A stretch of 64,000 bases of DNA from a virus: positions 17,399 through 81,398 of the IMG/VR virus record IMGVR_UViG_3300020370_000003; one strand, given 5' to 3'. The stretch's first letter is position 1. The number at the start of each line of letters is the position of its first letter. Positions 1-64,000 of the stretch are shown here, in pieces. The notes under the pieces are model-generated. The model searched no databases, was not told the DNA's origin, and worked only from the letters and a program-made list of their open reading frames with translations. The position numbers and the translations under genes were made by a program.

Positions 1-136
1 CGTAAATTTCAATGCTTTCTACAACTAGGTTTTCCATAAACTTCTGCTCTTGAGCAGAACCATTAATGTTTAATCTAGCAGAATTAGTATAGTCAGACTG
101 TACATAATCCTGTGCTGGTGTATTTGAATATGCCAT
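1..136 (-). CDS. gp14: Neck protein gp14 (N-terminal fragment)
   Basis: This is the first 45 codons of a gene that runs out of the window at position 1. It starts at an ATG (134-136) one base after the stop codon of the upstream neck gene. The fragment begins MAYSNTPAQDYVQSDYTNSA and stays open to the edge. The assignment to the T4 gp14 neck family (head-completion ring joining the capsid portal to the tail) rests mainly on position, because gp14 follows gp13 in T4-like phages, and on resemblance to cyanophage gp14 N-termini as I remember them. The fragment contains no diagnostic motif, so the name is tentative while the reading frame is secure. Confidence 0.6.
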   Translation of the reverse strand, partial: MAYSNTPAQDYVQSDYTNSARLNINGSAQEQKFMENLVVESIEIY

Positions 137-137
137 A

Positions 138-944
138 TTAACCTATTAAATCTATAGGTGGAAGTTCATAACGATCACGGAGTTCTTTCTCCATGTCTTG
201 TTTAAACGTAGATGCATCTTCTAAGATCTGACGACCATTAAGTGTAACTCCACCTAACATTTGTATGCCATCATACTTACTTAAGTTACGACCCCACTGT
301 TGTTGGAAAAGTGCTTCCACATAATCTTTTAACCAGTTATCATTATAAATTCCTGTATTTGTTTCTGGGTCTTGACGCATAGTGCAATCAACCATAATAT
401 AATCACCAGTAGTAATATCATCCCAATCAAAATCAAGACTTAACTTACCACCATGTTCATTCCATTTAATTCTACGATTTTGTTGAGAATTAGTTACCCA
501 ATCTAAAGTCTCAAGATACTGAGAAGTCATATAATAATGTAATATCTGACCATGAGTCATAGCATAGATATCATTCAAAAAGATCTGATACTTAATATTG
601 AATATGTTACCAGGAACTATACTAGATGCACCAATGTTTGTGTACACATGATTGATACCTAGCATTCCAGGTGGTGTAGAAACATAGTTATTAACACCAT
701 ACCAAGCAGTAGAACCTTGTTGAGTTTCTGATTTTGCAGCAGTTTTAATTGCATCAGTAACTTCTATCTTCATCCAAGCTTGATAGCTTCCATTATAATG
801 ATACTCTTGATAGTAATCAATTGCTTCTTCAACTAAATCATCCAATTGCTCAGTGGCAACGTTGATATCTATCGTAGGATATCCTAACCTGCGAAGAGCA
901 TAATCCTTCAATTCAGTTTTAGTTGCTGGTCTTGTAGCTGACAT
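138..944 (-). CDS. gp13: Neck protein gp13 (head completion)
   Basis: This 268-aa protein resembles the gp13 neck protein of T4-like cyanophages. T4 gp13 is about 309 aa and forms the ring that completes the head before tail joining. The N-terminal 50 residues are helical and include TKTELKDYALRRLGYP and DLVEEAIDYYQEYHY, a pattern typical of this family. The C-terminus (RDRYELPPIDLIG) is also family-like. The ATG at 944 lies six bases downstream of the fibre gene stop, and the gp14 start follows within one base of the stop, so gp13 and gp14 are probably co-transcribed and translationally coupled. No dedicated promoter is visible; transcription probably comes from the late promoter at 7580 through the fibre gene. 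The synteny (fibre, gp13, gp14) matches the T4 order wac-13-14. Confidence 0.8.
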   Translation of the reverse strand: MSATRPATKTELKDYALRRLGYPTIDINVATEQLDDLVEEAIDYYQEYHYNGSYQAWMKIEVTDAIKTAAKSETQQGSTAWYGVNNYVSTPPGMLGINHVYTNIGASSIVPGNIFNIKYQIFLNDIYAMTHGQILHYYMTSQYLETLDWVTNSQQNRRIKWNEHGGKLSLDFDWDDITTGDYIMVDCTMRQDPETNTGIYNDNWLKDYVEALFQQQWGRNLSKYDGIQMLGGVTLNGRQILEDASTFKQDMEKELRDRYELPPIDLIG

Positions 945-949
945 TTATC

Positions 950-3900
950 TTAAGCGAATGATTGGATAGTCAAATTAGTAACATCATTAGCACCAACGGT
1001 TTCTCCCTTCTTGAAGAATCCGTCAACATTATCAACGGTAACTGAAGTAGCACCTAGAGCAGTAATAACTCCTGTTGAACCTGAAGTACCACCTGTAACG
1101 GTTGCACCCACTTCCATCGTTGCGATGTCAGATAGTGTGAAGGTTGCATTAACAAATACTGCAGCAGTGTTCAATGAAGAACCATTACCGTGGATGGCTG
1201 ATACTGGAATTGTGCAACTGTTGCCATGTATAGCAGCGACTGAAGTCTGTGCATCATCATTACCACCTACAATACTTATAACTTCGGAGTTTGCATAACC
1301 AGAACCATCAGTGTTAACTGTAACAGCAGTAACATTTCCACTTGCATCAGCAGTAACGTTAAGTGTCAATCCAGTTCCTGAACCAGATGATGTTGTTGCA
1401 ACATTACTGAATGTACCCTCAGTCCATCCAGTACCAGCATTACTAATGGAACCAAGTGTATTAACACCAGTTGCATTTGCGTTAACGATAGTAACTGTTT
1501 CAGAAGCAGCATAACCAGTACCATCATCATTAATTGTTACTCCAGTTACAGCACCGTTACCATCAACTGTAATATCTACAGTTGCAGATGTATTGGAACC
1601 TGTTGTTGCAATACCACTTCCAGCAGAATAACCTGTACCAGCAGTAGCAATAGAACCAAGAGTCTTAATACCAGTTGCGTTAGCGTTAGTAATAGTCAAT
1701 GTCTCACCAATAGCATATCCAGAACCAGCATTATTAACAGAAACGTTAATGATTGCTCCACCAGATGCTGTAATGTTAAGTGTAGCACCTGTTCCTGAAC
1801 CAGATGATGATGTAGCAACACCAGTTGCTGTAGTGTATCCAGTACCACCAGCCAATGTACCCAAGTTAAGAGCAGAAACACCACCTAGATTTGGGTTGGT
1901 TAATGTTAGTGTATCAGTTATTAGATAGTCACTACCAGCAGCATTAAGTGCAAGACCTGTAATAGCACCGTTTCCATCAACAGTAGTATTAACAGTTAAT
2001 CCAGAACCAGTACCACCAGTTGTTGCTACACCAGATGCATTAGAGTATCCTCCAAGACCACTAGCAGTAATAGAACCAATAGTTGTAACAGAACCTGGTG
2101 TTGGGTCTCCAGATAGATTCAGTACTAATGTAGTTGAAGTTGCAAGGTTGTTAAGCATTGCACTAAGTTGTTCAAAAGCATTATCAAGTTTTGCTTGTAC
2201 TCTTGCTTCTGTGTAATAAAGATTTGTACCTTCTGCAAGAGCAGCAGTATTATGATTATTAAGGTTGGTTGCCTGTGTTGCAGAACCAGCAGTACCAGAT
2301 GTATCTTGGTTACCTGCTGTATTAACACCTGGAAGACTGATTGATGCAGTACCATCAAATGCAACTCCACCAATATTAACTGAAGCAGCTAAGGCAGTAG
2401 CAGTAGCAGCATTACCAGATGTATCCTGAGTACCACTAATGTTAACACCAGCAAGATCTATATTTGCTGAACCATCGAATGCAACTCCACCAATATTTTT
2501 AGATGCATAGAATTTTGTTGCTGTATCAGCATTACCAATGAATGCTCCACCAAAACTAGGTGCAGTTACTCTTCCGTTAGCAGCATTAAAGAGGAAAGTA
2601 GACCTACTCTTAACTCCTAGATTACCAGTTGCATCAGTAGCAAACAGTACGTTGCAAGTTGTATCAGTCTGCTCATCAGAAACTGTAACTGTTGTTGCTA
2701 TGTCTGCTGTACCTGTAAGGTCTCCAGTAATAGCAGTTATGTTTGCAGCATCTGCATATATTCCTTGCCATCTAACTGAAGTAGTACCTAAGTCATATGT
2801 GCTATCAGCAGCAGGATTTAAATCTTTAGCAGTAGAAGTTGCAGCAACTAAGTTACCCGTAACATCTCCCGTGAGTGATGCTGTAATTACATTAGCAGCA
2901 AAGTTACCAGAACCGTCACGTAGAACAAGGTTGTTTGATGCGTTAGTGGACGCTGAAGCGACGTTAATCGTTGTATCACCTGATACACCATCTGCGTTGG
3001 TAAGAGTGATTCCAGACGATGCTGTCGCCTGTAAGGTACGTTGTGCATATGTACCATTCCCTGTTCTTACAACATAACCAGTACCAGACTGTGCAGCAAG
3101 TGCAGATATATCTGTATCATTAAATGTTGTTGTTAGTGTAACAGCAGCAGAACCATCAATGGATACATTACCATCAACTACACCATCAAGTGTTAATACT
3201 CTAGCAGTTTTCCAAGCATCAGCAGAAGTTGCGTTACCTAAGAATCCAGCACCAGCACCAGCAGCACTAGCAGCAGTGATTTGATTAGCAGCAAAGTCTC
3301 CAGAAGAATCTCTGTTAACAACTGTGGATGCAGTGTTTGCACTTGCAGTTGTCATATTATCTAAACGGTCAACGTTTAGGTTATTAACTTTTGTTGTAGA
3401 TGTAATAACAAATGGAGCAGTACCATCAGCAATTTGGAAAATACCTTGACCATCAACTGTTAGAGTGCCATCAATATTTGCATTGTTATCTACATCAAGT
3501 GAAGTACCAGCACCAGTAAGATTTAAAGAACCAGCTCTTAGAGCACCGTCTGTACCAGCATGTACTTCAGAAGTATTTGTTGCGTCTGTTAAAAATGCGA
3601 ACTGGTTTGATGAGTTATCAAATCCAAAGAAACCAATCTTAGCAGAACTATCATAGTAACGGAACTCAACACCACGGTCTTTAGCATCATCACTTGCAGG
3701 TGCAGTGTCTCCACCAAGAGTTATGATAGGGTCATCTAGAGTTGTTACTGTAGAATTGACAGTAGTAGTTGTACCATTAACAATTAAATTACCACCAACA
3801 GTAAGGTCATTATGTAATGTTGCATCACCAGTAGAATTGGTTATCTTAAATGCATTTCTTCCATTGCCTGTATCATAAACTGTAAAGTCTCCACCAATCC

Positions 3901-6900
3901 AAGTCTTCTTCTGAACAGTTAAACCACCTTGAGATTTAAGAGCAGATGCTGTGGCATTTAATGAAGCTGCATCTTGAGTACTACTAATATTAAGTAAACC
4001 AGCAACATCAGCATCACCATTAAAATCACAATTCTGAGTTACTATAAGATCTGCATAACATCTTACATCAGAATTAACAGCAACTTGTTTATTAACAGAA
4101 AGACCACCGTCAATTACTACACCAGCAACAGGATTCCAGACACCTGATATATCACATTGAGTAGTATTATCTAAGTTTGCTACTGGGCTAACACTAAATG
4201 AAGTACCAACTCCAAGTCCACCTTGACAAGTTGTAAGTCCATATAGGTTTGCATTCTTGTCATTCATATTGACATGGAAGGCAAGGTTTCCACTTGTATC
4301 CTTGACTTCAAACATATCATTGGTTATCTCACCTTCAATACTAACTCTACCTAAGATGTTAGTAACAGTACTAGAACCTACAGTACCAAGAGTTAGATTT
4401 CTCTTAATGTAAGTATCACCAGTTTGTGTGTCAACAGTAAATCTATCTTCTGTACCAGCAGCATTTTGAATTTTAAAATCTTTATTATCTGCCTTGATGG
4501 TAACATCATCTTTTAATGTAGTAGCACCATCAACATTAAGTGTAGTATCAAAATCAACAGCACCCTTATTGTTTAAGTCTCCTTCATTTACTGCATTACC
4601 AGTAGCAGAAGCAATAGTAAACTTATCAGTTGTACCAGAACGAACTGCAAAGTTACCATCAACATCTACAGTTCCATTAAATTCTGAGTTATCACCAACT
4701 GTTAGAGTTCCTACAATATCTGTATTACCTGTAGCACCTAGAACACTAAACTTAACTGTATCTCCAGAGTTCTTCTTACCTACAAATAAACCTTCTCCAG
4801 ATCCAGTACCACCAACATGTAGTGAGGTGTTAATACCAGCACCACCATAAACTCTTAAGTTAGAAGTGTTATGATTTGAATAACTTGGAGTGTATGCACC
4901 AACAGAACCAGCACGTAGTTTATATCTGACAGATAGGTAGTTCCTTAAACCATAGTTCTCAGTTGCATCTTCTTGCTGGTTAAAGTCACCGTTAAGATAC
5001 AAGTCACCATTAAACAATACATTCTTATCAAAGTATGCACCACCATCTACTCTTAATGCACCATAGTCACTATTTTGAATTGTATGTGGAGCACCAGATA
5101 GAATATCAGGATTGTCTGTAGACTCAAAATGTACTAGGTCAGCAACATTTAATTTACCTGCACTATCTGTATCACCATTATCTGTATCAACTGTAAACTT
5201 ATCTACTGCAGCAGCAGTTTGAATTTTGAAGTACTTAGCATCTGCTTTAATAGTAGTGGCATCAGATACTGTTAAAGTACCAGCAATAGCAGTGTTACCA
5301 GATGCTGCTACAACATTAAACTTGTTAGAATTAATATTAAGGTTATTAGTTATATCAACAACACCATAGAATGATGCATTACCAGTTGTTGATTGTAGTT
5401 CTACTCTAGTAGTTCCACTACCATTATTTAATTGAAGTGTCTTAGATGCACCTTGAATAGTAAGGCTGTCATTAAAACGACCTGTACCATGAGTAACAAG
5501 GTTTGTATCTATATCTACTGAACCACCAATATTAACATCATCACCTATACCAGCACCACCTGCTATTACTAAGTCTCCAGTAGTATTTGAAGTTGAGTTA
5601 GTATTAGTTGTAAGTTTTAAGTTTCCAGCGATGATCCCTGCATCTGTTCCAGAGAATACTTCGGAGGTATTTGTGGCATCGTAGAGGAATGTAAACGTTC
5701 CTGAATGTCCTCCAAGATCGTTGGCTGAATCGTCGTAACCAAAGAATCCAACCTTTGCCGAAGCGTCATAATATCTGAATTCAACTCCTCTATCTTTACT
5801 GTCATCTGACGCTGGAGCAGTATCACCACCAAGAGTAATAATAGGATCATCCAACGTAGTAACTGTTGAATTAACTGTTGTAGTCGTTCCATCTACTTGT
5901 AAATTTCCTCGTATAGTTACTAGTCCAGTAATATCCCTATCATCATTAGGGTCAATTAATATATCACCAGTACCACCCAGATAGTTAGCTTGGAACCTTA
6001 AATCTTCTACATGAACTTTACCATTAGCATCATTAGCAGCAATACTAACTTTATCTTCTGCACCAATGATTACATGACTTTCACCAGAACCTAAGTTAGT
6101 TGCAAAAATACTTACTGTTCTATTAGATGCAGAATCTTGTGTGGACTGTATGGTTAAATTACCATCACCAGTCTTGTCTATAGTTTGTGCAACCGTCCCA
6201 TCAAGGGTAATGTCAGGGTCTGAAATGTAAGTTCTTACATTGATATCAACTTCTCCAGCACTACTGTCACCAGTATTATTAGCACCGAATAAAAGATTCC
6301 CTGAAGTATCGTTAACTTTAACATAGTTTAAATAATTAAAACCTCTATAACCAGTACTTGCTGTGAGTTCCTGATCTAATTCAAAATTCTCTACAGAATT
6401 CCCATCAGCAAAACCAATTTGTCTATTTTGTATTTGAGCATTATCAATACCATTAGCAGCAATAGTAACGTGACCTGCTGCAGATACATCAAAATCTTCT
6501 TGTGCAAAAGATGCAAGTCCTTTCTGCTTTGTACTAACAGCAGCTAAGAATCTCCACTGTCCAGCATCACTACCATCTGTGTGAGTTGGTTCTCCTTGTC
6601 CAGGTGCAATATCTGATTTTGCTTCATAGAGATTGCCACCAGCAGTAATTTTATCGAAACGGTAATACTGAGTTCCGTTATCAAATGCTGCTACTTCAGT
6701 TCCCTCTACTGCTGTAGCAATAGGTATGTCTGCAGCAGCAGTAAATCTACCATAATCATCAACAGTAAATGCTGTAGTATTAACTGTCTGTGAACCAGCT
6801 ACTGAGGTAAGTGATGCTGTATTATAATCAGCAGGAGTAACAGCAGTTGTTATTAAATCAATTGTTGGGTTTCCACTTATACCACTACCATCTGAAATAG

Positions 6901-7543
6901 CAATTCTAGTAGCACTACCTTGTAGTGTTCTAGTTGCCATCACATTGGCAGAAGTTCTAGCAATCAATCCAGTTGTAGTAATACCAGCAATTGCAGCAAG
7001 GTCTCCGTCATATGGCATAGCAGAAGAACCTTCTACTGTACCGTCTAGACCATATGCAGCAAGAGTTGTTGGATTAGAAGCATTAGAAATTCTACCTTTA
7101 GCATCTACAGTTACTTTTGTGTATGTACCAGTAGAAGCAGATGTACCATCATAATGCGGTAAAGTTGTAACTAATTCTAATGATGTTTGGAGATTTAAGT
7201 TAGAAGAACCATCAAATACACCAGAACCTTGAACATCATCAGAGAGTTGAATCTGACGTGTTGAAGCAAGTCGTGTAGCAGTAGAAGCATTACCAATTAG
7301 AGTTGATGTAATAGTCGCTGCAGCAAAATTACCATCAGCATCCCTTTGAACCAATGTGTTTGCAGTATTTGACGTTGACTCAACAGGACGCTCATATCTC
7401 AAAGAGTTCCACGCTGAAACGCCATCACCAATTTTAAATCGACCAGTGTCTAATTCTATCCCTAATTCACCTTGAGCAAGTGTTGGGTTGGAGTTTGCCC
7501 ATTCCTGAGCACCACCTCTTCTTAACTGTATTCTATTTGCCAT
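950..7543 (-). CDS. Giant tail-fibre-like structural protein (2197 aa)
   Basis: This is a fibre-like virion protein in the position where T4 has gp12 and wac. Residues 3-50 (IQLRRGGAQEWANSNP, then GELGIELDTGRFKIGDG) match the N-terminal anchoring domain found in phage fibres such as the major tropism determinant. The rest is low-complexity beta structure rich in Ser, Thr, Gly, Asn and Ala. Two diverged copies of a roughly 90-residue block begin GTTTTVNSTVTTLDDPIITL (DNA about 5600-5900 and 3550-3790). The last 550 residues contain about five repeats of the type LGSI...GTGY...TVDGNGAVTGV...GY..SETVTI. The extreme C-terminus is a GATVTGGTSGSTGVITALG module ending FFKKGETVG. The ATG follows a late promoter core. 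It probably contributes to host recognition, but no receptor-binding tip domain is recognised. Confidence 0.75.
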   Translation of the reverse strand: MANRIQLRRGGAQEWANSNPTLAQGELGIELDTGRFKIGDGVSAWNSLRYERPVESTSNTANTLVQRDADGNFAAATITSTLIGNASTATRLASTRQIQLSDDVQGSGVFDGSSNLNLQTSLELVTTLPHYDGTSASTGTYTKVTVDAKGRISNASNPTTLAAYGLDGTVEGSSAMPYDGDLAAIAGITTTGLIARTSANVMATRTLQGSATRIAISDGSGISGNPTIDLITTAVTPADYNTASLTSVAGSQTVNTTAFTVDDYGRFTAAADIPIATAVEGTEVAAFDNGTQYYRFDKITAGGNLYEAKSDIAPGQGEPTHTDGSDAGQWRFLAAVSTKQKGLASFAQEDFDVSAAGHVTIAANGIDNAQIQNRQIGFADGNSVENFELDQELTASTGYRGFNYLNYVKVNDTSGNLLFGANNTGDSSAGEVDINVRTYISDPDITLDGTVAQTIDKTGDGNLTIQSTQDSASNRTVSIFATNLGSGESHVIIGAEDKVSIAANDANGKVHVEDLRFQANYLGGTGDILIDPNDDRDITGLVTIRGNLQVDGTTTTVNSTVTTLDDPIITLGGDTAPASDDSKDRGVEFRYYDASAKVGFFGYDDSANDLGGHSGTFTFLYDATNTSEVFSGTDAGIIAGNLKLTTNTNSTSNTTGDLVIAGGAGIGDDVNIGGSVDIDTNLVTHGTGRFNDSLTIQGASKTLQLNNGSGTTRVELQSTTGNASFYGVVDITNNLNINSNKFNVVAASGNTAIAGTLTVSDATTIKADAKYFKIQTAAAVDKFTVDTDNGDTDSAGKLNVADLVHFESTDNPDILSGAPHTIQNSDYGALRVDGGAYFDKNVLFNGDLYLNGDFNQQEDATENYGLRNYLSVRYKLRAGSVGAYTPSYSNHNTSNLRVYGGAGINTSLHVGGTGSGEGLFVGKKNSGDTVKFSVLGATGNTDIVGTLTVGDNSEFNGTVDVDGNFAVRSGTTDKFTIASATGNAVNEGDLNNKGAVDFDTTLNVDGATTLKDDVTIKADNKDFKIQNAAGTEDRFTVDTQTGDTYIKRNLTLGTVGSSTVTNILGRVSIEGEITNDMFEVKDTSGNLAFHVNMNDKNANLYGLTTCQGGLGVGTSFSVSPVANLDNTTQCDISGVWNPVAGVVIDGGLSVNKQVAVNSDVRCYADLIVTQNCDFNGDADVAGLLNISSTQDAASLNATASALKSQGGLTVQKKTWIGGDFTVYDTGNGRNAFKITNSTGDATLHNDLTVGGNLIVNGTTTTVNSTVTTLDDPIITLGGDTAPASDDAKDRGVEFRYYDSSAKIGFFGFDNSSNQFAFLTDATNTSEVHAGTDGALRAGSLNLTGAGTSLDVDNNANIDGTLTVDGQGIFQIADGTAPFVITSTTKVNNLNVDRLDNMTTASANTASTVVNRDSSGDFAANQITAASAAGAGAGFLGNATSADAWKTARVLTLDGVVDGNVSIDGSAAVTLTTTFNDTDISALAAQSGTGYVVRTGNGTYAQRTLQATASSGITLTNADGVSGDTTINVASASTNASNNLVLRDGSGNFAANVITASLTGDVTGNLVAATSTAKDLNPAADSTYDLGTTSVRWQGIYADAANITAITGDLTGTADIATTVTVSDEQTDTTCNVLFATDATGNLGVKSRSTFLFNAANGRVTAPSFGGAFIGNADTATKFYASKNIGGVAFDGSANIDLAGVNISGTQDTSGNAATATALAASVNIGGVAFDGTASISLPGVNTAGNQDTSGTAGSATQATNLNNHNTAALAEGTNLYYTEARVQAKLDNAFEQLSAMLNNLATSTTLVLNLSGDPTPGSVTTIGSITASGLGGYSNASGVATTGGTGSGLTVNTTVDGNGAITGLALNAAGSDYLITDTLTLTNPNLGGVSALNLGTLAGGTGYTTATGVATSSSGSGTGATLNITASGGAIINVSVNNAGSGYAIGETLTITNANATGIKTLGSIATAGTGYSAGSGIATTGSNTSATVDITVDGNGAVTGVTINDDGTGYAASETVTIVNANATGVNTLGSISNAGTGWTEGTFSNVATTSSGSGTGLTLNVTADASGNVTAVTVNTDGSGYANSEVISIVGGNDDAQTSVAAIHGNSCTIPVSAIHGNGSSLNTAAVFVNATFTLSDIATMEVGATVTGGTSGSTGVITALGATSVTVDNVDGFFKKGETVGANDVTNLTIQSFA

Positions 7544-7579
7544 TTTATTGGAACAACTCTATAAAACATGCTTCCAAGT

Positions 7580-7586
7580 TATTTAT
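7580..7586 (-). promoter_or_regulatory. T4-like late promoter upstream of the fibre gene
   Basis: The minus strand reads GACATAAATAACTTGG. It contains the ATAAATA core of T4-type late promoters (TATAAATA consensus, read by gp55/gp33-modified RNA polymerase). The core ends 36 bases before the fibre ATG at 7543 and lies just downstream of a terminator. The same core with similar spacing precedes three other late genes in this window. Confidence 0.75.
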
Positions 7587-7592
7587 GTCATT

Positions 7593-7619
7593 AAAAAGGG
7601 GGAACTTAATCCCCCCTTT
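7593..7619 (-). terminator. Rho-independent terminator after the small gene at 7622-7858
   Basis: On the minus strand a hairpin AAAGGGGG / CCCCCTTTTT with a short ATTAAGTT-type loop is followed by T residues. It starts three bases after the stop codon of the upstream 78-aa gene and ends just before the late promoter of the fibre gene, so it separates the DUF4815-protein operon from the fibre/gp13/gp14 operon. Confidence 0.75.
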
Positions 7620-7621
7620 AA

Positions 7622-7858
7622 TTATTCTTCAGTAGTGAGATTATCCGCTATCTCTTCCTCTGGTCTTGGAGGTACTTCTTGATAATATTGAAGTGCCTCT
7701 ATAGCACCTTGAAGCTTTAGTGCTACTATTTCATTATCTTTAATTTTCTTTGCCAGCTCTTCATTTTCTCTAACGGTATTATTAAACCGTTCTTGAAACT
7801 GTGCCAGCATCGCTTCTTGGGACACCTTTTCTACAGGTGCGGTTGCATCATCTGTCAT
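7622..7858 (-). CDS. Small coiled-coil protein (78 aa)
   Basis: I do not recognise a family. The protein is acidic. Its middle (AQFQERFNNTVRENEELAKK, continuing to about residue 60) has heptad-like spacing of hydrophobic residues and should form a helix or coiled coil; the C-terminus is Pro/Glu-rich. Its start overlaps the end of the upstream 77-aa gene by 11 bases, and a strong terminator follows its stop codon, so it is the last gene of the operon headed by gp8. Small coiled-coil proteins at this place in cyanophages may be structural accessories or chaperones for the neighbouring long fibre proteins; that is inference from position only. Confidence 0.65.
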   Translation of the reverse strand: MTDDATAPVEKVSQEAMLAQFQERFNNTVRENEELAKKIKDNEIVALKLQGAIEALQYYQEVPPRPEEEIADNLTTEE

Positions 7859-8081
7859 TTTTGTCTTGGACTAACGTTAGTAAAAGTGATTTGATGTCAC
7901 TCATCTCTGATTTTAACTCAGAAACTTCATTTTGTAAAGCTATCTGCTCTCCTCTTGCTTTCTGTTCAGCATAATACGTTTTCATATACTTATCATAAGC
8001 ATGCTTATCAGCAGACTCAATACATCCAGAGGTGGTGTCTTTCCACCATCCATCTTTATCTTTTATAGGTAAATAACCCAT
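7848..8081 (-). CDS. Small hypothetical protein with helical C-terminus (77 aa)
   Basis: The start is MGYLPIKDKDGWWKDTTSGC, a Gly/Trp/Lys-rich segment. It is followed by a helical region (EQKARGEQIALQNEVSELKS and onward) with coiled-coil character. The ATG overlaps the stop of the 2392-aa protein by one base and the 3' end overlaps the next small gene by 11 bases, so all three are translationally linked. The family is unknown to me. The pairing of two small coiled-coil ORFs directly after a very long tail protein suggests a role in folding or assembly of that protein, but this is only positional inference. Confidence 0.65.
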   Translation of the reverse strand: MGYLPIKDKDGWWKDTTSGCIESADKHAYDKYMKTYYAEQKARGEQIALQNEVSELKSEMSDIKSLLLTLVQDKNDR

Positions 8082-11000
8082 TATATAGCAAGAGCAATTG
8101 CTCGTAGATCCATTATCTTAGGTACACTAGCTTGGTTTTGAGATACAAACAATATCTTAATTTGATACTGTGTAAAGTCTAATCCGCTAATTTCATATCC
8201 ATAATCCCTATAAACTTCTTCATCAGTAGTTGCTGGAATTACAGAATCACCACCAGTAGGGAAGAATTCCCATCCTAAAGTCTCTATGTTATCAGTAGAA
8301 CCTGCAGGTAGCACTCTATATAGAGGCTTGATATGTGTATCTGGTGGTCGGGTAGCACTAAACATTAATTTAATAGCACCAGATGGATTGGTAAGAGTAG
8401 CAATCTTAGTGATGTAAACCGCTTCATGCTCATCACCAACTGGTAATAATGCAGAATTAATATTAGTTGGACTATTGATTCTATTAGATGTTAGAATAAT
8501 AGACATCCTATCTGTATCAATTATAGGTGATACATTTTCCTTTTCACTCTTAAGTGTTAGATCTAATCTAAATGACTTAGAACCTGACAACTCAGCAGAT
8601 TCATTAATCTGTGAACATATTAATTGTGGAGATAGGAACTCATTATAGTCATTTAATACTACATCAAAAAACTCACCTGTATTTGAGAATGAATTTTGTG
8701 ATAGTGCTTGTCCATCCCCAATAGATGTTCCACTAATAGTATTAACTGTACCATCTACTGAAGTCTTAGGTAATATAAGTTTTTGAATTTGTGGTGTCAA
8801 AACTTCATACTGAATATTTTGAGATGCTTCAATATGATTACCACCAGATTTAATTCCCAATCTAGCAATTGAGTTTGTTGTTAATTCATAAGAATCTAAT
8901 GATGGTGCTAGAATTGCAGCATGAGTTTTATTCAATTCTGGTAATGGTATACCATCTAAGTTGTAGCAATGTACTCTACTATCATCAGTATGAGTAACAG
9001 CAGTAGTTCCATCTACACCTCTTTCATAAGCAGTAATAGTTTTACCATCACCACTAATAGCAGAGTATGAAATAATCTCATCATCTATTTTAATATAACC
9101 AACATTTGCTGTTCCAACAGTACCACCATTAATGATAGTATGGAATGCAGTACCATCATTAACTTGAATACTTGTATCAGCAGCAGATATAGATGACGTT
9201 AGATATGTTGTAGAAACTTCTGAAGCAATATCAACAAGAGTTACATTATTATCATTATCATGCATTCCATGATTTGAATGGAATACTTTAACCTTTCTCT
9301 GAGCACTTGTATATGTTGGAGATGTTGAAGGATATGCATCACTAACAGCACCTGTCTCAATTACATCACCACTATATGATATAGCATTAACTGTTGCAGT
9401 TACAGAAGATTCACCACCTGTAATAGTTTCAGTAGATGCAGTAAAGTCAGTAGAAACATACTTAAGTGTAAGTGTATTAGTTCCTGGAGTCCAAGTAACA
9501 ACTTCTGCAGTAGGAGATGTTGCTGAGTTACCAGTAATTGTCTCACCAACACTGAAGTCACCAGATGCACCAGTTACAGTCATATCAGCAAGTGTCTTAG
9601 ATGATACCAATCTATTAGAAATAACACCACCAGTATTAGAACCAGCAGACCATGTTCCTGAGATATCATTAATTGTTAAAAGAACACCACCAGCACTAGA
9701 AGCAACTGCTTTAATAGTACCTTCAGCTAATGTTGTCTTTTGATAAACACGAGCACCAGCACTGAATGGTAATGTTGTAGAGTTCATAACCAACTGCAAT
9801 TCAGGTTGGAATGTTTGAATTGCATCAGGTTGTAATATAATCTTACCTCTATTACCTCTATCTAATGGAGCATTATTTAAAGTAACTCTAGAAGCAACTG
9901 ATGTATTAAATACTGCTCTGTTAACAATGAACTTCATATCTTCATATTGGTCAGCAGTCCATGTTGTTGCGTTCTGTGACTTGAATAGAACACCAGCATA
10001 AGGCTGTTCAGATATAGTTCTGTCTCCAGTAATATCCAATTCACCCATTCTAGAAATCCAAACTTTATATGTATTGGAATCAGAGAATAGAACAAAACAA
10101 TGTTCTTGAGATTGAGGAATATAAACTGGTGCTCTAAATGTAAATCTAGTTGCAACAGCACCTGTCTCAGAGATCTGTACTTGTTCTGGAGTTAATGTTG
10201 TATCAGAGAAAGGAAGAATCGTAGTTGTAGGATATCCATTCTCCATAGTTCTAACTTGCATAGAGATAGGAATATTAACATCCTTAGTAGCAAAGTAGAT
10301 ATCAACTGAAGTAATAAATGTACCACCTTCTTCATCAACCAAGAATGATTGTGCTAGTGGATCCCACCAACCAACCTGACGAGTTTCTTCTCTAATAGTT
10401 GTAGTAATACTCTGACTTTGAGTTTGAGTATCTTGAGTAACCTCTGCATTTCTAATAGAGAGGATAACTTCTTGAACTGTATTTAAAGAACCAGTTGACC
10501 TATACTCTACCTGTGCAGCAGAATCTACAGTTCCTGGAAGTCTAGAATCATTTTCATTAGTAGTAAATCTTAATAATCTTGTACCAGTAGCCCAACGAGG
10601 ATTAGTATCAATTCCAGCATCAGGTATATAGAATGATGCTCTATACTGTCCTCTTCTGTCTGAAATACATCTACGATCTTTAACAACTGCTCTAGCACCT
10701 GAAGCACCTTGAAGTACTTCTCCAACTTGAACATTACCAAAGTATTCACCTACAGCTTGAGCAGCAAGAGACTCTGTGTTGATGTTAATAAAGTTAGTTG
10801 TTGATGCATATGATGAAGGAAGTTCCGTATCATCATAAGGATTGTATGTGAAGTAATCGTTAGGTGCAGCAACTTGTAACTTACACCCACTAGTCAAACC
10901 AGTTACAGTTTCACCTTCAACAAATGGTGTGGAGTTTGTTCTGGAATCAGTAGTAGAATCCTTAATAACCTCAATAATTTTAGGTGTTAAATAAGCATCA

Positions 11001-14000
11001 ACTCTTTGTCCATCAAAGAATACAAAGAATGATGTTCTAGGCTTCATACGAACAACATTAACATCTACGTTTCTAGAACGAATCCAAGGAATTGCTGTAG
11101 ATGAAAGAACTGAATCACCAGCACTAACTCTATCAATCCTTGGAACAACTCTTGTTCTAATACCAGATCTAGTTTGATTAGTTACAGATTCAACTCTTGT
11201 TGTTTCCATAACTGCACGACCCCAACCACCTGGAAGACGGTTAGGTTGTCCTGAATTCCAACGTCCTGTACTTGTTGTCTGCTCTCCAGTCCAAGTAGTC
11301 TGCCAACTACCCCATTGTGTTGGTGCAAAACCATTTTGATCAACATTAAAGCTAGCAGCAGTTGACTCAAAATCACCTTCTAAGTTCTGTACATTCTGTG
11401 GTACTCTATTTGTTTCAACCCAGTCATCAGATGCTGGAGTTAAATCAATACGTCCAATATAAGCAAAAACGTTAAATGGGTTTACATTTTCAACTCTTGA
11501 AGCATATGGTTGTATAATTAATGGTTCCTCTTCATATGGTAATGTTATAATAGGACCAGTCTTCTGATAGTTCTGAGATAATGAATCATTAACAACTAGA
11601 GAAACATTTGTTGTATAGTGAGAAGGACGGCAAAGACCATATGAGAAATCTAATGCTGCAGCCCAATCTTGTGACTTAGTAAGAGACTTAGAATGATCTG
11701 TAAAGTCATCTACAATGAATCCATTCTTTAAACGATTCTTACCAGAAGCATCAGTTATCTCAACGTTGAATGTATCAGTCTCTAACATATTAAGAGAAGT
11801 ATAATACTCAACACTACCAAGGCGTTTTTCAATAGCCCCGATATCTCTCATAGTAAATCTCTTATTATCAGACTTGATAATAGTTACATCATCAGCAGGT
11901 TCAAATCCATAAGGCTTGTGTCTTAAGACTGCTAACTGCATACCATCTTGTAAACCTTCTGGTTCAAGTGGAATCTCTGCAGACTTACCTTTAATTATTT
12001 GGAATTCACCATTAGGTAGTATATAAATTTTATCAATTCTTCTTAGATACCAATCAATATCACACTTAAAGTTACTATTGATTTTAGGTACATCAAATAA
12101 CGTAGCAGATGGTGTTCCTGAAGTTGGGAATACTCTTGACTTAAAGTCAAATGTAGAACAATTTACAAATGCTGGAGAAGAAACTGATCCTGTTCCTGTA
12201 TAAAGATTCTTACAACCTGGACGGAAGTCTAAGTAATCTGCTAAGAACTTCTCTCCATATATTGTTACATCCTTATAATCAGTATTCAAGTAAGACTGTC
12301 CACCGAAGTAATCTCCAGTAGCAGAATGACTATAATAATCTAATACGATTTTTAATTTTCTAATAGGAGTTGCAAAACCTTTTCTTCTTACTAACTTAGA
12401 AGGTCCATAGAAGAAATCAGTTTGACCATTCTCCAAAACATATCTGTCAGTAATTACCTTTGAACCTTCGATAATAGATCCAACAGCATCATTAATAATA
12501 CCACTAATAGCAAGGTTATTACTATCAGTACCCTCAACTGTCTCACCAGATACAAAATTACCATCAAGATATATGATAGTTAATTTTAAAGTACTTGTAT
12601 TAAAGTCAACAACCATCGCTCTTGCTTTGGATGTCTTACCTGTAACTACAGTACCAGTAGCAAAGAAAGTTGGTTCAACTAATGTAATAGATGGTACTAT
12701 AGGATCGTTTTCGTCTAAAGATTCGTATATTGCATGAATCTTATATCCATCCATCAATCCAAGAGAAAGTTCTCTATCCTCAATTCTTGTACCATAAAGG
12801 TTTGAATATGTTAATCCATAATTTAACTTATCTTTATTAGAGATAGTCTTATTAACTTTCATAACAAACATCTGTTGTGCTGCTTTTGTCTTTCTAGCAG
12901 TCACGTTCTTAGAAACAGTTGCTGTTACTTTAATAGATGTAATGTTTGTTAGGTTATCAATCTGGATAGTTGTTTTATCAGCAGAAGTAAATGTTGTATA
13001 TCCTAAAGCACCAGAGTTTGCAGTATCAATTGGAAGTTGATCACCAATAGGATAAGTACCATTAGTACCACCCATTACAGTTAATGTGTAGTTCTCATTA
13101 GTAATTGCTTCAAACTGTTCATTCTCTGGAAGAGTGATTGATACAGAATCTGATGCAACAGTCTGAGCATCAAATGTTCTACGACAAACCATTGATTCAT
13201 CAGAGATACTTTTGATGTATGGCTTAGGCATTTGACTCAATAGAGATGAATCTAAAGTATCAACTAACTTAGACCTATAACGAATTAGAGTTGTATATGT
13301 TCCTGCACTAGGATAGTTAGAACCTGGAGGAGTTACATTAACTGTCTGTGCTGAATAATCAAAAATAGTTAAAGTATTACCACTACCTAAAGCTGCTGGT
13401 GTTATAAAATCAACAGTAACATATGTTGTTGCAGAGAAGTATATTCTATCTCCTGGTCTTAGGTCAGCAGCAAAGTTTGATTGTAAACCTGTAATCTTTT
13501 CAGAACCACCAGTAGCATCATAAGTAAATGTTGCACCCTGAACAATCTTAGCATCATCTAATCTAAGATCTGATGTAAATTCTATTGCTTGAGTACTCTC
13601 ATCTCTTGCTACAAGTTGTCTTGCATCCGAATATTGATATACATGTGTATTACTAATTACATCTAATACTTCACCATCAAGAAGTAATGATTCACCTTTT
13701 TGGAAAGTACCTTCTACTTGATATAACTGGAAATGGCTACTAGTGGTAGCAGATATAATATATCCTTTAGCACCTGATGTCATACCAGTAAGTACTGAAC
13801 CCTGAGAAACGGATTTAGATGAAGCTATTTGAACTACAGTAATCATCTGTATATCAAATAGATTTAATTTATATCTATCATCCGCATCACCAAACGTACT
13901 ATTAGGATCTTGAACAAATTCACATGAAGAAACTCTAGCATATCCAATTATATTACCTTGAGCATCACCAGGAGTTGCTGTAAATTCATCATGCAATTCT

Positions 14001-15259
14001 ACAGTCTGATATGCATTACTAATAGTAGAACCAGAAACATTAGGGAATCCATAGAGATTACTAATATGTGAATAGTTACCTAACGTAAATCCTATATTAG
14101 TATTCTGTTGTGAATTAGTATCTCTAGGCTTCTCCAAATCAATATAAGTTGGAGCCATAGTTTTGATTCTATAACCCCTAACATATGCAGTTCCTGGACC
14201 TATCTCAATAGAATAAAGATTTTCTGCAGCAGTAAATCCACTACTGGTTGTTTCTCCAGCAGTATATACACCGTTATTAAACCCATCATTTAGGTTATCT
14301 CTCATAGAGATCTGGAAGTCTTGTACAACATAGTCTCCAGACTCTTCATATGTTCTTAATGCTAATGATTTTTCTAACTCACCAAAAGCAGTACGGTCAA
14401 CAAGTTTCTCAATCTTATCACCGTTAATACGAAGTAATTCGATGAAGTCTTTATCAGCATCATCTGTAAGTAATTTCTTAATTAAGTTGGTTGTTATTCT
14501 GAACCTATGAGCACCAGGAGCAGCATAATTAGATGTGCCTGCAGCGTTATCATTGAGTGATAAGTCATCTTCTGGGGTGACAATTGACTCAAGGATTTCG
14601 AGTCCAATTCTATATTTTGGAGAGGTTCCATATTGATCAAGAAGGATATACTGATAGGGTACGTCAACAAAGAATCCTCTGATGAAATAAACACCAGGTT
14701 GCACATAAGCAACAGAACCCTTTAAAATTGAAGCAGTAGGTAGAAGTTGTGCGAATGGTGAACCAACCTCAATCAAAGTACTACCAAAGGTAATGTCAGA
14801 TTCAGTGACTAATTGTTCGTTATTTGAGAAAGTAGTTTGGTTATTTGCTGTACCACCAGACTCAATATACTTCACATATATTGTGATATAACCTTTCTCA
14901 GATTCTGTTGCAGATATACTATAAAGTACTTGTGCTTTAACACCAGAGGCTAGACCTGTAATTATCTTACCGTCAAGTTGACTACGATACGCTTCTACGT
15001 CAGCACCCAAGAAACTCTCTTGAAGTAATATACAGTCAACTGATTTATCATAACCAATCTGGCCAGGTATGACCATCGCACCATCTTTAAAATTGTACGA
15101 CCCCATATTCTCAATCTGATTCTGCATAAGAGATTGAGAAGTCGTAAGTTCTCTTGCCTGTATAGGGAAGCCAGGACGGAACAGCACTCGATAAAAGTTT
15201 TTACTCTTATCAAAGTCGTCGTAATACGGTGTTACGTTTAAGTTAGTATTTTGTGCCAT
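8081..15259 (-). CDS. DUF4815-type tail/baseplate structural protein (2392 aa)
   Basis: The N-terminus (YYDDFDKSKNFYRVLFRPGF, then IQARELTTSQSLMQNQIENM) is the signature I associate with the DUF4815 family, large virion proteins of T4-like cyanophages encoded near gp8. The first ~900 residues are the DUF4815-like part (VDVPYQYILLDQYGTSPKYR; GPGTAYVRGYRIKT). Several GETVTG-type modules follow (VLTGMTSGAKGYIISA, VVTGKTSKARAMVVDF, ETVTGLTSGCKLQV). Near residue 2040 there is a module of the form SISAADTSIQVNDGT...GYIKIDDEIISYS...ERGVDGT. The C-terminal 350 residues form a compact domain ending IMDLRAIALAI. The ORF follows gp8 with a four-base gap and so shares its late promoter. It occupies the T4 gp9/gp10 position and probably forms a baseplate appendage. 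The function is inferred. Confidence 0.75.
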   Translation of the reverse strand: MAQNTNLNVTPYYDDFDKSKNFYRVLFRPGFPIQARELTTSQSLMQNQIENMGSYNFKDGAMVIPGQIGYDKSVDCILLQESFLGADVEAYRSQLDGKIITGLASGVKAQVLYSISATESEKGYITIYVKYIESGGTANNQTTFSNNEQLVTESDITFGSTLIEVGSPFAQLLPTASILKGSVAYVQPGVYFIRGFFVDVPYQYILLDQYGTSPKYRIGLEILESIVTPEDDLSLNDNAAGTSNYAAPGAHRFRITTNLIKKLLTDDADKDFIELLRINGDKIEKLVDRTAFGELEKSLALRTYEESGDYVVQDFQISMRDNLNDGFNNGVYTAGETTSSGFTAAENLYSIEIGPGTAYVRGYRIKTMAPTYIDLEKPRDTNSQQNTNIGFTLGNYSHISNLYGFPNVSGSTISNAYQTVELHDEFTATPGDAQGNIIGYARVSSCEFVQDPNSTFGDADDRYKLNLFDIQMITVVQIASSKSVSQGSVLTGMTSGAKGYIISATTSSHFQLYQVEGTFQKGESLLLDGEVLDVISNTHVYQYSDARQLVARDESTQAIEFTSDLRLDDAKIVQGATFTYDATGGSEKITGLQSNFAADLRPGDRIYFSATTYVTVDFITPAALGSGNTLTIFDYSAQTVNVTPPGSNYPSAGTYTTLIRYRSKLVDTLDSSLLSQMPKPYIKSISDESMVCRRTFDAQTVASDSVSITLPENEQFEAITNENYTLTVMGGTNGTYPIGDQLPIDTANSGALGYTTFTSADKTTIQIDNLTNITSIKVTATVSKNVTARKTKAAQQMFVMKVNKTISNKDKLNYGLTYSNLYGTRIEDRELSLGLMDGYKIHAIYESLDENDPIVPSITLVEPTFFATGTVVTGKTSKARAMVVDFNTSTLKLTIIYLDGNFVSGETVEGTDSNNLAISGIINDAVGSIIEGSKVITDRYVLENGQTDFFYGPSKLVRRKGFATPIRKLKIVLDYYSHSATGDYFGGQSYLNTDYKDVTIYGEKFLADYLDFRPGCKNLYTGTGSVSSPAFVNCSTFDFKSRVFPTSGTPSATLFDVPKINSNFKCDIDWYLRRIDKIYILPNGEFQIIKGKSAEIPLEPEGLQDGMQLAVLRHKPYGFEPADDVTIIKSDNKRFTMRDIGAIEKRLGSVEYYTSLNMLETDTFNVEITDASGKNRLKNGFIVDDFTDHSKSLTKSQDWAAALDFSYGLCRPSHYTTNVSLVVNDSLSQNYQKTGPIITLPYEEEPLIIQPYASRVENVNPFNVFAYIGRIDLTPASDDWVETNRVPQNVQNLEGDFESTAASFNVDQNGFAPTQWGSWQTTWTGEQTTSTGRWNSGQPNRLPGGWGRAVMETTRVESVTNQTRSGIRTRVVPRIDRVSAGDSVLSSTAIPWIRSRNVDVNVVRMKPRTSFFVFFDGQRVDAYLTPKIIEVIKDSTTDSRTNSTPFVEGETVTGLTSGCKLQVAAPNDYFTYNPYDDTELPSSYASTTNFININTESLAAQAVGEYFGNVQVGEVLQGASGARAVVKDRRCISDRRGQYRASFYIPDAGIDTNPRWATGTRLLRFTTNENDSRLPGTVDSAAQVEYRSTGSLNTVQEVILSIRNAEVTQDTQTQSQSITTTIREETRQVGWWDPLAQSFLVDEEGGTFITSVDIYFATKDVNIPISMQVRTMENGYPTTTILPFSDTTLTPEQVQISETGAVATRFTFRAPVYIPQSQEHCFVLFSDSNTYKVWISRMGELDITGDRTISEQPYAGVLFKSQNATTWTADQYEDMKFIVNRAVFNTSVASRVTLNNAPLDRGNRGKIILQPDAIQTFQPELQLVMNSTTLPFSAGARVYQKTTLAEGTIKAVASSAGGVLLTINDISGTWSAGSNTGGVISNRLVSSKTLADMTVTGASGDFSVGETITGNSATSPTAEVVTWTPGTNTLTLKYVSTDFTASTETITGGESSVTATVNAISYSGDVIETGAVSDAYPSTSPTYTSAQRKVKVFHSNHGMHDNDNNVTLVDIASEVSTTYLTSSISAADTSIQVNDGTAFHTIINGGTVGTANVGYIKIDDEIISYSAISGDGKTITAYERGVDGTTAVTHTDDSRVHCYNLDGIPLPELNKTHAAILAPSLDSYELTTNSIARLGIKSGGNHIEASQNIQYEVLTPQIQKLILPKTSVDGTVNTISGTSIGDGQALSQNSFSNTGEFFDVVLNDYNEFLSPQLICSQINESAELSGSKSFRLDLTLKSEKENVSPIIDTDRMSIILTSNRINSPTNINSALLPVGDEHEAVYITKIATLTNPSGAIKLMFSATRPPDTHIKPLYRVLPAGSTDNIETLGWEFFPTGGDSVIPATTDEEVYRDYGYEISGLDFTQYQIKILFVSQNQASVPKIMDLRAIALAI

Positions 15260-15263
15260 TCGT

Positions 15264-16796
15264 TTAGAACTCGATTACGATTTTAATGTCTTCTACTTGG
15301 TCGTTTGCACGACTAATTGCTCTCCTATTATCTATGTAAACAACCTGACCGCTATTTGACTTAATCTCTGGTTTTGCATATCCAGAATTAAATCTCATAC
15401 CCAAATCATATTCAGTATTATTAATAGTTCTAGAAGAAGAGTTTGGAACAGCAGGGAAGTTTACATCTGGTTGCCCAGCTGCACCTGAAGTTGCACCACT
15501 TATAACGTTAGATCCATCAAACTCATTCTGTGTACCAGTAACTTCTGGGAAGATACCATCAATTTCATTTTGATAATACTTCAAGACTTTTGTTGTAGCA
15601 TTCCAGGATATAACCCTTCCACGTGCAGTAACGTTTGTACCACCAACAACTCTAGTTTGAGTGATAATTTCGTCAGGGACATAGTTACCTTGGAATGTTG
15701 GATTGAATATAACTGCTTTAGTAGCAGAAACTGTAAGATCTGATATCAACTCAGTTGTACCAAACTTAAGAGGATTGGATATTAATCCAATACGACGGTA
15801 GTCATTATCAACTGGGAAGTCACCAGCACCCTCATCATATGAGAGTTTAGCGTTAATCATAACTCGGAATGCACCAAGTTCGATAACAGTGTCGCTACCA
15901 TGACCACCTGGAGGTGGGATGATTACATCGACTTGACCACCTTGACCAGTACCAATACCAGTAATATTGTCAACAGAAATTTTACCAAAGGTATATCCAG
16001 TACCACCACTAGTAACAGTAGCAGAAATAATTTTACCTCCATCGACAACAATAGAGACCCTACCGCCAGTACCATCACCGTTAATAGAAACATTATCGTA
16101 AGTACCGTTATTGTAACCTGTACCTGCAGCATTAATAACTACAGTATCAACTTCACCCTCAACAGCATTTGTCTTCACTGCATCATTAGTGAATACAGGC
16201 ATATAATCGTTCGAGAAGAACTTAAGAACAGATGCAACAGGAATAGTGTACATATACTTCCATCTATAACCATCACCAGTAGTAACAATAGAGGTAGAAG
16301 TACCAGTAGGTTCAACCGTAGAAGGTTTTCCGTTAGGATCGCTAGGAGAAGTACCGTTATAGATGCACTTATAAACTTGATACTGAGAATTTACAACGTA
16401 AAAGTCAGAATCATATAGTTTAGTAGCACCAGAAGCAGCAGTTTTACTTGGAGAATAGTCATGTCTATACATGTCATAGGTGAAACCTAATCCACCAGTA
16501 GTTTGTTCTGGGGAAACCCAGTCAATTCTACGAGAGACTTGAACAGTATCAGAAGCGAGGACTCTCTTCAACGATATCATGTCATCGTAAGAACCCGAAA
16601 ATTCGGAAAATGAATCAACTGCCTGTGGAGGCGAGTTTTCATTATCCCACGATTGTGGTCTACCTATAAAAAGGTATACACGATCTCGTGTAGCACCTGC
16701 ATCCGTATCGGATTGCGTTGGGTCTGGACCTTCGAGAGCCTTAATAAATTTTAATGCTGAAAAAATCCTAAATTGATCAGTTAATAGAGCTGCCAT
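15264..16796 (-). CDS. gp8: Baseplate wedge subunit gp8
   Basis: This 510-aa protein resembles cyanophage gp8, a component of the baseplate wedge that in T4 bridges gp7 and gp10. Recognisable segments are the start (MAALLTDQFRIFSALKFIKA), RVYLFIGRPQSWDNENSPP, RIDWVSPEQTTGG with FTYDMYRHDY, and GYRWKYMYTIPVASVLKFFS. The end NRRAISRANDQVEDIKIVIE is also family-like. T4 gp8 is about 334 aa, so this version is longer. The extra length includes a Gly-rich insertion near residues 215-290 (INAAGTGYNNGTYDNVSING; VTSGGTGYTFGKISVDNITG) that matches the SGSGY repeats in neighbouring giant proteins, and a GRVISWNATTKVLKYYQ module. A late promoter core lies 27 bases upstream of the ATG. Confidence 0.82.
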   Translation of the reverse strand: MAALLTDQFRIFSALKFIKALEGPDPTQSDTDAGATRDRVYLFIGRPQSWDNENSPPQAVDSFSEFSGSYDDMISLKRVLASDTVQVSRRIDWVSPEQTTGGLGFTYDMYRHDYSPSKTAASGATKLYDSDFYVVNSQYQVYKCIYNGTSPSDPNGKPSTVEPTGTSTSIVTTGDGYRWKYMYTIPVASVLKFFSNDYMPVFTNDAVKTNAVEGEVDTVVINAAGTGYNNGTYDNVSINGDGTGGRVSIVVDGGKIISATVTSGGTGYTFGKISVDNITGIGTGQGGQVDVIIPPPGGHGSDTVIELGAFRVMINAKLSYDEGAGDFPVDNDYRRIGLISNPLKFGTTELISDLTVSATKAVIFNPTFQGNYVPDEIITQTRVVGGTNVTARGRVISWNATTKVLKYYQNEIDGIFPEVTGTQNEFDGSNVISGATSGAAGQPDVNFPAVPNSSSRTINNTEYDLGMRFNSGYAKPEIKSNSGQVVYIDNRRAISRANDQVEDIKIVIEF

Positions 16797-16822
16797 TTCC
16801 TAGTGACTATTGTCCTCTTGTT

Positions 16823-16829
16823 TATTTAT
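16823..16829 (-). promoter_or_regulatory. T4-like late promoter upstream of gp8
   Basis: The minus strand reads TAGACATAAATAAACAAG. The ATAAATA core sits in the 35-base gap between the stop of the 1384-aa gene (16832) and the gp8 ATG (16796), 26 bases from the start codon. The flanking GAC is identical to that of the late promoter at 7580. Confidence 0.75.
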
Positions 16830-16831
16830 GT

Positions 16832-19800
16832 CTATTTGGAACGAACTATAGTTGAATACTCAATTCGTTGAATTCTATATCTCGCTCCACTATTACCAAC
16901 TGCATCTTCACCACCTAATATTGCTTGAGCAGCCGCTCCAGTTCCAGTGGTATCACCAGCAGCAGGAGTGAATGTTACTGTAGGATGAAGAGCATAAAAC
17001 CCATCAACACTTTGTACTATTCCAAATCCACCACTAGTAAGAGTAATATCTTTTACTTGGTCACCAGCAGTTGTCATATTAATAGTACCTGTTGCTGTTA
17101 TATCTCCAATATCTTCAACAACTAATGTTGGTGGTGCAGTATAGTTAGTTCCTGGATTCTGCAATACAAAATCTACTACAGTTGTATTGTATGAAAATTC
17201 ATATAAGTAACCATTCACACCCTTATTAACATCACCAGTATTATATGGAGTTATATCTTTAAGTTGTAAAATACTATTTACAGGATCCCAAGAAACTACT
17301 GTTCCTCTTACACCTGAAACAGAACCAGTTACAATTTCATTAACACCAAATGACAAATTATTTGAAACACTAGGATCTAAGAACAAATTGACAAGTGCCT
17401 CATGTTCTACACCATCAGTCAATGTTCCAGCAGCACTAATGGTTGCGTATTTAAACGGAATAGCAGCATCTTTAATCTGGTCACCAACTTGGAATAGAGT
17501 TGTGTTTTGTCCACCAAGAGTTTCTTCAATACCATATAATGAGAAATACATACCACCATCAAGACTAATTTGATTTTCAAAAGTTGTGCCAGTATTAACA
17601 AGATCTATAATTCCATCTCCAGCACCATCCAATTCATCATCATCTTCAAACTTCTTATCTATCATAAGACCAATAGGAACTGTTAATGTAACAATACCTG
17701 GTCCTCCAAGGTCATCTAACAGAACATGAGGGTTAAATCCACCAGGAGCACTATTAGCAACACCAGCATCAAACTGAACAATAGCATCTTCAGTTGATGG
17801 TCTACCACCATCAATAAATGCTAATTCATCTACTTCAAATGTAACTAGAAGTTCTCTCGTAAATTTATTAAAGTCATAAACTTTAGCAACCTTATTACTA
17901 GCATTCTCAACTTTTCTAATAACTCTGTCACCTACATTAAATTCATATGCTGATGAACCATCAGGATTATTCTGTCCAATATCAAGAATAACTCTTTGGT
18001 CATAGTTAAAGTTTACACCTCTGGTTAGTCCTGAGAATTTACCAGGAGCTTTATTTGTATATGCTATTGTTTCCTTATTAAGGATAACAGTACCAGAACC
18101 AGGATATGCGTCTGTAGAATCAACATATATTGTTGTATCTGATGGATCAACATCTTTAACAAGACCTGTAAGATAATTAGCACCTGAGTTGTATGCCTGT
18201 CTTGCTCTAGTCTTACGTTTAAGGTTAACAAGTTTAGTGAATATAACTGATGGTGGATTAATATATCCATTACCAGGGTCTGTAACTACTATTTCACTAA
18301 TAGAACCTTGAGCAATTCTTGCTTCTGCTTTTGCTCCTATACCTCCACCACCAGTAATTAAAATATAAGGAGGTTCTTCATAGTATTCACCAGCATCAAC
18401 TATAGAAATATTTTTAATTTGTCCTAATGTGTCAACAGCTGCAGCACCTTCAGCACCTTGTCCACCACCACCTTCAAATATAAGAGTTGGTGGAGATGAA
18501 TACTCTCTACCACCATTCATTAAAGAAAGACCAGTAACTGTTTGTACTATAGGACTACCAGTACCACCACTACCTTCTCCACCTAAAATTCTTGCTGTAG
18601 CAGGACCAAAATAATTATCTCCCATTTTGGTCATCTTAATATAATCAATCTGGCCAGGATTTGCAGCACTTAAAACAATTTCACCTTCTGCCCCACCTGG
18701 AAAAATGTCTGCTGCCTGTGGAAGAGTGTCTCCTTCAAATATTGCTTTCCCATAAAATCTAGAACCAATAACATATGGGTATACAGGATTACCTGAACTA
18801 TCCTCTGTCATAAAGTAAGCATATGTTCCATTTGGATACTCTGGAGTTACAGCAAACCTACCATTATACTCATCAAGAGTACCTTGATTATCCCAAATAT
18901 TATCTTCAACTAGATCACCCATCACATAACCATCTTGAACAGTTCTTACCCCTATTCCAGCAGATGTATAAGCAAAGAAATATAATGCTAATGGTGCATC
19001 TACAGGAACTAGAAATCTTATCTCTCTAGAAGAAGCCGCATTAAATCCAGAATTATATGCAGCATACGTTACTTCAGATCCTTCTAACCAATAACTAATA
19101 CCAACTCCATTATACAAATATGATGAATCTTGAGGAGTAGATGATACATGCCATCCATCTTCTGTTGTAGATAGTAACATCTGATTGTTATACAACGATG
19201 CATCATTCTGTTGGAAGATATATGTATTACCTCTTAAAAGATTTAAGAATGAAACCTGACTGCCATCAAAATTGTAAGTACCATTAGCAAGAGTTACTGC
19301 ATAAGTTACCGTTGTTGGTGTAGTAATTTGTGGTCTTGCACCTGCTATTTCAGCACCTGTTTTTAATCTATAACCACTAGTTTCTCTTGCAGCTGAACCA
19401 CTACTATTATATCCATAAGGACCATAAATTGGATAACCATCATAAGACATACCTAAGATCTTAGAGTGTCCATCAGCATGTCTACTGTAATCTGGTGAAG
19501 CACCACCAGAATAATAATCAGTAATATAATAATCATTAGTTGGTGTATGTGCTTCAACTGTAGGGTCTAAGATCATATAACCTTCATGACCTTCATGACC
19601 AGACATATATCTGTGATTCTTACAATAGTAGTAAATACGATTAGTCTCATCCTCATTCATTATAAACAGAGGTTGTAACTCATTCTCATAATCTGTAGAT
19701 GGTGCTGCACTTGCACCTGTACTATTATAATAAAGTGACCCACCATTCAATAAACCATCCTGTGTAGTACTGAACTGCATAGGATGACCATCTGTATGAT

Positions 19801-20986
19801 GTTCTCCAGGAGAATTAGTAGGATCAGATTGATTCCATTTAATTAAATAATTTCTTTGAACTTTAATATCTTCAGGAGAAAGATAATATTGACCTGGAAC
19901 AAATGGACCAAACTCAGCAGCATCCGTTCCAAAATCAATATAAAAAATACCATTAGGGAAATATGTTACTGGTTCTGCAATTCTAAAACTAAAACCAGTA
20001 GAACCTAAAAGTACATCATCCTCAGTAAATGTATTTTTAAGATCTCTTAGATATACATGTGTAATTACTCCTAGATTATTCTTTACAATCTTTGCAATTT
20101 CTCCTCTACCATTACCTCCAATTTCATCTACTGTTCTACCAACTTCAACAACACCTAAAGTTTGATCAACATTTTCAACTTGCAACATTACATTATCAAA
20201 TTCTACCTTAATATTCCAAGTAAATTGTTGTTGCTTACCCCACTCAAAAACACCATTTTTAGAAGCGAATTCGCCAATAGTTTTACTAGACTGATAATAA
20301 TAAACTGCATTATCAACTACAGTATGATGCACACTACTATTTTTAATATGAGTATGCTTTACAGCATCTATTGTAAATCCTGGAGGTGGACTTCCATCTG
20401 GACCCCATTCTGGTGTATGAAGTAATCCACCGTTCGCTAATATACCAGTAACTTTATCTAATTGTTCTTCTCTAATACTAGGGTCTGGTACATCTTTACC
20501 ACCCCTGAATATAAATTCTTGATTAAATGGTCTATCTACTAAGTAACTTTGACCACCTGGTTCTCTTTCTTGATCTATAATAGAAGGCTTAGGACTATTA
20601 TCAGAAGTAATAGTAATCCTATCCGAGTTGGCACTAAATGTTCCTACAGTTGGAGAGTTTGGATGAGTCTGCCATATCTTATTAATATCAAATGAACTAA
20701 CAACATTAGGAGTATCCTGAGATGGAATTATTTGTAATCTTAAAGGATCGTATCCTTTACCTCTTTCTAAGACTCTAACGTGTATTATCTTACCAGATTC
20801 TTCATCAATAATAGGATACAGTAATGCTGCCTGGTCAGGTGTACCACAACCAGTAATAGTTAAACGTGGAGGATCCTCTTGAGAATATGAATCCCCTCCT
20901 TCAACTACTCTTACCGCACGAACTCCAAAAACTTCATCAAATATAGGTTCAATTACAGCACCACTTCCAGGAACAGTTCTTGCCAT
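16832..20986 (-). CDS. Virion structural protein with YHYH and cupredoxin-like domains (1384 aa)
   Basis: This is a cyanophage-type virion protein in the gp7-gp8 interval. Residues ~380-475 resemble a cupredoxin: H401 in DGHPMQF, then C455, H458 and M461 in YYYCKNHRYM match a type-1 copper ligand set. A YHYH-type signature follows at ~505-545 (SYDGYPIYGPYGYNSSG). Residues ~560-690 look like a second cupredoxin copy without Cys/His ligands (VPVDAPLALYFFAYTSAGIG). Later come several Gly-rich repeats (NGGREYSSPPTLIFEGGGGQ; DPGNGYINPPSVIF), a TRG module (DPSDTTIYVDSTDAYPGSGT, then GLTRGVNFN) and a GSVSGVRGTVVSWDPVNS module. It ends only six bases before the 408-aa gene's partner operon element, and no ATAAATA core is visible directly upstream, so it is probably co-transcribed with the 408-aa gene. 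Its role is inferred from context as a baseplate or tail appendage. Confidence 0.75.
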   Translation of the reverse strand: MARTVPGSGAVIEPIFDEVFGVRAVRVVEGGDSYSQEDPPRLTITGCGTPDQAALLYPIIDEESGKIIHVRVLERGKGYDPLRLQIIPSQDTPNVVSSFDINKIWQTHPNSPTVGTFSANSDRITITSDNSPKPSIIDQEREPGGQSYLVDRPFNQEFIFRGGKDVPDPSIREEQLDKVTGILANGGLLHTPEWGPDGSPPPGFTIDAVKHTHIKNSSVHHTVVDNAVYYYQSSKTIGEFASKNGVFEWGKQQQFTWNIKVEFDNVMLQVENVDQTLGVVEVGRTVDEIGGNGRGEIAKIVKNNLGVITHVYLRDLKNTFTEDDVLLGSTGFSFRIAEPVTYFPNGIFYIDFGTDAAEFGPFVPGQYYLSPEDIKVQRNYLIKWNQSDPTNSPGEHHTDGHPMQFSTTQDGLLNGGSLYYNSTGASAAPSTDYENELQPLFIMNEDETNRIYYYCKNHRYMSGHEGHEGYMILDPTVEAHTPTNDYYITDYYSGGASPDYSRHADGHSKILGMSYDGYPIYGPYGYNSSGSAARETSGYRLKTGAEIAGARPQITTPTTVTYAVTLANGTYNFDGSQVSFLNLLRGNTYIFQQNDASLYNNQMLLSTTEDGWHVSSTPQDSSYLYNGVGISYWLEGSEVTYAAYNSGFNAASSREIRFLVPVDAPLALYFFAYTSAGIGVRTVQDGYVMGDLVEDNIWDNQGTLDEYNGRFAVTPEYPNGTYAYFMTEDSSGNPVYPYVIGSRFYGKAIFEGDTLPQAADIFPGGAEGEIVLSAANPGQIDYIKMTKMGDNYFGPATARILGGEGSGGTGSPIVQTVTGLSLMNGGREYSSPPTLIFEGGGGQGAEGAAAVDTLGQIKNISIVDAGEYYEEPPYILITGGGGIGAKAEARIAQGSISEIVVTDPGNGYINPPSVIFTKLVNLKRKTRARQAYNSGANYLTGLVKDVDPSDTTIYVDSTDAYPGSGTVILNKETIAYTNKAPGKFSGLTRGVNFNYDQRVILDIGQNNPDGSSAYEFNVGDRVIRKVENASNKVAKVYDFNKFTRELLVTFEVDELAFIDGGRPSTEDAIVQFDAGVANSAPGGFNPHVLLDDLGGPGIVTLTVPIGLMIDKKFEDDDELDGAGDGIIDLVNTGTTFENQISLDGGMYFSLYGIEETLGGQNTTLFQVGDQIKDAAIPFKYATISAAGTLTDGVEHEALVNLFLDPSVSNNLSFGVNEIVTGSVSGVRGTVVSWDPVNSILQLKDITPYNTGDVNKGVNGYLYEFSYNTTVVDFVLQNPGTNYTAPPTLVVEDIGDITATGTINMTTAGDQVKDITLTSGGFGIVQSVDGFYALHPTVTFTPAAGDTTGTGAAAQAILGGEDAVGNSGARYRIQRIEYSTIVRSK

Positions 20987-20992
20987 ATTTTA

Positions 20993-22219
20993 TTAACCGA
21001 TTACGTTGATTACGCCATTCATAGCAGCGTGTAATGTACACTGATAATAAAGAATAGCTGGGGCATCCATAGGAACAGTCCAATAAAGAACAGCAGTTCC
21101 ACTACCAGTTTGACCAGCAGTATATGGGTTACCACTCAAACCTTGACTACTCTGTATTCTAAATGGGTGTGCAGATGCTTGAACAGTATTATCAAAAGCA
21201 TATGTCATACCCTTCATAACAGAAAGAGTTGCATCAGCAGTTGCAGATGAAAATCCAGGTCCAGCAAATGTATAGTCAGATGAACCAGAAGCATTTACTT
21301 CCCACCAAGTAATAGGACTGCGTGTAACAACCCAATTAGTACCATTATAAAATAATGAATCTCCTTGCACTAAACCACCAACATCAGTATCTGTTAAAGC
21401 AGCAAATGTGGTAGTAAGAGTTCCAGAAAAATCTACTGTTAAAGTATCACCAACAACTGTTGTTGTTATATTAGTTCCACCAGCAACTGTTAATGTATCA
21501 ACTTGACTATTAGCAGTTGTAGACCCAGTATCACCAGCAACAGTAGCAAATAAGTTTACAGAACTAACTCCAGCAGCATCATCACCTGGTTTCCATTTAG
21601 CAGCAGTTGAATCCCATTTAAGAACTTGATTATTTGTAGGAGCAACAGTAGTTGTATCAATATCTGCTAATAAATCAACACTAGAATACTCAGTAATAAG
21701 TTTTGCTCTTACATCACCAACACCACCTGTAGTAATATTAATGTTAACATATGGATTATCATCACCATCTACAGTAAAGAAAAATCCACCATAAGCTGCA
21801 GCAGAAGGTGCATTACCCAATGCTGGAAATTCATTTTTGTAACCTATTCTCGTGGGGAAGTCAAAATCTCCAGTCGCACCATCAAAAGTAGCAGTAACAC
21901 CGCCAGCAGAGATAGTAACATCTCCTGTCCCATTGGGAGCGAGAGAAATGTTTCCATTACTTGAGGATATGATAGAATTTCCATTTACATCCAGTCCTGA
22001 TGTTAAAGTTGTAAGATCTGACGGTAAGAAATTACTACCATTATAGCGGAGAACTTGACCAACAGCAGGGTTTATGACACTAAGTTGTATATTAGTACCA
22101 TTACCAATTGCGGAATATATCTCATTGAAATTGTCGTTAATCTTGTCGCCTCCACCACGCAGGGTATCCCCTGTGTTATCATTAGCTACCGTACCAAGAT
22201 TTAGTGATTGTTTGGCCAT
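20993..22219 (-). CDS. Fibre-like protein with C-terminal cupredoxin-like domain (408 aa)
   Basis: The N-terminus (LGTVANDNTGDTLRGGGDKI then NDNFNEIY) is the short anchoring motif common in cyanophage and other phage fibre proteins. The middle is Ser/Thr/Gly-rich beta sequence. Residues ~305-408 form a compact domain with H351 (ASAHPFRI) and C394, H397, M400 (YYQCTLHAAMNG), the order and approximate spacing of a type-1 copper (cupredoxin) site. The segment TVPMDAPAILYYQC parallels VPVDAPLALYFFAY in the adjacent 1384-aa protein, so the two genes share a domain. A late promoter core overlaps the stop of the giant gene immediately upstream, giving this gene its own late transcript. Whether copper is actually bound cannot be told from sequence. 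Confidence 0.75.
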   Translation of the reverse strand: MAKQSLNLGTVANDNTGDTLRGGGDKINDNFNEIYSAIGNGTNIQLSVINPAVGQVLRYNGSNFLPSDLTTLTSGLDVNGNSIISSSNGNISLAPNGTGDVTISAGGVTATFDGATGDFDFPTRIGYKNEFPALGNAPSAAAYGGFFFTVDGDDNPYVNINITTGGVGDVRAKLITEYSSVDLLADIDTTTVAPTNNQVLKWDSTAAKWKPGDDAAGVSSVNLFATVAGDTGSTTANSQVDTLTVAGGTNITTTVVGDTLTVDFSGTLTTTFAALTDTDVGGLVQGDSLFYNGTNWVVTRSPITWWEVNASGSSDYTFAGPGFSSATADATLSVMKGMTYAFDNTVQASAHPFRIQSSQGLSGNPYTAGQTGSGTAVLYWTVPMDAPAILYYQCTLHAAMNGVINVIG

Positions 22220-22239
22220 TACTCGCTACATTTTTTAGT

Positions 22240-22246
22240 TATTTAT
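22240..22246 (-). promoter_or_regulatory. T4-like late promoter overlapping the end of the giant gene
   Basis: The minus strand reads CACCATAAATAACTAAAA. The ATAAATA core overlaps the TAA stop of the 8209-aa gene and lies 20 bases upstream of the ATG of the 408-aa gene, like the other late promoters here. Confidence 0.7.
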
Positions 22247-25200
22247 GGTGTTTCAGGGTCTACTAACTCTTCACCATATTGTGAAAGGTCAGGAGCAGTC
22301 CAATCATCAGGAACTGATGTCTCAACCTCAATATTAGGATTTTGATATCCAGTACCTTGGTTATTAATAACAACTCCACCGACACCAACTAGTGCGTTAA
22401 TATCTCCTTCAAAACCAGATATAGAGTCAACTCTAACATTTGGTCTGCTTGTGTATCCAGATCCACCTGAAGTAACCTGTACACTATTAATAAATCCTGA
22501 AGTTAAATTTGCCTGTGCTTGTGCGTTCTGTCCGAACACAGAACCAAGATAGTCAAATGTAATTAGAGAGTTTGAAGACTCAATAACAGCAACCTCTCTG
22601 TCTGATGTCTCACCTTGGATGTCAATAAAGTCACCAGGTTCGATAGGTGGAATAACTTCAGCAGCATCAACGTCTGCCTCAGAACCAACGTAGGAGAATC
22701 CAACAAATGTAGAACCTACACGAGGAATCTCAGAGAAAATGATACGTGAACCAACCAATTCAAAACCAACGCCTGGTTCCTGAATAACACCGTTAAGTGA
22801 AACGATGATATTATTCTCAGGTCTGATAGTTGTGGACTGAACACCATCCGTAAGCGTTAGTGAGTAGAATACATCATTACGCTTGAGGTTGAATGACTGA
22901 CGTAAGGAGTCAAACTCGAATGAGATATCATCCAACTGTCTCAACTTACCTACGTAGAATCCTGTAAATGATGCTCCTAAATCTGGTGGTTCTGTGAACT
23001 GAATAGAATCAGAGAACGCTGTATAAGCAGAAGACGCACCAGGTGGTTGAAGAATACCATTAACAAATATAAGAAGATGTCCAGCTGGATCTGGTAGGTA
23101 CTGAGTACCATTACCAGTAGAGAGTTTGAATGTAGTTTGAACTCCATCAAATCCCTTAAATGCTCTCTTAACACGTGCGAGAAGTGGAACTTTATTTACC
23201 ACGATTGCCTTATAATCATCAGCACTGATAATTGCATCCTTAGTAACAAATGTTCCTTTGATATTACTTAGATAAACTCTCTTAAGAGTACCGCTATCAC
23301 GTATATCCTGAATTAAAGCTGAACCAGCACCAGGTGTGACAACCCTTGTAGTTACAGATGCGTAACCAACTGGGAAGTTATTTCCAACTCCATAATCACC
23401 TACGAGATCTCCATTTGTAAGAGGTGTTCCTTGGAAATCAGCAACATATAAGAAGTTGTTATCTAGATCAACTTCAGAAATTATTGCATAATTATCAAAG
23501 TCCTGTATACCACCAACAACCTTATAAAGTCTACTACCAACAGTAAATTCATTCAATCCACTAATGACTGTAATACCCAAGCGTGTATATCCAGCAGATG
23601 CGATTCTATCACCAACTGATATATCAAAACCATCAAACTTATTAACTTCAATATATTGTCTAGAAACTTCAGGATAAACAACAGAAGTTGTTTCAAATGA
23701 ACCTAATAGAGTTTCAGTATCAACTGTTAAAGTACCACCTGTATTATCAAGTACAGCAGCTTCTGTACGTATAAATTCGGTTGGAGTAGCAGTTGCACCA
23801 CTAGTGTATGCCTTAAATGGAACCGATGCCTCAAATGTACCCTTAAGGTCTATAATTTGAAGACGATCTGTAATTACACTAATCTGTCCTGTTGGTGGTA
23901 ATTGTGCTCTATCAGATTCAACTATATCAAGAGCTGCAAATGTACCAGCACTCATTATCACATCTACGTATCTGTAGTTCTCATCTTCCCATAATCCATG
24001 AACAGTTCCATTTACAGCATTATCAGATACCTTTCTAATAGTTTCACCTATCCAGAATGGTCCATCTGTTATCTCAGCATCAAATCGTAATCTCTGATAG
24101 ATGTTAACAATCTCACCTTCATTAACAGTCATAGTTTCTAATTCTGCATATGCACCACTATTAAATCCATACAAGTAATCAGAATCATTTAATCCACCAC
24201 CTAAACCAATTGGTACTTCTCTAGTTCCATATGTGTAGGTAGGCATACTAATACCATTGTTAACAGTGATATTAGTGTAGAATGTATCTAAACCTAGTTG
24301 TCCTTTTAGAATATCTAAGTTACTTCTGATACATCTAGTTACTGACTTATCGTTATAGTATGCAGAAGAGTTAGCATCAAAGTACTTAATATAACTTGCA
24401 GCAGGTGAAGGTGATGTGAGTGTATCACTTATTGCCTGACTTGCATAAGTTTCTAAAGCACTTAAAGCATAGGTCTTAACATTGTACTCAGTATCTGCGT
24501 AGAATATTTCACCAAGTTGAGAAGTGTATGGGTCAATAGTACCAACAGATAATTTAGCACCCCACATAAACATACCACTTGCACCATCACCCAAGTATGA
24601 TAAAGAATTAGTAGTATCATACATTAAGAATTGAGCACGTAATTCACTAAATCCAAAGGATATAGTTGTTGTAATATATGCTCTATACCATCCATTACCA
24701 TAAGGTACTGAACCATATGCATCACCACTTATACCACCTTGAGGTTGGAATAATGTTCCAGCAGTTCCTGTAGCAAGATCTAAGTCAAAGAATACATCTT
24801 GCTGACCAACTGTACCAGCATCCATAACAAGACCGAATCTAACTTTATTAAATTCATCTCCTTTAAAGAATACTGAGAATGTATATTGCTGATTATCATC
24901 ATCAGTAGCTGCTCCACCTTCGTCAAAACTATTGTTAGTATCATCAAACTTAATAGTTCCATCATCCCACGTATCATAAGATGTTAAACTATAGTTTCTA
25001 CTAGTATAGTGATAACCATTACTCTGATAAGCAATTAATTTTTCTGCAGTTTGTGTACCATCTGGTGCTTGTGCAAAATCATCACTAATAACAATATAAC
25101 CAGGAAGCCAATTAAATCTTATTTGCTCTGGATTTGAGAATAAGTTAGGTGCAGATACCTGACCTTGGATATTAGATTGTATATTCTTAGCAAAAGCAAT

Positions 25201-28200
25201 AGTTCTAACATTTGCTGGTTTGTTAAACCAAGTATATGGATAACCAACTCCACCCACTTTAACATTTGCTACAACACCAGAACGTGTTCCTTCTAGTCTA
25301 TCGTTTGCTTCCCAAGGAGAACCATACCATTTTCCAACAACTAAGAAACTACCTTCACTCTTATATTCAAGAACTACAGCAGATCCACCACCAGCTCTTT
25401 GACTGAATATCATCTCACCAACTTCAAAAGCACCAGTAACATTTTCAATTTCAATATTATGTGCTACTACTGTATCAGTAATATCAGTTGTAATTAAATC
25501 ATGTACTAAATTAGTAACAATGGTATTGAGCCAATCATCATACAACCAAACAGAAGAACCGAACTGCTGTGCTACAAGAGTTGTAATCTCTTCTTTATAG
25601 TAACTCTGGTTATAAAGTAAGTTCTTAGCAGCACCTCTCATTGCCAACTTACCAGGAGCAAGTATATTAAGAGCAATATCAACCAATTCTTTAAACCTAG
25701 TAACAACTGGGCTCATATCAACTGGTGTTAATCCATCTCTATATGCTTCTATAGTAGTATAGTTAAAGTTATATGCTGGAGGAACCTCATTAGAATCTTT
25801 AGTGTACAACCTATTAAGAATTGCATGCTCACCTAACCACTTCATCTGCTCAATAGCATATGTTGTTGCTAATAACTCATCTTCGATGAAGTTAATTTGC
25901 ATTGTAGTGGATAGATAATTTTCCATTGCAGCAATAGTGCTATTATTTCCACCTGTTTGTAAGTCAGAAATAATACCCAACATAATAAGAGATAGGTCAC
26001 GTTGACATGTTTGAACACCACCTGGTTCTGGATATAAGAATGCATTGTAGTAAGGACCACCTTCTGCTAATTGGAATTGGAATTCATTACTTACTAATGT
26101 TGTTATTTCATCAGCAATTGATTTTCTATTAAAGTATAATCTATCAGCAGATATTGCAAAGTCATTATTTGTAGGAGCAATGATATCATTAGCAGTTTCA
26201 ACTAAACTATCAATTGCTTCCTTAACATCAGCACAATCACCAGGAGAGACTATTCCAGCAGCAACTGCACTTACAAATGTATGTGCTTGAACATTAGTTG
26301 TAGCACCAACATTAAGTGTAATTGTTGTTGCATCAGCAGCAAGGATTTCCAAATTGCTACCAGACGCAGGGTCAGTTGATCTTGGATATGCAGCCTGAGA
26401 TGATGTAACTGCACTAACGTTAACTGTAATTGTTGTACCAGTTACAGCACTAATTGCTAGAACACCATTATTCATATCTGACGTATTAGTAGACGCAGGG
26501 TCAGTAGGACGTGGATATGGATGATTAGAAGAATGATTATCAGCATCACAAGTAAATGTAATTCCAAAATCAGCAATACTAATTGTATTACTTGTAGTCA
26601 AACTATGTGATCCAATTTCTAATTCTAAATTACCATTTGAAGGATTATATGTTGTTCCTGTTGCTGCAGTAAATGGTCCACCAGAGTCTGCAGTAATGGC
26701 ATCAGTAACACCACTTACAAAAGTATGAGTTCCTGTACCACCAGCACAACTGAATGTTAAAGAAGCATTTGCGACATTAACATATCTTCCAACTTCAAGA
26801 CTATGAGTTCCGATAGTTGCAACAAGAATACCAGTTGCAGGATCATAAGTTGCTGATGAAGCTGTAAATGTAGATGATGTTGATTGTGTAATACCCCAAT
26901 CACCAACTATAATTTTATCAGTATTATCATAAGTTAAATTACCAGTTATCGCTTGCTTCATGTAATGTGCAAGACGTAAATGTGCATATGCAGATTGGAA
27001 TAACTGTAAGCGAATATGTAAGATTACATCATTAGCACCAAGATATCTCCTAGCAACGTTAACTGTATTAAAGTTACCACCTTGTCTAAGGTCTTTAATA
27101 AATTCGGTAAGAATTAATGCTAAGTCAGTCTTACACTGTAAAGTACCATTTCCACTACCATCAGCATTTCTAGGCATATCCAGAACAAGATCTGGATATA
27201 AAGTCAACATATCATAAGATGCTTTATCTACAATAGGACCAGCATTTGCTTCTACTAGATCTGCAGCATCTTGGAATCTATACTTACCATTACTACCAAT
27301 TTGATTTGCATATATTATATCATCAGTAGAATTGTGTAATGAAACTGGGAATGTTTCTTCCAAATATGCATATACACGTCCACCAAGGAATTCATTATTT
27401 GGATCTGAAGATAATTTTGATACAGAACCAAGATGATCTATAGGTGATGGATTATTAGCATCTTCTAAAGTATCAGTAACTATATCAATTAAGTTTTCTA
27501 CAGTTGCTTGAACATCTACACAATCACCTACACTATAATCCATAACAGTAACACAATTAGTTTCTGCAGAAACAAAAGAATGCTTAGTTAAGAGCTTCTT
27601 AACTGCACCAGGGTCAGCACTTGAGAATGTGTGAGCACTTGCTGGTTGATAAGAAACATTATTGCTACTTGCATTACCAGTAAATGTATGTGCATAATCA
27701 CCACCAGTTACAACTGCTGCTCTCTTAATACAGTTAGTTGCATATGTTTTACCAGCTACGAATGTATGTGTAGTAACGTTAGTAGAAGGTGATATATCTA
27801 AAACTTGAACTTGGAAGGTATATGATGTCAATCCTGTAGATAGAACCTTCAACCACTTACCACTTGCAGGGTCAGTTGCTCTTGGATATCTGTGCTCAGT
27901 AGCATTACCGTCCTTAGTACATGTAAATGTTAATGAATTATCATCAAACTTAATATACTCACCTGCATCCATATTATGAACAACATTAGTTGTAACAGTC
28001 ATTATTCCTGTCCAACCACTATATGTTATTCCAGTTGGTGTGTACTTATCATATACTGTATAGAAAGCATGTTCTGTGGTATTACTAATAGCACCATTAG
28101 ATATATTAACAGTAACAGAAGTTGAAGTTGTGGCAGTAATAGGATGAGATTTATTATAACCCCAGTCACTTGTACGAGGATAGTAGTGAATAGTATTACC

Positions 28201-31200
28201 ACCATCTTGAGCACAAATAAATCCAAATGATTGTTTAGCAATTTTAATACCATCACCAACCTCAAGTTCATGAGCACCAATATCAATGGTCAACATTCCA
28301 GTAGTAGGATCATATGCTGTTGTTGAACCAGCTGCTAATGAAGGATTGTATCCTTTGATAGGAGACTTACCAACATTAACCTTAATCATACCATTCTGTG
28401 CTCTAACACCATTAGTTGCAGCACTTAAGAAAGCATGAGTAGAAGTATCTGAAGATATTCCTACATTAACATCAAATGTATCATTAGTCTTATTTGAAAT
28501 AGCTAACCATCTTCCACTTGAAGGGTCAGTTGCTCTTGGATACTTATGGTCCGATGTATATCCATCTAGGTTACATCTAAAAGTTAATGACTCATCAACA
28601 AGTTGGATGTAATCTCCATTATTAAGTCCATGAGCAGTCAATGTAATTGTCATTACACCTGTTGAAGGAACAAATGCAGCGTTACTAGCAGTACCTGAAC
28701 TATAATATACGTCAGTTACAGGAATTGATTTCTCAGCACCATAAGGATCTGTTGCACGTGGATATGTCTTAGTGGCAGTATTGCCATCCATATCACAAGT
28801 GAACTGTAAAGTATTATTCTGTATAACAATACTAGAACCTTTACGCATTCCATGTTGACCAATCGTTAAAGTCATATCACCTGTTGATGCATCGTAAGTA
28901 GCAGCAGATGGTGTAAATGTCTGATTAGTTCCAGGTGTACCTACATTAACTGTTATTGAAGTAGCATCTGTAGCAATAACTGGCAATTCTTTACCAGAAG
29001 TACGAACATCATGTCCAGGTCTAGGATAAGATTTAATGGACTGGTTATTGTCCATTGTACATGTAAATCTAATTGACTCATCTTCAATGATTACGAAATC
29101 ATCAGTTGTAATATCATGAGCAAGAAGGTTTATCTGTAAATTACCATTACTTGTATCGTATGTTGCAGTATCTGGATTGTATGGTTTATAATTTTTATTG
29201 AATGAAGTAGGACCAACATTAACAGTAAATGAGTTTGTATCAAACTTAGTAATTGGTAATACTTGCTTAGATGAAGGATCTGTAGTACGTGGATACGTAT
29301 GATTTGAAGCTCTATCATCATATTCACATGTCATGGTCAATCCATGATCATCAATAGCAATTGCTCTACCTTTCTTCTTAAAGCATCCACCCTTAGCACC
29401 TGTAAGAGTATGTGTATAAGCACCACCAGTTCTAATTACAGCACGAGTTAATCCATTTGTTACAGCAGATTGGAATTGGTGAGTGGTAGTATTAGAAGAA
29501 GTACCGACATTAACAACAAAGGTATCTTTAGTAACACTAGATACTTCCAAATATGTGTCGCTAGCTGGGTCAGAAGAACGTGGATATGTATGATCAGTCT
29601 GATAGTTATCTTGTAAACAACGGAATGTTATTGAACCATCGTCAAATTTAACCATGTCTCCATTTTCAAATCCATGATTAGGAACTGTTACAGTCATTAA
29701 ACCAGTTCCAGGAGTAAATGCAGCAGTAGTTATAGTGAACTTCTCACCACCAGTAACAAATTCATGTGTATAATCACCACCAACAGTAAATGCTTTATCT
29801 ACTGTTAGTCCACCCTTCCAAACGTGAGTATATTGTCCACCACACTTAATAGCATCTGCACTAGCAGATTGGAATACGTGAGTTGAAGTATTTGAAGATA
29901 TACCAACATCAACTGTAATTACACCAGTTGGTCTCTGCATACTGTTTGCAACAAAGTTTACAAAGGTATGAGTTGATGTATCACTAGACTTACCAATAAA
30001 GACATCAAATGTATTTGTCAGAACATTATCTAATGGTAACCACTCAAAGTAAGATGGGTCTGTACGTCTTGGATATGAATGGTTTGTAGCATCATCGTCT
30101 TTAGCACAAGTGAATGTTACTGCATTTTCGTCTAATCTAACCTTATCATTTGCCTTAATTAACCCATTAGCAACTGCTGATACCCATACGTGAGTTGTAT
30201 TATTAGAAATAGGTTGATCACCAAATGCACTTCCAACAGTCATACTGAAATCGTTAGCACTTGTGCGAAGAATTGGGAAGAATCTTCCACTAGCAAAATC
30301 ACTAGGTCTTGGATATGAATGGTTGGTAGAATTACCATCTTCAGCACAAGTAAAGACTAAAGAGTTATTAGCAATCTTAACCATGTCACCAGTTACAAAT
30401 CCATGATTAGCAGATGTTACAAATAGTTCACCTGTTGCTGGATTAAATGATGTACCACTTTCTGCAGTCTTTGTAGTTGGAGCAGTTAATCCATGACCAT
30501 CCATAGTTATGGTCATCATACCTGTAGTTGGATTATATGCTGCATCAGTTGGAGTATGAGTTGTAGTCTTAACATCCTGAACATAAGTTGCAGTATTGTA
30601 TGCATAGTCAGCACCACCAGGAGCATTAGAACCAGATGCACGAGGATATGTCTTATCTGTTGTCTGACCATCAAGATCGCAACGGAATGTTAATGAATCT
30701 TGCTCGATGTATACAGAATCACCAGCTCTTGTAATACCATTTTGAACACAACTTACAAATGTGTGAGTATAATCACCACCAGTAATTACAGCACCTGATA
30801 AAGATGAATGATAGTTATGAGTACCAGCATGACTAATTGCCGTATCTGGTGCTTCGTTAACGTTTACCGTAATGGTTGTTGCATCCTTAGCAGTAATATT
30901 CAATGAAGTATTGTATGCATAGTCTTGATTATCACTTGTATTAGCACCATATGATCTTGGATATGACTTCTGAGTAGAGAATCCATCTCCACCATAATCA
31001 CAAACAAATGTGATTGAATTATCTTTTAATCTTATACTAGTTCCAACTGAAAGACTATGTGTACCAATGGTAAGTACTAAGTCTCCAGATACAGGATCGT
31101 AGCTAGCATTAGAAACATCAAAGTCTAATTGTGGTGAAGTTCCTACGTTAACATCAAATGTATTATCAGTAACGTTAGAAATTAGCATCCACTCCCCAGA

Positions 31201-34200
31201 CTTAGGGTCAGTAGATCTTGGATAAGTATGCTCACTACCGTGTTGGTCTAATGAACATGTTAATGATATTGCATTATCAGCAACCTTAACCTTATCCCCT
31301 ATCATGAATCCATGATTAGGAATTGTAAGTGTCATTACACCAGTTGATGCAATGTAATTTACATCAGTTGCTGTATGAGTGGTAGAATCCTTAATCCAAT
31401 GATTACCAATAGTCAAGTCCATAATACCTGTCTCAGGTACATAGACAGCAGCAGAAGGTGTATATGCTGAGAACTTACTCTTACCAACATTAACAGTAAA
31501 GGCATTATTATTCTGCCTAATACCGTCAGCTAATCCAGAAACGAAGCTGTGTGTATAAGCACCAAATATAGTTCTACCAACAAATACATCAAATGTAGTG
31601 TTAGTTGAAGCTTCTACAACACTCCATCCTCTTCTAAACACTGGGTCAGTCTTACGAGGATATGCATGGTTTGTAGCATTACCATCTTTAGTACAACTAA
31701 AGGTAATAGCACCTTCTTCAAATCTAACTAACTCACCAGCAACTTTCATGCAAGGGTTAGTAGTTACACCAACACATGTATGCTCACTAAGGTCTTGAGA
31801 CTTACCAATAAACAAATCAAATGTATTATCAGTTCTATTCTGTGCAGGTAACCATTCATCTCTTGCAGGGTCACCTGAGCGTGGGTAGAAGTGGTCTGTT
31901 GTCTCATCATCCAATCCACAACGGAATATAAATGCACCATCATTAAGTCTAACAAGGTTACCATTGTATACCTGATGACCAGATGATGTAATAGTTAACA
32001 TTCCAGTAGCAGGGTCATAAGCAGCACCAGTACAATTTCTAGTACTTGGTGGGCTTAATAATGCACCGCAAGTAACAGTCATCATACCTGTTAATGGGTT
32101 GTATGATGCATCAGTTGCAGTCCTATTAATTTCAGAAATATTAGTAACTTCAACAGCAGTACCACGAGCAGGGTCAGTTAATCTTGGATATGCATGATCG
32201 GTTGCTTGACCGTCCATATTACATGCAAAGAGGAATGCCCCATCTCTAAGTCTAATGCTATCACCAACCATTAAATTCATATTTCCACCTAATCCAGGAG
32301 AACCAGGAGCAGAAGTGGTAATTACTAATGCACCAGTTACAGGAGTATAGTTTGCACTAGAAACATCGTATGCAATATTATGTGTCTTACCAACATCTAA
32401 AGTAATTGTATTATCCTTATGAATAATACCATTAGGATCTGCAGACTTAAATGTATGTAATGAAAGGTCAGTAGATATACCAACATTTACATCAAATGTA
32501 TTAGTAGTTACATTAACAATCTTATGTAACCTACCGCTAGTTGGGTCTGTAGAACGTGGATATCTATGTTGAGTTATGTTGTTGTCCAACAAGCACTCAA
32601 ATGTAAGTGAATCATCAGCAATACGAACTTTATCACCATGAGCAAATCCATGACTAAACACTGTAATTGTTAGTAAACCTGTTTCTGGTGTGTATGATGC
32701 ACCATTTGCAGTATGAGTAGTTCCTTCATATAGAATAGGAACACTATCCTGATAAATGAAATCATTCGCTCTTGGATATTTCTTAACAGACTGCAATCCA
32801 TCCATAGTACATCTGAATGGAAGACTACCTGTAGCAACCTTAATATTTGTACCAGCTCTCAATCTATGCTCACCAATAGTCATCTTAAGAAGACCTGTTG
32901 AACCACTGTATGTTGCAGCAGTAGGATTGAAAATTACGTCTGGTGTTTTACCAACATCAACTTGGAAAGTTGTTGAGTCAACAACAACAACATCTAACCA
33001 ACCTTGACTTGCATGGTCAGAAGCTCTTGGATACTTATGCTCAGACCTATTCTGATCCATAGTACAAGTAAATGTTAGAGACTCATCTTCAATTTGAAGT
33101 TTAGAACCTGCTGTAAGATTATGAGCACTACCAGTTGTACATGTAAGCATACCAGTAACAGGGTTATATCCACCACCATTAATTGATAATGATGTTTCAC
33201 TAAACAAACCATGTGATGCTTTTAATATTTTTAATTCGCCAGTTGCAGCATTATATTCTGCTCCTGAAGGTGTGAATTTAGATGCTGCATTACCACTAGA
33301 CTCTGTAATACTAGTATCAAATTTCTGCTTGTGTCCATGATGACCTTGAACATCCCAAGCATCATTGGTTATGATATATCTTAAAATTTGATTTAATTTA
33401 CCATATGTCCAAACAGTTTCTACAATTTCATTTTCAACGTTGAGTAATTTAACATTGTTTATATCTTCTCTGTCAACATAGTATGATGCAGCAGTCCAAA
33501 TCTTTTCATTACTACCATTACGTAAATCAGATGCAATAGACTTACAAATATCTTTAACATCATCTTGACAATTTACACTACCATTAATGACAGTGAAATC
33601 TGGGAATTTCTGTTCTAATAGATATACTGCCTCTTGAGCAATGAAGTCTAAGTTGGATTCAATCAATGTAGCAGCATTGTAATACCTGTTAGTATTTCCA
33701 ACAAAACCTCTAGAAACTGCTCTACCAACATTAACTGTAATTGTAGTACCAGTTACTGAATCAATTGTTAATGCTACTCCATGTGCAGGGTCAGTTGGTC
33801 TTGGATATCTATGCTCAGTTGTATGATTATCTTTATCACAAGTGAATGGTAACTTATCAGTACCAATAGTTACAGTATTAGATGTTGTAAAACTATGAGA
33901 TCCAATAGTCAATACTAAAACACCAGTCTCACCATTATACGTTGCATCAGTAACATCCTTTATAGTTCCATCGTTAAATGTAAGAGCAGCGTTTGAAGTA
34001 CCAGCTACAAATGTATGGTCACCAACATAACGAACAGTAGAAATTATAGCATCGTTATTGAAATATTCTCCCTTTGTGAATGACTCAGAACCAGACCAAT
34101 CTTGTACCCATTGCTGACCATCTTTACCATCAAAGTGAAGTAACATCTTAGTAGCACTATCACCTTGGAATATTCCAGCTAAAGGTGTAAATGCAGCTGC

Positions 34201-37200
34201 ATATCTGACAGTATTAGAGATTCTTACCTCATCAATATGACCGATAAATCCAGTTCCAAATGCATAACCAACACCAATAAACAGTGGTTTAGCAGTATAA
34301 GTTGTGTTATCAGTTCCAGTACCAACCTCAACACCATCAATATACATCTTACCAGATGTACCTGTTCTAGTGTAAGCAACATGAGCCCATGTATCAGCAG
34401 TTAGAGATGTTCCAACAGAAGTTACAAGATCTGCATTATTAACATTCCAACGAACTTGACCACTTTCGAGATATACTCTCAATGCAACTTCATTAGCACT
34501 TGAAACTCTTGTATCAAAAACATCGATAGTTCCACTTAATGAAGAAGAATCAGGACGTATATAGAATTCAAAAGTAAAGTCACCACTACTAAATGCAATT
34601 TCATTAGTTGTTTGACACCAGATATAATCTGTTGTTCCAGCAGTTAATTGTAATGAAGCAGCACCATACTTTTTCTGTGCGGTATCAATCTGAGCACTAC
34701 CAGCAAAAGTAAAATCAAAATAGTCTTCACCATTAGACTTAGTTCTACCAATCTTACCAAGATATACTGTATTACGTGCTTGGTTATATCCAATAACTTC
34801 AGCCTTAGTATCTCTAGATCTTATAACTTGACCAGAACTAAAGAATCCAGTTCCTTCTCTATCATAGAAGGACATCTTTCTAACTTTACCAGTTTCACCA
34901 GTTACAAATTCATTAGTATTATTACCATATTCAATCTTATAATTACGAATATTTTCATTAAGTTGTAACGTTCCTGTTAAATTATTAAATGGAACAATAT
35001 AATTATTAATCTGTTCATTAGCTGGGAAGTTACCATTATAAGGAGTTAGATTATCGGTAGCATCAACAATACTTACTGCAGATGATGCAATATCATCTAA
35101 AACAACATTTGGATAAGTCTGAGATGTAATTCTGTTGAATAATAATCCAAAGAATGAAGAACCAGGAGAGATATCAACCTGACCAATAAATTCTTGAGTT
35201 ATAGGATCTTGATAAGCAGATGTTGAAGTAATTCGTGCTATAACACCAGACTGTGCTCCATAGATAACATCATTCAACTGAATATCAAATAATCCAGGTG
35301 TTGATGTATATGTACCTGCAGTCTTACTTAAAGTTAGTTGATCAGTAACCTCAATTTTAGTACTATAAAGTGGAGTATTATCTTGCTGATTCGCTGCAGT
35401 TGTACCAAGAACATTTCTTACAACTGTAAGTGATGTGGATTCTGCATTATCTACAGTGCCTACAAGAGTAAAGATTTCAGATCCTACTTGATAATTAACA
35501 TTAGCAACAAATGTTCCTACAGGTACTGGTTGGTCAGTAGATGCAGTTGGGTCAATAACTTCAAATACAGTTGTAGAAGGACCAATAGAATACCTTAATT
35601 TAGCAATAGGCATCTCTTGTCCAGTTTCTAAGTTAACTGCTTCAACCTTTGCAGTATTACCTTCTAGGTTTGTAATATTTTCACCAAAAGTAAATAGTCC
35701 GATACTTCCAACTGGAGTTATAGATGCTAAGTTTCCAGCAAATCCTGTTGCTACAACGTTACATAATTCACCAAGTATAAAACTACCATCAGTTATATAA
35801 CCAGTAACTACATTACCAACTACTTTCAATACAGTAAATCTAGCATCAGTAGAACTACCCTTAATCTCATTACCAAGACCAGGATAAATTCCACTAGGAT
35901 TATTGAATGTCATTTCATATCCTTGAATAGCATCAATGGTAACAGAAGCATATTTAACACTTGCTGGTGGTCTTGGTGGTTCATTGAATACTATAGAATC
36001 CTGTTGGATTGTAAATGCTGTCTCTGGGTTTTGTACAACACCATTCAAGACAACCATTAACTGATTTGCGTTAGCAACAACAGTACCACCATTAACTGTT
36101 AATGGGAATGAAGTCTTAATACCATCAAACTGGTCTGATATATCATCAACTCTCTGTACAACAGAAGTTAGAATGTTCTCAGAAGATGTCAATCTCTTCT
36201 GTCTGAATAGTACTTCTGTATTATTAAACTCAGTATAAATTGGATCTACAAGAGCAAAGTTTTGAATATTTGGAACAATTGCTTCTTGAGCAAGTTCTAC
36301 AGACTTAGTAAGTTCAAAGAAAGTATCTTTATTAGGAATCTCTCCATACTCATTCAAGTTCAACTCACCAAACACCTTAAACGATGCAGGGTGAACGTTT
36401 CTGATTAGAATTTCTTTCCACTCACTGATAGAAACAGCAGACTTAACAGCATAAGAGAAGTCCTGATAGTAGTAAGAGTCTTGAATCTTTTGAATAATTT
36501 CAGATGGTTTACCAACATCATCAATAAACTGACCAGTAGTCTTAGTTATAGAACCAATATCTAGAACACCACGAGCAAACTTAAGGTCACTAATAGTACC
36601 AGAAGACTTAGAAATAACACCAGTTATTTGTTCACCTTCTGAAAATACACCATCATAATTAACAATCTTAAGAATTCTAGGTCCAATCTGCCAACCAGAG
36701 TTGGTTGAAACATATCCTTGTGCTGTTGATGTCTCTAATGAATCACCCTGATAAACAAGTTCACCTTCAAGGAAGGTAGAAGTAATAACATTAGCAGTAG
36801 CAGCACCACCAAATGATTCAGTTAAGATACTCTGACGACCATCACCAGCGTTAACAAATGATAATGCATCACCCAATTCTGCGTTTTGAGGAGTAATAGC
36901 GATCTTTAATTGATCATCTTCTAGAGAGTTTGCACTACCAGAAATTGCATAATAAGTAGTATTTGGATTAAGACGACCTGTTGCACCAGCAGCTAGAGGA
37001 TAATCAGCACCATCTCCAGTATCTGTTACAGCAACACTAATTTCAGCACCATTAGTAATACCATGTGGATAAGCAAACTGTAATAAACCTAAGTCAAGGT
37101 TAACAACATAGTTAAATGAAGACCTAAGACTTACAGAAGGAGTGGAAGAATATCCAGCACCTGGGTCTTTAACTTCAACAATATCCAATCTACCATTCTT

Positions 37201-40200
37201 AATAGTTGCTTCAGCAGTTGCTCCAGATCCACCACCACCTGTAATAACAACAGTAGGTGCTAATGAATATCCAGAACCTGGATTAGTAACAGTAATACTT
37301 TCAAGAATACTTGTAGAAGTTAACTGAGCATTAAGTGGGAATGTAATCTCAGGACGTAAAGTATAGTCATGAGGATAATCATAACCAAAGTTATTATTCT
37401 TAAGTTTCTTAATCTTACCAACCTTATCACCCTTAGTGAAGATAGATGCTTCAGTACCGAAAGGTGGAATAACAACTGATAAATCTGCACCAGATCCAGT
37501 TAAACCAGCACCAAGAATACCAGAAACACCTTCAACGTCAATTGTAGCAGAAGTGTATCCTTTACCTGGAGATGTGACAAGAACTTCTTGAATCTGACCT
37601 GGAATGGTTATACCTTCATCATCTTGTCCATCTGCAACAGTAATTTGAACAAATCCACCTTCACCATCACCAGCAATAGGTACACCATTATATGTTCCTA
37701 CAGCATATTCAGTTCCTGGTTCAATAATTTGAACTCTTTCAATCTTTCTTGTAGATGCGATACCAGTAACAATAGGTAACTTAGTATAGAAACCACCTGG
37801 ATTAATGATACGGATATCTCCAATAGAACCAACTGCTTTTAATGAACTTGTAGTATATGAAGTTCTTGAAATATCACCAATACCTTCTGGCTCATTTAAT
37901 AATGGGAATTTAAATACATCAGCACCACGAGTAATTGTTTGACCAGAAGTACTGCTAATTGTAAATGTACCAGTATAAGGTGAATCTGTTACATCAAGAT
38001 AACTATCAGAAATTACAGGAGAATCAGCACCAGTTCTAGAAGGATCGAAATAGTAGGAAATATTAGTAACTATATCACTATCAACTTTCAACTTAACTGA
38101 TGGATTTGGTTCTCCTTGACCAGTTAAACCAGGAGTTCCAATTCTTTCAATAGAGTTGAATGAATATTCCAACTTATAAAGATTATCCTTAGCAAAAGAT
38201 AAATTACCACCAACAAGTGTAGAATGAGCTAAATCAAAGATATACTGATGTCCATAGTACATCTTTAGAGTTGGAGACTTAACAAATATACCAACACTAG
38301 CAGCATTAGTTGCAGGAGCAGTTATAGCAGTTTGTGGTAATTTGTAAGTAAATTCAAGTGGACTTACAACAGTATCAACAGCAAATGCACCATCATACTC
38401 ATCGTAAACAAGACCACCATCTGTTTGTGATGGGTTACCATCAACATAAACAATTTCACCTTCAGACAAGTAATGACTTGTTCCTGTAATTACATAAACT
38501 TCATCACTATTAGCAACAGCAGTTATTTGAAGTATTCTTTCTAGATTAGAAATCAATGTAATCTTAGTAACACCTATTAAATTTGTTATCTCACATGTAT
38601 TGTAATTAGCATTGAAAGATATATCGCTAGATGTAAGTGAAACTACAGATCCAACAATAAACGATGAACTACCACCAATTTCATCAATTCTAACTGAATA
38701 GTCACCTACATTAAATGGTTTAAATCTAGCAAAGTCATCTAAGTTATTAGTACCACCAATATTAGCAGGAGCATCATAAGTGGACATATCAATATCAAAT
38801 GTTCCAGGAGTTGTATTGTTTACCTGTGCGAAGGTATATGCCTTCATTTCATTAACATCATTTGGAATAGGACCAACTATTCCATAAGTATCTTGTTCAT
38901 TAAATTGCTCACTAACTAAAATACCAGTGTTTAAATCATTAGTCCAAGGATTATTCTGAACAGCAACATAAATTTTTCTGTTAGGTATATCAGATTTAAT
39001 GATATATCCACTATTAATAAAGTTACCATTAGAAAGATTATTAAGTCTTAACTTAGAACCAGTAGTAAATATGAACGGTTGATTTATAGTTAACTCTTGA
39101 ATATTATCAATTTTAACTGTATTAGTAACCTTAAAGAAATATCTATCCTTAACTACAGCAGATACTTGTAATTTTTGAGAACCTGGAGAAGGAACAGTCG
39201 CTGTTCTAGAACTCCAAATATCATTAGTATAAGTTAATGTCTCTGTACCTGGAGTCATTGTTATAGTAGCATCATCAAAGTCTAAAGTTTGTAGACCTGC
39301 ATCACCTAACGCAAAATCAGCTTCACCTATTGTCATTGAAGATCCAGTAACAGGAGTTACAGAAGTTCTGACAAATCCTAATTGAGTATTAGTTTGTACA
39401 CCTTTATCACCCAATCTAGTAGAATCAGCATTCTTATCTACTTTTAAATTCCATCCATTATGGTCAATATAATCATACTTGGTTAAATTATTAGTAAACC
39501 AAGCAGTGTCTGTCCAAGCAAATCCTAATGCAAATGATGCAACAGGAGGTAAACTCGAAATATCAGAAGGTACAGTTACAGTAACTGCTCTATTTCTCAA
39601 TCTAATATTATCAATGAAGAATTGACCTTGATAATTTTGACTGAAATCTGTAGCACCAGCACCAAAACCAACCTGGTTACCAAAGTACAAGTCCTTAGTA
39701 GCAAAAGAAGTATTTGATAATGTACCTGTTATTACTTCTATACCATTAACAAATGCTTTAAATACATTACCTTCTTTCCTTACAGCAATGGTTTGCCAAC
39801 TATTGTCAGCATACATTGTTGTTTGTGTGGATGATTGTCCAGAACCATTAATTAACTGAGTTGTTTGATTGGTAATAACCATCTGCAACTCACCAGAGGA
39901 ATTATCATATCCTAACCATAGTCCACCAGTAGCATCTCTAGCACCACCGATACCCATTATAGTTTGGACATTTTGTGATAAAGTCTGAGATTGTGACCCA
40001 GATTTGTATATAAAGAACTCTAAAGTCCAATCATTTGCTAATGTTGTACCTAAATCAGATCCAGCAACCTTAAGATAAGAATTTTCCCATGTAGAACTAG
40101 ACCCAGCTGGTTGATAACCATAGATCTTTGCCATATTATCATCATAAGTTATAGCATTACTTGCTCCAACTGAAGTTAAAGTATAGTTGCTAGTTAGATC

Positions 40201-43200
40201 TGTTTGCTCATTAGCAGCAAAATCGAATATAAACTCATTCCTATTCCATTGAGTTTGACCAGAAAGGTAAACATCACCAGAATTATCAGTATTAACTGAA
40301 TGAACGGTTATACCTTCAATACGGTTTTTATTAAATTCATTAGTTGTATGATTCTTAATAATACCATTATATCCAATCTTAACTGAATCTACAGTTTTAA
40401 CACCAGTTGTAGTATTGTCTCTACTAAATGCAACGTTTAAATCTCCAAATATATCGATAGAACTCCTATCTGCCATAGTGATATCTCTACCAGGAGCAAC
40501 ATAACGATAATTCCAAATTATATCACCAGTTCTACTAACTTTACAAACCCAAAAACTATCTTTCTGTGTAGGATCAGACTTAAATCTTAATGAACAAGAA
40601 ATATAACACTCATTAAATTCGTCAAAGACAAGACTACCATCAACTAATGAATATACAGATGTACTATACTCTTTAATAAAGTCTATATTAATTGCACTTG
40701 TAGTTAAAGTTGCTTTACCAAATGCAAGATTAACATCGGTAGTAGATTGATTTAACCCTACTTCCATTAAGAAGTATAATTCTGTAGCTCCTGAAGTAGT
40801 CGTTATGACCTTCATATCTACAATCTTTTCAGATTTACTAGTAGATACAAGCTTTCTCTTAATAGCAAAATTACCAGTACTATCAATAGATGCTAAGAAT
40901 GCATCATATGGGTTACTGGAATTTGTATTAGTATAACCACCAATAATGAAACGAGTATCACTCCATTTTTGAATTGAAGTTACATAGTCAGCACGAGTAG
41001 CACCAGAGATACCAGCATATCCTTTTTGGAACTGTAATCCAGCACTCAATCCATTTTCTGTCTGAGTATACTTAGCAAGTATAACATCTGGATTATATGC
41101 ATTAAGTAGATTAGAATTTGGCTTATTATTACCAACCACCCAAACATCAAGACCATCTACATAAAGTTTTTGAAACTCTGTATAGTATTGTCCATCAGTA
41201 CTCTCTAGAGTATTCTCCCACTCTTTAACACCTGTAGCAGATAATTTAGCAACAAAACCTACTGAATTTCCAACAGCATCTTTTGTTTTACCACAAATAA
41301 AGATCTCTTTATTATCACTAACGTAAGTATCATTAATTTTAACATAATTCTGATTTCCAATTTTAGAAAGATAATAATCCGCTTTCTTAAAGACCTGTGG
41401 ATGAGATAATATAACACGAGGATTAGATGTATATCCAGAACCAGAATTTAAAATATTAACTTGATCAATAGCACCAACAGTTGATACAACTGCTTCTAAT
41501 TTTCCAGAAGTACCATCACCATCAATTGTAATAGTTGGTGGAATATCTGTATTGTATCCAGAACCTCTTTGGTCAATAACAATCTCTTCTATACCTTTAT
41601 ATTGACGAACTACAAACGTTTTGTTTGTATTCTGCATTATAGGAGTATAATCTATATAAACAACATCACCAGCAATTAGATTATGAGGATCTGCTGTCTG
41701 TAAGACACCATAATTAGCACCACTAATATTCTCAAAATCATATGCAGCAACTGCTTCACCCTTGATTTTTGAAATACGAGCAGATACACCAGCTCCATCA
41801 GTATCGGTATTATCAAATATTAATCTATCATCTACCTGATAATTCTTACCTGTGTTCTCAACAGTAAATCCAGTAACAGAAGCATCTTCAAATTTAGTTG
41901 TTGTTTCAACTTCAATATCAACTTTAGAGTCAAATTTAACTTTAGGGAAGTAATCAAATAACTGTAAAGGTGACTCCTCAAACATTTGATCGGGGTCAGC
42001 AGTCTCTTCTGGACCTATAATTCCATCTCTATTTTCATCCTCTACTTCAAACAACAAGATCTCACCATCTTCAGTTGTTAAAGCAGCAGTAGAAGCATTA
42101 GGAACCCTTTCAACATCAATATCAACATTCTCATAAGGGTCTCTATAACGTACAACTCCAGTTGGTATATTCTGCTGAATTGCATTTGCACTAAGGTTCC
42201 ATTCATCAACAACAGAGTTGAAACTTGGTCCTATAACATATGGGAAAAGTGGACTACCTGCATCAGTAGCATCAATAGTAACGAAATAAGCATAAGCACC
42301 ATTAGGGAAGTCAGGAGTCTTACAAAAACGACCATTATACTGGTCTAAGTCACCTAATCCAAAACTATACTCATAGTCTTCTACAAAATTACCAGCAGGT
42401 TCTTCTGTTAATAATGGACCAGCAGTTCTATTTGGAGTTGGATTAATAGTATCATCATAAATTAATTCATCCTTTAATTTGTAAGAAGTTCTAAGTCTTA
42501 CGGTAGCAGAACTTTGGTCAGTAGGATCAACGTATCCATAAGGACCGTAAATTGGATTACCATCAAATGCCCAACCGATAATTGGAGAGTGAGATAACTG
42601 CTCTTCTTGTTCTAGAATATTTCCTGTGCCAATTTCTTCATAAAGGTTATCACCAAGGATATACCTCATCTTTTGAGGGTTTGAAAGGTGAGCATACTCA
42701 CCACCATACTCATTATTGTAACCAGTAAATACAGAACCTTTAGCAGTATCAAACTGTGAAGTTGCTTGAAGGTTATAATTCCATTGGAATACATTTGCAG
42801 TAAAAGTAGCATTTTGACCAACGGAAGTCAAATTAATAATAGTACTACCTTGGATGTAGTTAATACCTTTGTTAACAATCTCAATATTGGTAACCCTACC
42901 AGCATTTTCACCGTCTGTGTCAATAGTTGCTCTTGCAATTGCACCAAATCCAACACCTTGAACAGATACTTCAGGTGCAGTAGTATATCCAGATCCAGCA
43001 GAAATGATAGCAATAGATATAATTCTACCATCATTAACAATTGCTTGTGCAACAGCACCTTTACCAGAACTTAGTGTTACTGTTGGACTTGAAGTGTATT
43101 GAACACCACCATTAGTAATACCAATAGACTGAATAGGTCCACGAACAGATGCAGTACCAGCAGCACCATTTCCACCACCACCAACAATAGTAATAAGTGG

Positions 43201-46200
43201 TTGTGAAATATACCCAGAACCGCCTGAGTTGATTAGAATACGTGAAACTGACCCTTTAGTGATAATAGCAGTTGCAGCAGCACCAGAACCACCTCCTCCA
43301 ACGATTGACACCAATGGAGATGAAGTATATCCAGAACCGCCATTAGTTACAGTAATTTCACTAAGAGAACCGTTAACTACAACACTTGCAGTTGCACCTT
43401 CTCCTCCACCACCTGTCATAGTAATTGCAGGAGGAGATGCAGCATCATATCCAGATCCAGAATTAGTAATGCTAACATCGGTTACAGCACCAAAGGTTTT
43501 TGCTTCGGTTGACTTATAAGACCAAATTGATACACCATTTACCCAAGTACCAATCGGACCTGAAGAAATAGCATTCTTAGTTGAAATTGTAGTAGGTACT
43601 TTAGGGAACCTATTTAATTTACGTTGATTACCTGGAAGTAGAGCAGAACCAGGGAATGGACCTATCTCATAGTTAGGAATACCTGTAGAAGCAACATAAA
43701 CGTAATTATCATTAAAGAATGAGTTTTGTATGTTAGTGGTATAAGGACTAACTGCATTATTAACAGCAGAGTTGACAGATTTACCTTTATTAAGGTCAAC
43801 AGATACTAAAATATTACCCTGTGGTATAACAGTAGCAGGTTGAGGTAGATTATACTGGAATATAAGGTCGCTATCCCTAGAAGTTACTAAAAATGTTCCG
43901 TTATAGATGATTGGGTTAGCACCATAAATGGTAACCTGATCTCCAACCAATAAACCATGAGGATTGGTACAAGTTATAGTAGCAGACTGATTATTAACAC
44001 CACCATAAGTTACAGTGTCAACATCAATCAATTTTTTGACGTTATACAACCAAGTAGTAAGATCTGGACCAACACCAGTACCACCAAGCTTGGAAACCGT
44101 TAATTTATCTCCAGGTAAGTAATAAGAACCTGTATCTGTTAATGTAGTTTGTTGAGCATCAACAATACCAACAATATTCATTACAACTTCTTGAGCAGTT
44201 CCCTTATTAAGATAAACTCTAAAGTTTGATGTTACTTCAGTAGCAGAATCCCAATCTTCAACTACATTATTGACTGAACGAGTACATTCAATAAACTGGT
44301 TAAGTGATTTCTCCTTATACTGTACAAGTTCTGAACCAGTTCCAGTACCGATTAAAAATTCACCGTTTCTTTCTGGCCAACCGATAGTAGAGTCAACTGT
44401 AATAATACCATCGGTAAAATTCAAAGGCTCTGCAAGTTTAGTCTTATATGGAACTGTAAACGTACCATTAATAGTTTCTTCAGAAAGAACCAATTCATAT
44501 ATTGTTAGTTCTGAAGTTTTAATAGAAATAAAGTTTTCTACAAGAGCACTTGCTGCTTGAACATTATCATCTGCTATATCTCTATCTTGTATTAATAAAG
44601 CATCTTTTATATTATTAGAATCACCACTAACCAACGTTGCCCGAAGAATTGTATCAATAGACCAAGTAGCATCAGAAGGCTTAATTATTTGGTCTTTTGG
44701 ATATGAAATACTTACAGTTTCACCATATAATAACTTAAAGAGATAAGCAATACTATAAGAAGTACCTTTAGAAGCATAAAAGTCCTTAATAGTCTTAATT
44801 GCTGTTCTAACGTCAATTTGAGAGTAATCTAGAGAAGGTACATCAGGTAAGAACTGTTCTGTATACTTATCAAGCAATCTCTTGATGAATAACGCATCCA
44901 AACATTTAACAGGAGTATCTGTAACTGCTGTAGATGCTACTGTAACATCAGAGAATACTGCATTACCATCTTCAGAATATTCTTTAATACCACTTGCTGC
45001 TCTAGCACATCCTTCAAATTTTGCTTTACTATATCCAGTACCATTTTGATTTACTGTAAATCCAGTAACTTCATTAAGTCCAACTGTAGCAGATGCTTCT
45101 GATGAAGGTGGTTCTTGAATAAAGATAGTTGGAGGTTCAGTTGCACTATATCCAGAACCAAAATTGGTTATATTAATATCAATAATCTGACCATTGAAAA
45201 TAGATGCAACAGCAGTAGCTCCAGTACCACCAGCATAGTTACCAAGTTGATCTACTCTTTCATCAACAATATAAACCGATGGAACATCTTGATATCCACT
45301 ACCACCATTTAAAAGTTCAATATCTGTTACTCTTCCATCACCATCAACTTTTGTTTGGAGAATTTGTGCTCCTGTTGGATCTACAACAGCAACTCTAGGA
45401 GTTCCTACGTACCCTTGACCAGCATTTAATATCTGAACAGAAGTAATTCTTCCGTCTGTTAATACTGCTCTTAATGATGCTCTAATGCCATCTACTTCAG
45501 TAGGTTCATCAATATAAATGTCAGGTACAGTTGTATAACCAATACCACCATTAGTTACAGTTATACCACCACTAATAGAACCGTTAGATATCGTTGGAGG
45601 GTCAATTTTACCGCCTCCAGGTTGCCTAAAGCTAAGTCTAGGTGTGAATGTATATCCACTACCTGAATTAAGTACTTCTAGTCCACTAACAGCACCATTT
45701 GTAACAGTTGCTCTAATACTTGCTGTTGTAGAACCTGGTTTTGTAGGTGATTGAACATCTACTAGAGGTGGGTTTGTATCACTATACCCATATCCTCCAT
45801 CAAGAAGAGAAACACTCTTAATACCATTAACTAATGCTGTTGCAGCTGCCCCAGATCCATTTTCAGATTTAATAGAAACTTTTGGTGGATATTCAAACCT
45901 ATAGTTACTACCATTAGTATTTGTAGAAATACCAGTTAAAGTACCAGCATCATCTATACGTGCATATCCAATAGCACCTGCACCAAAAGAAGGAATTGGT
46001 GCTTCAACAGAGTATAATGATAAGAATCTACCATTTAAAGGTGCGTCTTTAAATATAAACTGATTTCCATCAATAAAGAAGTCTACTTTTGGAATAAGAA
46101 GTTCATTATCATAAATCGCTAAAACATACTCATCTATAACAGGTTCGTATAAAGCACCATCTCTTGTTATAGTAAATTGACGATTACCTTCACCAAAACT

Positions 46201-46872
46201 ATTAGATAAATTATCAATTGCAACAATATTACTTTCAACAAAACCACTCAAATATGTAATGAAAGTTAAATCTGCTCCATCAGCATCGAGTTTTGTTCTA
46301 GGAGCAGTTGTGAAGATTATATCAGTACCTTCTACAGTATAATCTATATTAGGAATTAGAATCTCACCATAAGACTGTACAATCAAATGTTGTGCAGAAG
46401 GTGGAGCTACGGGATTATTTTGAGAAGTTAACGGGAATTTTTGAGTAGTTCCATCAAACAATGCCAATGGACTTGCAAGACCCAACCACTTTAATTTAAC
46501 CTGTTCGTATGAAATACCTGGACTTAAAGCAATATTAGGAGCATGACTTACAGATTCATAGTAAATTACTTCATCACCAATCAGAATAGATCCATCGTTC
46601 TCTAAAAATGGGTCTACACTCTCTACAACTACTGTATCAGTATCTACTCCAAGAGGTTCTACTATCTTCGTTGCACCATCAAGTATTCCTATATCCAGTT
46701 TATCAATATCCAGATATTGTAAGAAATTGTTTAAAATATTTTGTCCTAGTCCAGTTTTCTCCTGCGATCTATAATAATATTCAATGAATTTATTAAAGAG
46801 AGGATACTCATCCTCAACGAACGCTGGAGTCAGTGACTTAACTGACTGGGAGACTTTATTGATATTTGCCAT
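22243..46872 (-). CDS. Giant multidomain virion protein (8209 aa), gp7 position
   Basis: One uninterrupted 24.6-kb ORF follows gp6 by five bases, where T4 has gp7. The N-terminus (SLTPAFVEDEYPLFNKFIEY; TGLGQNILNNFLQYLDIDKL) is shared by large cyanophage structural proteins. Approximate residues: Gly-rich SGSGY repeats 320-630 and 1115-1325; helical segment 650-725; YHYH-type motif near 1440 (AFDGNPIYGPYGYVDP); beta-propeller-like block 1820-2200; LamG-like domain 2230-2430; second helical segment 3450-3510; second LamG-like domain 4050-4250 (TFEFYIRPDSSS; WAHVAYTRTG); about 21 YPR-type repeats 4340-6850; three helical CxxD...DLxxGG modules; and C-terminal FDG...NGV.Q.P modules from ~7850 followed by SGGSGYTSRPNV. 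The likely role is a baseplate-attached appendage or tether. The N-terminus may do part of gp7's wedge job. Assembly across the repeats should be confirmed. Confidence 0.8.
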   Translation of the reverse strand: MANINKVSQSVKSLTPAFVEDEYPLFNKFIEYYYRSQEKTGLGQNILNNFLQYLDIDKLDIGILDGATKIVEPLGVDTDTVVVESVDPFLENDGSILIGDEVIYYESVSHAPNIALSPGISYEQVKLKWLGLASPLALFDGTTQKFPLTSQNNPVAPPSAQHLIVQSYGEILIPNIDYTVEGTDIIFTTAPRTKLDADGADLTFITYLSGFVESNIVAIDNLSNSFGEGNRQFTITRDGALYEPVIDEYVLAIYDNELLIPKVDFFIDGNQFIFKDAPLNGRFLSLYSVEAPIPSFGAGAIGYARIDDAGTLTGISTNTNGSNYRFEYPPKVSIKSENGSGAAATALVNGIKSVSLLDGGYGYSDTNPPLVDVQSPTKPGSTTASIRATVTNGAVSGLEVLNSGSGYTFTPRLSFRQPGGGKIDPPTISNGSISGGITVTNGGIGYTTVPDIYIDEPTEVDGIRASLRAVLTDGRITSVQILNAGQGYVGTPRVAVVDPTGAQILQTKVDGDGRVTDIELLNGGSGYQDVPSVYIVDERVDQLGNYAGGTGATAVASIFNGQIIDINITNFGSGYSATEPPTIFIQEPPSSEASATVGLNEVTGFTVNQNGTGYSKAKFEGCARAASGIKEYSEDGNAVFSDVTVASTAVTDTPVKCLDALFIKRLLDKYTEQFLPDVPSLDYSQIDVRTAIKTIKDFYASKGTSYSIAYLFKLLYGETVSISYPKDQIIKPSDATWSIDTILRATLVSGDSNNIKDALLIQDRDIADDNVQAASALVENFISIKTSELTIYELVLSEETINGTFTVPYKTKLAEPLNFTDGIITVDSTIGWPERNGEFLIGTGTGSELVQYKEKSLNQFIECTRSVNNVVEDWDSATEVTSNFRVYLNKGTAQEVVMNIVGIVDAQQTTLTDTGSYYLPGDKLTVSKLGGTGVGPDLTTWLYNVKKLIDVDTVTYGGVNNQSATITCTNPHGLLVGDQVTIYGANPIIYNGTFLVTSRDSDLIFQYNLPQPATVIPQGNILVSVDLNKGKSVNSAVNNAVSPYTTNIQNSFFNDNYVYVASTGIPNYEIGPFPGSALLPGNQRKLNRFPKVPTTISTKNAISSGPIGTWVNGVSIWSYKSTEAKTFGAVTDVSITNSGSGYDAASPPAITMTGGGGEGATASVVVNGSLSEITVTNGGSGYTSSPLVSIVGGGGSGAAATAIITKGSVSRILINSGGSGYISQPLITIVGGGGNGAAGTASVRGPIQSIGITNGGVQYTSSPTVTLSSGKGAVAQAIVNDGRIISIAIISAGSGYTTAPEVSVQGVGFGAIARATIDTDGENAGRVTNIEIVNKGINYIQGSTIINLTSVGQNATFTANVFQWNYNLQATSQFDTAKGSVFTGYNNEYGGEYAHLSNPQKMRYILGDNLYEEIGTGNILEQEEQLSHSPIIGWAFDGNPIYGPYGYVDPTDQSSATVRLRTSYKLKDELIYDDTINPTPNRTAGPLLTEEPAGNFVEDYEYSFGLGDLDQYNGRFCKTPDFPNGAYAYFVTIDATDAGSPLFPYVIGPSFNSVVDEWNLSANAIQQNIPTGVVRYRDPYENVDIDVERVPNASTAALTTEDGEILLFEVEDENRDGIIGPEETADPDQMFEESPLQLFDYFPKVKFDSKVDIEVETTTKFEDASVTGFTVENTGKNYQVDDRLIFDNTDTDGAGVSARISKIKGEAVAAYDFENISGANYGVLQTADPHNLIAGDVVYIDYTPIMQNTNKTFVVRQYKGIEEIVIDQRGSGYNTDIPPTITIDGDGTSGKLEAVVSTVGAIDQVNILNSGSGYTSNPRVILSHPQVFKKADYYLSKIGNQNYVKINDTYVSDNKEIFICGKTKDAVGNSVGFVAKLSATGVKEWENTLESTDGQYYTEFQKLYVDGLDVWVVGNNKPNSNLLNAYNPDVILAKYTQTENGLSAGLQFQKGYAGISGATRADYVTSIQKWSDTRFIIGGYTNTNSSNPYDAFLASIDSTGNFAIKRKLVSTSKSEKIVDMKVITTTSGATELYFLMEVGLNQSTTDVNLAFGKATLTTSAINIDFIKEYSTSVYSLVDGSLVFDEFNECYISCSLRFKSDPTQKDSFWVCKVSRTGDIIWNYRYVAPGRDITMADRSSIDIFGDLNVAFSRDNTTTGVKTVDSVKIGYNGIIKNHTTNEFNKNRIEGITVHSVNTDNSGDVYLSGQTQWNRNEFIFDFAANEQTDLTSNYTLTSVGASNAITYDDNMAKIYGYQPAGSSSTWENSYLKVAGSDLGTTLANDWTLEFFIYKSGSQSQTLSQNVQTIMGIGGARDATGGLWLGYDNSSGELQMVITNQTTQLINGSGQSSTQTTMYADNSWQTIAVRKEGNVFKAFVNGIEVITGTLSNTSFATKDLYFGNQVGFGAGATDFSQNYQGQFFIDNIRLRNRAVTVTVPSDISSLPPVASFALGFAWTDTAWFTNNLTKYDYIDHNGWNLKVDKNADSTRLGDKGVQTNTQLGFVRTSVTPVTGSSMTIGEADFALGDAGLQTLDFDDATITMTPGTETLTYTNDIWSSRTATVPSPGSQKLQVSAVVKDRYFFKVTNTVKIDNIQELTINQPFIFTTGSKLRLNNLSNGNFINSGYIIKSDIPNRKIYVAVQNNPWTNDLNTGILVSEQFNEQDTYGIVGPIPNDVNEMKAYTFAQVNNTTPGTFDIDMSTYDAPANIGGTNNLDDFARFKPFNVGDYSVRIDEIGGSSSFIVGSVVSLTSSDISFNANYNTCEITNLIGVTKITLISNLERILQITAVANSDEVYVITGTSHYLSEGEIVYVDGNPSQTDGGLVYDEYDGAFAVDTVVSPLEFTYKLPQTAITAPATNAASVGIFVKSPTLKMYYGHQYIFDLAHSTLVGGNLSFAKDNLYKLEYSFNSIERIGTPGLTGQGEPNPSVKLKVDSDIVTNISYYFDPSRTGADSPVISDSYLDVTDSPYTGTFTISSTSGQTITRGADVFKFPLLNEPEGIGDISRTSYTTSSLKAVGSIGDIRIINPGGFYTKLPIVTGIASTRKIERVQIIEPGTEYAVGTYNGVPIAGDGEGGFVQITVADGQDDEGITIPGQIQEVLVTSPGKGYTSATIDVEGVSGILGAGLTGSGADLSVVIPPFGTEASIFTKGDKVGKIKKLKNNNFGYDYPHDYTLRPEITFPLNAQLTSTSILESITVTNPGSGYSLAPTVVITGGGGSGATAEATIKNGRLDIVEVKDPGAGYSSTPSVSLRSSFNYVVNLDLGLLQFAYPHGITNGAEISVAVTDTGDGADYPLAAGATGRLNPNTTYYAISGSANSLEDDQLKIAITPQNAELGDALSFVNAGDGRQSILTESFGGAATANVITSTFLEGELVYQGDSLETSTAQGYVSTNSGWQIGPRILKIVNYDGVFSEGEQITGVISKSSGTISDLKFARGVLDIGSITKTTGQFIDDVGKPSEIIQKIQDSYYYQDFSYAVKSAVSISEWKEILIRNVHPASFKVFGELNLNEYGEIPNKDTFFELTKSVELAQEAIVPNIQNFALVDPIYTEFNNTEVLFRQKRLTSSENILTSVVQRVDDISDQFDGIKTSFPLTVNGGTVVANANQLMVVLNGVVQNPETAFTIQQDSIVFNEPPRPPASVKYASVTIDAIQGYEMTFNNPSGIYPGLGNEIKGSSTDARFTVLKVVGNVVTGYITDGSFILGELCNVVATGFAGNLASITPVGSIGLFTFGENITNLEGNTAKVEAVNLETGQEMPIAKLRYSIGPSTTVFEVIDPTASTDQPVPVGTFVANVNYQVGSEIFTLVGTVDNAESTSLTVVRNVLGTTAANQQDNTPLYSTKIEVTDQLTLSKTAGTYTSTPGLFDIQLNDVIYGAQSGVIARITSTSAYQDPITQEFIGQVDISPGSSFFGLLFNRITSQTYPNVVLDDIASSAVSIVDATDNLTPYNGNFPANEQINNYIVPFNNLTGTLQLNENIRNYKIEYGNNTNEFVTGETGKVRKMSFYDREGTGFFSSGQVIRSRDTKAEVIGYNQARNTVYLGKIGRTKSNGEDYFDFTFAGSAQIDTAQKKYGAASLQLTAGTTDYIWCQTTNEIAFSSGDFTFEFYIRPDSSSLSGTIDVFDTRVSSANEVALRVYLESGQVRWNVNNADLVTSVGTSLTADTWAHVAYTRTGTSGKMYIDGVEVGTGTDNTTYTAKPLFIGVGYAFGTGFIGHIDEVRISNTVRYAAAFTPLAGIFQGDSATKMLLHFDGKDGQQWVQDWSGSESFTKGEYFNNDAIISTVRYVGDHTFVAGTSNAALTFNDGTIKDVTDATYNGETGVLVLTIGSHSFTTSNTVTIGTDKLPFTCDKDNHTTEHRYPRPTDPAHGVALTIDSVTGTTITVNVGRAVSRGFVGNTNRYYNAATLIESNLDFIAQEAVYLLEQKFPDFTVINGSVNCQDDVKDICKSIASDLRNGSNEKIWTAASYYVDREDINNVKLLNVENEIVETVWTYGKLNQILRYIITNDAWDVQGHHGHKQKFDTSITESSGNAASKFTPSGAEYNAATGELKILKASHGLFSETSLSINGGGYNPVTGMLTCTTGSAHNLTAGSKLQIEDESLTFTCTMDQNRSEHKYPRASDHASQGWLDVVVVDSTTFQVDVGKTPDVIFNPTAATYSGSTGLLKMTIGEHRLRAGTNIKVATGSLPFRCTMDGLQSVKKYPRANDFIYQDSVPILYEGTTHTANGASYTPETGLLTITVFSHGFAHGDKVRIADDSLTFECLLDNNITQHRYPRSTDPTSGRLHKIVNVTTNTFDVNVGISTDLSLHTFKSADPNGIIHKDNTITLDVGKTHNIAYDVSSANYTPVTGALVITTSAPGSPGLGGNMNLMVGDSIRLRDGAFLFACNMDGQATDHAYPRLTDPARGTAVEVTNISEINRTATDASYNPLTGMMTVTCGALLSPPSTRNCTGAAYDPATGMLTITSSGHQVYNGNLVRLNDGAFIFRCGLDDETTDHFYPRSGDPARDEWLPAQNRTDNTFDLFIGKSQDLSEHTCVGVTTNPCMKVAGELVRFEEGAITFSCTKDGNATNHAYPRKTDPVFRRGWSVVEASTNTTFDVFVGRTIFGAYTHSFVSGLADGIRQNNNAFTVNVGKSKFSAYTPSAAVYVPETGIMDLTIGNHWIKDSTTHTATDVNYIASTGVMTLTIPNHGFMIGDKVKVADNAISLTCSLDQHGSEHTYPRSTDPKSGEWMLISNVTDNTFDVNVGTSPQLDFDVSNASYDPVSGDLVLTIGTHSLSVGTSIRLKDNSITFVCDYGGDGFSTQKSYPRSYGANTSDNQDYAYNTSLNITAKDATTITVNVNEAPDTAISHAGTHNYHSSLSGAVITGGDYTHTFVSCVQNGITRAGDSVYIEQDSLTFRCDLDGQTTDKTYPRASGSNAPGGADYAYNTATYVQDVKTTTHTPTDAAYNPTTGMMTITMDGHGLTAPTTKTAESGTSFNPATGELFVTSANHGFVTGDMVKIANNSLVFTCAEDGNSTNHSYPRPSDFASGRFFPILRTSANDFSMTVGSAFGDQPISNNTTHVWVSAVANGLIKANDKVRLDENAVTFTCAKDDDATNHSYPRRTDPSYFEWLPLDNVLTNTFDVFIGKSSDTSTHTFVNFVANSMQRPTGVITVDVGISSNTSTHVFQSASADAIKCGGQYTHVWKGGLTVDKAFTVGGDYTHEFVTGGEKFTITTAAFTPGTGLMTVTVPNHGFENGDMVKFDDGSITFRCLQDNYQTDHTYPRSSDPASDTYLEVSSVTKDTFVVNVGTSSNTTTHQFQSAVTNGLTRAVIRTGGAYTHTLTGAKGGCFKKKGRAIAIDDHGLTMTCEYDDRASNHTYPRTTDPSSKQVLPITKFDTNSFTVNVGPTSFNKNYKPYNPDTATYDTSNGNLQINLLAHDITTDDFVIIEDESIRFTCTMDNNQSIKSYPRPGHDVRTSGKELPVIATDATSITVNVGTPGTNQTFTPSAATYDASTGDMTLTIGQHGMRKGSSIVIQNNTLQFTCDMDGNTATKTYPRATDPYGAEKSIPVTDVYYSSGTASNAAFVPSTGVMTITLTAHGLNNGDYIQLVDESLTFRCNLDGYTSDHKYPRATDPSSGRWLAISNKTNDTFDVNVGISSDTSTHAFLSAATNGVRAQNGMIKVNVGKSPIKGYNPSLAAGSTTAYDPTTGMLTIDIGAHELEVGDGIKIAKQSFGFICAQDGGNTIHYYPRTSDWGYNKSHPITATTSTSVTVNISNGAISNTTEHAFYTVYDKYTPTGITYSGWTGIMTVTTNVVHNMDAGEYIKFDDNSLTFTCTKDGNATEHRYPRATDPASGKWLKVLSTGLTSYTFQVQVLDISPSTNVTTHTFVAGKTYATNCIKRAAVVTGGDYAHTFTGNASSNNVSYQPASAHTFSSADPGAVKKLLTKHSFVSAETNCVTVMDYSVGDCVDVQATVENLIDIVTDTLEDANNPSPIDHLGSVSKLSSDPNNEFLGGRVYAYLEETFPVSLHNSTDDIIYANQIGSNGKYRFQDAADLVEANAGPIVDKASYDMLTLYPDLVLDMPRNADGSGNGTLQCKTDLALILTEFIKDLRQGGNFNTVNVARRYLGANDVILHIRLQLFQSAYAHLRLAHYMKQAITGNLTYDNTDKIIVGDWGITQSTSSTFTASSATYDPATGILVATIGTHSLEVGRYVNVANASLTFSCAGGTGTHTFVSGVTDAITADSGGPFTAATGTTYNPSNGNLELEIGSHSLTTSNTISIADFGITFTCDADNHSSNHPYPRPTDPASTNTSDMNNGVLAISAVTGTTITVNVSAVTSSQAAYPRSTDPASGSNLEILAADATTITLNVGATTNVQAHTFVSAVAAGIVSPGDCADVKEAIDSLVETANDIIAPTNNDFAISADRLYFNRKSIADEITTLVSNEFQFQLAEGGPYYNAFLYPEPGGVQTCQRDLSLIMLGIISDLQTGGNNSTIAAMENYLSTTMQINFIEDELLATTYAIEQMKWLGEHAILNRLYTKDSNEVPPAYNFNYTTIEAYRDGLTPVDMSPVVTRFKELVDIALNILAPGKLAMRGAAKNLLYNQSYYKEEITTLVAQQFGSSVWLYDDWLNTIVTNLVHDLITTDITDTVVAHNIEIENVTGAFEVGEMIFSQRAGGGSAVVLEYKSEGSFLVVGKWYGSPWEANDRLEGTRSGVVANVKVGGVGYPYTWFNKPANVRTIAFAKNIQSNIQGQVSAPNLFSNPEQIRFNWLPGYIVISDDFAQAPDGTQTAEKLIAYQSNGYHYTSRNYSLTSYDTWDDGTIKFDDTNNSFDEGGAATDDDNQQYTFSVFFKGDEFNKVRFGLVMDAGTVGQQDVFFDLDLATGTAGTLFQPQGGISGDAYGSVPYGNGWYRAYITTTISFGFSELRAQFLMYDTTNSLSYLGDGASGMFMWGAKLSVGTIDPYTSQLGEIFYADTEYNVKTYALSALETYASQAISDTLTSPSPAASYIKYFDANSSAYYNDKSVTRCIRSNLDILKGQLGLDTFYTNITVNNGISMPTYTYGTREVPIGLGGGLNDSDYLYGFNSGAYAELETMTVNEGEIVNIYQRLRFDAEITDGPFWIGETIRKVSDNAVNGTVHGLWEDENYRYVDVIMSAGTFAALDIVESDRAQLPPTGQISVITDRLQIIDLKGTFEASVPFKAYTSGATATPTEFIRTEAAVLDNTGGTLTVDTETLLGSFETTSVVYPEVSRQYIEVNKFDGFDISVGDRIASAGYTRLGITVISGLNEFTVGSRLYKVVGGIQDFDNYAIISEVDLDNNFLYVADFQGTPLTNGDLVGDYGVGNNFPVGYASVTTRVVTPGAGSALIQDIRDSGTLKRVYLSNIKGTFVTKDAIISADDYKAIVVNKVPLLARVKRAFKGFDGVQTTFKLSTGNGTQYLPDPAGHLLIFVNGILQPPGASSAYTAFSDSIQFTEPPDLGASFTGFYVGKLRQLDDISFEFDSLRQSFNLKRNDVFYSLTLTDGVQSTTIRPENNIIVSLNGVIQEPGVGFELVGSRIIFSEIPRVGSTFVGFSYVGSEADVDAAEVIPPIEPGDFIDIQGETSDREVAVIESSNSLITFDYLGSVFGQNAQAQANLTSGFINSVQVTSGGSGYTSRPNVRVDSISGFEGDINALVGVGGVVINNQGTGYQNPNIEVETSVPDDWTAPDLSQYGEELVDPETP
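26290..33860 (-). repeat. Array of about 21 YPR-type protein repeats inside the giant gene
   Basis: Within the giant ORF a unit of about 110-130 residues recurs about 21 times. Each unit has a beta-rich first half of the form YxPxTGxMTxTIxxHGLxxGD, then a Phe-x-Cys core (FTCxxDxNxxxHxYPRxTDP), then TFxVNVGxSxxxxxHxFVSAxxNGI. Units are diverged at DNA level, so the array is old rather than freshly expanded. The invariant single Cys and the YPR triplet are the best markers. Some units lack the C-terminal VNVG segment or have an extra AYNT insertion (two units near DNA 30600-30950). Confidence 0.75.
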
Positions 46873-46877
46873 CTAAG

Positions 46878-48908
46878 TTAGAAACAACTAGAAGTGAGAG
46901 AACCTGTATTATTAATTGAAGTAACTTCAACTAGAGTTGGTGCTTGATTAAACACCTTTGGTGTCAAACTATTTAGAGGTACAGTAGGAGGTGGTGTTGT
47001 ACCAACTGGAGCTACTGTGACTTCAGGATTAATGACGTTGATTATTGTTCCAGGAGTTGATGCTGGAATAGTAGAACTGTTAGAAGGTATAAACAGAGTT
47101 GGCAACTGCAAATCTGTTGGTAATAAAGTAATGTCAATTACACTACCTGTGCCAGTAACAGCATCAGAAAGATTTAAATTGGTAGTTGCTGGAACATTAT
47201 CTCCAGCTCCTATTATATTGATTGGTCCTATGCAAATATCACCAGTTTCATAATTTATAGAACCTGCGGAAGTATTAGTGTATACCTTCTTATTTCCAGT
47301 ATTATAGAAGGTTCTCAACTTACCAAAACCATCATCTTCAAACTGTTGATCAACACCAGGTCTATCTGCTGTTCTAAAATTACCAGATAGTATCACTGGT
47401 TCTTTCTTACAACCAGTAGTATCACTATCAACGTTACTTGGAGCACTATCATATAGGGATGAACCTGTTGATATACAATAAGTATTAGTTTGATTTGTTT
47501 GAGGTTTAATATACTTCAAAAGTGATGTTTGCACAGAAACATCACTAATTGCCTTATTAGATAAGGTAATTGCTTTCTGGAATTGTTGATTTCTAAATGT
47601 TGAGTTAAAGTTATTGATTTGAGTTTGAGTTGCCCAATCATTAACAGAACTCTGTATATTAGTCTTAATTTCAGACGTATTGTTAGTTACTCCAGTATCA
47701 TACAAAGCAAATACTTTAGGATATACATAAAGTTCATCTGGGTCAATAACTACAGGGTCAATAGATGCCATTGCATAACTTCTAAGATCTGAAGCAATAG
47801 TCTTCTTAGTAGCATCATTTAGAGATGAACCTGTTTTAGTCTTAATTGCAATATAAACCTTACCGTAAATTGGTGGATTTAATGAGTCACCACCATAAGC
47901 AATAACAGAATCTGCATTAGAATATATTTTCTTAGTAATTACAGCATAATCTTGTGCTGTAACTGCTCTATATTGAGAAGAGTAATATCTAGGAGCCATA
48001 TACTTGATAGACTCTACAGTCTCAGAAGGAGACCCCTGTTGTGATTTTTCCTTTGTTGTTAGAGTAACATCTCCGTTTGGAGGTGTAATTCCAAGACTAT
48101 CATTAAGAGAACCTATAAAGGTAAACTTCTGAACTTCATTTGCTTCTTGACCAGAAGTAACTAAGTACTCTAAATTAATTATTTCACCGTCTTTAAGTTT
48201 TCTACCAACACTATCATCACCAAACCTTATTTCGTATCTTTGGTCTTCTCCTTCAGCAATAAAGTAAACCCTAGTGGAAGCAGTCAAATTAGTAACTGTA
48301 TCAACTAAATTGTACAAATCTGATGTAGTAGATGCTTCGTTTGGTTTAACAGTAACCGTTAAAGTGTCTATATCTGCATCTTCAGCAGGAACTATGTAAT
48401 TTTGACTCTCAAAACTACTTACAGTATATGAAAAGTCTACAATAGATCCTTCACGAATCATTAGATTATCAAATATTGCAATACCAGTGGTCGTATTAAC
48501 CTCTACAGTAGTATCAGCAAGTACATTCCATATGTAATTACCTCCACTTGCTACAGGCCCCTTAGAAAGCGTTAAACTACTAGGATATGCACCATTTGTT
48601 TGTGAAGTTTGTACCTCTAAATGTAAACATCCCTTAGAACATGTAATTGACCTTGGAACGTAGTTTAAAAGCTTTGCTATATTAACAATATTATCTCGCA
48701 ATGTCGCAGAAGGAAGAAATGCCTCATTCATTGACATATTAGCATTAAATGCACTATAATAAGTGTTATATGCTAAAGTATCGATAAGATAGGACAATCC
48801 TGACCCTTCAAAATCATAATCAGAAAACTCATTTCTAGTTCTCAGATAAGTTTTGATAGATGATTTAATATCCTCAAAATCTAATGCTGTCAGATTATTC
48901 GGTTGCAT
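46878..48908 (-). CDS. gp6: Baseplate wedge subunit gp6
   Basis: At 676 aa this is close to T4 gp6 (about 660 aa), the dimeric wedge protein that forms the continuous ring around the baseplate hub. The N-terminus (LTALDFEDIKSSIKTYLRTR) and the block SYLIDTLAYNTYYSAFNANM with MSMNEAFLPSATLRDNIVNI and AKLLNYVPRS are characteristic of gp6 in T4-like cyanophages (baseplate J-like family). RFGDDSVGRKLKDGEIINLE and MAPRYYSSQYRAVTAQDYAV are further family segments. The C-terminal 150 residues are Pro/Thr-rich and less conserved. The ATG overlaps the gp25 stop by one base, which points to translational coupling, and the giant gene starts five bases after its stop. The gene order gp25-gp6 is usual in cyanomyoviruses. 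Confidence 0.92.
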   Translation of the reverse strand: MQPNNLTALDFEDIKSSIKTYLRTRNEFSDYDFEGSGLSYLIDTLAYNTYYSAFNANMSMNEAFLPSATLRDNIVNIAKLLNYVPRSITCSKGCLHLEVQTSQTNGAYPSSLTLSKGPVASGGNYIWNVLADTTVEVNTTTGIAIFDNLMIREGSIVDFSYTVSSFESQNYIVPAEDADIDTLTVTVKPNEASTTSDLYNLVDTVTNLTASTRVYFIAEGEDQRYEIRFGDDSVGRKLKDGEIINLEYLVTSGQEANEVQKFTFIGSLNDSLGITPPNGDVTLTTKEKSQQGSPSETVESIKYMAPRYYSSQYRAVTAQDYAVITKKIYSNADSVIAYGGDSLNPPIYGKVYIAIKTKTGSSLNDATKKTIASDLRSYAMASIDPVVIDPDELYVYPKVFALYDTGVTNNTSEIKTNIQSSVNDWATQTQINNFNSTFRNQQFQKAITLSNKAISDVSVQTSLLKYIKPQTNQTNTYCISTGSSLYDSAPSNVDSDTTGCKKEPVILSGNFRTADRPGVDQQFEDDGFGKLRTFYNTGNKKVYTNTSAGSINYETGDICIGPINIIGAGDNVPATTNLNLSDAVTGTGSVIDITLLPTDLQLPTLFIPSNSSTIPASTPGTIINVINPEVTVAPVGTTPPPTVPLNSLTPKVFNQAPTLVEVTSINNTGSLTSSCF

Positions 48909-49327
48909 TATCCAGCTCTTTGTAAAACAAATTTAACTTCTTCAACAATAGGTATACCTACAATTTGATATGTTATAGTTACTGCTAGTTTATTATTTCC
49001 CGAAAAAGGAACAGCATTAACTTCTCTAAGTTGTACTCTACTTTCATGTTGATTAATGGTATTTATTATCTCACTCTTAATTGCGTCTACACTAAACGCA
49101 TCTAGAGGTTCAAATAACATAGCATATACTTGGCAACCTATAGTCGGTTGAAATAATTTCTCACCAGGTGATGTCATTACCAAATTTCTGATAGACTGTT
49201 TTATAGCATTATCATCTTTGACGAGAGATACATCGTCAGTAAATGGATTTTTGCCAAAAGCCATACCAATATCTTTAAATGACCTAGACTTTGCTAGATC
49301 TTTACTACTAATCGGTTTCAGTGCCAT
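48908..49327 (-). CDS. gp25: Baseplate wedge subunit gp25
   Basis: This 139-aa protein matches the gp25-like family (T4 gp25 is 132 aa; related to GpW/gp25 and to TssE of type VI secretion), a small wedge protein at the sheath-baseplate interface. Visible hallmarks are the N-terminal DIGMAFGKNPFTDDVSLVKD, AIKQSIRNLVMTSPGEKLFQ leading into PTIGCQVYAMLFEP, and the C-terminal beta segment VTITYQIVGIPIVEEVKFVL. The start codon overlaps the preceding 52-aa ORF by 20 bases and the stop overlaps the gp6 start by one base. A late promoter core lies upstream of the 52-aa ORF and should drive this operon. Confidence 0.93.
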   Translation of the reverse strand: MALKPISSKDLAKSRSFKDIGMAFGKNPFTDDVSLVKDDNAIKQSIRNLVMTSPGEKLFQPTIGCQVYAMLFEPLDAFSVDAIKSEIINTINQHESRVQLREVNAVPFSGNNKLAVTITYQIVGIPIVEEVKFVLQRAG

Positions 49328-49466
49328 TATCTTTAGGTGACTTATTATTAATATCTCTTCTCATCAATTTATCACTTCTGGGGTCTGTAATCAAATACTT
49401 ACAGTACTCCCACCCATTCTTTTTAAACTCATCGCTCATATCAACTGGTCTATTAGCAACAGACAT
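49308..49466 (-). CDS. Small hypothetical protein upstream of gp25 (52 aa)
   Basis: A short ORF starting MSVANRPVDMSDEFKKNGWE continues through YCKYLITDPRSDK to an Asn/Lys/Asp-rich tail. The ATG at 49466 is 22 bases downstream of a late promoter core and preceded by a purine-rich AGGA sequence. The 3' end overlaps the first 20 bases of gp25, which supports a real, translationally coupled late gene. I do not recognise a family. Confidence 0.7.
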   Translation of the reverse strand: MSVANRPVDMSDEFKKNGWEYCKYLITDPRSDKLMRRDINNKSPKDNGTETD

Positions 49467-49487
49467 AATATTAGGAGATATCCTTTA

Positions 49488-50126
49488 TTATTTATCGTGG
49501 ATAACAGTCCTTTCAAAAGAGATATTAAATGAGAGACTTATTCTTTCATTATCAGTTGTATTAGTCTGAATACCATGCATTAACCATCCAGGAAATAGCA
49601 TTAGGTTTCCTTCTTCGGGTTTGTACTCATGACGAGGAGTTAAATTAGAAAATAACTTAGATGTGCCTAAATGAGGGTTTGGAGTTTCAAAGAATAAATT
49701 TCCATCCTCTCCATTGGTCTTAATATAATAAACACCCGATATATCAGTTGCACCATGATGGTGTATATGTCCGTAATTACCTTTTTTGAATAAAGAGAAC
49801 CAAGATTCTGCAATTGAACAATTTCCGTTATAATTTAAATATTGGCAATAGTTTATGATATGTTTTGATAGTTCTTCAACAAATACATTCATTTGATGAT
49901 TCTTAACTACATTCAATTTAAACCATATGTCAGACAAGTAATGACTTGACCAACATTCATTCATTTCAAATTCAGTCTTTTTCAAAGCACTGAACATTTC
50001 ATGTTGAATTGCATCAAAATTACCCACCTTAGAGGAATAGATGGGTGTTGGATATAGATTTTGGATTACATCATCATTATTGAGGATAAACCTATCACTC
50101 ACATGAGCTGGATTTACATCAGGCAT
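49488..50126 (-). CDS. 2OG-Fe(II) oxygenase superfamily protein (212 aa)
   Basis: This resembles the putative 2OG-Fe(II) oxygenase family TIGR02466, frequent in marine cyanophages. The cupin-like core shows a His cluster H120/H122-H124 (YGHIHHHGATD) before SGVYYIK, then LFFETPNP, LMLFPGWLMHGI (distal His at H184) and RISLSFNI with R195 for 2-oxoglutarate. These are the residues expected for iron and 2OG binding, so it is probably catalytic. The substrate is unknown; hydroxylation of a protein, lipid or small molecule is possible. Its ATG overlaps the heme oxygenase stop by one base and its TAA overlaps the next late promoter, so it ends the auxiliary gene block. Confidence 0.8.
   Translation of the reverse strand: MPDVNPAHVSDRFILNNDDVIQNLYPTPIYSSKVGNFDAIQHEMFSALKKTEFEMNECWSSHYLSDIWFKLNVVKNHQMNVFVEELSKHIINYCQYLNYNGNCSIAESWFSLFKKGNYGHIHHHGATDISGVYYIKTNGEDGNLFFETPNPHLGTSKLFSNLTPRHEYKPEEGNLMLFPGWLMHGIQTNTTDNERISLSFNISFERTVIHDK
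49489..49495 (-). promoter_or_regulatory. T4-like late promoter for the gp25-gp6-giant operon
   Basis: The minus strand reads CACGATAAATAATAAAGG. The ATAAATA core overlaps the TAA stop of the oxygenase gene and lies 22 bases upstream of the 52-aa ORF start. It is the only late promoter core I see ahead of gp25, gp6 and the 24.6-kb gene, so it probably drives all of them. Confidence 0.75.
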
Positions 50127-50851
50127 TAACGAAACCTTTTAGAGAATGTCATTTCCTCAACAAAACCTTTAAGAGCACTAAGAACCAACTTTCTGAAAGA
50201 TACACTTGCTTCACCCTGTATTTCCTCAAACATGTACATATTCAAGCGAAATGCGTAATTTGCTTCTACTACTATAGCATTAACATCTCCTTGGTCAACT
50301 TTGATCATAGTATCAAGAACTCTTCTATAAGAATCTTTAAATCCTTTCTTATCTGTTATCTCAGGGAACTCGTAGAATGCCAATCCTTTATCCTTTAAAC
50401 CTAAAGCATTTTTAGCAATACCACCAAGAATAACACCACCAGACAGATCTCCCATGTATCTTGTGTAATGATGTGCTATTAATAGTTTTGGATTCTCATG
50501 TGCTACCTCTTTAATACGATTTATATACTGCTGAGTTGCTTCAGTAGGATATATCTTTTCTCTCCACATATTACCCCAAAAATACTCACAGTCTTCTGCT
50601 AATGCATCATGTCTTGCTAAACCATTTAATCTCATAGGTCCAACATAAGGGTCATCCTTAAGCCTTTCCATTTCAGACTCCATAGCATGATATACAAAGT
50701 AAAAATTGGCAATTAATTGACTATAGTTACTTTCATTGACAACTCCCTTAAGAAATTGCTTGACAAAGGTAGTATTCTCTGCCATAGTGTGAGCTTTCTT
50801 TGTTCCCATCTTTAATTGTAGGGAAAATGGACCCTCTTGTAGTGTTGTCAT
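50126..50851 (-). CDS. ho1: Heme oxygenase (biliverdin-forming)
   Basis: At 241 aa this is a full-length heme oxygenase, which opens heme to biliverdin IX-alpha, CO and iron using ferredoxin electrons. The proximal heme ligand is H21 in GTKKAHTMAENTTF. The distal helix carries the GDLSGG motif at 134-139 (YMGDLSGGVILGG), including the Asp needed for oxygen activation, so the enzyme should be active. Supporting segments are VYHAMESEME and AHHYTRYMGD. In cyanophages ho1 is thought to feed phycobilin synthesis in the infected cell. Here it lies between two 2OG-oxygenase-type genes with overlapping or 2-base junctions, so the three form one operon inside the late structural block. No pcyA or pebS gene is in the window. 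Confidence 0.93.
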   Translation of the reverse strand: MTTLQEGPFSLQLKMGTKKAHTMAENTTFVKQFLKGVVNESNYSQLIANFYFVYHAMESEMERLKDDPYVGPMRLNGLARHDALAEDCEYFWGNMWREKIYPTEATQQYINRIKEVAHENPKLLIAHHYTRYMGDLSGGVILGGIAKNALGLKDKGLAFYEFPEITDKKGFKDSYRRVLDTMIKVDQGDVNAIVVEANYAFRLNMYMFEEIQGEASVSFRKLVLSALKGFVEEMTFSKRFR

Positions 50852-50853
50852 AA

Positions 50854-52413
50854 TTATTCAAAAAATAAATTGCCTGAAAGAACGTATCTACCATCAATAG
50901 GTGATTCTGGTACTTTATGACTCATTCTGCCATCAAATAGAATCAATTTACCCTCTGCTGGTTCAATTACCGAATCATTGTCTTTAAACATAAGTGGTGG
51001 ACTACCTTCTGGGCATTTAATGTAGTATGCAAAGGAACGTGTGGAAGTTCTATGATTATGCCAATCAATTTTTGTACCTTTATCATATCTAACACCCCAG
51101 ATCTCTGCATTAACTGGATACAGTCCATTAACTGCACTATTGTAATTTTCAGGAAATAGGACTAAACGCATCCAATTCCACAACTTCTCCACTTCTGGAC
51201 ATCTAACGTGGGCATCCCAACCAGTCATATGAGCTTTACACGCTTGTGGTGTAAATTCAAATGGTGGTTGTTTATCAATCCACTCCTCCATTCCTTTATT
51301 ATCTCTTGCCCAAAATGGATATTCCCATTCATCTAGGACAAATTCATGATGTTTTGGCACTTCCTCTTTTCCTCCTCCTAATACAGTTTTTCCTCTACGA
51401 TTCTCATCAGGTGAAAAGTACTTCCTAAAATCTTGATAGTTAATCTGCATTTCATCAGTATGATTAAATCCCTTTGAACTATACTTCATTTGTGGTTGAA
51501 ATGATGAAATTATAGGTGTAACTTCCTTTGGTTCCCTACCTTTAATCTCAACCTCATGTGCATATGTTATACATTGGGATATATCTCTACCTGAAGGTAC
51601 TTTTCCATGTATATCTCGTTTAAATTGTCTCTGTTGTTCACCATTAAAATCAACAATACGATTTAGATCTGTCGTTCTATATTCTTCAAGTTCAGGCTCT
51701 CTATGACTGATACTTCCTAAAATGGGAGGAGTCTCATAAAAATCCGTTTTAGTATCAAGAAATATATTTCCAGATACGCTAATTCTATCTTCATCACACT
51801 CAAAAAACGGATTTACCGCATGTTTTAAACTAGAAGGGAAGAATAACATAGTTCCTTCTCTTCCTTTATCCATTTTATAAACATATCCCTGAAGTTTGCC
51901 TAACATATCCGTAAAGGCAAATTCAAAGTCAGATACTACATTACCATTTCTATTTTGTCCAATATGGAGATCATTCTGCACTTTTGAATCCGTAGGTATC
52001 TTCAACCAAATAACGAAACTGTAAACACCAGAATGATTGTGTAATGGATTGAATTCGTGTTGTTTTTGGTAATTTACCCACCAATTATTCAAATAATATG
52101 GATGTTTCCCCTCAACAGGTATATGACGACCTAGATTATCATAAGTATCGCCATACTTATCACATAATGGTGATAAAGTATTTTTCCAGAAGATATTATC
52201 AATATCTTCCAATCGATAACTGTTATGTATATGACCTACTAAGGTTTTGTTATGAATTTCTTTTTTCTGTTCAATACACTTCCAAATATGGTCAATTTGT
52301 TGAGGTTGTAACTCAATTTCTAACCATCCCCCTACATTGGGTATTACCGCAGTAACACCTTCCCAGTCTGTAGGTATTTTATGTGCAGTATCTTCATAAC
52401 TATGTTGTTCCAT
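50854..52413 (-). CDS. Two-domain 2OG-Fe(II) oxygenase-like protein (519 aa)
   Basis: The protein contains two cupin-type oxygenase-like domains. The N-terminal domain (~105-220) has H125-N-H127 in NPLHNHSGVYSFV, H198 in LFFPSSLKHAVNP and R210 in EDRISVSGN. The C-terminal domain (~435-519) has H452-N-H454 in KIDWHNHRTST, H499 in LILFDGRMSHKVP and R509 in DGRYVLSGN. Each therefore keeps two metal His, a distal His and the Arg expected for 2OG binding. The linker (~225-430) is charged and has no recognised fold. The family resembles TIGR02466 of cyanophages, but the tandem fusion is notable. It starts one base after the stop of the 49-aa gene and is followed two bases later by ho1. The substrate is unknown. 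Confidence 0.72.
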   Translation of the reverse strand: MEQHSYEDTAHKIPTDWEGVTAVIPNVGGWLEIELQPQQIDHIWKCIEQKKEIHNKTLVGHIHNSYRLEDIDNIFWKNTLSPLCDKYGDTYDNLGRHIPVEGKHPYYLNNWWVNYQKQHEFNPLHNHSGVYSFVIWLKIPTDSKVQNDLHIGQNRNGNVVSDFEFAFTDMLGKLQGYVYKMDKGREGTMLFFPSSLKHAVNPFFECDEDRISVSGNIFLDTKTDFYETPPILGSISHREPELEEYRTTDLNRIVDFNGEQQRQFKRDIHGKVPSGRDISQCITYAHEVEIKGREPKEVTPIISSFQPQMKYSSKGFNHTDEMQINYQDFRKYFSPDENRRGKTVLGGGKEEVPKHHEFVLDEWEYPFWARDNKGMEEWIDKQPPFEFTPQACKAHMTGWDAHVRCPEVEKLWNWMRLVLFPENYNSAVNGLYPVNAEIWGVRYDKGTKIDWHNHRTSTRSFAYYIKCPEGSPPLMFKDNDSVIEPAEGKLILFDGRMSHKVPESPIDGRYVLSGNLFFE

Positions 52414-52563
52414 TTAACGTCCTTGCCCTCTATATCTCTTGGACTTCCCATTACGAGAAGTTGCACTAATTATAGTGTTCTGAGATTTACCTTGACGAGT
52501 TTTCTTAGGTCTTGCTGGAACATAATTACCTGAATCGTTCCACGCACCTTTTGCTTTTGCCAT
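52414..52563 (-). CDS. Small basic protein (49 aa)
   Basis: A very basic 49-aa ORF starts MAKAKGAWNDSGNYVPARPK and ends SKRYRGQGR. I recognise it as similar to a short conserved basic protein found next to structural genes in many T4-like cyanophages, function unknown. The ATG (52563) is two bases after the PAAR gene stop, and its TAA lies directly against the ATG of the 519-aa gene. Net positive charge suggests nucleic-acid or membrane association, but this is inference. Confidence 0.75.
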   Translation of the reverse strand: MAKAKGAWNDSGNYVPARPKKTRQGKSQNTIISATSRNGKSKRYRGQGR

Positions 52564-52565
52564 AA

Positions 52566-53111
52566 TTAAATTCCAATGTATACATTTGCACTACTGCCTG
52601 CAATTACTGATTTACAGGGATATTCAGTAGTTCCGTTACCTAATGGGTCACCTATTCTTGCTACGTATTTACCGTTAATTCTAACGGATTTTGACGAAGC
52701 AAATGCCTTACGTTTATGCCCTGTAGAGGGTTCACGACCAGCTGCAGTACCTACTACGCAATGATGTGCTGGAGTTTGCTCTGTATTAGTGCAATCTTCA
52801 TTTGCAGACTTAGTAGTATGTATTGTAGGTGTAGAATGAGGAATTAACTCATCTCCATCTAGTATTGGTATTTTACCATTAATTACCACATTTGTCACCT
52901 GCGTACTTGAATCTGGTAATTGTCTCTCTGGTGGCCACCAAGTAGTAGGATCCATCTCCTCAACAGTCTTTGGGACTATATTAGCATCCAAAGGTGAATG
53001 CGGACAATTAGAAAGAGTACCACCTCCAAACCCAGGATGATGTATTGAAGGTAAAGAAGTACCGTGTCCAGTACAACTTCCGTTATATGTTGCAATAGAT
53101 TGTGTACTCAT
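52566..53111 (-). CDS. PAAR-type baseplate spike tip protein (gp5.4 position)
   Basis: This 181-aa protein has the features of a PAAR/DUF4150-like spike tip, which caps the central membrane-puncturing spike of contractile tails. The N-terminal part has His/Cys/Pro loops (CTGHGTSLPSIHHPGFGGG; LSNCPHSPLD). The C-terminal part has the PAAR-like beta pattern KSVRINGKYVARIGDPLGNG with PCKSVIAGSSANVYIG. Several His and Cys residues could form the metal site at the tip. In T4 the PAAR protein gp5.4 lies just upstream of gene 6, so the position agrees. Its ATG overlaps the stop of the Cys-rich 785-aa gene by four bases (ATGA type). Confidence in the function is good; the precise metal ligands cannot be fixed by eye. 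Confidence 0.8.
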   Translation of the reverse strand: MSTQSIATYNGSCTGHGTSLPSIHHPGFGGGTLSNCPHSPLDANIVPKTVEEMDPTTWWPPERQLPDSSTQVTNVVINGKIPILDGDELIPHSTPTIHTTKSANEDCTNTEQTPAHHCVVGTAAGREPSTGHKRKAFASSKSVRINGKYVARIGDPLGNGTTEYPCKSVIAGSSANVYIGI

Positions 53112-55465
53112 GGTAGATATTCTCCTGTATTAAATGGATTTCCATACTCCGCAATTGCATCACTCCATACATTAGCGGATTTAGTTAATGAATTGTACAT
53201 AGGTAGTGTTCCTACAGCATTCCATGTTTTACATCCAGATCCAAGAAGCGGTGACATAGTATATGTTGTAACAGTATTTCCGCTACTACTATTGACATTA
53301 CCTGTATTAGGAGGACTACATCCTATATGTCCACACCCACTATTAACAGGTGTACATGTTAATGTGACATTAATGTCTACTTTCTTGGTTGCATCAGCTC
53401 TATATTGACGCATATGGTATTTAGTATAGGTAGAAGCATGCGGTAAACCGCTAAAACGACCTTGTACAGTAGTAACCATGCGTTCACGGTTAACAGCATA
53501 CGCAGGAACTGCCACTTGTGTTATATCTTCTATGTCTTGTAACCGCATTTCTTTGTTACGATCCTTTTCATGTACCAATACATCACCAAACCAAGCTGGA
53601 TATACGTCACCTACATGCAATAATGAGTAATTAACTGCGAATCTTGCGTCAAATTCTTCCATAGTTGCACTCTTATAGTGATATTGAGGCACTTTTTGCA
53701 CTCTATTTAAGTCTGGATCTTGTTTTAAGTCGATTCTTGGTGCAAAATCAACATCAGTCTGCTGTCTAGGATGTCTTAACCAACAATCTGCTACTTTACT
53801 CAACATTTCTGCGTCCATTCCACCAGGTATTGAGTTAAGAATGTCCTGAAAATCACTAACATCCGTATCTCTATACGCTGCATTCTCAATAATAGTAGTT
53901 TCTTCCTTAAAAACGTTCTGTACATAAATTTTTGGTAATTGTCCACCAACATGAGAATATCCTGAACCGCCACGACTTACTTTAACTCCTGTAAGTACCC
54001 CATTAGTCCATGCTGCTTTGACTTCTGCTTGTGTTCCATTAGCAGCCTGCGGTGGAGTTACTATAAGTTCTGGTATTCTTCCATATTCATTCCATCCAGA
54101 TCCACCATCTACAAGTTGCACACCAGTTAAAATACCATTAGTAATAGTTACATCAACAATTGGGTTTCTAAGTACATTATATGTGTCTGGAGCGTTCTGA
54201 TCTACGTCTGCAGGGACATATTGGACGGATTTATCCAAAAATTCGTAAAATCCGACTAAAATTGCCCGATCTGGGACTCTAAAACCCGCTTTTACCGTAA
54301 TAACATGGTTTCTATTGCTAGTATACTGCGTTTCTTTAGCAAAATCGCTCCCATTTCCATCAATATAAGCAATATGGTAAGGAAAATTGTCTAAATCGGT
54401 GTGAAATACTCTCTTAACTGTATGTCCGTTAATAGTGTCTCCAGCACGTAAAACATCGAACCCTTCTTGCCCTTCCGTAGCTTGGTACGCTTGTACTGTC
54501 TTTACTCTTAAATTTAAATTTAGTACGGAGGTACTATTATTAGGATGCGTATGTGTATACTCTAAAGTAAACGTTTGACCAGCACTATAGTTTACTCCTG
54601 GTGATAAGATCTCTGAAATAGTCCACGAAGTACCTGAAAATGTTGTTGTTGCCCCACTATCGTCATATACTGCCTTAATTCTTGCCTTTACACTGAAATT
54701 TGTGGACGCTCCCGAATTTAGGGTAAAGATTTTAAAGTCATCAAAGAACTCATCCCCTGCCATATAAGGATTATCACCAGAAATGTACTCTGTACCGACT
54801 ACAGTGTTCTCGTTCCATACGTCAGTCCATGTGGTTCCGTCGTCAGAGACCTCAAAATCAGAAACTCCATTAGGTAACGTGGTTGAAAGCGAGTTATAAC
54901 TGAATACAACCTTCTTACTAAGACTTCCTATTGAAAATAGAGTCGGATGAGGGCAGTCGGGGTCGGCACACCCACATTCAGCAGCACCAGGTACATCGTA
55001 TCTTATTGTGGTTGTCGCAGGGGTACATGTAAACGCCCCACAAGGGTAACAAGTGTCTGTAGATGAACTTGCACCTGTCTGAGTATTTGTAACGGTCTCA
55101 GTCTCTATATGATAGCAAGGAGTACCTACTACACCTGCATCGTTTGAAGTGTCATACAGATAGGAGAACCATGTATCTGAGAAACCGTGGTCATATGATA
55201 GACCATCTGGATAATAATCGAAATATAATGTCTCACCACATGCTGACTTAGTATACTTACCACAATTCGCTACACTACTACCACTTAATGCGATAGATGG
55301 GTACATTATCGTACTACCATCCCTTCCAGGGATATTATACGCTCCTCCCCTTATCGCATTACTTGGATATTCCTTAAATTCTACTAATGTAACTCCTTCT
55401 CCTGTTCCAGGCTCAAACCTTTCACAGGAAGTAGAACTACAATCATTCTGTGGGCTGCACCCCAT
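53108..55465 (-). CDS. Cysteine-rich virion structural protein (785 aa)
   Basis: The protein begins MGCSPQNDCSSTSCERFEPG. Cys-rich clusters continue over the first ~200 residues (CGKYTKSACGE, CYPCGAFTC, CGCADPDCPH) and return at the C-terminus (CTPVNSGCGHIGCSPPNTGN, SGCKTW). The GCSPxN sequence occurs at both ends. The middle contains two Gly-rich repeats of the giant-protein type (VDGGSGWNEYGRIPELIVTP; VSRGGSGYSHVGGQLPKIYV). The last third (VGDVYPAWFGDVLVHEKDRN; RFSGLPHASTYTKYHMRQY) is globular. It lies just before the PAAR gene where T4 has the gp5 hub/spike, but I see no lysozyme domain. A baseplate hub or spike-associated structural role is inferred from context. Its start overlaps the 232-aa gene by 23 bases. 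Confidence 0.65.
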   Translation of the reverse strand: MGCSPQNDCSSTSCERFEPGTGEGVTLVEFKEYPSNAIRGGAYNIPGRDGSTIMYPSIALSGSSVANCGKYTKSACGETLYFDYYPDGLSYDHGFSDTWFSYLYDTSNDAGVVGTPCYHIETETVTNTQTGASSSTDTCYPCGAFTCTPATTTIRYDVPGAAECGCADPDCPHPTLFSIGSLSKKVVFSYNSLSTTLPNGVSDFEVSDDGTTWTDVWNENTVVGTEYISGDNPYMAGDEFFDDFKIFTLNSGASTNFSVKARIKAVYDDSGATTTFSGTSWTISEILSPGVNYSAGQTFTLEYTHTHPNNSTSVLNLNLRVKTVQAYQATEGQEGFDVLRAGDTINGHTVKRVFHTDLDNFPYHIAYIDGNGSDFAKETQYTSNRNHVITVKAGFRVPDRAILVGFYEFLDKSVQYVPADVDQNAPDTYNVLRNPIVDVTITNGILTGVQLVDGGSGWNEYGRIPELIVTPPQAANGTQAEVKAAWTNGVLTGVKVSRGGSGYSHVGGQLPKIYVQNVFKEETTIIENAAYRDTDVSDFQDILNSIPGGMDAEMLSKVADCWLRHPRQQTDVDFAPRIDLKQDPDLNRVQKVPQYHYKSATMEEFDARFAVNYSLLHVGDVYPAWFGDVLVHEKDRNKEMRLQDIEDITQVAVPAYAVNRERMVTTVQGRFSGLPHASTYTKYHMRQYRADATKKVDINVTLTCTPVNSGCGHIGCSPPNTGNVNSSSGNTVTTYTMSPLLGSGCKTWNAVGTLPMYNSLTKSANVWSDAIAEYGNPFNTGEYLP

Positions 55466-56141
55466 TGGTCTTACCTTCTAGTTTATCAACTCTCTTGTTA
55501 AGTGCTCCTATAAGGAAACTTAAACCTTGAGCTTGTTGTTCCATACTAATCACCCTTGAATGTATTACACCATCAAGTCTTGTCTCAAATGACTCCATTT
55601 TAGTATGAAGAGCATCAAAGTTCTCTTGTAAAGTCATAAACTTAGATCTGCCTTCAGGACTAATCATAAACTGTTCTAGTATCCTTTCAGGTCTTTCCAT
55701 TTCACCAAGATACTTCTCCATACCCTCTAGACGTTTATGAAGTACCTCAATACACTGATTAAGTGCAACGTGTGCTTCTTGGTTATCCTCAAAACAGTAC
55801 TTAATCCATTCCCAATCTATTTCATCACCATCTGCAGAATTAGGAATAGGTACGTCTACTCTAGCATCTCCTTTCATAAGGTCATCTAAAAAATCATCAA
55901 TTTTATCTCTCTTATCTAACTCCATAGCAGTACCTATACCACCCTTCTGTATCTTATCAATATCTGGAGGTAGGTCTTCATCTGTTAGTTGTCTTTCATA
56001 AGGAACTGCCATCTCCTTCTTTGCCAATTCCATTGCTGCTAGATATTCCTCATTATCTTGTTTATCAAGTTCTGTAGGATTATCAGCATCAAATGGTGAA
56101 GGGGCATCAGTAGCTACTTTAGGTAGTTGTTCTTCAGTCAT
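55443..56141 (-). CDS. Acidic coiled-coil protein (232 aa)
   Basis: The first ~110 residues are acidic and probably disordered (DAPSPFDADNPTELDKQDNE; GDARVDVPIPNSADGDEIDW). The second half is helical with strong heptad character (HVALNQCIEVLHKRLEGMEK; FDALHTKMESFETRLDGVIH; LIGALNKRVDKLEGK). The start codon overlaps the stop of the 52-aa upstream gene by eight bases and the end overlaps the Cys-rich gene by 23 bases, so it belongs to the spike operon. I do not recognise the family. A structural adaptor or assembly chaperone for the spike is a plausible inference. Confidence 0.65.
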   Translation of the reverse strand: MTEEQLPKVATDAPSPFDADNPTELDKQDNEEYLAAMELAKKEMAVPYERQLTDEDLPPDIDKIQKGGIGTAMELDKRDKIDDFLDDLMKGDARVDVPIPNSADGDEIDWEWIKYCFEDNQEAHVALNQCIEVLHKRLEGMEKYLGEMERPERILEQFMISPEGRSKFMTLQENFDALHTKMESFETRLDGVIHSRVISMEQQAQGLSFLIGALNKRVDKLEGKTNGVQPTE

Positions 56142-56292
56142 CTTTCAATAATTTAAGAGTGTTTTCATCTATACTATAATTTAGCACTTCACCAACCTCC
56201 CAATTTAGTTCGGAGTATACCTCCTCTGGAACGTAGATGATAGGATCTCCATACTCATCCTCTTCTATATTTAATGTAAATCGTTTGGACAT
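56134..56292 (-). CDS. Small AbrB-like-fold protein candidate (52 aa)
   Basis: The sequence starts MSKRFTLNIEEDEYGDPIIY and continues VPEEVYSELNWEVGEVLNYS. The pattern of a short beta strand, an acidic loop, a (I/V)xxPEE helix and WxxGDxL-type strand resembles a single SpoVT-AbrB-type swapped-hairpin subunit, as seen in small phage and antitoxin proteins. Such proteins bind DNA as dimers. The stop overlaps the next gene start by eight bases and the start lies three bases from the previous gene. The fold assignment is tentative; the gene itself is well supported by spacing and codon pattern. Confidence 0.6.
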   Translation of the reverse strand: MSKRFTLNIEEDEYGDPIIYVPEEVYSELNWEVGEVLNYSIDENTLKLLKDD

Positions 56293-56295
56293 ATT

Positions 56296-56511
56296 TCATA
56301 GGCGATTAAATTGGTTATTTGGATCAGGTGTACTAGTCTTCCATCTTTCCCATAAGGTATATAGTTCCTTCAAATCTTTAGTTATACCATGTTCTATAGC
56401 ATGGTCTGCACATTCGTACATACGTTGTTCTAAATGACCTTCCTTTCGTATGAGTTGCTCTAAGCACCACGTACGGTCATCTTGAAAATCTTGAAAAAAC
56501 TCTGGGGGCAT
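56296..56511 (-). CDS. Small hypothetical protein (71 aa)
   Basis: This 71-aa, largely helical protein starts MPPEFFQDFQDDRTWCLEQL and contains MYECADHAIEHGITKDLKEL. Similar short proteins beginning MPPEFFxDF occur near baseplate genes of T4-like cyanophages as far as I recall, function unknown. It is the first gene of the 52-56 kb operon. No ATAAATA core is seen upstream; the preceding sequence is an A/T-rich tract (56516-56560), which could contain a degenerate promoter. Confidence 0.65.
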   Translation of the reverse strand: MPPEFFQDFQDDRTWCLEQLIRKEGHLEQRMYECADHAIEHGITKDLKELYTLWERWKTSTPDPNNQFNRL

Positions 56512-56703
56512 TTTTTATACTGGGAAATTTTTTTAAATATTTTTATATATCACTTGCTTCTGGGAACCTTTGTAGGTTAGGGTAGTTTGCTTTTTAATAT
56601 AAGGGCCGCATCAAAGACCGAGAACCCCCATCACCACTGTGTTTTGGGCGGAGTTCTTTACATTTAATAACCTAATTTAACTGTCTGAGTGTTACATAAG
56701 CAT
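56512..56703. other. Gene-free gap between early and late blocks
   Basis: This 190-bp gap separates the late block from the early region. The part near 56516-56560 is an A/T run. The part near 56600-56660 is unusually G/C-rich for this genome. On the minus strand it contains complementary arms GAACTCC and GGGGGTTC (with one G-T wobble) around a loop of about 20 bases, followed by GGTC...GGCCC. I see no tRNA cloverleaf and no ORF with a start. A small structured RNA or attenuator is possible. Confidence 0.35.
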
Positions 56704-56731
56704 TAAAAAGGGAGTGCTGTTTAACACTCCC
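56704..56731 (-). terminator. Rho-independent terminator after the DUF8033-like gene
   Basis: On the minus strand GGGAGTG and CACTCCC form a perfect 7-bp stem with a short AT-rich loop, followed by TTTTT. It begins nine bases after the stop codon of the 76-aa gene and should end the early transcript before the late block. Confidence 0.85.
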
Positions 56732-56740
56732 ATTCTAACA

Positions 56741-56971
56741 TTATGCTGCTAAATTGTCAAGAACTGACTGGTCAATCTCTGTCACGTTTGTAACATTTTT
56801 CAACCACTTATTTATGTGGCGAGATGTAGTAACTGACCAAAACTTAGAGGTTCTAACATAACCCTCAGAGGGTAAATACGCTGCAACTGGTGTTCTATAA
56901 CTGAAGAAGATTTGTGTTCCGTCGTTGATAGTAACTTCGTTCTGATTTGCTGCGATTGGTGTTAGTTTCAT
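56741..56971 (-). CDS. DUF8033-like small protein (76 aa)
   Basis: The sequence begins MKLTPIAANQNEVTINDGTQ and has the pattern IFFSYRTPVAAYLP, YVRTSKFWSVTTSRHINKWL. I associate this with the DUF8033 family, a small all-beta/helix protein of unknown function conserved in T4-like cyanophages and other phages. An AAGGA Shine-Dalgarno sequence lies about ten bases upstream of the ATG. It is transcribed alone: a TATAAT promoter (57003-57008) with the repeated dyad element lies just upstream and a strong terminator follows. Confidence 0.75.
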   Translation of the reverse strand: MKLTPIAANQNEVTINDGTQIFFSYRTPVAAYLPSEGYVRTSKFWSVTTSRHINKWLKNVTNVTEIDQSVLDNLAA

Positions 56972-57002
56972 TTAGGATTAATCCTTTGTTTGTTACTCTC
57001 TT

Positions 57003-57060
57003 ATTATAACCCCTCAGAGGTAACTAACAACAACCTCTGTGCCACTTTGTCTACTGTCAC
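57003..57060 (-). promoter_or_regulatory. Early promoter with dyad element, copy A
   Basis: The -10 TATAAT is at 57003-57008 and a TTGTTA -35 at 57025-57030 (16-bp spacer). The dyad element at 57039-57060 reads GTGACAG-N8-GTGGCAC on the minus strand. The gap from -10 to dyad is 30 bp. It precedes the DUF8033-like gene. The same arrangement recurs five more times in the early region. Confidence 0.7.
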
Positions 57061-57121
57061 ACCTTATGTGTTACTTAAGGGGGCAAGATCTTACATGGGT
57101 TTGTGTTACCTCTCAAGGTAA

Positions 57122-57150
57122 ATTGTAGCATAATTTGTGATACTTTGCAA
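57122..57150 (-). promoter_or_regulatory. Sigma70-like promoter with extended -10
   Basis: On the minus strand TTGCAA (57145-57150), a 17-bp spacer ending TGC, and TACAAT (57122-57127) form a good vegetative promoter with an extended -10 (TGnTACAAT). It would transcribe across promoter A into the DUF8033-like gene, giving a leader of about 140 bases. No dyad element is found at the usual distance. Confidence 0.5.
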
Positions 57151-57184
57151 GAAATGTGTGATTTCTACGATATACTTGACAGTC

Positions 57185-57303
57185 GGTAATTAACGTGCTA
57201 AGACTACATTTTCTCCACAGGTTTTCCACAGGTAATTAACACTCAACCTAGTTTATTTAACCATTTAATTGTTTTCCACAAAAACACGATTAACTGTGGA
57301 AAA
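57185..57303. other. DnaA-box cluster, candidate origin or DnaA-binding locus
   Basis: Three exact copies of TTTTCCACA lie at 57222-57230 (+), 57272-57280 (+) and 57295-57303 (-). A fourth, TTCTCCACA, lies at 57211-57219 (8 of 9). TTTTCCACA is the DnaA-box consensus reported for cyanobacteria and differs by one base from the E. coli box TTATCCACA. A 10-bp direct repeat GGTAATTAAC occurs at 57185-57194 and 57231-57240. The surrounding sequence is A/T-rich and gene-free. Together these suggest a replication origin or a site that recruits host DnaA. Function is inferred. Confidence 0.5.
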
Positions 57304-57306
57304 GTA

Positions 57307-57447
57307 TCATTTAGTGACCCATAATCTGTTCTCTCTGATATACTCCCACTGTATAATGATTAACTCCTTAAGTGTTATAAACACATAGTTAATCTGTTCT
57401 CCGTATGTAACATTGTAGTGAGGGTAATCCTTTTTGTTAATTGTCAT
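57307..57447 (-). CDS. Small hypothetical protein (46 aa)
   Basis: The ORF starts MTINKKDYPHYNVTYGEQIN and ends in an aromatic/basic segment (IQWEYIRENRLWVTK). Its ATG overlaps the TGA of the preceding gene (ATGA junction), which supports translation. It ends four bases before the DnaA-box cluster. I do not recognise a family. Confidence 0.6.
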   Translation of the reverse strand: MTINKKDYPHYNVTYGEQINYVFITLKELIIIQWEYIRENRLWVTK

Positions 57448-57722
57448 TGTACGTCCTCATATCTTCCCTCTTGTGATTTATAACTAGACGGAGTAATTAC
57501 ATCCTCTTCCGTGTTAGTTTGTAATTCTAATTCATTCCAGTAAATGTTACTAACTAACAGGTTAACTTCGTTATATGGATAACAACTATGTTTTGCAATT
57601 TCAGGGTCTTTTTGCCATCTATGGAGTGTAAGAGTTATATACATTTTGTCAATGAAATTAACCTCTCCTATTTCATCTCTCCATTTGACAATTTGTCCTT
57701 TCTTAAACTCATTTAGTTGCAT
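57444..57722 (-). CDS. Small hypothetical protein with SH3-like N-terminus (92 aa)
   Basis: I chose the ATG at 57722 because a strong Shine-Dalgarno sequence (AAGGAGG) lies seven bases upstream; the frame is open further upstream but without such a site. The protein begins MQLNEFKKGQIVKWRDEIGE and continues VNFIDKMYITLTLHRW, a small beta-barrel-like pattern (G-x-I-V-x-W ... G-x-V ... YIT) that recurs in short cyanophage proteins. The C-terminal third is acidic. Function unknown. It sits in an early operon between the 62-aa and 46-aa genes. Confidence 0.7.
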   Translation of the reverse strand: MQLNEFKKGQIVKWRDEIGEVNFIDKMYITLTLHRWQKDPEIAKHSCYPYNEVNLLVSNIYWNELELQTNTEEDVITPSSYKSQEGRYEDVQ

Positions 57723-57732
57723 GTAATCCTCC

Positions 57733-57921
57733 TTAGTGATTATCAATAATATCCCAAAACCATCCGATTGATTTGATATAATCAAAGCATGAAAAACGTG
57801 GGAGATCTTTATATCTATCACCCCTAGAGTTTCTAACACCGTCCATGTACAATTCTAGGTCACTAATTGTTTCAAACGTACCATGTAATTTGTCGTCTGA
57901 ATCATATACTTTATACTGCAT
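57733..57921 (-). CDS. Small hypothetical protein (62 aa)
   Basis: The ORF starts MQYKVYDSDDKLHGTFETIS and continues DLELYMDGVRNSRGDRY. The N-terminus looks like a small beta hairpin followed by a helix. It begins two bases after the previous gene stop and ends ten bases before the next Shine-Dalgarno site. Family unknown. Confidence 0.65.
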   Translation of the reverse strand: MQYKVYDSDDKLHGTFETISDLELYMDGVRNSRGDRYKDLPRFSCFDYIKSIGWFWDIIDNH

Positions 57922-57923
57922 GA

Positions 57924-58196
57924 TTAGATGTGTATGTAATAACGAAGGTCACCAGATATCTCACCATGAATGTTATTTTCTGGGTCATCTTTTAACCTAC
58001 AAAATCTTCTTACTGGCACAACTGCGATACAATCTTCATCCCAACATAGGGCATCTTGTTGTAACATATCGTCAGAAAATGATTGTAATTCTGTTAACAA
58101 ATCAAGGTAAGTCATAGTGTCGTTTGTGTTAAATTGGTGGACATAACTATCCCATCCTGTTGTTAATGTATTCCAAGGGATTAGGATAGGGTGCAT
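57924..58196 (-). CDS. Small hypothetical protein (90 aa)
   Basis: The protein starts MHPILIPWNTLTTGWDSYVH and includes YLDLLTELQSFSDDMLQQDA and AVVPVRRFCRLKDDPENN. Its ATG overlaps the TAA of the upstream gene (TAATG), so it is translationally coupled. No family is recognised. It is an early-region gene in a compact five-gene operon. Confidence 0.65.
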   Translation of the reverse strand: MHPILIPWNTLTTGWDSYVHQFNTNDTMTYLDLLTELQSFSDDMLQQDALCWDEDCIAVVPVRRFCRLKDDPENNIHGEISGDLRYYIHI

Positions 58197-58516
58197 TACT
58201 TATAGTGTACCATATTGTCGAGGTTGTTAACATTTTCACTCGGCAAATCTGTGCCACTCTTAGTAACATACTCCTTAATAATAGCGTATGCTTGATTAAA
58301 AATAGGAGTGAAATCTAATTCCCCTCGCAAACAATGAGCGAGTTCATCTATCTGCTCTGATGTTAAACAATGGTCAGGATGTCTAATATCACATAGAGGG
58401 ATAGTATGCTCTACTAATTCATTTAAATTAATAGTGATTTCGTAGTCACGATATACTGGCATGGGTGGATTAGGGTGTCGTTGTTGATAATCAGGAGTGA
58501 TGATTACTTCGGGCAT
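58196..58516 (-). CDS. Small hypothetical protein (106 aa)
   Basis: I place the start at the ATG at 58516 (MPEVIITPDYQQRHPNPPMP) because the more upstream ATG at 58558 lies inside a terminator hairpin. The body contains YEITINLNELVEHTIPLCDI and LTSEQIDELAHCLRGELDF, a beta strand then two helices. It overlaps the next gene by one base (TAATG). No family is recognised. No promoter is obvious between it and the terminator, so it may depend on read-through. Confidence 0.65.
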   Translation of the reverse strand: MPEVIITPDYQQRHPNPPMPVYRDYEITINLNELVEHTIPLCDIRHPDHCLTSEQIDELAHCLRGELDFTPIFNQAYAIIKEYVTKSGTDLPSENVNNLDNMVHYK

Positions 58517-58531
58517 AATGTTATTTAGAGG

Positions 58532-58563
58532 CAAAAAAATCGGGGCGTGGATAACCACAACCC
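58532..58563 (-). terminator. Rho-independent terminator after the 42-aa gene
   Basis: On the minus strand AGGGTTGTGG / CCACGCCCC form a stem with one mismatch and a TTAT loop, followed by GATTTTTTT. It lies 27 bases after the stop codon of the small gene at 58590-58718 and should attenuate or end transcription before the 106-aa gene. Confidence 0.65.
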
Positions 58564-58589
58564 TAACATATTGTTGATAGATCTATACA

Positions 58590-58718
58590 TTATTGGCATA
58601 AATCTTCAAATCTTGCTTTAGCAATAGACTCACATTGTTCTTCATCAAATTGAGGATATTCTTCTAATACTTCCTCAAATAGTGTTTCTAATATGCTCTC
58701 GTGATGTAATACTGACAT
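58590..58718 (-). CDS. Small acidic helical protein (42 aa)
   Basis: The ORF starts MSVLHHESILETLFEEVLEE and ends ARFEDLCQ. It is acidic and probably all helical. A short protein ending in a similar RFxDLCQ sequence is common in cyanophage early regions as far as I recall, function unknown. Its ATG lies two bases after the previous stop and a terminator follows. Confidence 0.65.
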   Translation of the reverse strand: MSVLHHESILETLFEEVLEEYPQFDEEQCESIAKARFEDLCQ

Positions 58719-58720
58719 AA

Positions 58721-58897
58721 TTAAATTGCCTCAAATTGGTTTACAATAACATCCTCTAATTCTGATATTCTATTATCATCAATTAGGGAAAGATAGTCTA
58801 CTAAAATCTCATTTAAGAGATTCTCTCGTTTATACTCAGGATAGTCAGATAGTAGACAATCTATAACATCTGACTTGAGATTTAATGCTCTTGACAT
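58721..58897 (-). CDS. Small acidic hypothetical protein (58 aa)
   Basis: The start at 58897 (MSRALNLKSDVIDCLLSDYP) is chosen because it follows the preceding stop by five bases and has TAGGAG about eleven bases upstream; a longer frame would overlap the upstream gene by 50 bases. The protein is acidic and helical (NLLNEILVDYLSLIDDN). Family unknown. Confidence 0.6.
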   Translation of the reverse strand: MSRALNLKSDVIDCLLSDYPEYKRENLLNEILVDYLSLIDDNRISELEDVIVNQFEAI

Positions 58898-58902
58898 AAT
58901 AA

Positions 58903-59130
58903 TTAAACTCCTACTAATGATACTGAATTTGCATAATCTTGTTTTAGATGTAAACAAGTCTTATGAATTTGGAAGAGTAAAGACATATCAACTCCCTCCC
59001 AATCTGTCCACTCTGATACATAATCCCAAGCGTCAAAATCGCCTGTATTATCAACATTTAGTGGGCATGATTTAAACTCTAAATCTTCATCAATCCAGAA
59101 GATTCTTCCAAAAGCGTCACTACTATACAT
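58903..59130 (-). CDS. Small acidic hypothetical protein (75 aa)
   Basis: The ATG at 59130 has GGAGG nine bases upstream and is preferred over an ATG 27 bases earlier. The protein starts MYSSDAFGRIFWIDEDLEFK and contains DAWDYVSEWTDWEGVDMSLL, Asp- and Trp-rich, so negatively charged with exposed aromatic residues. It overlaps the preceding 86-aa gene by eight bases. Family unknown. Confidence 0.65.
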   Translation of the reverse strand: MYSSDAFGRIFWIDEDLEFKSCPLNVDNTGDFDAWDYVSEWTDWEGVDMSLLFQIHKTCLHLKQDYANSVSLVGV

Positions 59131-59383
59131 TGTAAGTAACCTCCGTTGATGATACAAATTGATGGCAATTTGAGTGGTCTACGTTGTTATCAACGTACTT
59201 AAATGTATGAATCTTGTCATACACTTCGTTGACATACTGTTGAGTAGTCATAATTCTTTTGGACATAGTTTTGCCCATAAATGTTAACACCCTTAGAACT
59301 TTGTCGTGATGTTTAACATTATCCCATGTTTTTACAGGATAGTAGTCACTAACCATGTGACCAGATTTTGAAGAAAGTTGCAT
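59123..59383 (-). CDS. Small hypothetical protein (86 aa)
   Basis: The protein starts MQLSSKSGHMVSDYYPVKTW and has a basic, helical centre (KVLRVLTFMGKTMSKRIMTT, then QQYVNEVYDKIHTF). It is followed with an eight-base overlap by the 75-aa gene. No family is recognised. Confidence 0.6.
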   Translation of the reverse strand: MQLSSKSGHMVSDYYPVKTWDNVKHHDKVLRVLTFMGKTMSKRIMTTQQYVNEVYDKIHTFKYVDNNVDHSNCHQFVSSTEVTYNV

Positions 59384-59416
59384 AATAAACTCCGTAATGT
59401 GTGTAATTAAATGTTA

Positions 59417-59728
59417 TTAAACTTGGGACATTGCCAAGTCTTTGAGATAATCTTCAGCACAATCTTGTGCGTCAAAAATGTTATCAAAAGAACCGAGATT
59501 GACTGATGTACCTATAAGGCAACCTTTAGAGTCATCATAGTTCATAGACTCAACCTTGAAAAGGTCTCCACCGTAGTGATAGATTGAGAGATTAGGGTCT
59601 AGAGTATTCTCACGTCTGTAAGAATCAAATGAAGAGGTTCTCACACCCTGAGACCACTCGAAACCTAGATAGTCGTCACATAGATTGACGCACTGTTGAA
59701 AAAGAGTTTTAGAATTTGAATTTGACAT
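59417..59728 (-). CDS. Small hypothetical protein (103 aa)
   Basis: The protein starts MSNSNSKTLFQQCVNLCDDY and includes SIYHYGGDLFKVESMNYDD and a helical C-terminus (FDAQDCAEDYLKDLAMSQ). It is the first gene after early promoter B. Its 5' leader holds a perfect 9-bp hairpin (59759-59767 with 59782-59790). Family unknown. Confidence 0.65.
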   Translation of the reverse strand: MSNSNSKTLFQQCVNLCDDYLGFEWSQGVRTSSFDSYRRENTLDPNLSIYHYGGDLFKVESMNYDDSKGCLIGTSVNLGSFDNIFDAQDCAEDYLKDLAMSQV

Positions 59729-59758
59729 AATTTTGAAATTGAATGTTTGTTACCTTTG

Positions 59759-59790
59759 ATAATCAAGTGATTTTGCTCTTCCTTGATTAT
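59759..59790 (-). promoter_or_regulatory. Leader hairpin downstream of promoter B
   Basis: ATAATCAAG and CTTGATTAT form a perfect 9-bp inverted repeat around a 14-base loop within the predicted 5' leader of the 103-aa gene, directly downstream of the -10 of promoter B. There is no T-run, so it is not a terminator. It could stabilise the mRNA or be a protein-binding site. Confidence 0.45.
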
Positions 59791-59796
59791 GTACTT

Positions 59797-59855
59797 AATA
59801 TAGCATAGATTTGACCAAAAATCAAGCGACTTTGTGCCACTTTGTATGCTGTCAC
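59797..59855 (-). promoter_or_regulatory. Early promoter with dyad element, copy B
   Basis: The -10 is TATATT (59797-59802) with an extended TG (TGCTATATT), and the -35 is TTGATT with a 17-bp spacer. The dyad at 59834-59855 reads GTGACAG-N8-GTGGCAC on the minus strand, 31 bp upstream of the -10. It precedes the 103-aa gene operon. Confidence 0.7.
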
Positions 59856-59860
59856 TAGGT

Positions 59861-60070
59861 TTATCTGATGTAACCGTTTTCGGTTACCATGAAAGCATCT
59901 AGTCTAGGGATATCCAAATCAGCGTCATCAAAATCTATTTTAGCACACCCATAGACTCCCCACTCGCTCAACTCTTGAACGAATTCTGCCCAGTTAGCAC
60001 ATACACATGCTACATTCTGAAAGTTTTCAACCTCTAGAATTCTGTTGATGATGGTTTGAGTTTTTGACAT
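59861..60070 (-). CDS. Small hypothetical protein (69 aa)
   Basis: The protein starts MSKTQTIINRILEVENFQNV and includes CVCANWAEFVQELSEWGVYG and an Asp-rich stretch (KIDFDDADLDIPRL). It is the only gene between promoter C and promoter B, so it is probably monocistronic or followed by read-through. Its stop lies five bases before dyad copy B. Family unknown. Confidence 0.65.
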   Translation of the reverse strand: MSKTQTIINRILEVENFQNVACVCANWAEFVQELSEWGVYGCAKIDFDDADLDIPRLDAFMVTENGYIR

Positions 60071-60095
60071 AATGCTCTTTGAATCTTATATACTC

Positions 60096-60154
60096 ATTAT
60101 ACACACGCAACCACCCCAAATGGGAAAAATATGTGCCAGTTTATCCACTGGCAC
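60096..60154 (-). promoter_or_regulatory. Early promoter with perfect dyad element, copy C
   Basis: The -10 is TATAAT (60096-60101). The dyad at 60133-60154 is perfect: GTGCCAG-N8-CTGGCAC, 31 bp upstream of the -10. A CCCATT rather than a TTGACA-like hexamer sits at the -35 position, so activation by a protein at the dyad would make sense. It precedes the 69-aa gene. Confidence 0.75.
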
Positions 60155-60170
60155 AAGATCTGTTGACTGT

Positions 60171-60419
60171 TTATTTAACTACATTTAGTCTAGGAAATTG
60201 TTGGGTTACGTTATCAAGTAACTCTTCAAATAACTCAGGGTCATAATCATTAATGTTCTCTTTTAACTCGTTTGATGTAAACTGTTCGTATGTAAATACG
60301 AGGTCATCATACACATATTGTACGAGTGTTTTAGTGTCCATACCATCAACAATTATCTCTGCGAACTGTTCAATTAGTTCCTTCTTTTGTTGTGGTGTGA
60401 ATGATACTTTGTTAGTCAT
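60171..60419 (-). CDS. Small acidic protein, paralogue of the 61116-61373 gene (82 aa)
   Basis: The protein begins MTNKVSFTPQQKKELIEQFA and includes TLVQYVYDDLVFTYEQFTSN and ELFEELLDNVTQQF. Its plan (TPQQxxELI...DxMxxxxLxxxVxxxL...EL...E.xxELxDNVT) matches the 85-aa product of 61116-61373, so the two arose by duplication. Acidic and helical; function unknown. It is the last gene of the operon driven by promoter D, and overlaps the preceding gene by one base. Confidence 0.65.
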   Translation of the reverse strand: MTNKVSFTPQQKKELIEQFAEIIVDGMDTKTLVQYVYDDLVFTYEQFTSNELKENINDYDPELFEELLDNVTQQFPRLNVVK

Positions 60420-60727
60420 TAGTCGTGAAATCCTGTAATGAATGGTTCGGGGTTAATGTTAGTTAAGGCATCTATCTCTGCCTCGTGAATATCAACTGCT
60501 GTCTCTAACTTCTCAAAGATGTTATCAACATCATTATTAAAGTTCTCATCATCAGTATCATCACTGTTCTGAATGTACCCTTCTAAAACATATAATATGG
60601 TGCTAATTTGGTTGACAGTTAGTGATACTGGCAACTCACATTCTTCAATGCCACGTTGTAAGATAGTCTTAGCATCTAACTCACTATTAGTGGCATTAGG
60701 ATTTGCTGATTGTTGATACTTAGTCAT
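60419..60727 (-). CDS. Small acidic hypothetical protein (102 aa)
   Basis: The ATG at 60727 (MTKYQQSANPNATNSELDAK) is preferred to one 12 bases upstream because GGAG lies seven bases before it and the start overlaps the zinc-ribbon gene stop (ATGA). The protein is acidic and helical (TVNQISTILYVLEGYIQNSD; NDVDNIFEKLETAVDIHEA). Family unknown. Confidence 0.65.
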   Translation of the reverse strand: MTKYQQSANPNATNSELDAKTILQRGIEECELPVSLTVNQISTILYVLEGYIQNSDDTDDENFNNDVDNIFEKLETAVDIHEAEIDALTNINPEPFITGFHD

Positions 60728-60888
60728 GCTAATCTCCATGAGGTTTTTGTTACTGAAGACCTACAACATTGGCAGGTTAATGCACTCCAACTGAAGTGAA
60801 ATACGAGTGCTGTTTGTGAACAACAAGGGCATTTTATCCACTTGCCGTTATTACCAGCACGAGTGTATCTTGTGACGTTATTTGTCAT
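60724..60888 (-). CDS. Small zinc-ribbon protein (54 aa)
   Basis: The protein starts MTNNVTRYTRAGNNGKWIKC and has a C-P-C-C motif followed ~18 residues later by C-Q-C-C (KCPCCSQTALVFHFSWSALT, then CQCCRSS). Two CxxC knuckles in this spacing indicate a zinc ribbon. Similar short CxxC...FHFSWSALxC proteins occur in cyanophage early regions as far as I recall. It could bind DNA, RNA or host RNA polymerase; which is not determined. It sits two bases after the preceding stop and overlaps the next start by four bases. Confidence 0.75.
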   Translation of the reverse strand: MTNNVTRYTRAGNNGKWIKCPCCSQTALVFHFSWSALTCQCCRSSVTKTSWRLA

Positions 60889-61116
60889 TTATGCCTCCCA
60901 ATAAAGTGCATTAAACTCGGCAATGTTTAGGTGTTCATCATCATGTACACGACCTAATTGCTCATCATCACCTTCACAATCAAAGATGAATTCCTCACAG
61001 AAGTATTCAACTGAGCAACCTAATTTCTCTGCTGCTCTTAAGAATTCTCCTATATGTTCATCACTTAAATCTAACTCATCAATGCAAAATGCAATGTCAC
61101 GTTCTAACTGAGTCAT
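60889..61116 (-). CDS. Small acidic hypothetical protein (75 aa)
   Basis: The protein starts MTQLERDIAFCIDELDLSDE and continues FLRAAEKLGCSVEYFCEEFI, with an acidic C-terminus ending FNALYWEA. Its strong negative charge and helical pattern could suit a DNA mimic or an inhibitor of a host protein, but nothing proves it. It overlaps the preceding gene by one base. Family unknown. Confidence 0.65.
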   Translation of the reverse strand: MTQLERDIAFCIDELDLSDEHIGEFLRAAEKLGCSVEYFCEEFIFDCEGDDEQLGRVHDDEHLNIAEFNALYWEA

Positions 61117-61373
61117 CAGAATTTACCTCCATTGTTGTTAATGTCAAGTACAGTTTCGTTAGTTACGTTATCAATTAACTCATCTAATGTTTCCTCATCC
61201 CATGTATATTTAATCTCATCACATAACTCTTCCCTAGATTCAATTTCTCTTAAATCTTGTGTTAGAGTTTGTGTTACAAATGAAATCAAATCATCCATTT
61301 CCATACTATCAACTTGTAACTGAACTGTCTGTTTAATTAGTTCATCCCACTGAGGTGTAGTTAGTTCTCTCAT
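61116..61373 (-). CDS. Small acidic protein, paralogue of the 60171-60419 gene (85 aa)
   Basis: The protein starts MRELTTPQWDELIKQTVQLQ and ends ELIDNVTNETVLDINNNGGK plus F. The ending NETVLDxNNxGGK(F/Y) is, to my recollection, a recurrent cyanophage early-protein signature. It is clearly related to the 82-aa product encoded at 60171-60419 along its whole length. Acidic, helical and of unknown function. It lies in the promoter D operon. Confidence 0.68.
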   Translation of the reverse strand: MRELTTPQWDELIKQTVQLQVDSMEMDDLISFVTQTLTQDLREIESREELCDEIKYTWDEETLDELIDNVTNETVLDINNNGGKF

Positions 61374-61375
61374 TG

Positions 61376-61507
61376 TTAGTTACCCCTCTTAATTTGTTTT
61401 TGTAATTTGTTAAATTGTTTAGATTCTTTAGGTGTTAATCCTGAAAAATAGTTGAGAAGATTGCCTTCGTAACTATCAAATAGTGCATCTAATTGTTTGT
61501 TCTTCAT
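61376..61507 (-). CDS. Small hypothetical protein (43 aa)
   Basis: The ORF starts MKNKQLDALFDSYEGNLLNY and has a basic, helical C-terminus (ESKQFNKLQKQIKRGN). It fits exactly between its neighbours with two-base gaps on both sides, which supports it as a gene although it is short. Family unknown. Confidence 0.65.
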   Translation of the reverse strand: MKNKQLDALFDSYEGNLLNYFSGLTPKESKQFNKLQKQIKRGN

Positions 61508-61509
61508 TG

Positions 61510-61761
61510 TTATACACCCCACTCAAATCTTGGGTTTTCAAGTATAATATCTCTCACTCTTTCTCTGTCTAAACTATCACCATCACCCCAAGAATAATGA
61601 ACATATTCTAAGTCACCCTTCTCAATCCTTTTCTTATATGTAAAGAAGGCATCATAAATGTGACCCTTAGTTAATCCTTGAATAGGGTATAAATCACTGT
61701 TTGGTGCATAGAAATCCCAAACATAATTTACAAACTTGTTTAATTCTTTGATAGTTGGCAT
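61510..61761 (-). CDS. Small hypothetical protein (83 aa)
   Basis: The protein starts MPTIKELNKFVNYVWDFYAP and includes GLTKGHIYDAFFTYKKRIEK and WGDGDSLDRERVRDIILEN. An AAGGAGG Shine-Dalgarno sequence lies upstream within the end of the 39-aa gene. Its ATG overlaps that gene's stop by one base. Family unknown. Confidence 0.7.
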   Translation of the reverse strand: MPTIKELNKFVNYVWDFYAPNSDLYPIQGLTKGHIYDAFFTYKKRIEKGDLEYVHYSWGDGDSLDRERVRDIILENPRFEWGV

Positions 61762-61880
61762 TACTTTTTACCCTCCTTAGTTGTAGATTTGATTGAAAGA
61801 TTAGATAAGAAGTAATAACGAATTGTTGGAGTTGGATTTACCAACTGTTCATACACTTCTTTTGAAAGACTTGTGTTCAT
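61761..61880 (-). CDS. Small hypothetical protein (39 aa)
   Basis: The ORF starts MNTSLSKEVYEQLVNPTPTI and ends in a Lys-rich tail (KSTTKEGKK). It is the first ORF downstream of promoter D. Its stop overlaps the next ATG (TAATG) and its 3' end carries the Shine-Dalgarno sequence of that gene, so it could act as a leader peptide as well as a gene. Confidence 0.55.
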   Translation of the reverse strand: MNTSLSKEVYEQLVNPTPTIRYYFLSNLSIKSTTKEGKK

Positions 61881-61905
61881 AGGTTGAATTCGTTTGAACA
61901 TTCTT

Positions 61906-61962
61906 ATTATAAGGGATATTCAGGGTGAATGGGAAAATAGTGGACAGTTTGAGATCTGTCAC
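61906..61962 (-). promoter_or_regulatory. Early promoter with dyad element, copy D
   Basis: The -10 is TATAAT (61906-61911). The dyad at 61941-61962 reads GTGACAG-N8-CTGTCCA on the minus strand, 29 bp upstream of the -10, with CCCATT in the -35 position as in copies C and E. It drives the eight-gene operon 61880-60171. Confidence 0.7.
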
Positions 61963-62156
61963 GCCTTAATTGATACCATTATATCAGGTGCTAAGGTAAG
62001 ATATACTAAAGGTGGAAATGTTGGTTCAATATCAATAACCTCTAGTGAATTAGCAGGATAATATCTACCATTAGAATCATCATAAAAGGTGACTTCAGTG
62101 TTACTTTGTTCATCATTTAACTTGCTTAAATGTTCTGCTAATTCTTTATATGTCAT
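61959..62156 (-). CDS. Small acidic hypothetical protein (65 aa)
   Basis: The protein starts MTYKELAEHLSKLNDEQSNT and continues EVTFYDDSNGRYYPANSLEV. The pattern KELxxxLxxLxxxQxxxxVTxYDxxxxxYYPAxSLEV is one I recall from short cyanophage early proteins, function unknown. It overlaps the preceding gene by four bases, and its stop lies inside dyad copy D. Confidence 0.68.
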   Translation of the reverse strand: MTYKELAEHLSKLNDEQSNTEVTFYDDSNGRYYPANSLEVIDIEPTFPPLVYLTLAPDIMVSIKA

Positions 62157-62389
62157 ACAATGTCCTCCTTAAGTATAAACCAATCTTGACGAAATACTAT
62201 CTCATTATCAACTTCTTCCCCTAACTTGTTAAATGATTTGTTTAAACAAGGAACACCAAGTTTCCCATCTGGGTATAAACTATCGAGCATAATCTTGAAC
62301 CATTGGTTATTAGCATCATGCTCAAATTGTTCTAAATCAGGAAAGAAAGATTGACTCCAATTAGTCTCATTGTATGTTAAGTTAGTCAT
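62153..62389 (-). CDS. Small acidic hypothetical protein (78 aa)
   Basis: The protein starts MTNLTYNETNWSQSFFPDLE and includes NQWFKIMLDSLYPDGKLGVP. It is separated from the upstream gene by one base and overlaps the downstream gene by four bases. Family unknown. Confidence 0.65.
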   Translation of the reverse strand: MTNLTYNETNWSQSFFPDLEQFEHDANNQWFKIMLDSLYPDGKLGVPCLNKSFNKLGEEVDNEIVFRQDWFILKEDIV

Positions 62390-62390
62390 G

Positions 62391-62621
62391 TTAATCCTCC
62401 GTTGGTGTGATGTACTTTAGTGCCTTATCATCAGTTGTTTCTAACAATTTACCTACCTTATATTCAAATCCATCACATCTTTCAACCTCCTCATAATGTT
62501 GGCAATGTTCAAAATCAGATGCAATTCTTTTTGCTTCAGTTTTATTATTTGCACCAACTGTTACTGAATAATATACAATTTTCTTTGCTTCAAATGTGTA
62601 AGCATTTAATAAATCAGACAT
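62391..62621 (-). CDS. Small hypothetical protein (76 aa)
   Basis: The protein starts MSDLLNAYTFEAKKIVYYSV and includes TVGANNKTEAKRIASDFEHC, a beta strand then helix pattern like short phage proteins with a YYxVTVxAxNxxEA core. It is the first gene of the 62621-61959 operon, yet a terminator lies just upstream and no dyad promoter is visible; its promoter is unclear. Family unknown. Confidence 0.65.
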   Translation of the reverse strand: MSDLLNAYTFEAKKIVYYSVTVGANNKTEAKRIASDFEHCQHYEEVERCDGFEYKVGKLLETTDDKALKYITPTED

Positions 62622-62644
62622 TGGAATTTACCTCATAATGTGAA

Positions 62645-62668
62645 TAAAAAAGGGGGAATTCCACCCCC
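62645..62668 (-). terminator. Rho-independent terminator
   Basis: On the minus strand GGGGG-TGGAATT-CCCCC followed by TTTTTT forms a G/C stem and T-run. It follows the short 33-aa ORF and ends the transcript coming from promoter F. Confidence 0.8.
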
Positions 62669-62675
62669 TAAGTAT

Positions 62676-62777
62676 TTAACTGTTTGCAACAAAGTCATCA
62701 ATAATTTGTACAACTTCTGCTGCTGTTTGTGCATCTTCAAGTAGATTGAATAGTGCAACTTCAGGATTAAATGCCAT
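62676..62777 (-). CDS. Very small hypothetical protein (33 aa)
   Basis: A 33-codon ORF starts MAFNPEVALFNLLEDAQTAA and ends just before a terminator. The same frame stays open for about 20 more codons upstream (…KYDLKLLFDVPFFTTI) but contains no ATG, GTG or TTG that I can find, so the gene may be a shortened remnant or use another start. It is followed by a terminator, which supports it as the last translated unit of the transcript. Confidence 0.45.
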   Translation of the reverse strand: MAFNPEVALFNLLEDAQTAAEVVQIIDDFVANS

Positions 62778-62840
62778 GATTGTAGTAAAGAAAGGAACAT
62801 CAAATAGTAGTTTTAAGTCATACTTAGGACTAAGGATTGA

Positions 62841-63167
62841 TTACCTTAAGTATAGGTAACCACCTGCCCAATCTGCTCTTGCGAAACACTTTTCACGTTG
62901 ATTAATGATTCTTAAATCATATCTAACGTGCTTTGCTGGTGACTTCCAAGATGCTGGTTTGTAAACTTCGCCAGTGTTCTTATCAATGAAAGCATGAACA
63001 CCTCCATCAACTTGAATAATTTTGATGTACTTCTTACCTACTTTAGTTTCAAACTTTACAGGACTATTTGAATCAGGGTAACGTGAATTGTAGTTTGCTT
63101 CAAGAGCATCCACCAAATCCATTGCCCACATTTCAACTCTTGTTTGTAATTGGTTTGAGACTGTCAT
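62841..63167 (-). CDS. Conserved small phage protein (108 aa)
   Basis: I place the start at the ATG at 63167 (MTVSNQLQTRVEMWAMDLVD) because upstream ATGs in the same frame (63206, 63236) lie at or before the -10 of promoter F and would be outside the transcript. The protein contains KKYIKIIQVDGGVHAFIDKN, TGEVYKPASWKSPAKHVRYD and a C-terminal CFARADWAGGYLYLR. I recall short cyanophage proteins with the same DKxTGEVYKxASWxxPAK and GGYLY pattern, function unknown. Confidence 0.72.
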   Translation of the reverse strand: MTVSNQLQTRVEMWAMDLVDALEANYNSRYPDSNSPVKFETKVGKKYIKIIQVDGGVHAFIDKNTGEVYKPASWKSPAKHVRYDLRIINQREKCFARADWAGGYLYLR

Positions 63168-63194
63168 AAAGGTGTCTTTGTTTGGTACTCTGTT

Positions 63195-63251
63195 ATTATA
63201 GGTCATTTTAGAGGCAGTGGGTAGAATAGTGGTCACTTTGATTACTGTCCT
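63195..63251 (-). promoter_or_regulatory. Early promoter with dyad element, copy F
   Basis: The -10 is TATAAT (63195-63200). The dyad-like element at 63230-63251 reads AGGACAG-N8-GTGACCA on the minus strand, 29 bp upstream. It is the most degenerate copy but keeps the spacing. It overlaps the end of the 53-aa gene and precedes the 108-aa gene. Confidence 0.6.
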
Positions 63252-63403
63252 AGTGTGTAGGAACCTAACATAGTATTACCATATCTTACTTCAGCATATC
63301 CATACTCTACAGATAGGTCTAAGCATAAACCCCAACAATCATCTAGATTAACAAATGATGAATTCTCATAGGGTGCGGATGGACAGTGAACAGAATATCT
63401 CAT
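63242..63403 (-). CDS. Small hypothetical protein (53 aa)
   Basis: The ORF starts MRYSVHCPSAPYENSSFVNL and continues DDCWGLCLDLSVEYGYAEVR. It has three Cys and a compact beta-like pattern; no family is recognised. It lies between promoter E (27 bases upstream of the ATG) and promoter F, whose dyad overlaps its 3' end. Confidence 0.65.
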   Translation of the reverse strand: MRYSVHCPSAPYENSSFVNLDDCWGLCLDLSVEYGYAEVRYGNTMLGSYTLGQ

Positions 63404-63429
63404 AGTTTTAAAATTCGTTTGATACTATT

Positions 63430-63487
63430 ATTATACACACAGAACCACCCCAAATGGGAAAATAGTGTGCAGTTTGAGATCTGGCAC
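63430..63487 (-). promoter_or_regulatory. Early promoter with dyad element, copy E
   Basis: The -10 is TATAAT (63430-63435). The dyad at 63466-63487 reads GTGCCAG-N8-CTGCACA, 30 bp upstream. The sequence between dyad and -10 (CCCATTTGGGGTGGTT) is identical to that in copy C. It precedes the 53-aa gene and lies directly after the helicase gene stop. Confidence 0.72.
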
Positions 63488-63488
63488 A

Positions 63489-64000
63489 CTAAACGTATGC
63501 TCTTGGTGGAATACCCTCTATAAAGATATATGAAACAACAGACTGTAATCTCTTTGCTATTCTCTCACCATACTTACCTGATATTGGTACACATATTTGA
63601 CCAAATCTTTTATGGTATAAGTTATACTGACCAGCAGGTATTTTACCCTCCTTCATTGATACTCTATCCTTCTCATGTATCCTAATAACTCTACCTATTG
63701 TCTGTGCCATTTCAATGGTAGGTAGATTTCTAAGCATTACTGAATGAGTCAAACCAGGAACATTTATCCCTTCTGATAGTATAGAATAGTGGAAGATTAC
63801 AAACTTCTTAGTATCATCTTTGCCCCAATCTGTAAGAGTTTGGAAGAACTTTTCTCTACCAACTTTCTTACCATTAATAACAGCACCATACTTAGATGTG
63901 ATGTGTAAAATGTTATATTGCTGTGAATATAACCATGACCTAATATCAGTATGTGTGAGCATATTCCATAGTATTCTTGTTGTTGGAGCAGACACAAGTA
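63489..64000 (-). CDS. SF2 DNA/RNA helicase, C-terminal part (partial)
   Basis: The frame is open to the window edge, so this is the C-terminal 170 residues of a longer protein. It shows the second RecA-like domain of superfamily 2 helicases: KFVIFHYSILSEGINVPGLT as motif V, then LPTIEMAQTIGRVIR as motif VI with the Q..GR..R arginine finger. The N-terminal domain with the Walker A and DEAD-type motifs must lie beyond 64000. Candidates are a UvsW-like or type III restriction-like helicase used in phage recombination and replication; the fragment is too short to choose. The stop lies just upstream of promoter E. Confidence 0.8.
   Translation of the reverse strand, partial: LVSAPTTRILWNMLTHTDIRSWLYSQQYNILHITSKYGAVINGKKVGREKFFQTLTDWGKDDTKKFVIFHYSILSEGINVPGLTHSVMLRNLPTIEMAQTIGRVIRIHEKDRVSMKEGKIPAGQYNLYHKRFGQICVPISGKYGERIAKRLQSVVSYIFIEGIPPRAYV

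Follow-up and report, generated by a model that had tools for sequence, protein, structure and literature searches.

A dyad element at a fixed distance upstream of -10 boxes in small-gene clusters of T4-like cyanophages

Six dyads in a run of small minus-strand genes

The window analysed here is a stretch of 64,000 nucleotides, bases 17399-81398 of an IMG/VR record of 81,398 bp. T4-like cyanophages match its part from 56.5 to 64 kb, P-SSM7 being the nearest, and the dyad region consists of consecutive small minus-strand ORFs. Comparable small-gene clusters lie around the helicase in P-SSM7, S-SSM4, Syn9, P-TIM40 and S-SSM7.

A sequence-only reading had placed six elements in this region, 29-31 bp upstream of TATAAT (in one case TATATT). 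All six were found at those coordinates, with gaps of 30, 31, 31, 29, 29 and 30 bp for copies A to F, respectively. Their reading direction is that of the minus strand, which puts each -10 at lower coordinates than its dyad. The composite scores given with each copy combine dyad, spacing and -10, and were computed with matrices from other phages.

Dyad A (57039..57060; GTGACAGTAGACAAAGTGGCAC; composite score 35.6) is followed by TATAAT at 57003..57008 and an ATG at 56971, 31 nt downstream. For dyad B (59834..59855; GTGACAGCATACAAAGTGGCAC; score 30.6) the -10 is TATATT at 59797..59802 and the ATG, 68 nt further on, lies at 59728. Dyad C (60133..60154; GTGCCAGTGGATAAACTGGCAC; score 35.6) precedes TATAAT at 60096..60101 and an ATG at 60070, 25 nt downstream; it had been described as a perfect palindrome, which holds for its 7-bp arms but not for the 8-bp centre, and it scored as terminator-like too. 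Dyad D (61941..61962; GTGACAGATCTCAAACTGTCCA; score 26.6) is weakly terminator-like, and its -10, TATAAT, lies at 61906..61911; the likely start of the gene behind it is the ATG at 61880, not the listed one at 61901. Dyad E (63230..63251; AGGACAGTAATCAAAGTGACCA; score 20.6) has TATAAT at 63195..63200 with a DUF7717 gene downstream. The listed ORF start of this gene, 63206, lies upstream of the -10, and the likely start is the ATG at 63167, 27 nt downstream of it. Dyad F (63466..63487; GTGCCAGATCTCAAACTGCACA; score 18.5) is followed by TATAAT at 63430..63435 and an ATG at 63403, 26 nt downstream. The form proposed was GTGnCAG-N8-CTGnCAC; copies A, B and C agree exactly with GTGNCAS-N8-STGNCAC, and the other three are degenerate.

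Copies C, D and F have spacer sequence in common (C and F are identical at 25 of about 30 positions, and a 41-nt repeat is 88% identical), a likeness that probably goes back to duplication; A, B and E are not part of it. The six copies consequently do not represent six independent events.

The dyad alone does not exceed chance in the window. Allowing three mismatches, 22 matches were found against 16.4 +/- 3.7 in shuffled sequence, and 8 of 100 shuffles reached 22; the claim therefore needed testing with the spacing and with outside data. The significance rests on dyad, spacing and -10 together. A matrix scan had been suggested along with the six positions, and when run with the other-phage matrices it gave 18.5-35.6 for all six copies, compared to a mean maximum of 14.6 and a highest value of 21.4 in 60 shuffles. 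At a score of at least 17, a cut-off set after the scores were seen, 0.17 matches occurred per shuffle. It should be noted that this test is not fully independent, as the consensus that first picked out the sites in other phages had itself been suggested by these copies. Independent support comes from the dyads of other phages, picked by the dyad alone, that have a -10 at 29-31 bp. One further dyad-like match outside the window has no proper -10, and is probably due to chance.

The composite element in T4-like cyanophages

The element was found in nearly all T4-like cyanophages examined, among them Syn9, P-TIM40, P-SSM2, P-SSM4, P-SSM7, S-SSM4, S-SSM5, S-SSM7, S-PM2 and the freshwater phage S-CRM01; few copies are present in S-SM2, P-HM2 and S-RSM4. 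In ten cyanomyovirus records, five of them partial, a TATAAT-like box follows at 28-32 bp for 86 dyads, a set selected on spacing; the distance is 30 bp in 54 of these. To avoid the selection we took 120 strong dyads from nine records by dyad score alone. A TAnnnT box lies at 29, 30 and 31 bp in 19, 63 and 28 cases, against about 5 elsewhere, and the distances near 20 and 40 bp show no further peak. Counted per genome, dyads with a -10 at 29-31 bp number 11 in P-SSM7 (0.28 expected), 11 in S-SSM4 (0.33), 13 in P-TIM40 (0.66) and 14 in S-SSM7 (0.70), the expected counts being derived from other spacings.

Alignment of the cyanophage sites gives the consensus tGTG(A/C)CA(G/C)TT-N4-AA(G/C)TG(G/T)CACa, i.e. 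tGTGnCAsTT-N4-AAsTGnCACa, with the half-sites equally conserved on both sides. Across the ten records the conserved dyad bases carry about 1-2 bits each and the spacer almost no information. The ATG mostly lies 21-31 nt past the -10. The element was expected at syntenic promoters of other phages, and orthologous promoters of other cyanophages do have it: in S-SSM4 and S-SSM7 the gene C orthologues retain both dyad and spacing, and the orthologue of gene E in P-TIM40 has the dyad with TATAAT at 30 bp. Judged by this recurrence in related cyanophages, the dyad with its fixed spacing appears to be a real control site. An A-rich leader, roughly AAGTATAnnnAACAAA, is also conserved in the 86 promoters, downstream of the -10 and directly before the ATG.

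Among the phages tested the element is restricted to T4-like cyanophages. In T4, KVP40, Ma-LMM01, P-SSP7, PSS2 and S-CBWM1 the dyad is absent or at chance level, and the SAR11 phage HTVC008M has no dyad with a -10 at 29-31 bp. As HTVC008M is filed in Kyanoviridae, the same family as the cyanomyoviruses, the element seems to track cyanobacterial hosts and not the family. When the genome collection was scanned for dyad plus -10, the matches listed were chance-like and scattered across bacteria.

A 2016 study by Doron et al. in the ISME J reportedly described a novel regulatory element controlling the early genes of Syn9, with comparable findings for P-TIM40, and reportedly found it conserved across T4-like cyanophages. 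Both Syn9 and P-TIM40 have the present dyad 30 bp before the -10 in small-gene clusters. The dyad is very probably the same element, a match made by phage and position and not by motif sequence, and the copies in the window are probably further examples of it. The six copies had been assigned to an as yet undescribed regulator; the reader protein is indeed left without a candidate by the searches below, but the element itself was probably reported in 2016.

Promoter architecture and the protein reading the dyad

In the 86 cyanophage promoters the -35 hexamer matches at 2.87 of 6 positions on average, compared to 2.48 +/- 0.10 in shuffled sequence, and 64 of the 86 have three matches or fewer. 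This agrees with the observation from the window that most of the promoters lack a good -35. The -35 is still slightly above the shuffled level, and some of the promoters may therefore work without an activator. Taken together, a good -10, a poor -35 and an upstream site at fixed distance are the features of activator-dependent sigma-70 promoters. The data support a single conserved promoter class whose dyad is centred near -53, as had been proposed. Placement on one face of the helix had been suggested as well; the case for it is weaker than stated, as there is one rigid distance of 30 +/- 1 bp and no second peak appears one turn away. A single rigid distance of this kind fits direct contact with the polymerase.

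We suggest that the dyad is probably a two-fold site for a dimeric activator at cyanophage promoters with a weak -35. The dimer would be held at one position, about 53 bp before the start site. By established promoter logic, a two-fold site at constant distance combined with a good -10 and a poor -35 points to direct contact with the polymerase. A host RNA polymerase of the sigma-70 type could thereby use promoters with a good -10 and usually a weak -35, and each copy would drive a single small minus-strand gene or operon. We infer binding of a protein, activation rather than repression, and early expression from the sequence features; that the genes are early is suggested by their position and the literature, and they may form one regulon. 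A position near -53 is not the standard one of a class I or class II activator, which counts against this reading. An activator site would explain how the promoters function with a weak -35 and how they can accommodate a terminator in the spacer.

The dyad promoters resemble the MotA-dependent middle promoters of T4, where an upstream element likewise replaces the -35 beside a sigma-70 -10. The MotA box is asymmetric and lies near -30, whereas the cyanophage dyad is two-fold symmetric. T4-like cyanophages, whose hosts are Prochlorococcus and Synechococcus, do without the T4 factors alt, modA/B, motA and asiA, and a review from 2010 (PMC2984593) regarded early and middle transcription control in them as unclear. 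Earlier cyanophage annotation looked for sigma-70, late, Pho and NtcA promoters (PMC3037559).

The sequence-only reading had drawn an analogy with CRP-family activators and NtcA, which we do not retain. Like their sites, the dyad is a two-fold site upstream of a -10, and its half-site can read TGTGA. Unlike them, it is centred near -53, and its half-sites are spaced by 15 bp (TGTGA-N14-TCACA for N=A) instead of following TGTGA-N6-TCACA or GTA-N8-TAC. Further, the CRP-type HTH (PF13545) is absent from 14 cyanophage records and from the window's own partial record. With no such domain in these phage records, and no promoters of this build above the control level in 300 picocyanobacterial-type genomes, the analogy is unsupported.

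Other searches for a phage protein gave no clear binder. No phage protein exceeded the cut-off for HTH_3, a phylogenetic profile of genes common to the motif-bearing phages and missing in HTVC008M contained no clear DNA-binding protein, and a Pfam and PHROGs scan of a subset of the shared proteins revealed no universal DNA-binding candidate. An AbrB-like protein, phrog_661, was considered and dropped as it is not universal: it occurs in Syn9, P-SSM7, P-TIM40 and S-SSM4, and not in S-SSM7, S-SM2, S-CRM01 or HTVC008M. In the window its ORF lies at 56134-56292 on the minus strand and encodes 52 aa with a weak MazE/AbrB-like match below the cut-off (E 0.14).

It is possible, though not the likelier case, that the site belongs to a host regulator, be it NtcA, a different CRP-family protein or something else, and that the phages borrow it. 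This concerns the identity of the binder and is compatible with an activator. Early promoters must work before phage proteins exist, and a picocyanobacterial-type genome does have proteins with the CRP-type HTH (PF13545). Against it, the composite element gave 4 matches and the control 4 in 300 picocyanobacterial-type genomes, the dyad alone gave 100 against 176 in the control (151 genomes, totals summed by hand), and the geometry is unlike that of the CRP and NtcA boxes. Possible binders are a phage factor, either virion-borne or made at once, and a host regulator with sites of its own that look different or are looser. We tentatively speculate that immediate-early transcription might depend on a virion-borne phage activator of an unrecognised type that reads the dyad, in which case host -35 recognition would be bypassed from the start of infection. 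The consensus, the spacing rule and the distribution among phages make the search for the reader testable with a short DNA probe.

As a separate observation, P-SSM7 (segment positions 1610-2158) and its relatives have a gene near gp32 annotated as cAMP phosphodiesterase, the annotation being taken as given.

Alternative readings and look-alike sequences

The dyad could instead be a shut-off site, at which a repressor of phage or host origin closes the promoters after the early phase. A two-fold site at fixed spacing would be expected equally of a repressor that contacts the polymerase. This seems unlikely, as the dyad spans -64 to -43, beyond the core promoter, keeps a single distance throughout and is paired with a weak -35.

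A DNA site has further to be distinguished from an RNA hairpin. Mirror positions 4/19 of the dyad match in 39 cases compared to 35.2 +/- 4.1 expected, and positions 7/16 in 35 compared to 37.6 +/- 4.1; these variable pairs show no covariation, which argues against a hairpin. TTTT follows within 12 nt of the dyad in 8%. The spacers behave differently from the dyad: significant folds occur in 19 of 86, compared to 5 of 86 for either of two control stretches. At least five spacers form stems with a T-run (P-SSM7 at 40105, P-SSM2 at 53916 and 68754, Syn19 at 41801 and S-SSM4 at 16968). In relatives, complete intrinsic terminators fit inside the spacer between dyad and -10, with its length of 28-32 bp unchanged.

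These data bear on the reading of the dyad as the stem-loop terminating the upstream gene, fused with the promoter that follows. In the account of them given in PMC4503421, the promoter early stem-loops (PeSLs) of T4-like phages are such cassettes, a compact terminator hairpin with an early promoter (Arbiol 2010; Comeau 2014). Copies C and D do score as terminator-like, the upstream stop codon often coincides with the beginning of the dyad, and some of the spacers resemble a PeSL in holding a hairpin beside the promoter. We nevertheless consider a PeSL-type origin of the dyad very improbable. When compensatory changes and a T-run are looked for, the dyad behaves as neither a PeSL nor an intrinsic terminator, C and D being the only terminator-like copies; the dyad itself is not a stem-loop, most spacers have no significant hairpin, and the terminators of the relatives sit in the spacer. 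That the six copies merely reflect local promoter duplication, with the dyad under no selection, is scarcely credible: C, D and F do share spacer sequence, but A, B and E keep dyad and distance with unrelated spacers, and across phages the conserved information lies in the dyad and hardly at all in the spacer.

Isolated matches in host-type genomes were also considered as the same element and set aside, since in context they look unrelated, comprising a Nostocales site, the ends of a repeated or mobile segment in a few Synechococcus-type genomes and scattered coding sites. In Nostocales-type genomes an orthologous near-palindrome, GTGACACTTTCTTAACTGACAC, lies within a few hundred bases of a pentapeptide-repeat gene and has no Rfam match. 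In Synechococcus-type genomes, sequences like TGTGCCACTAATCAAACTGACACA flank a two-gene segment of 1.27 kb (3476 and 4748; 5000 and 6272), which is perhaps mobile; one of its genes looks PIN-like by eye.
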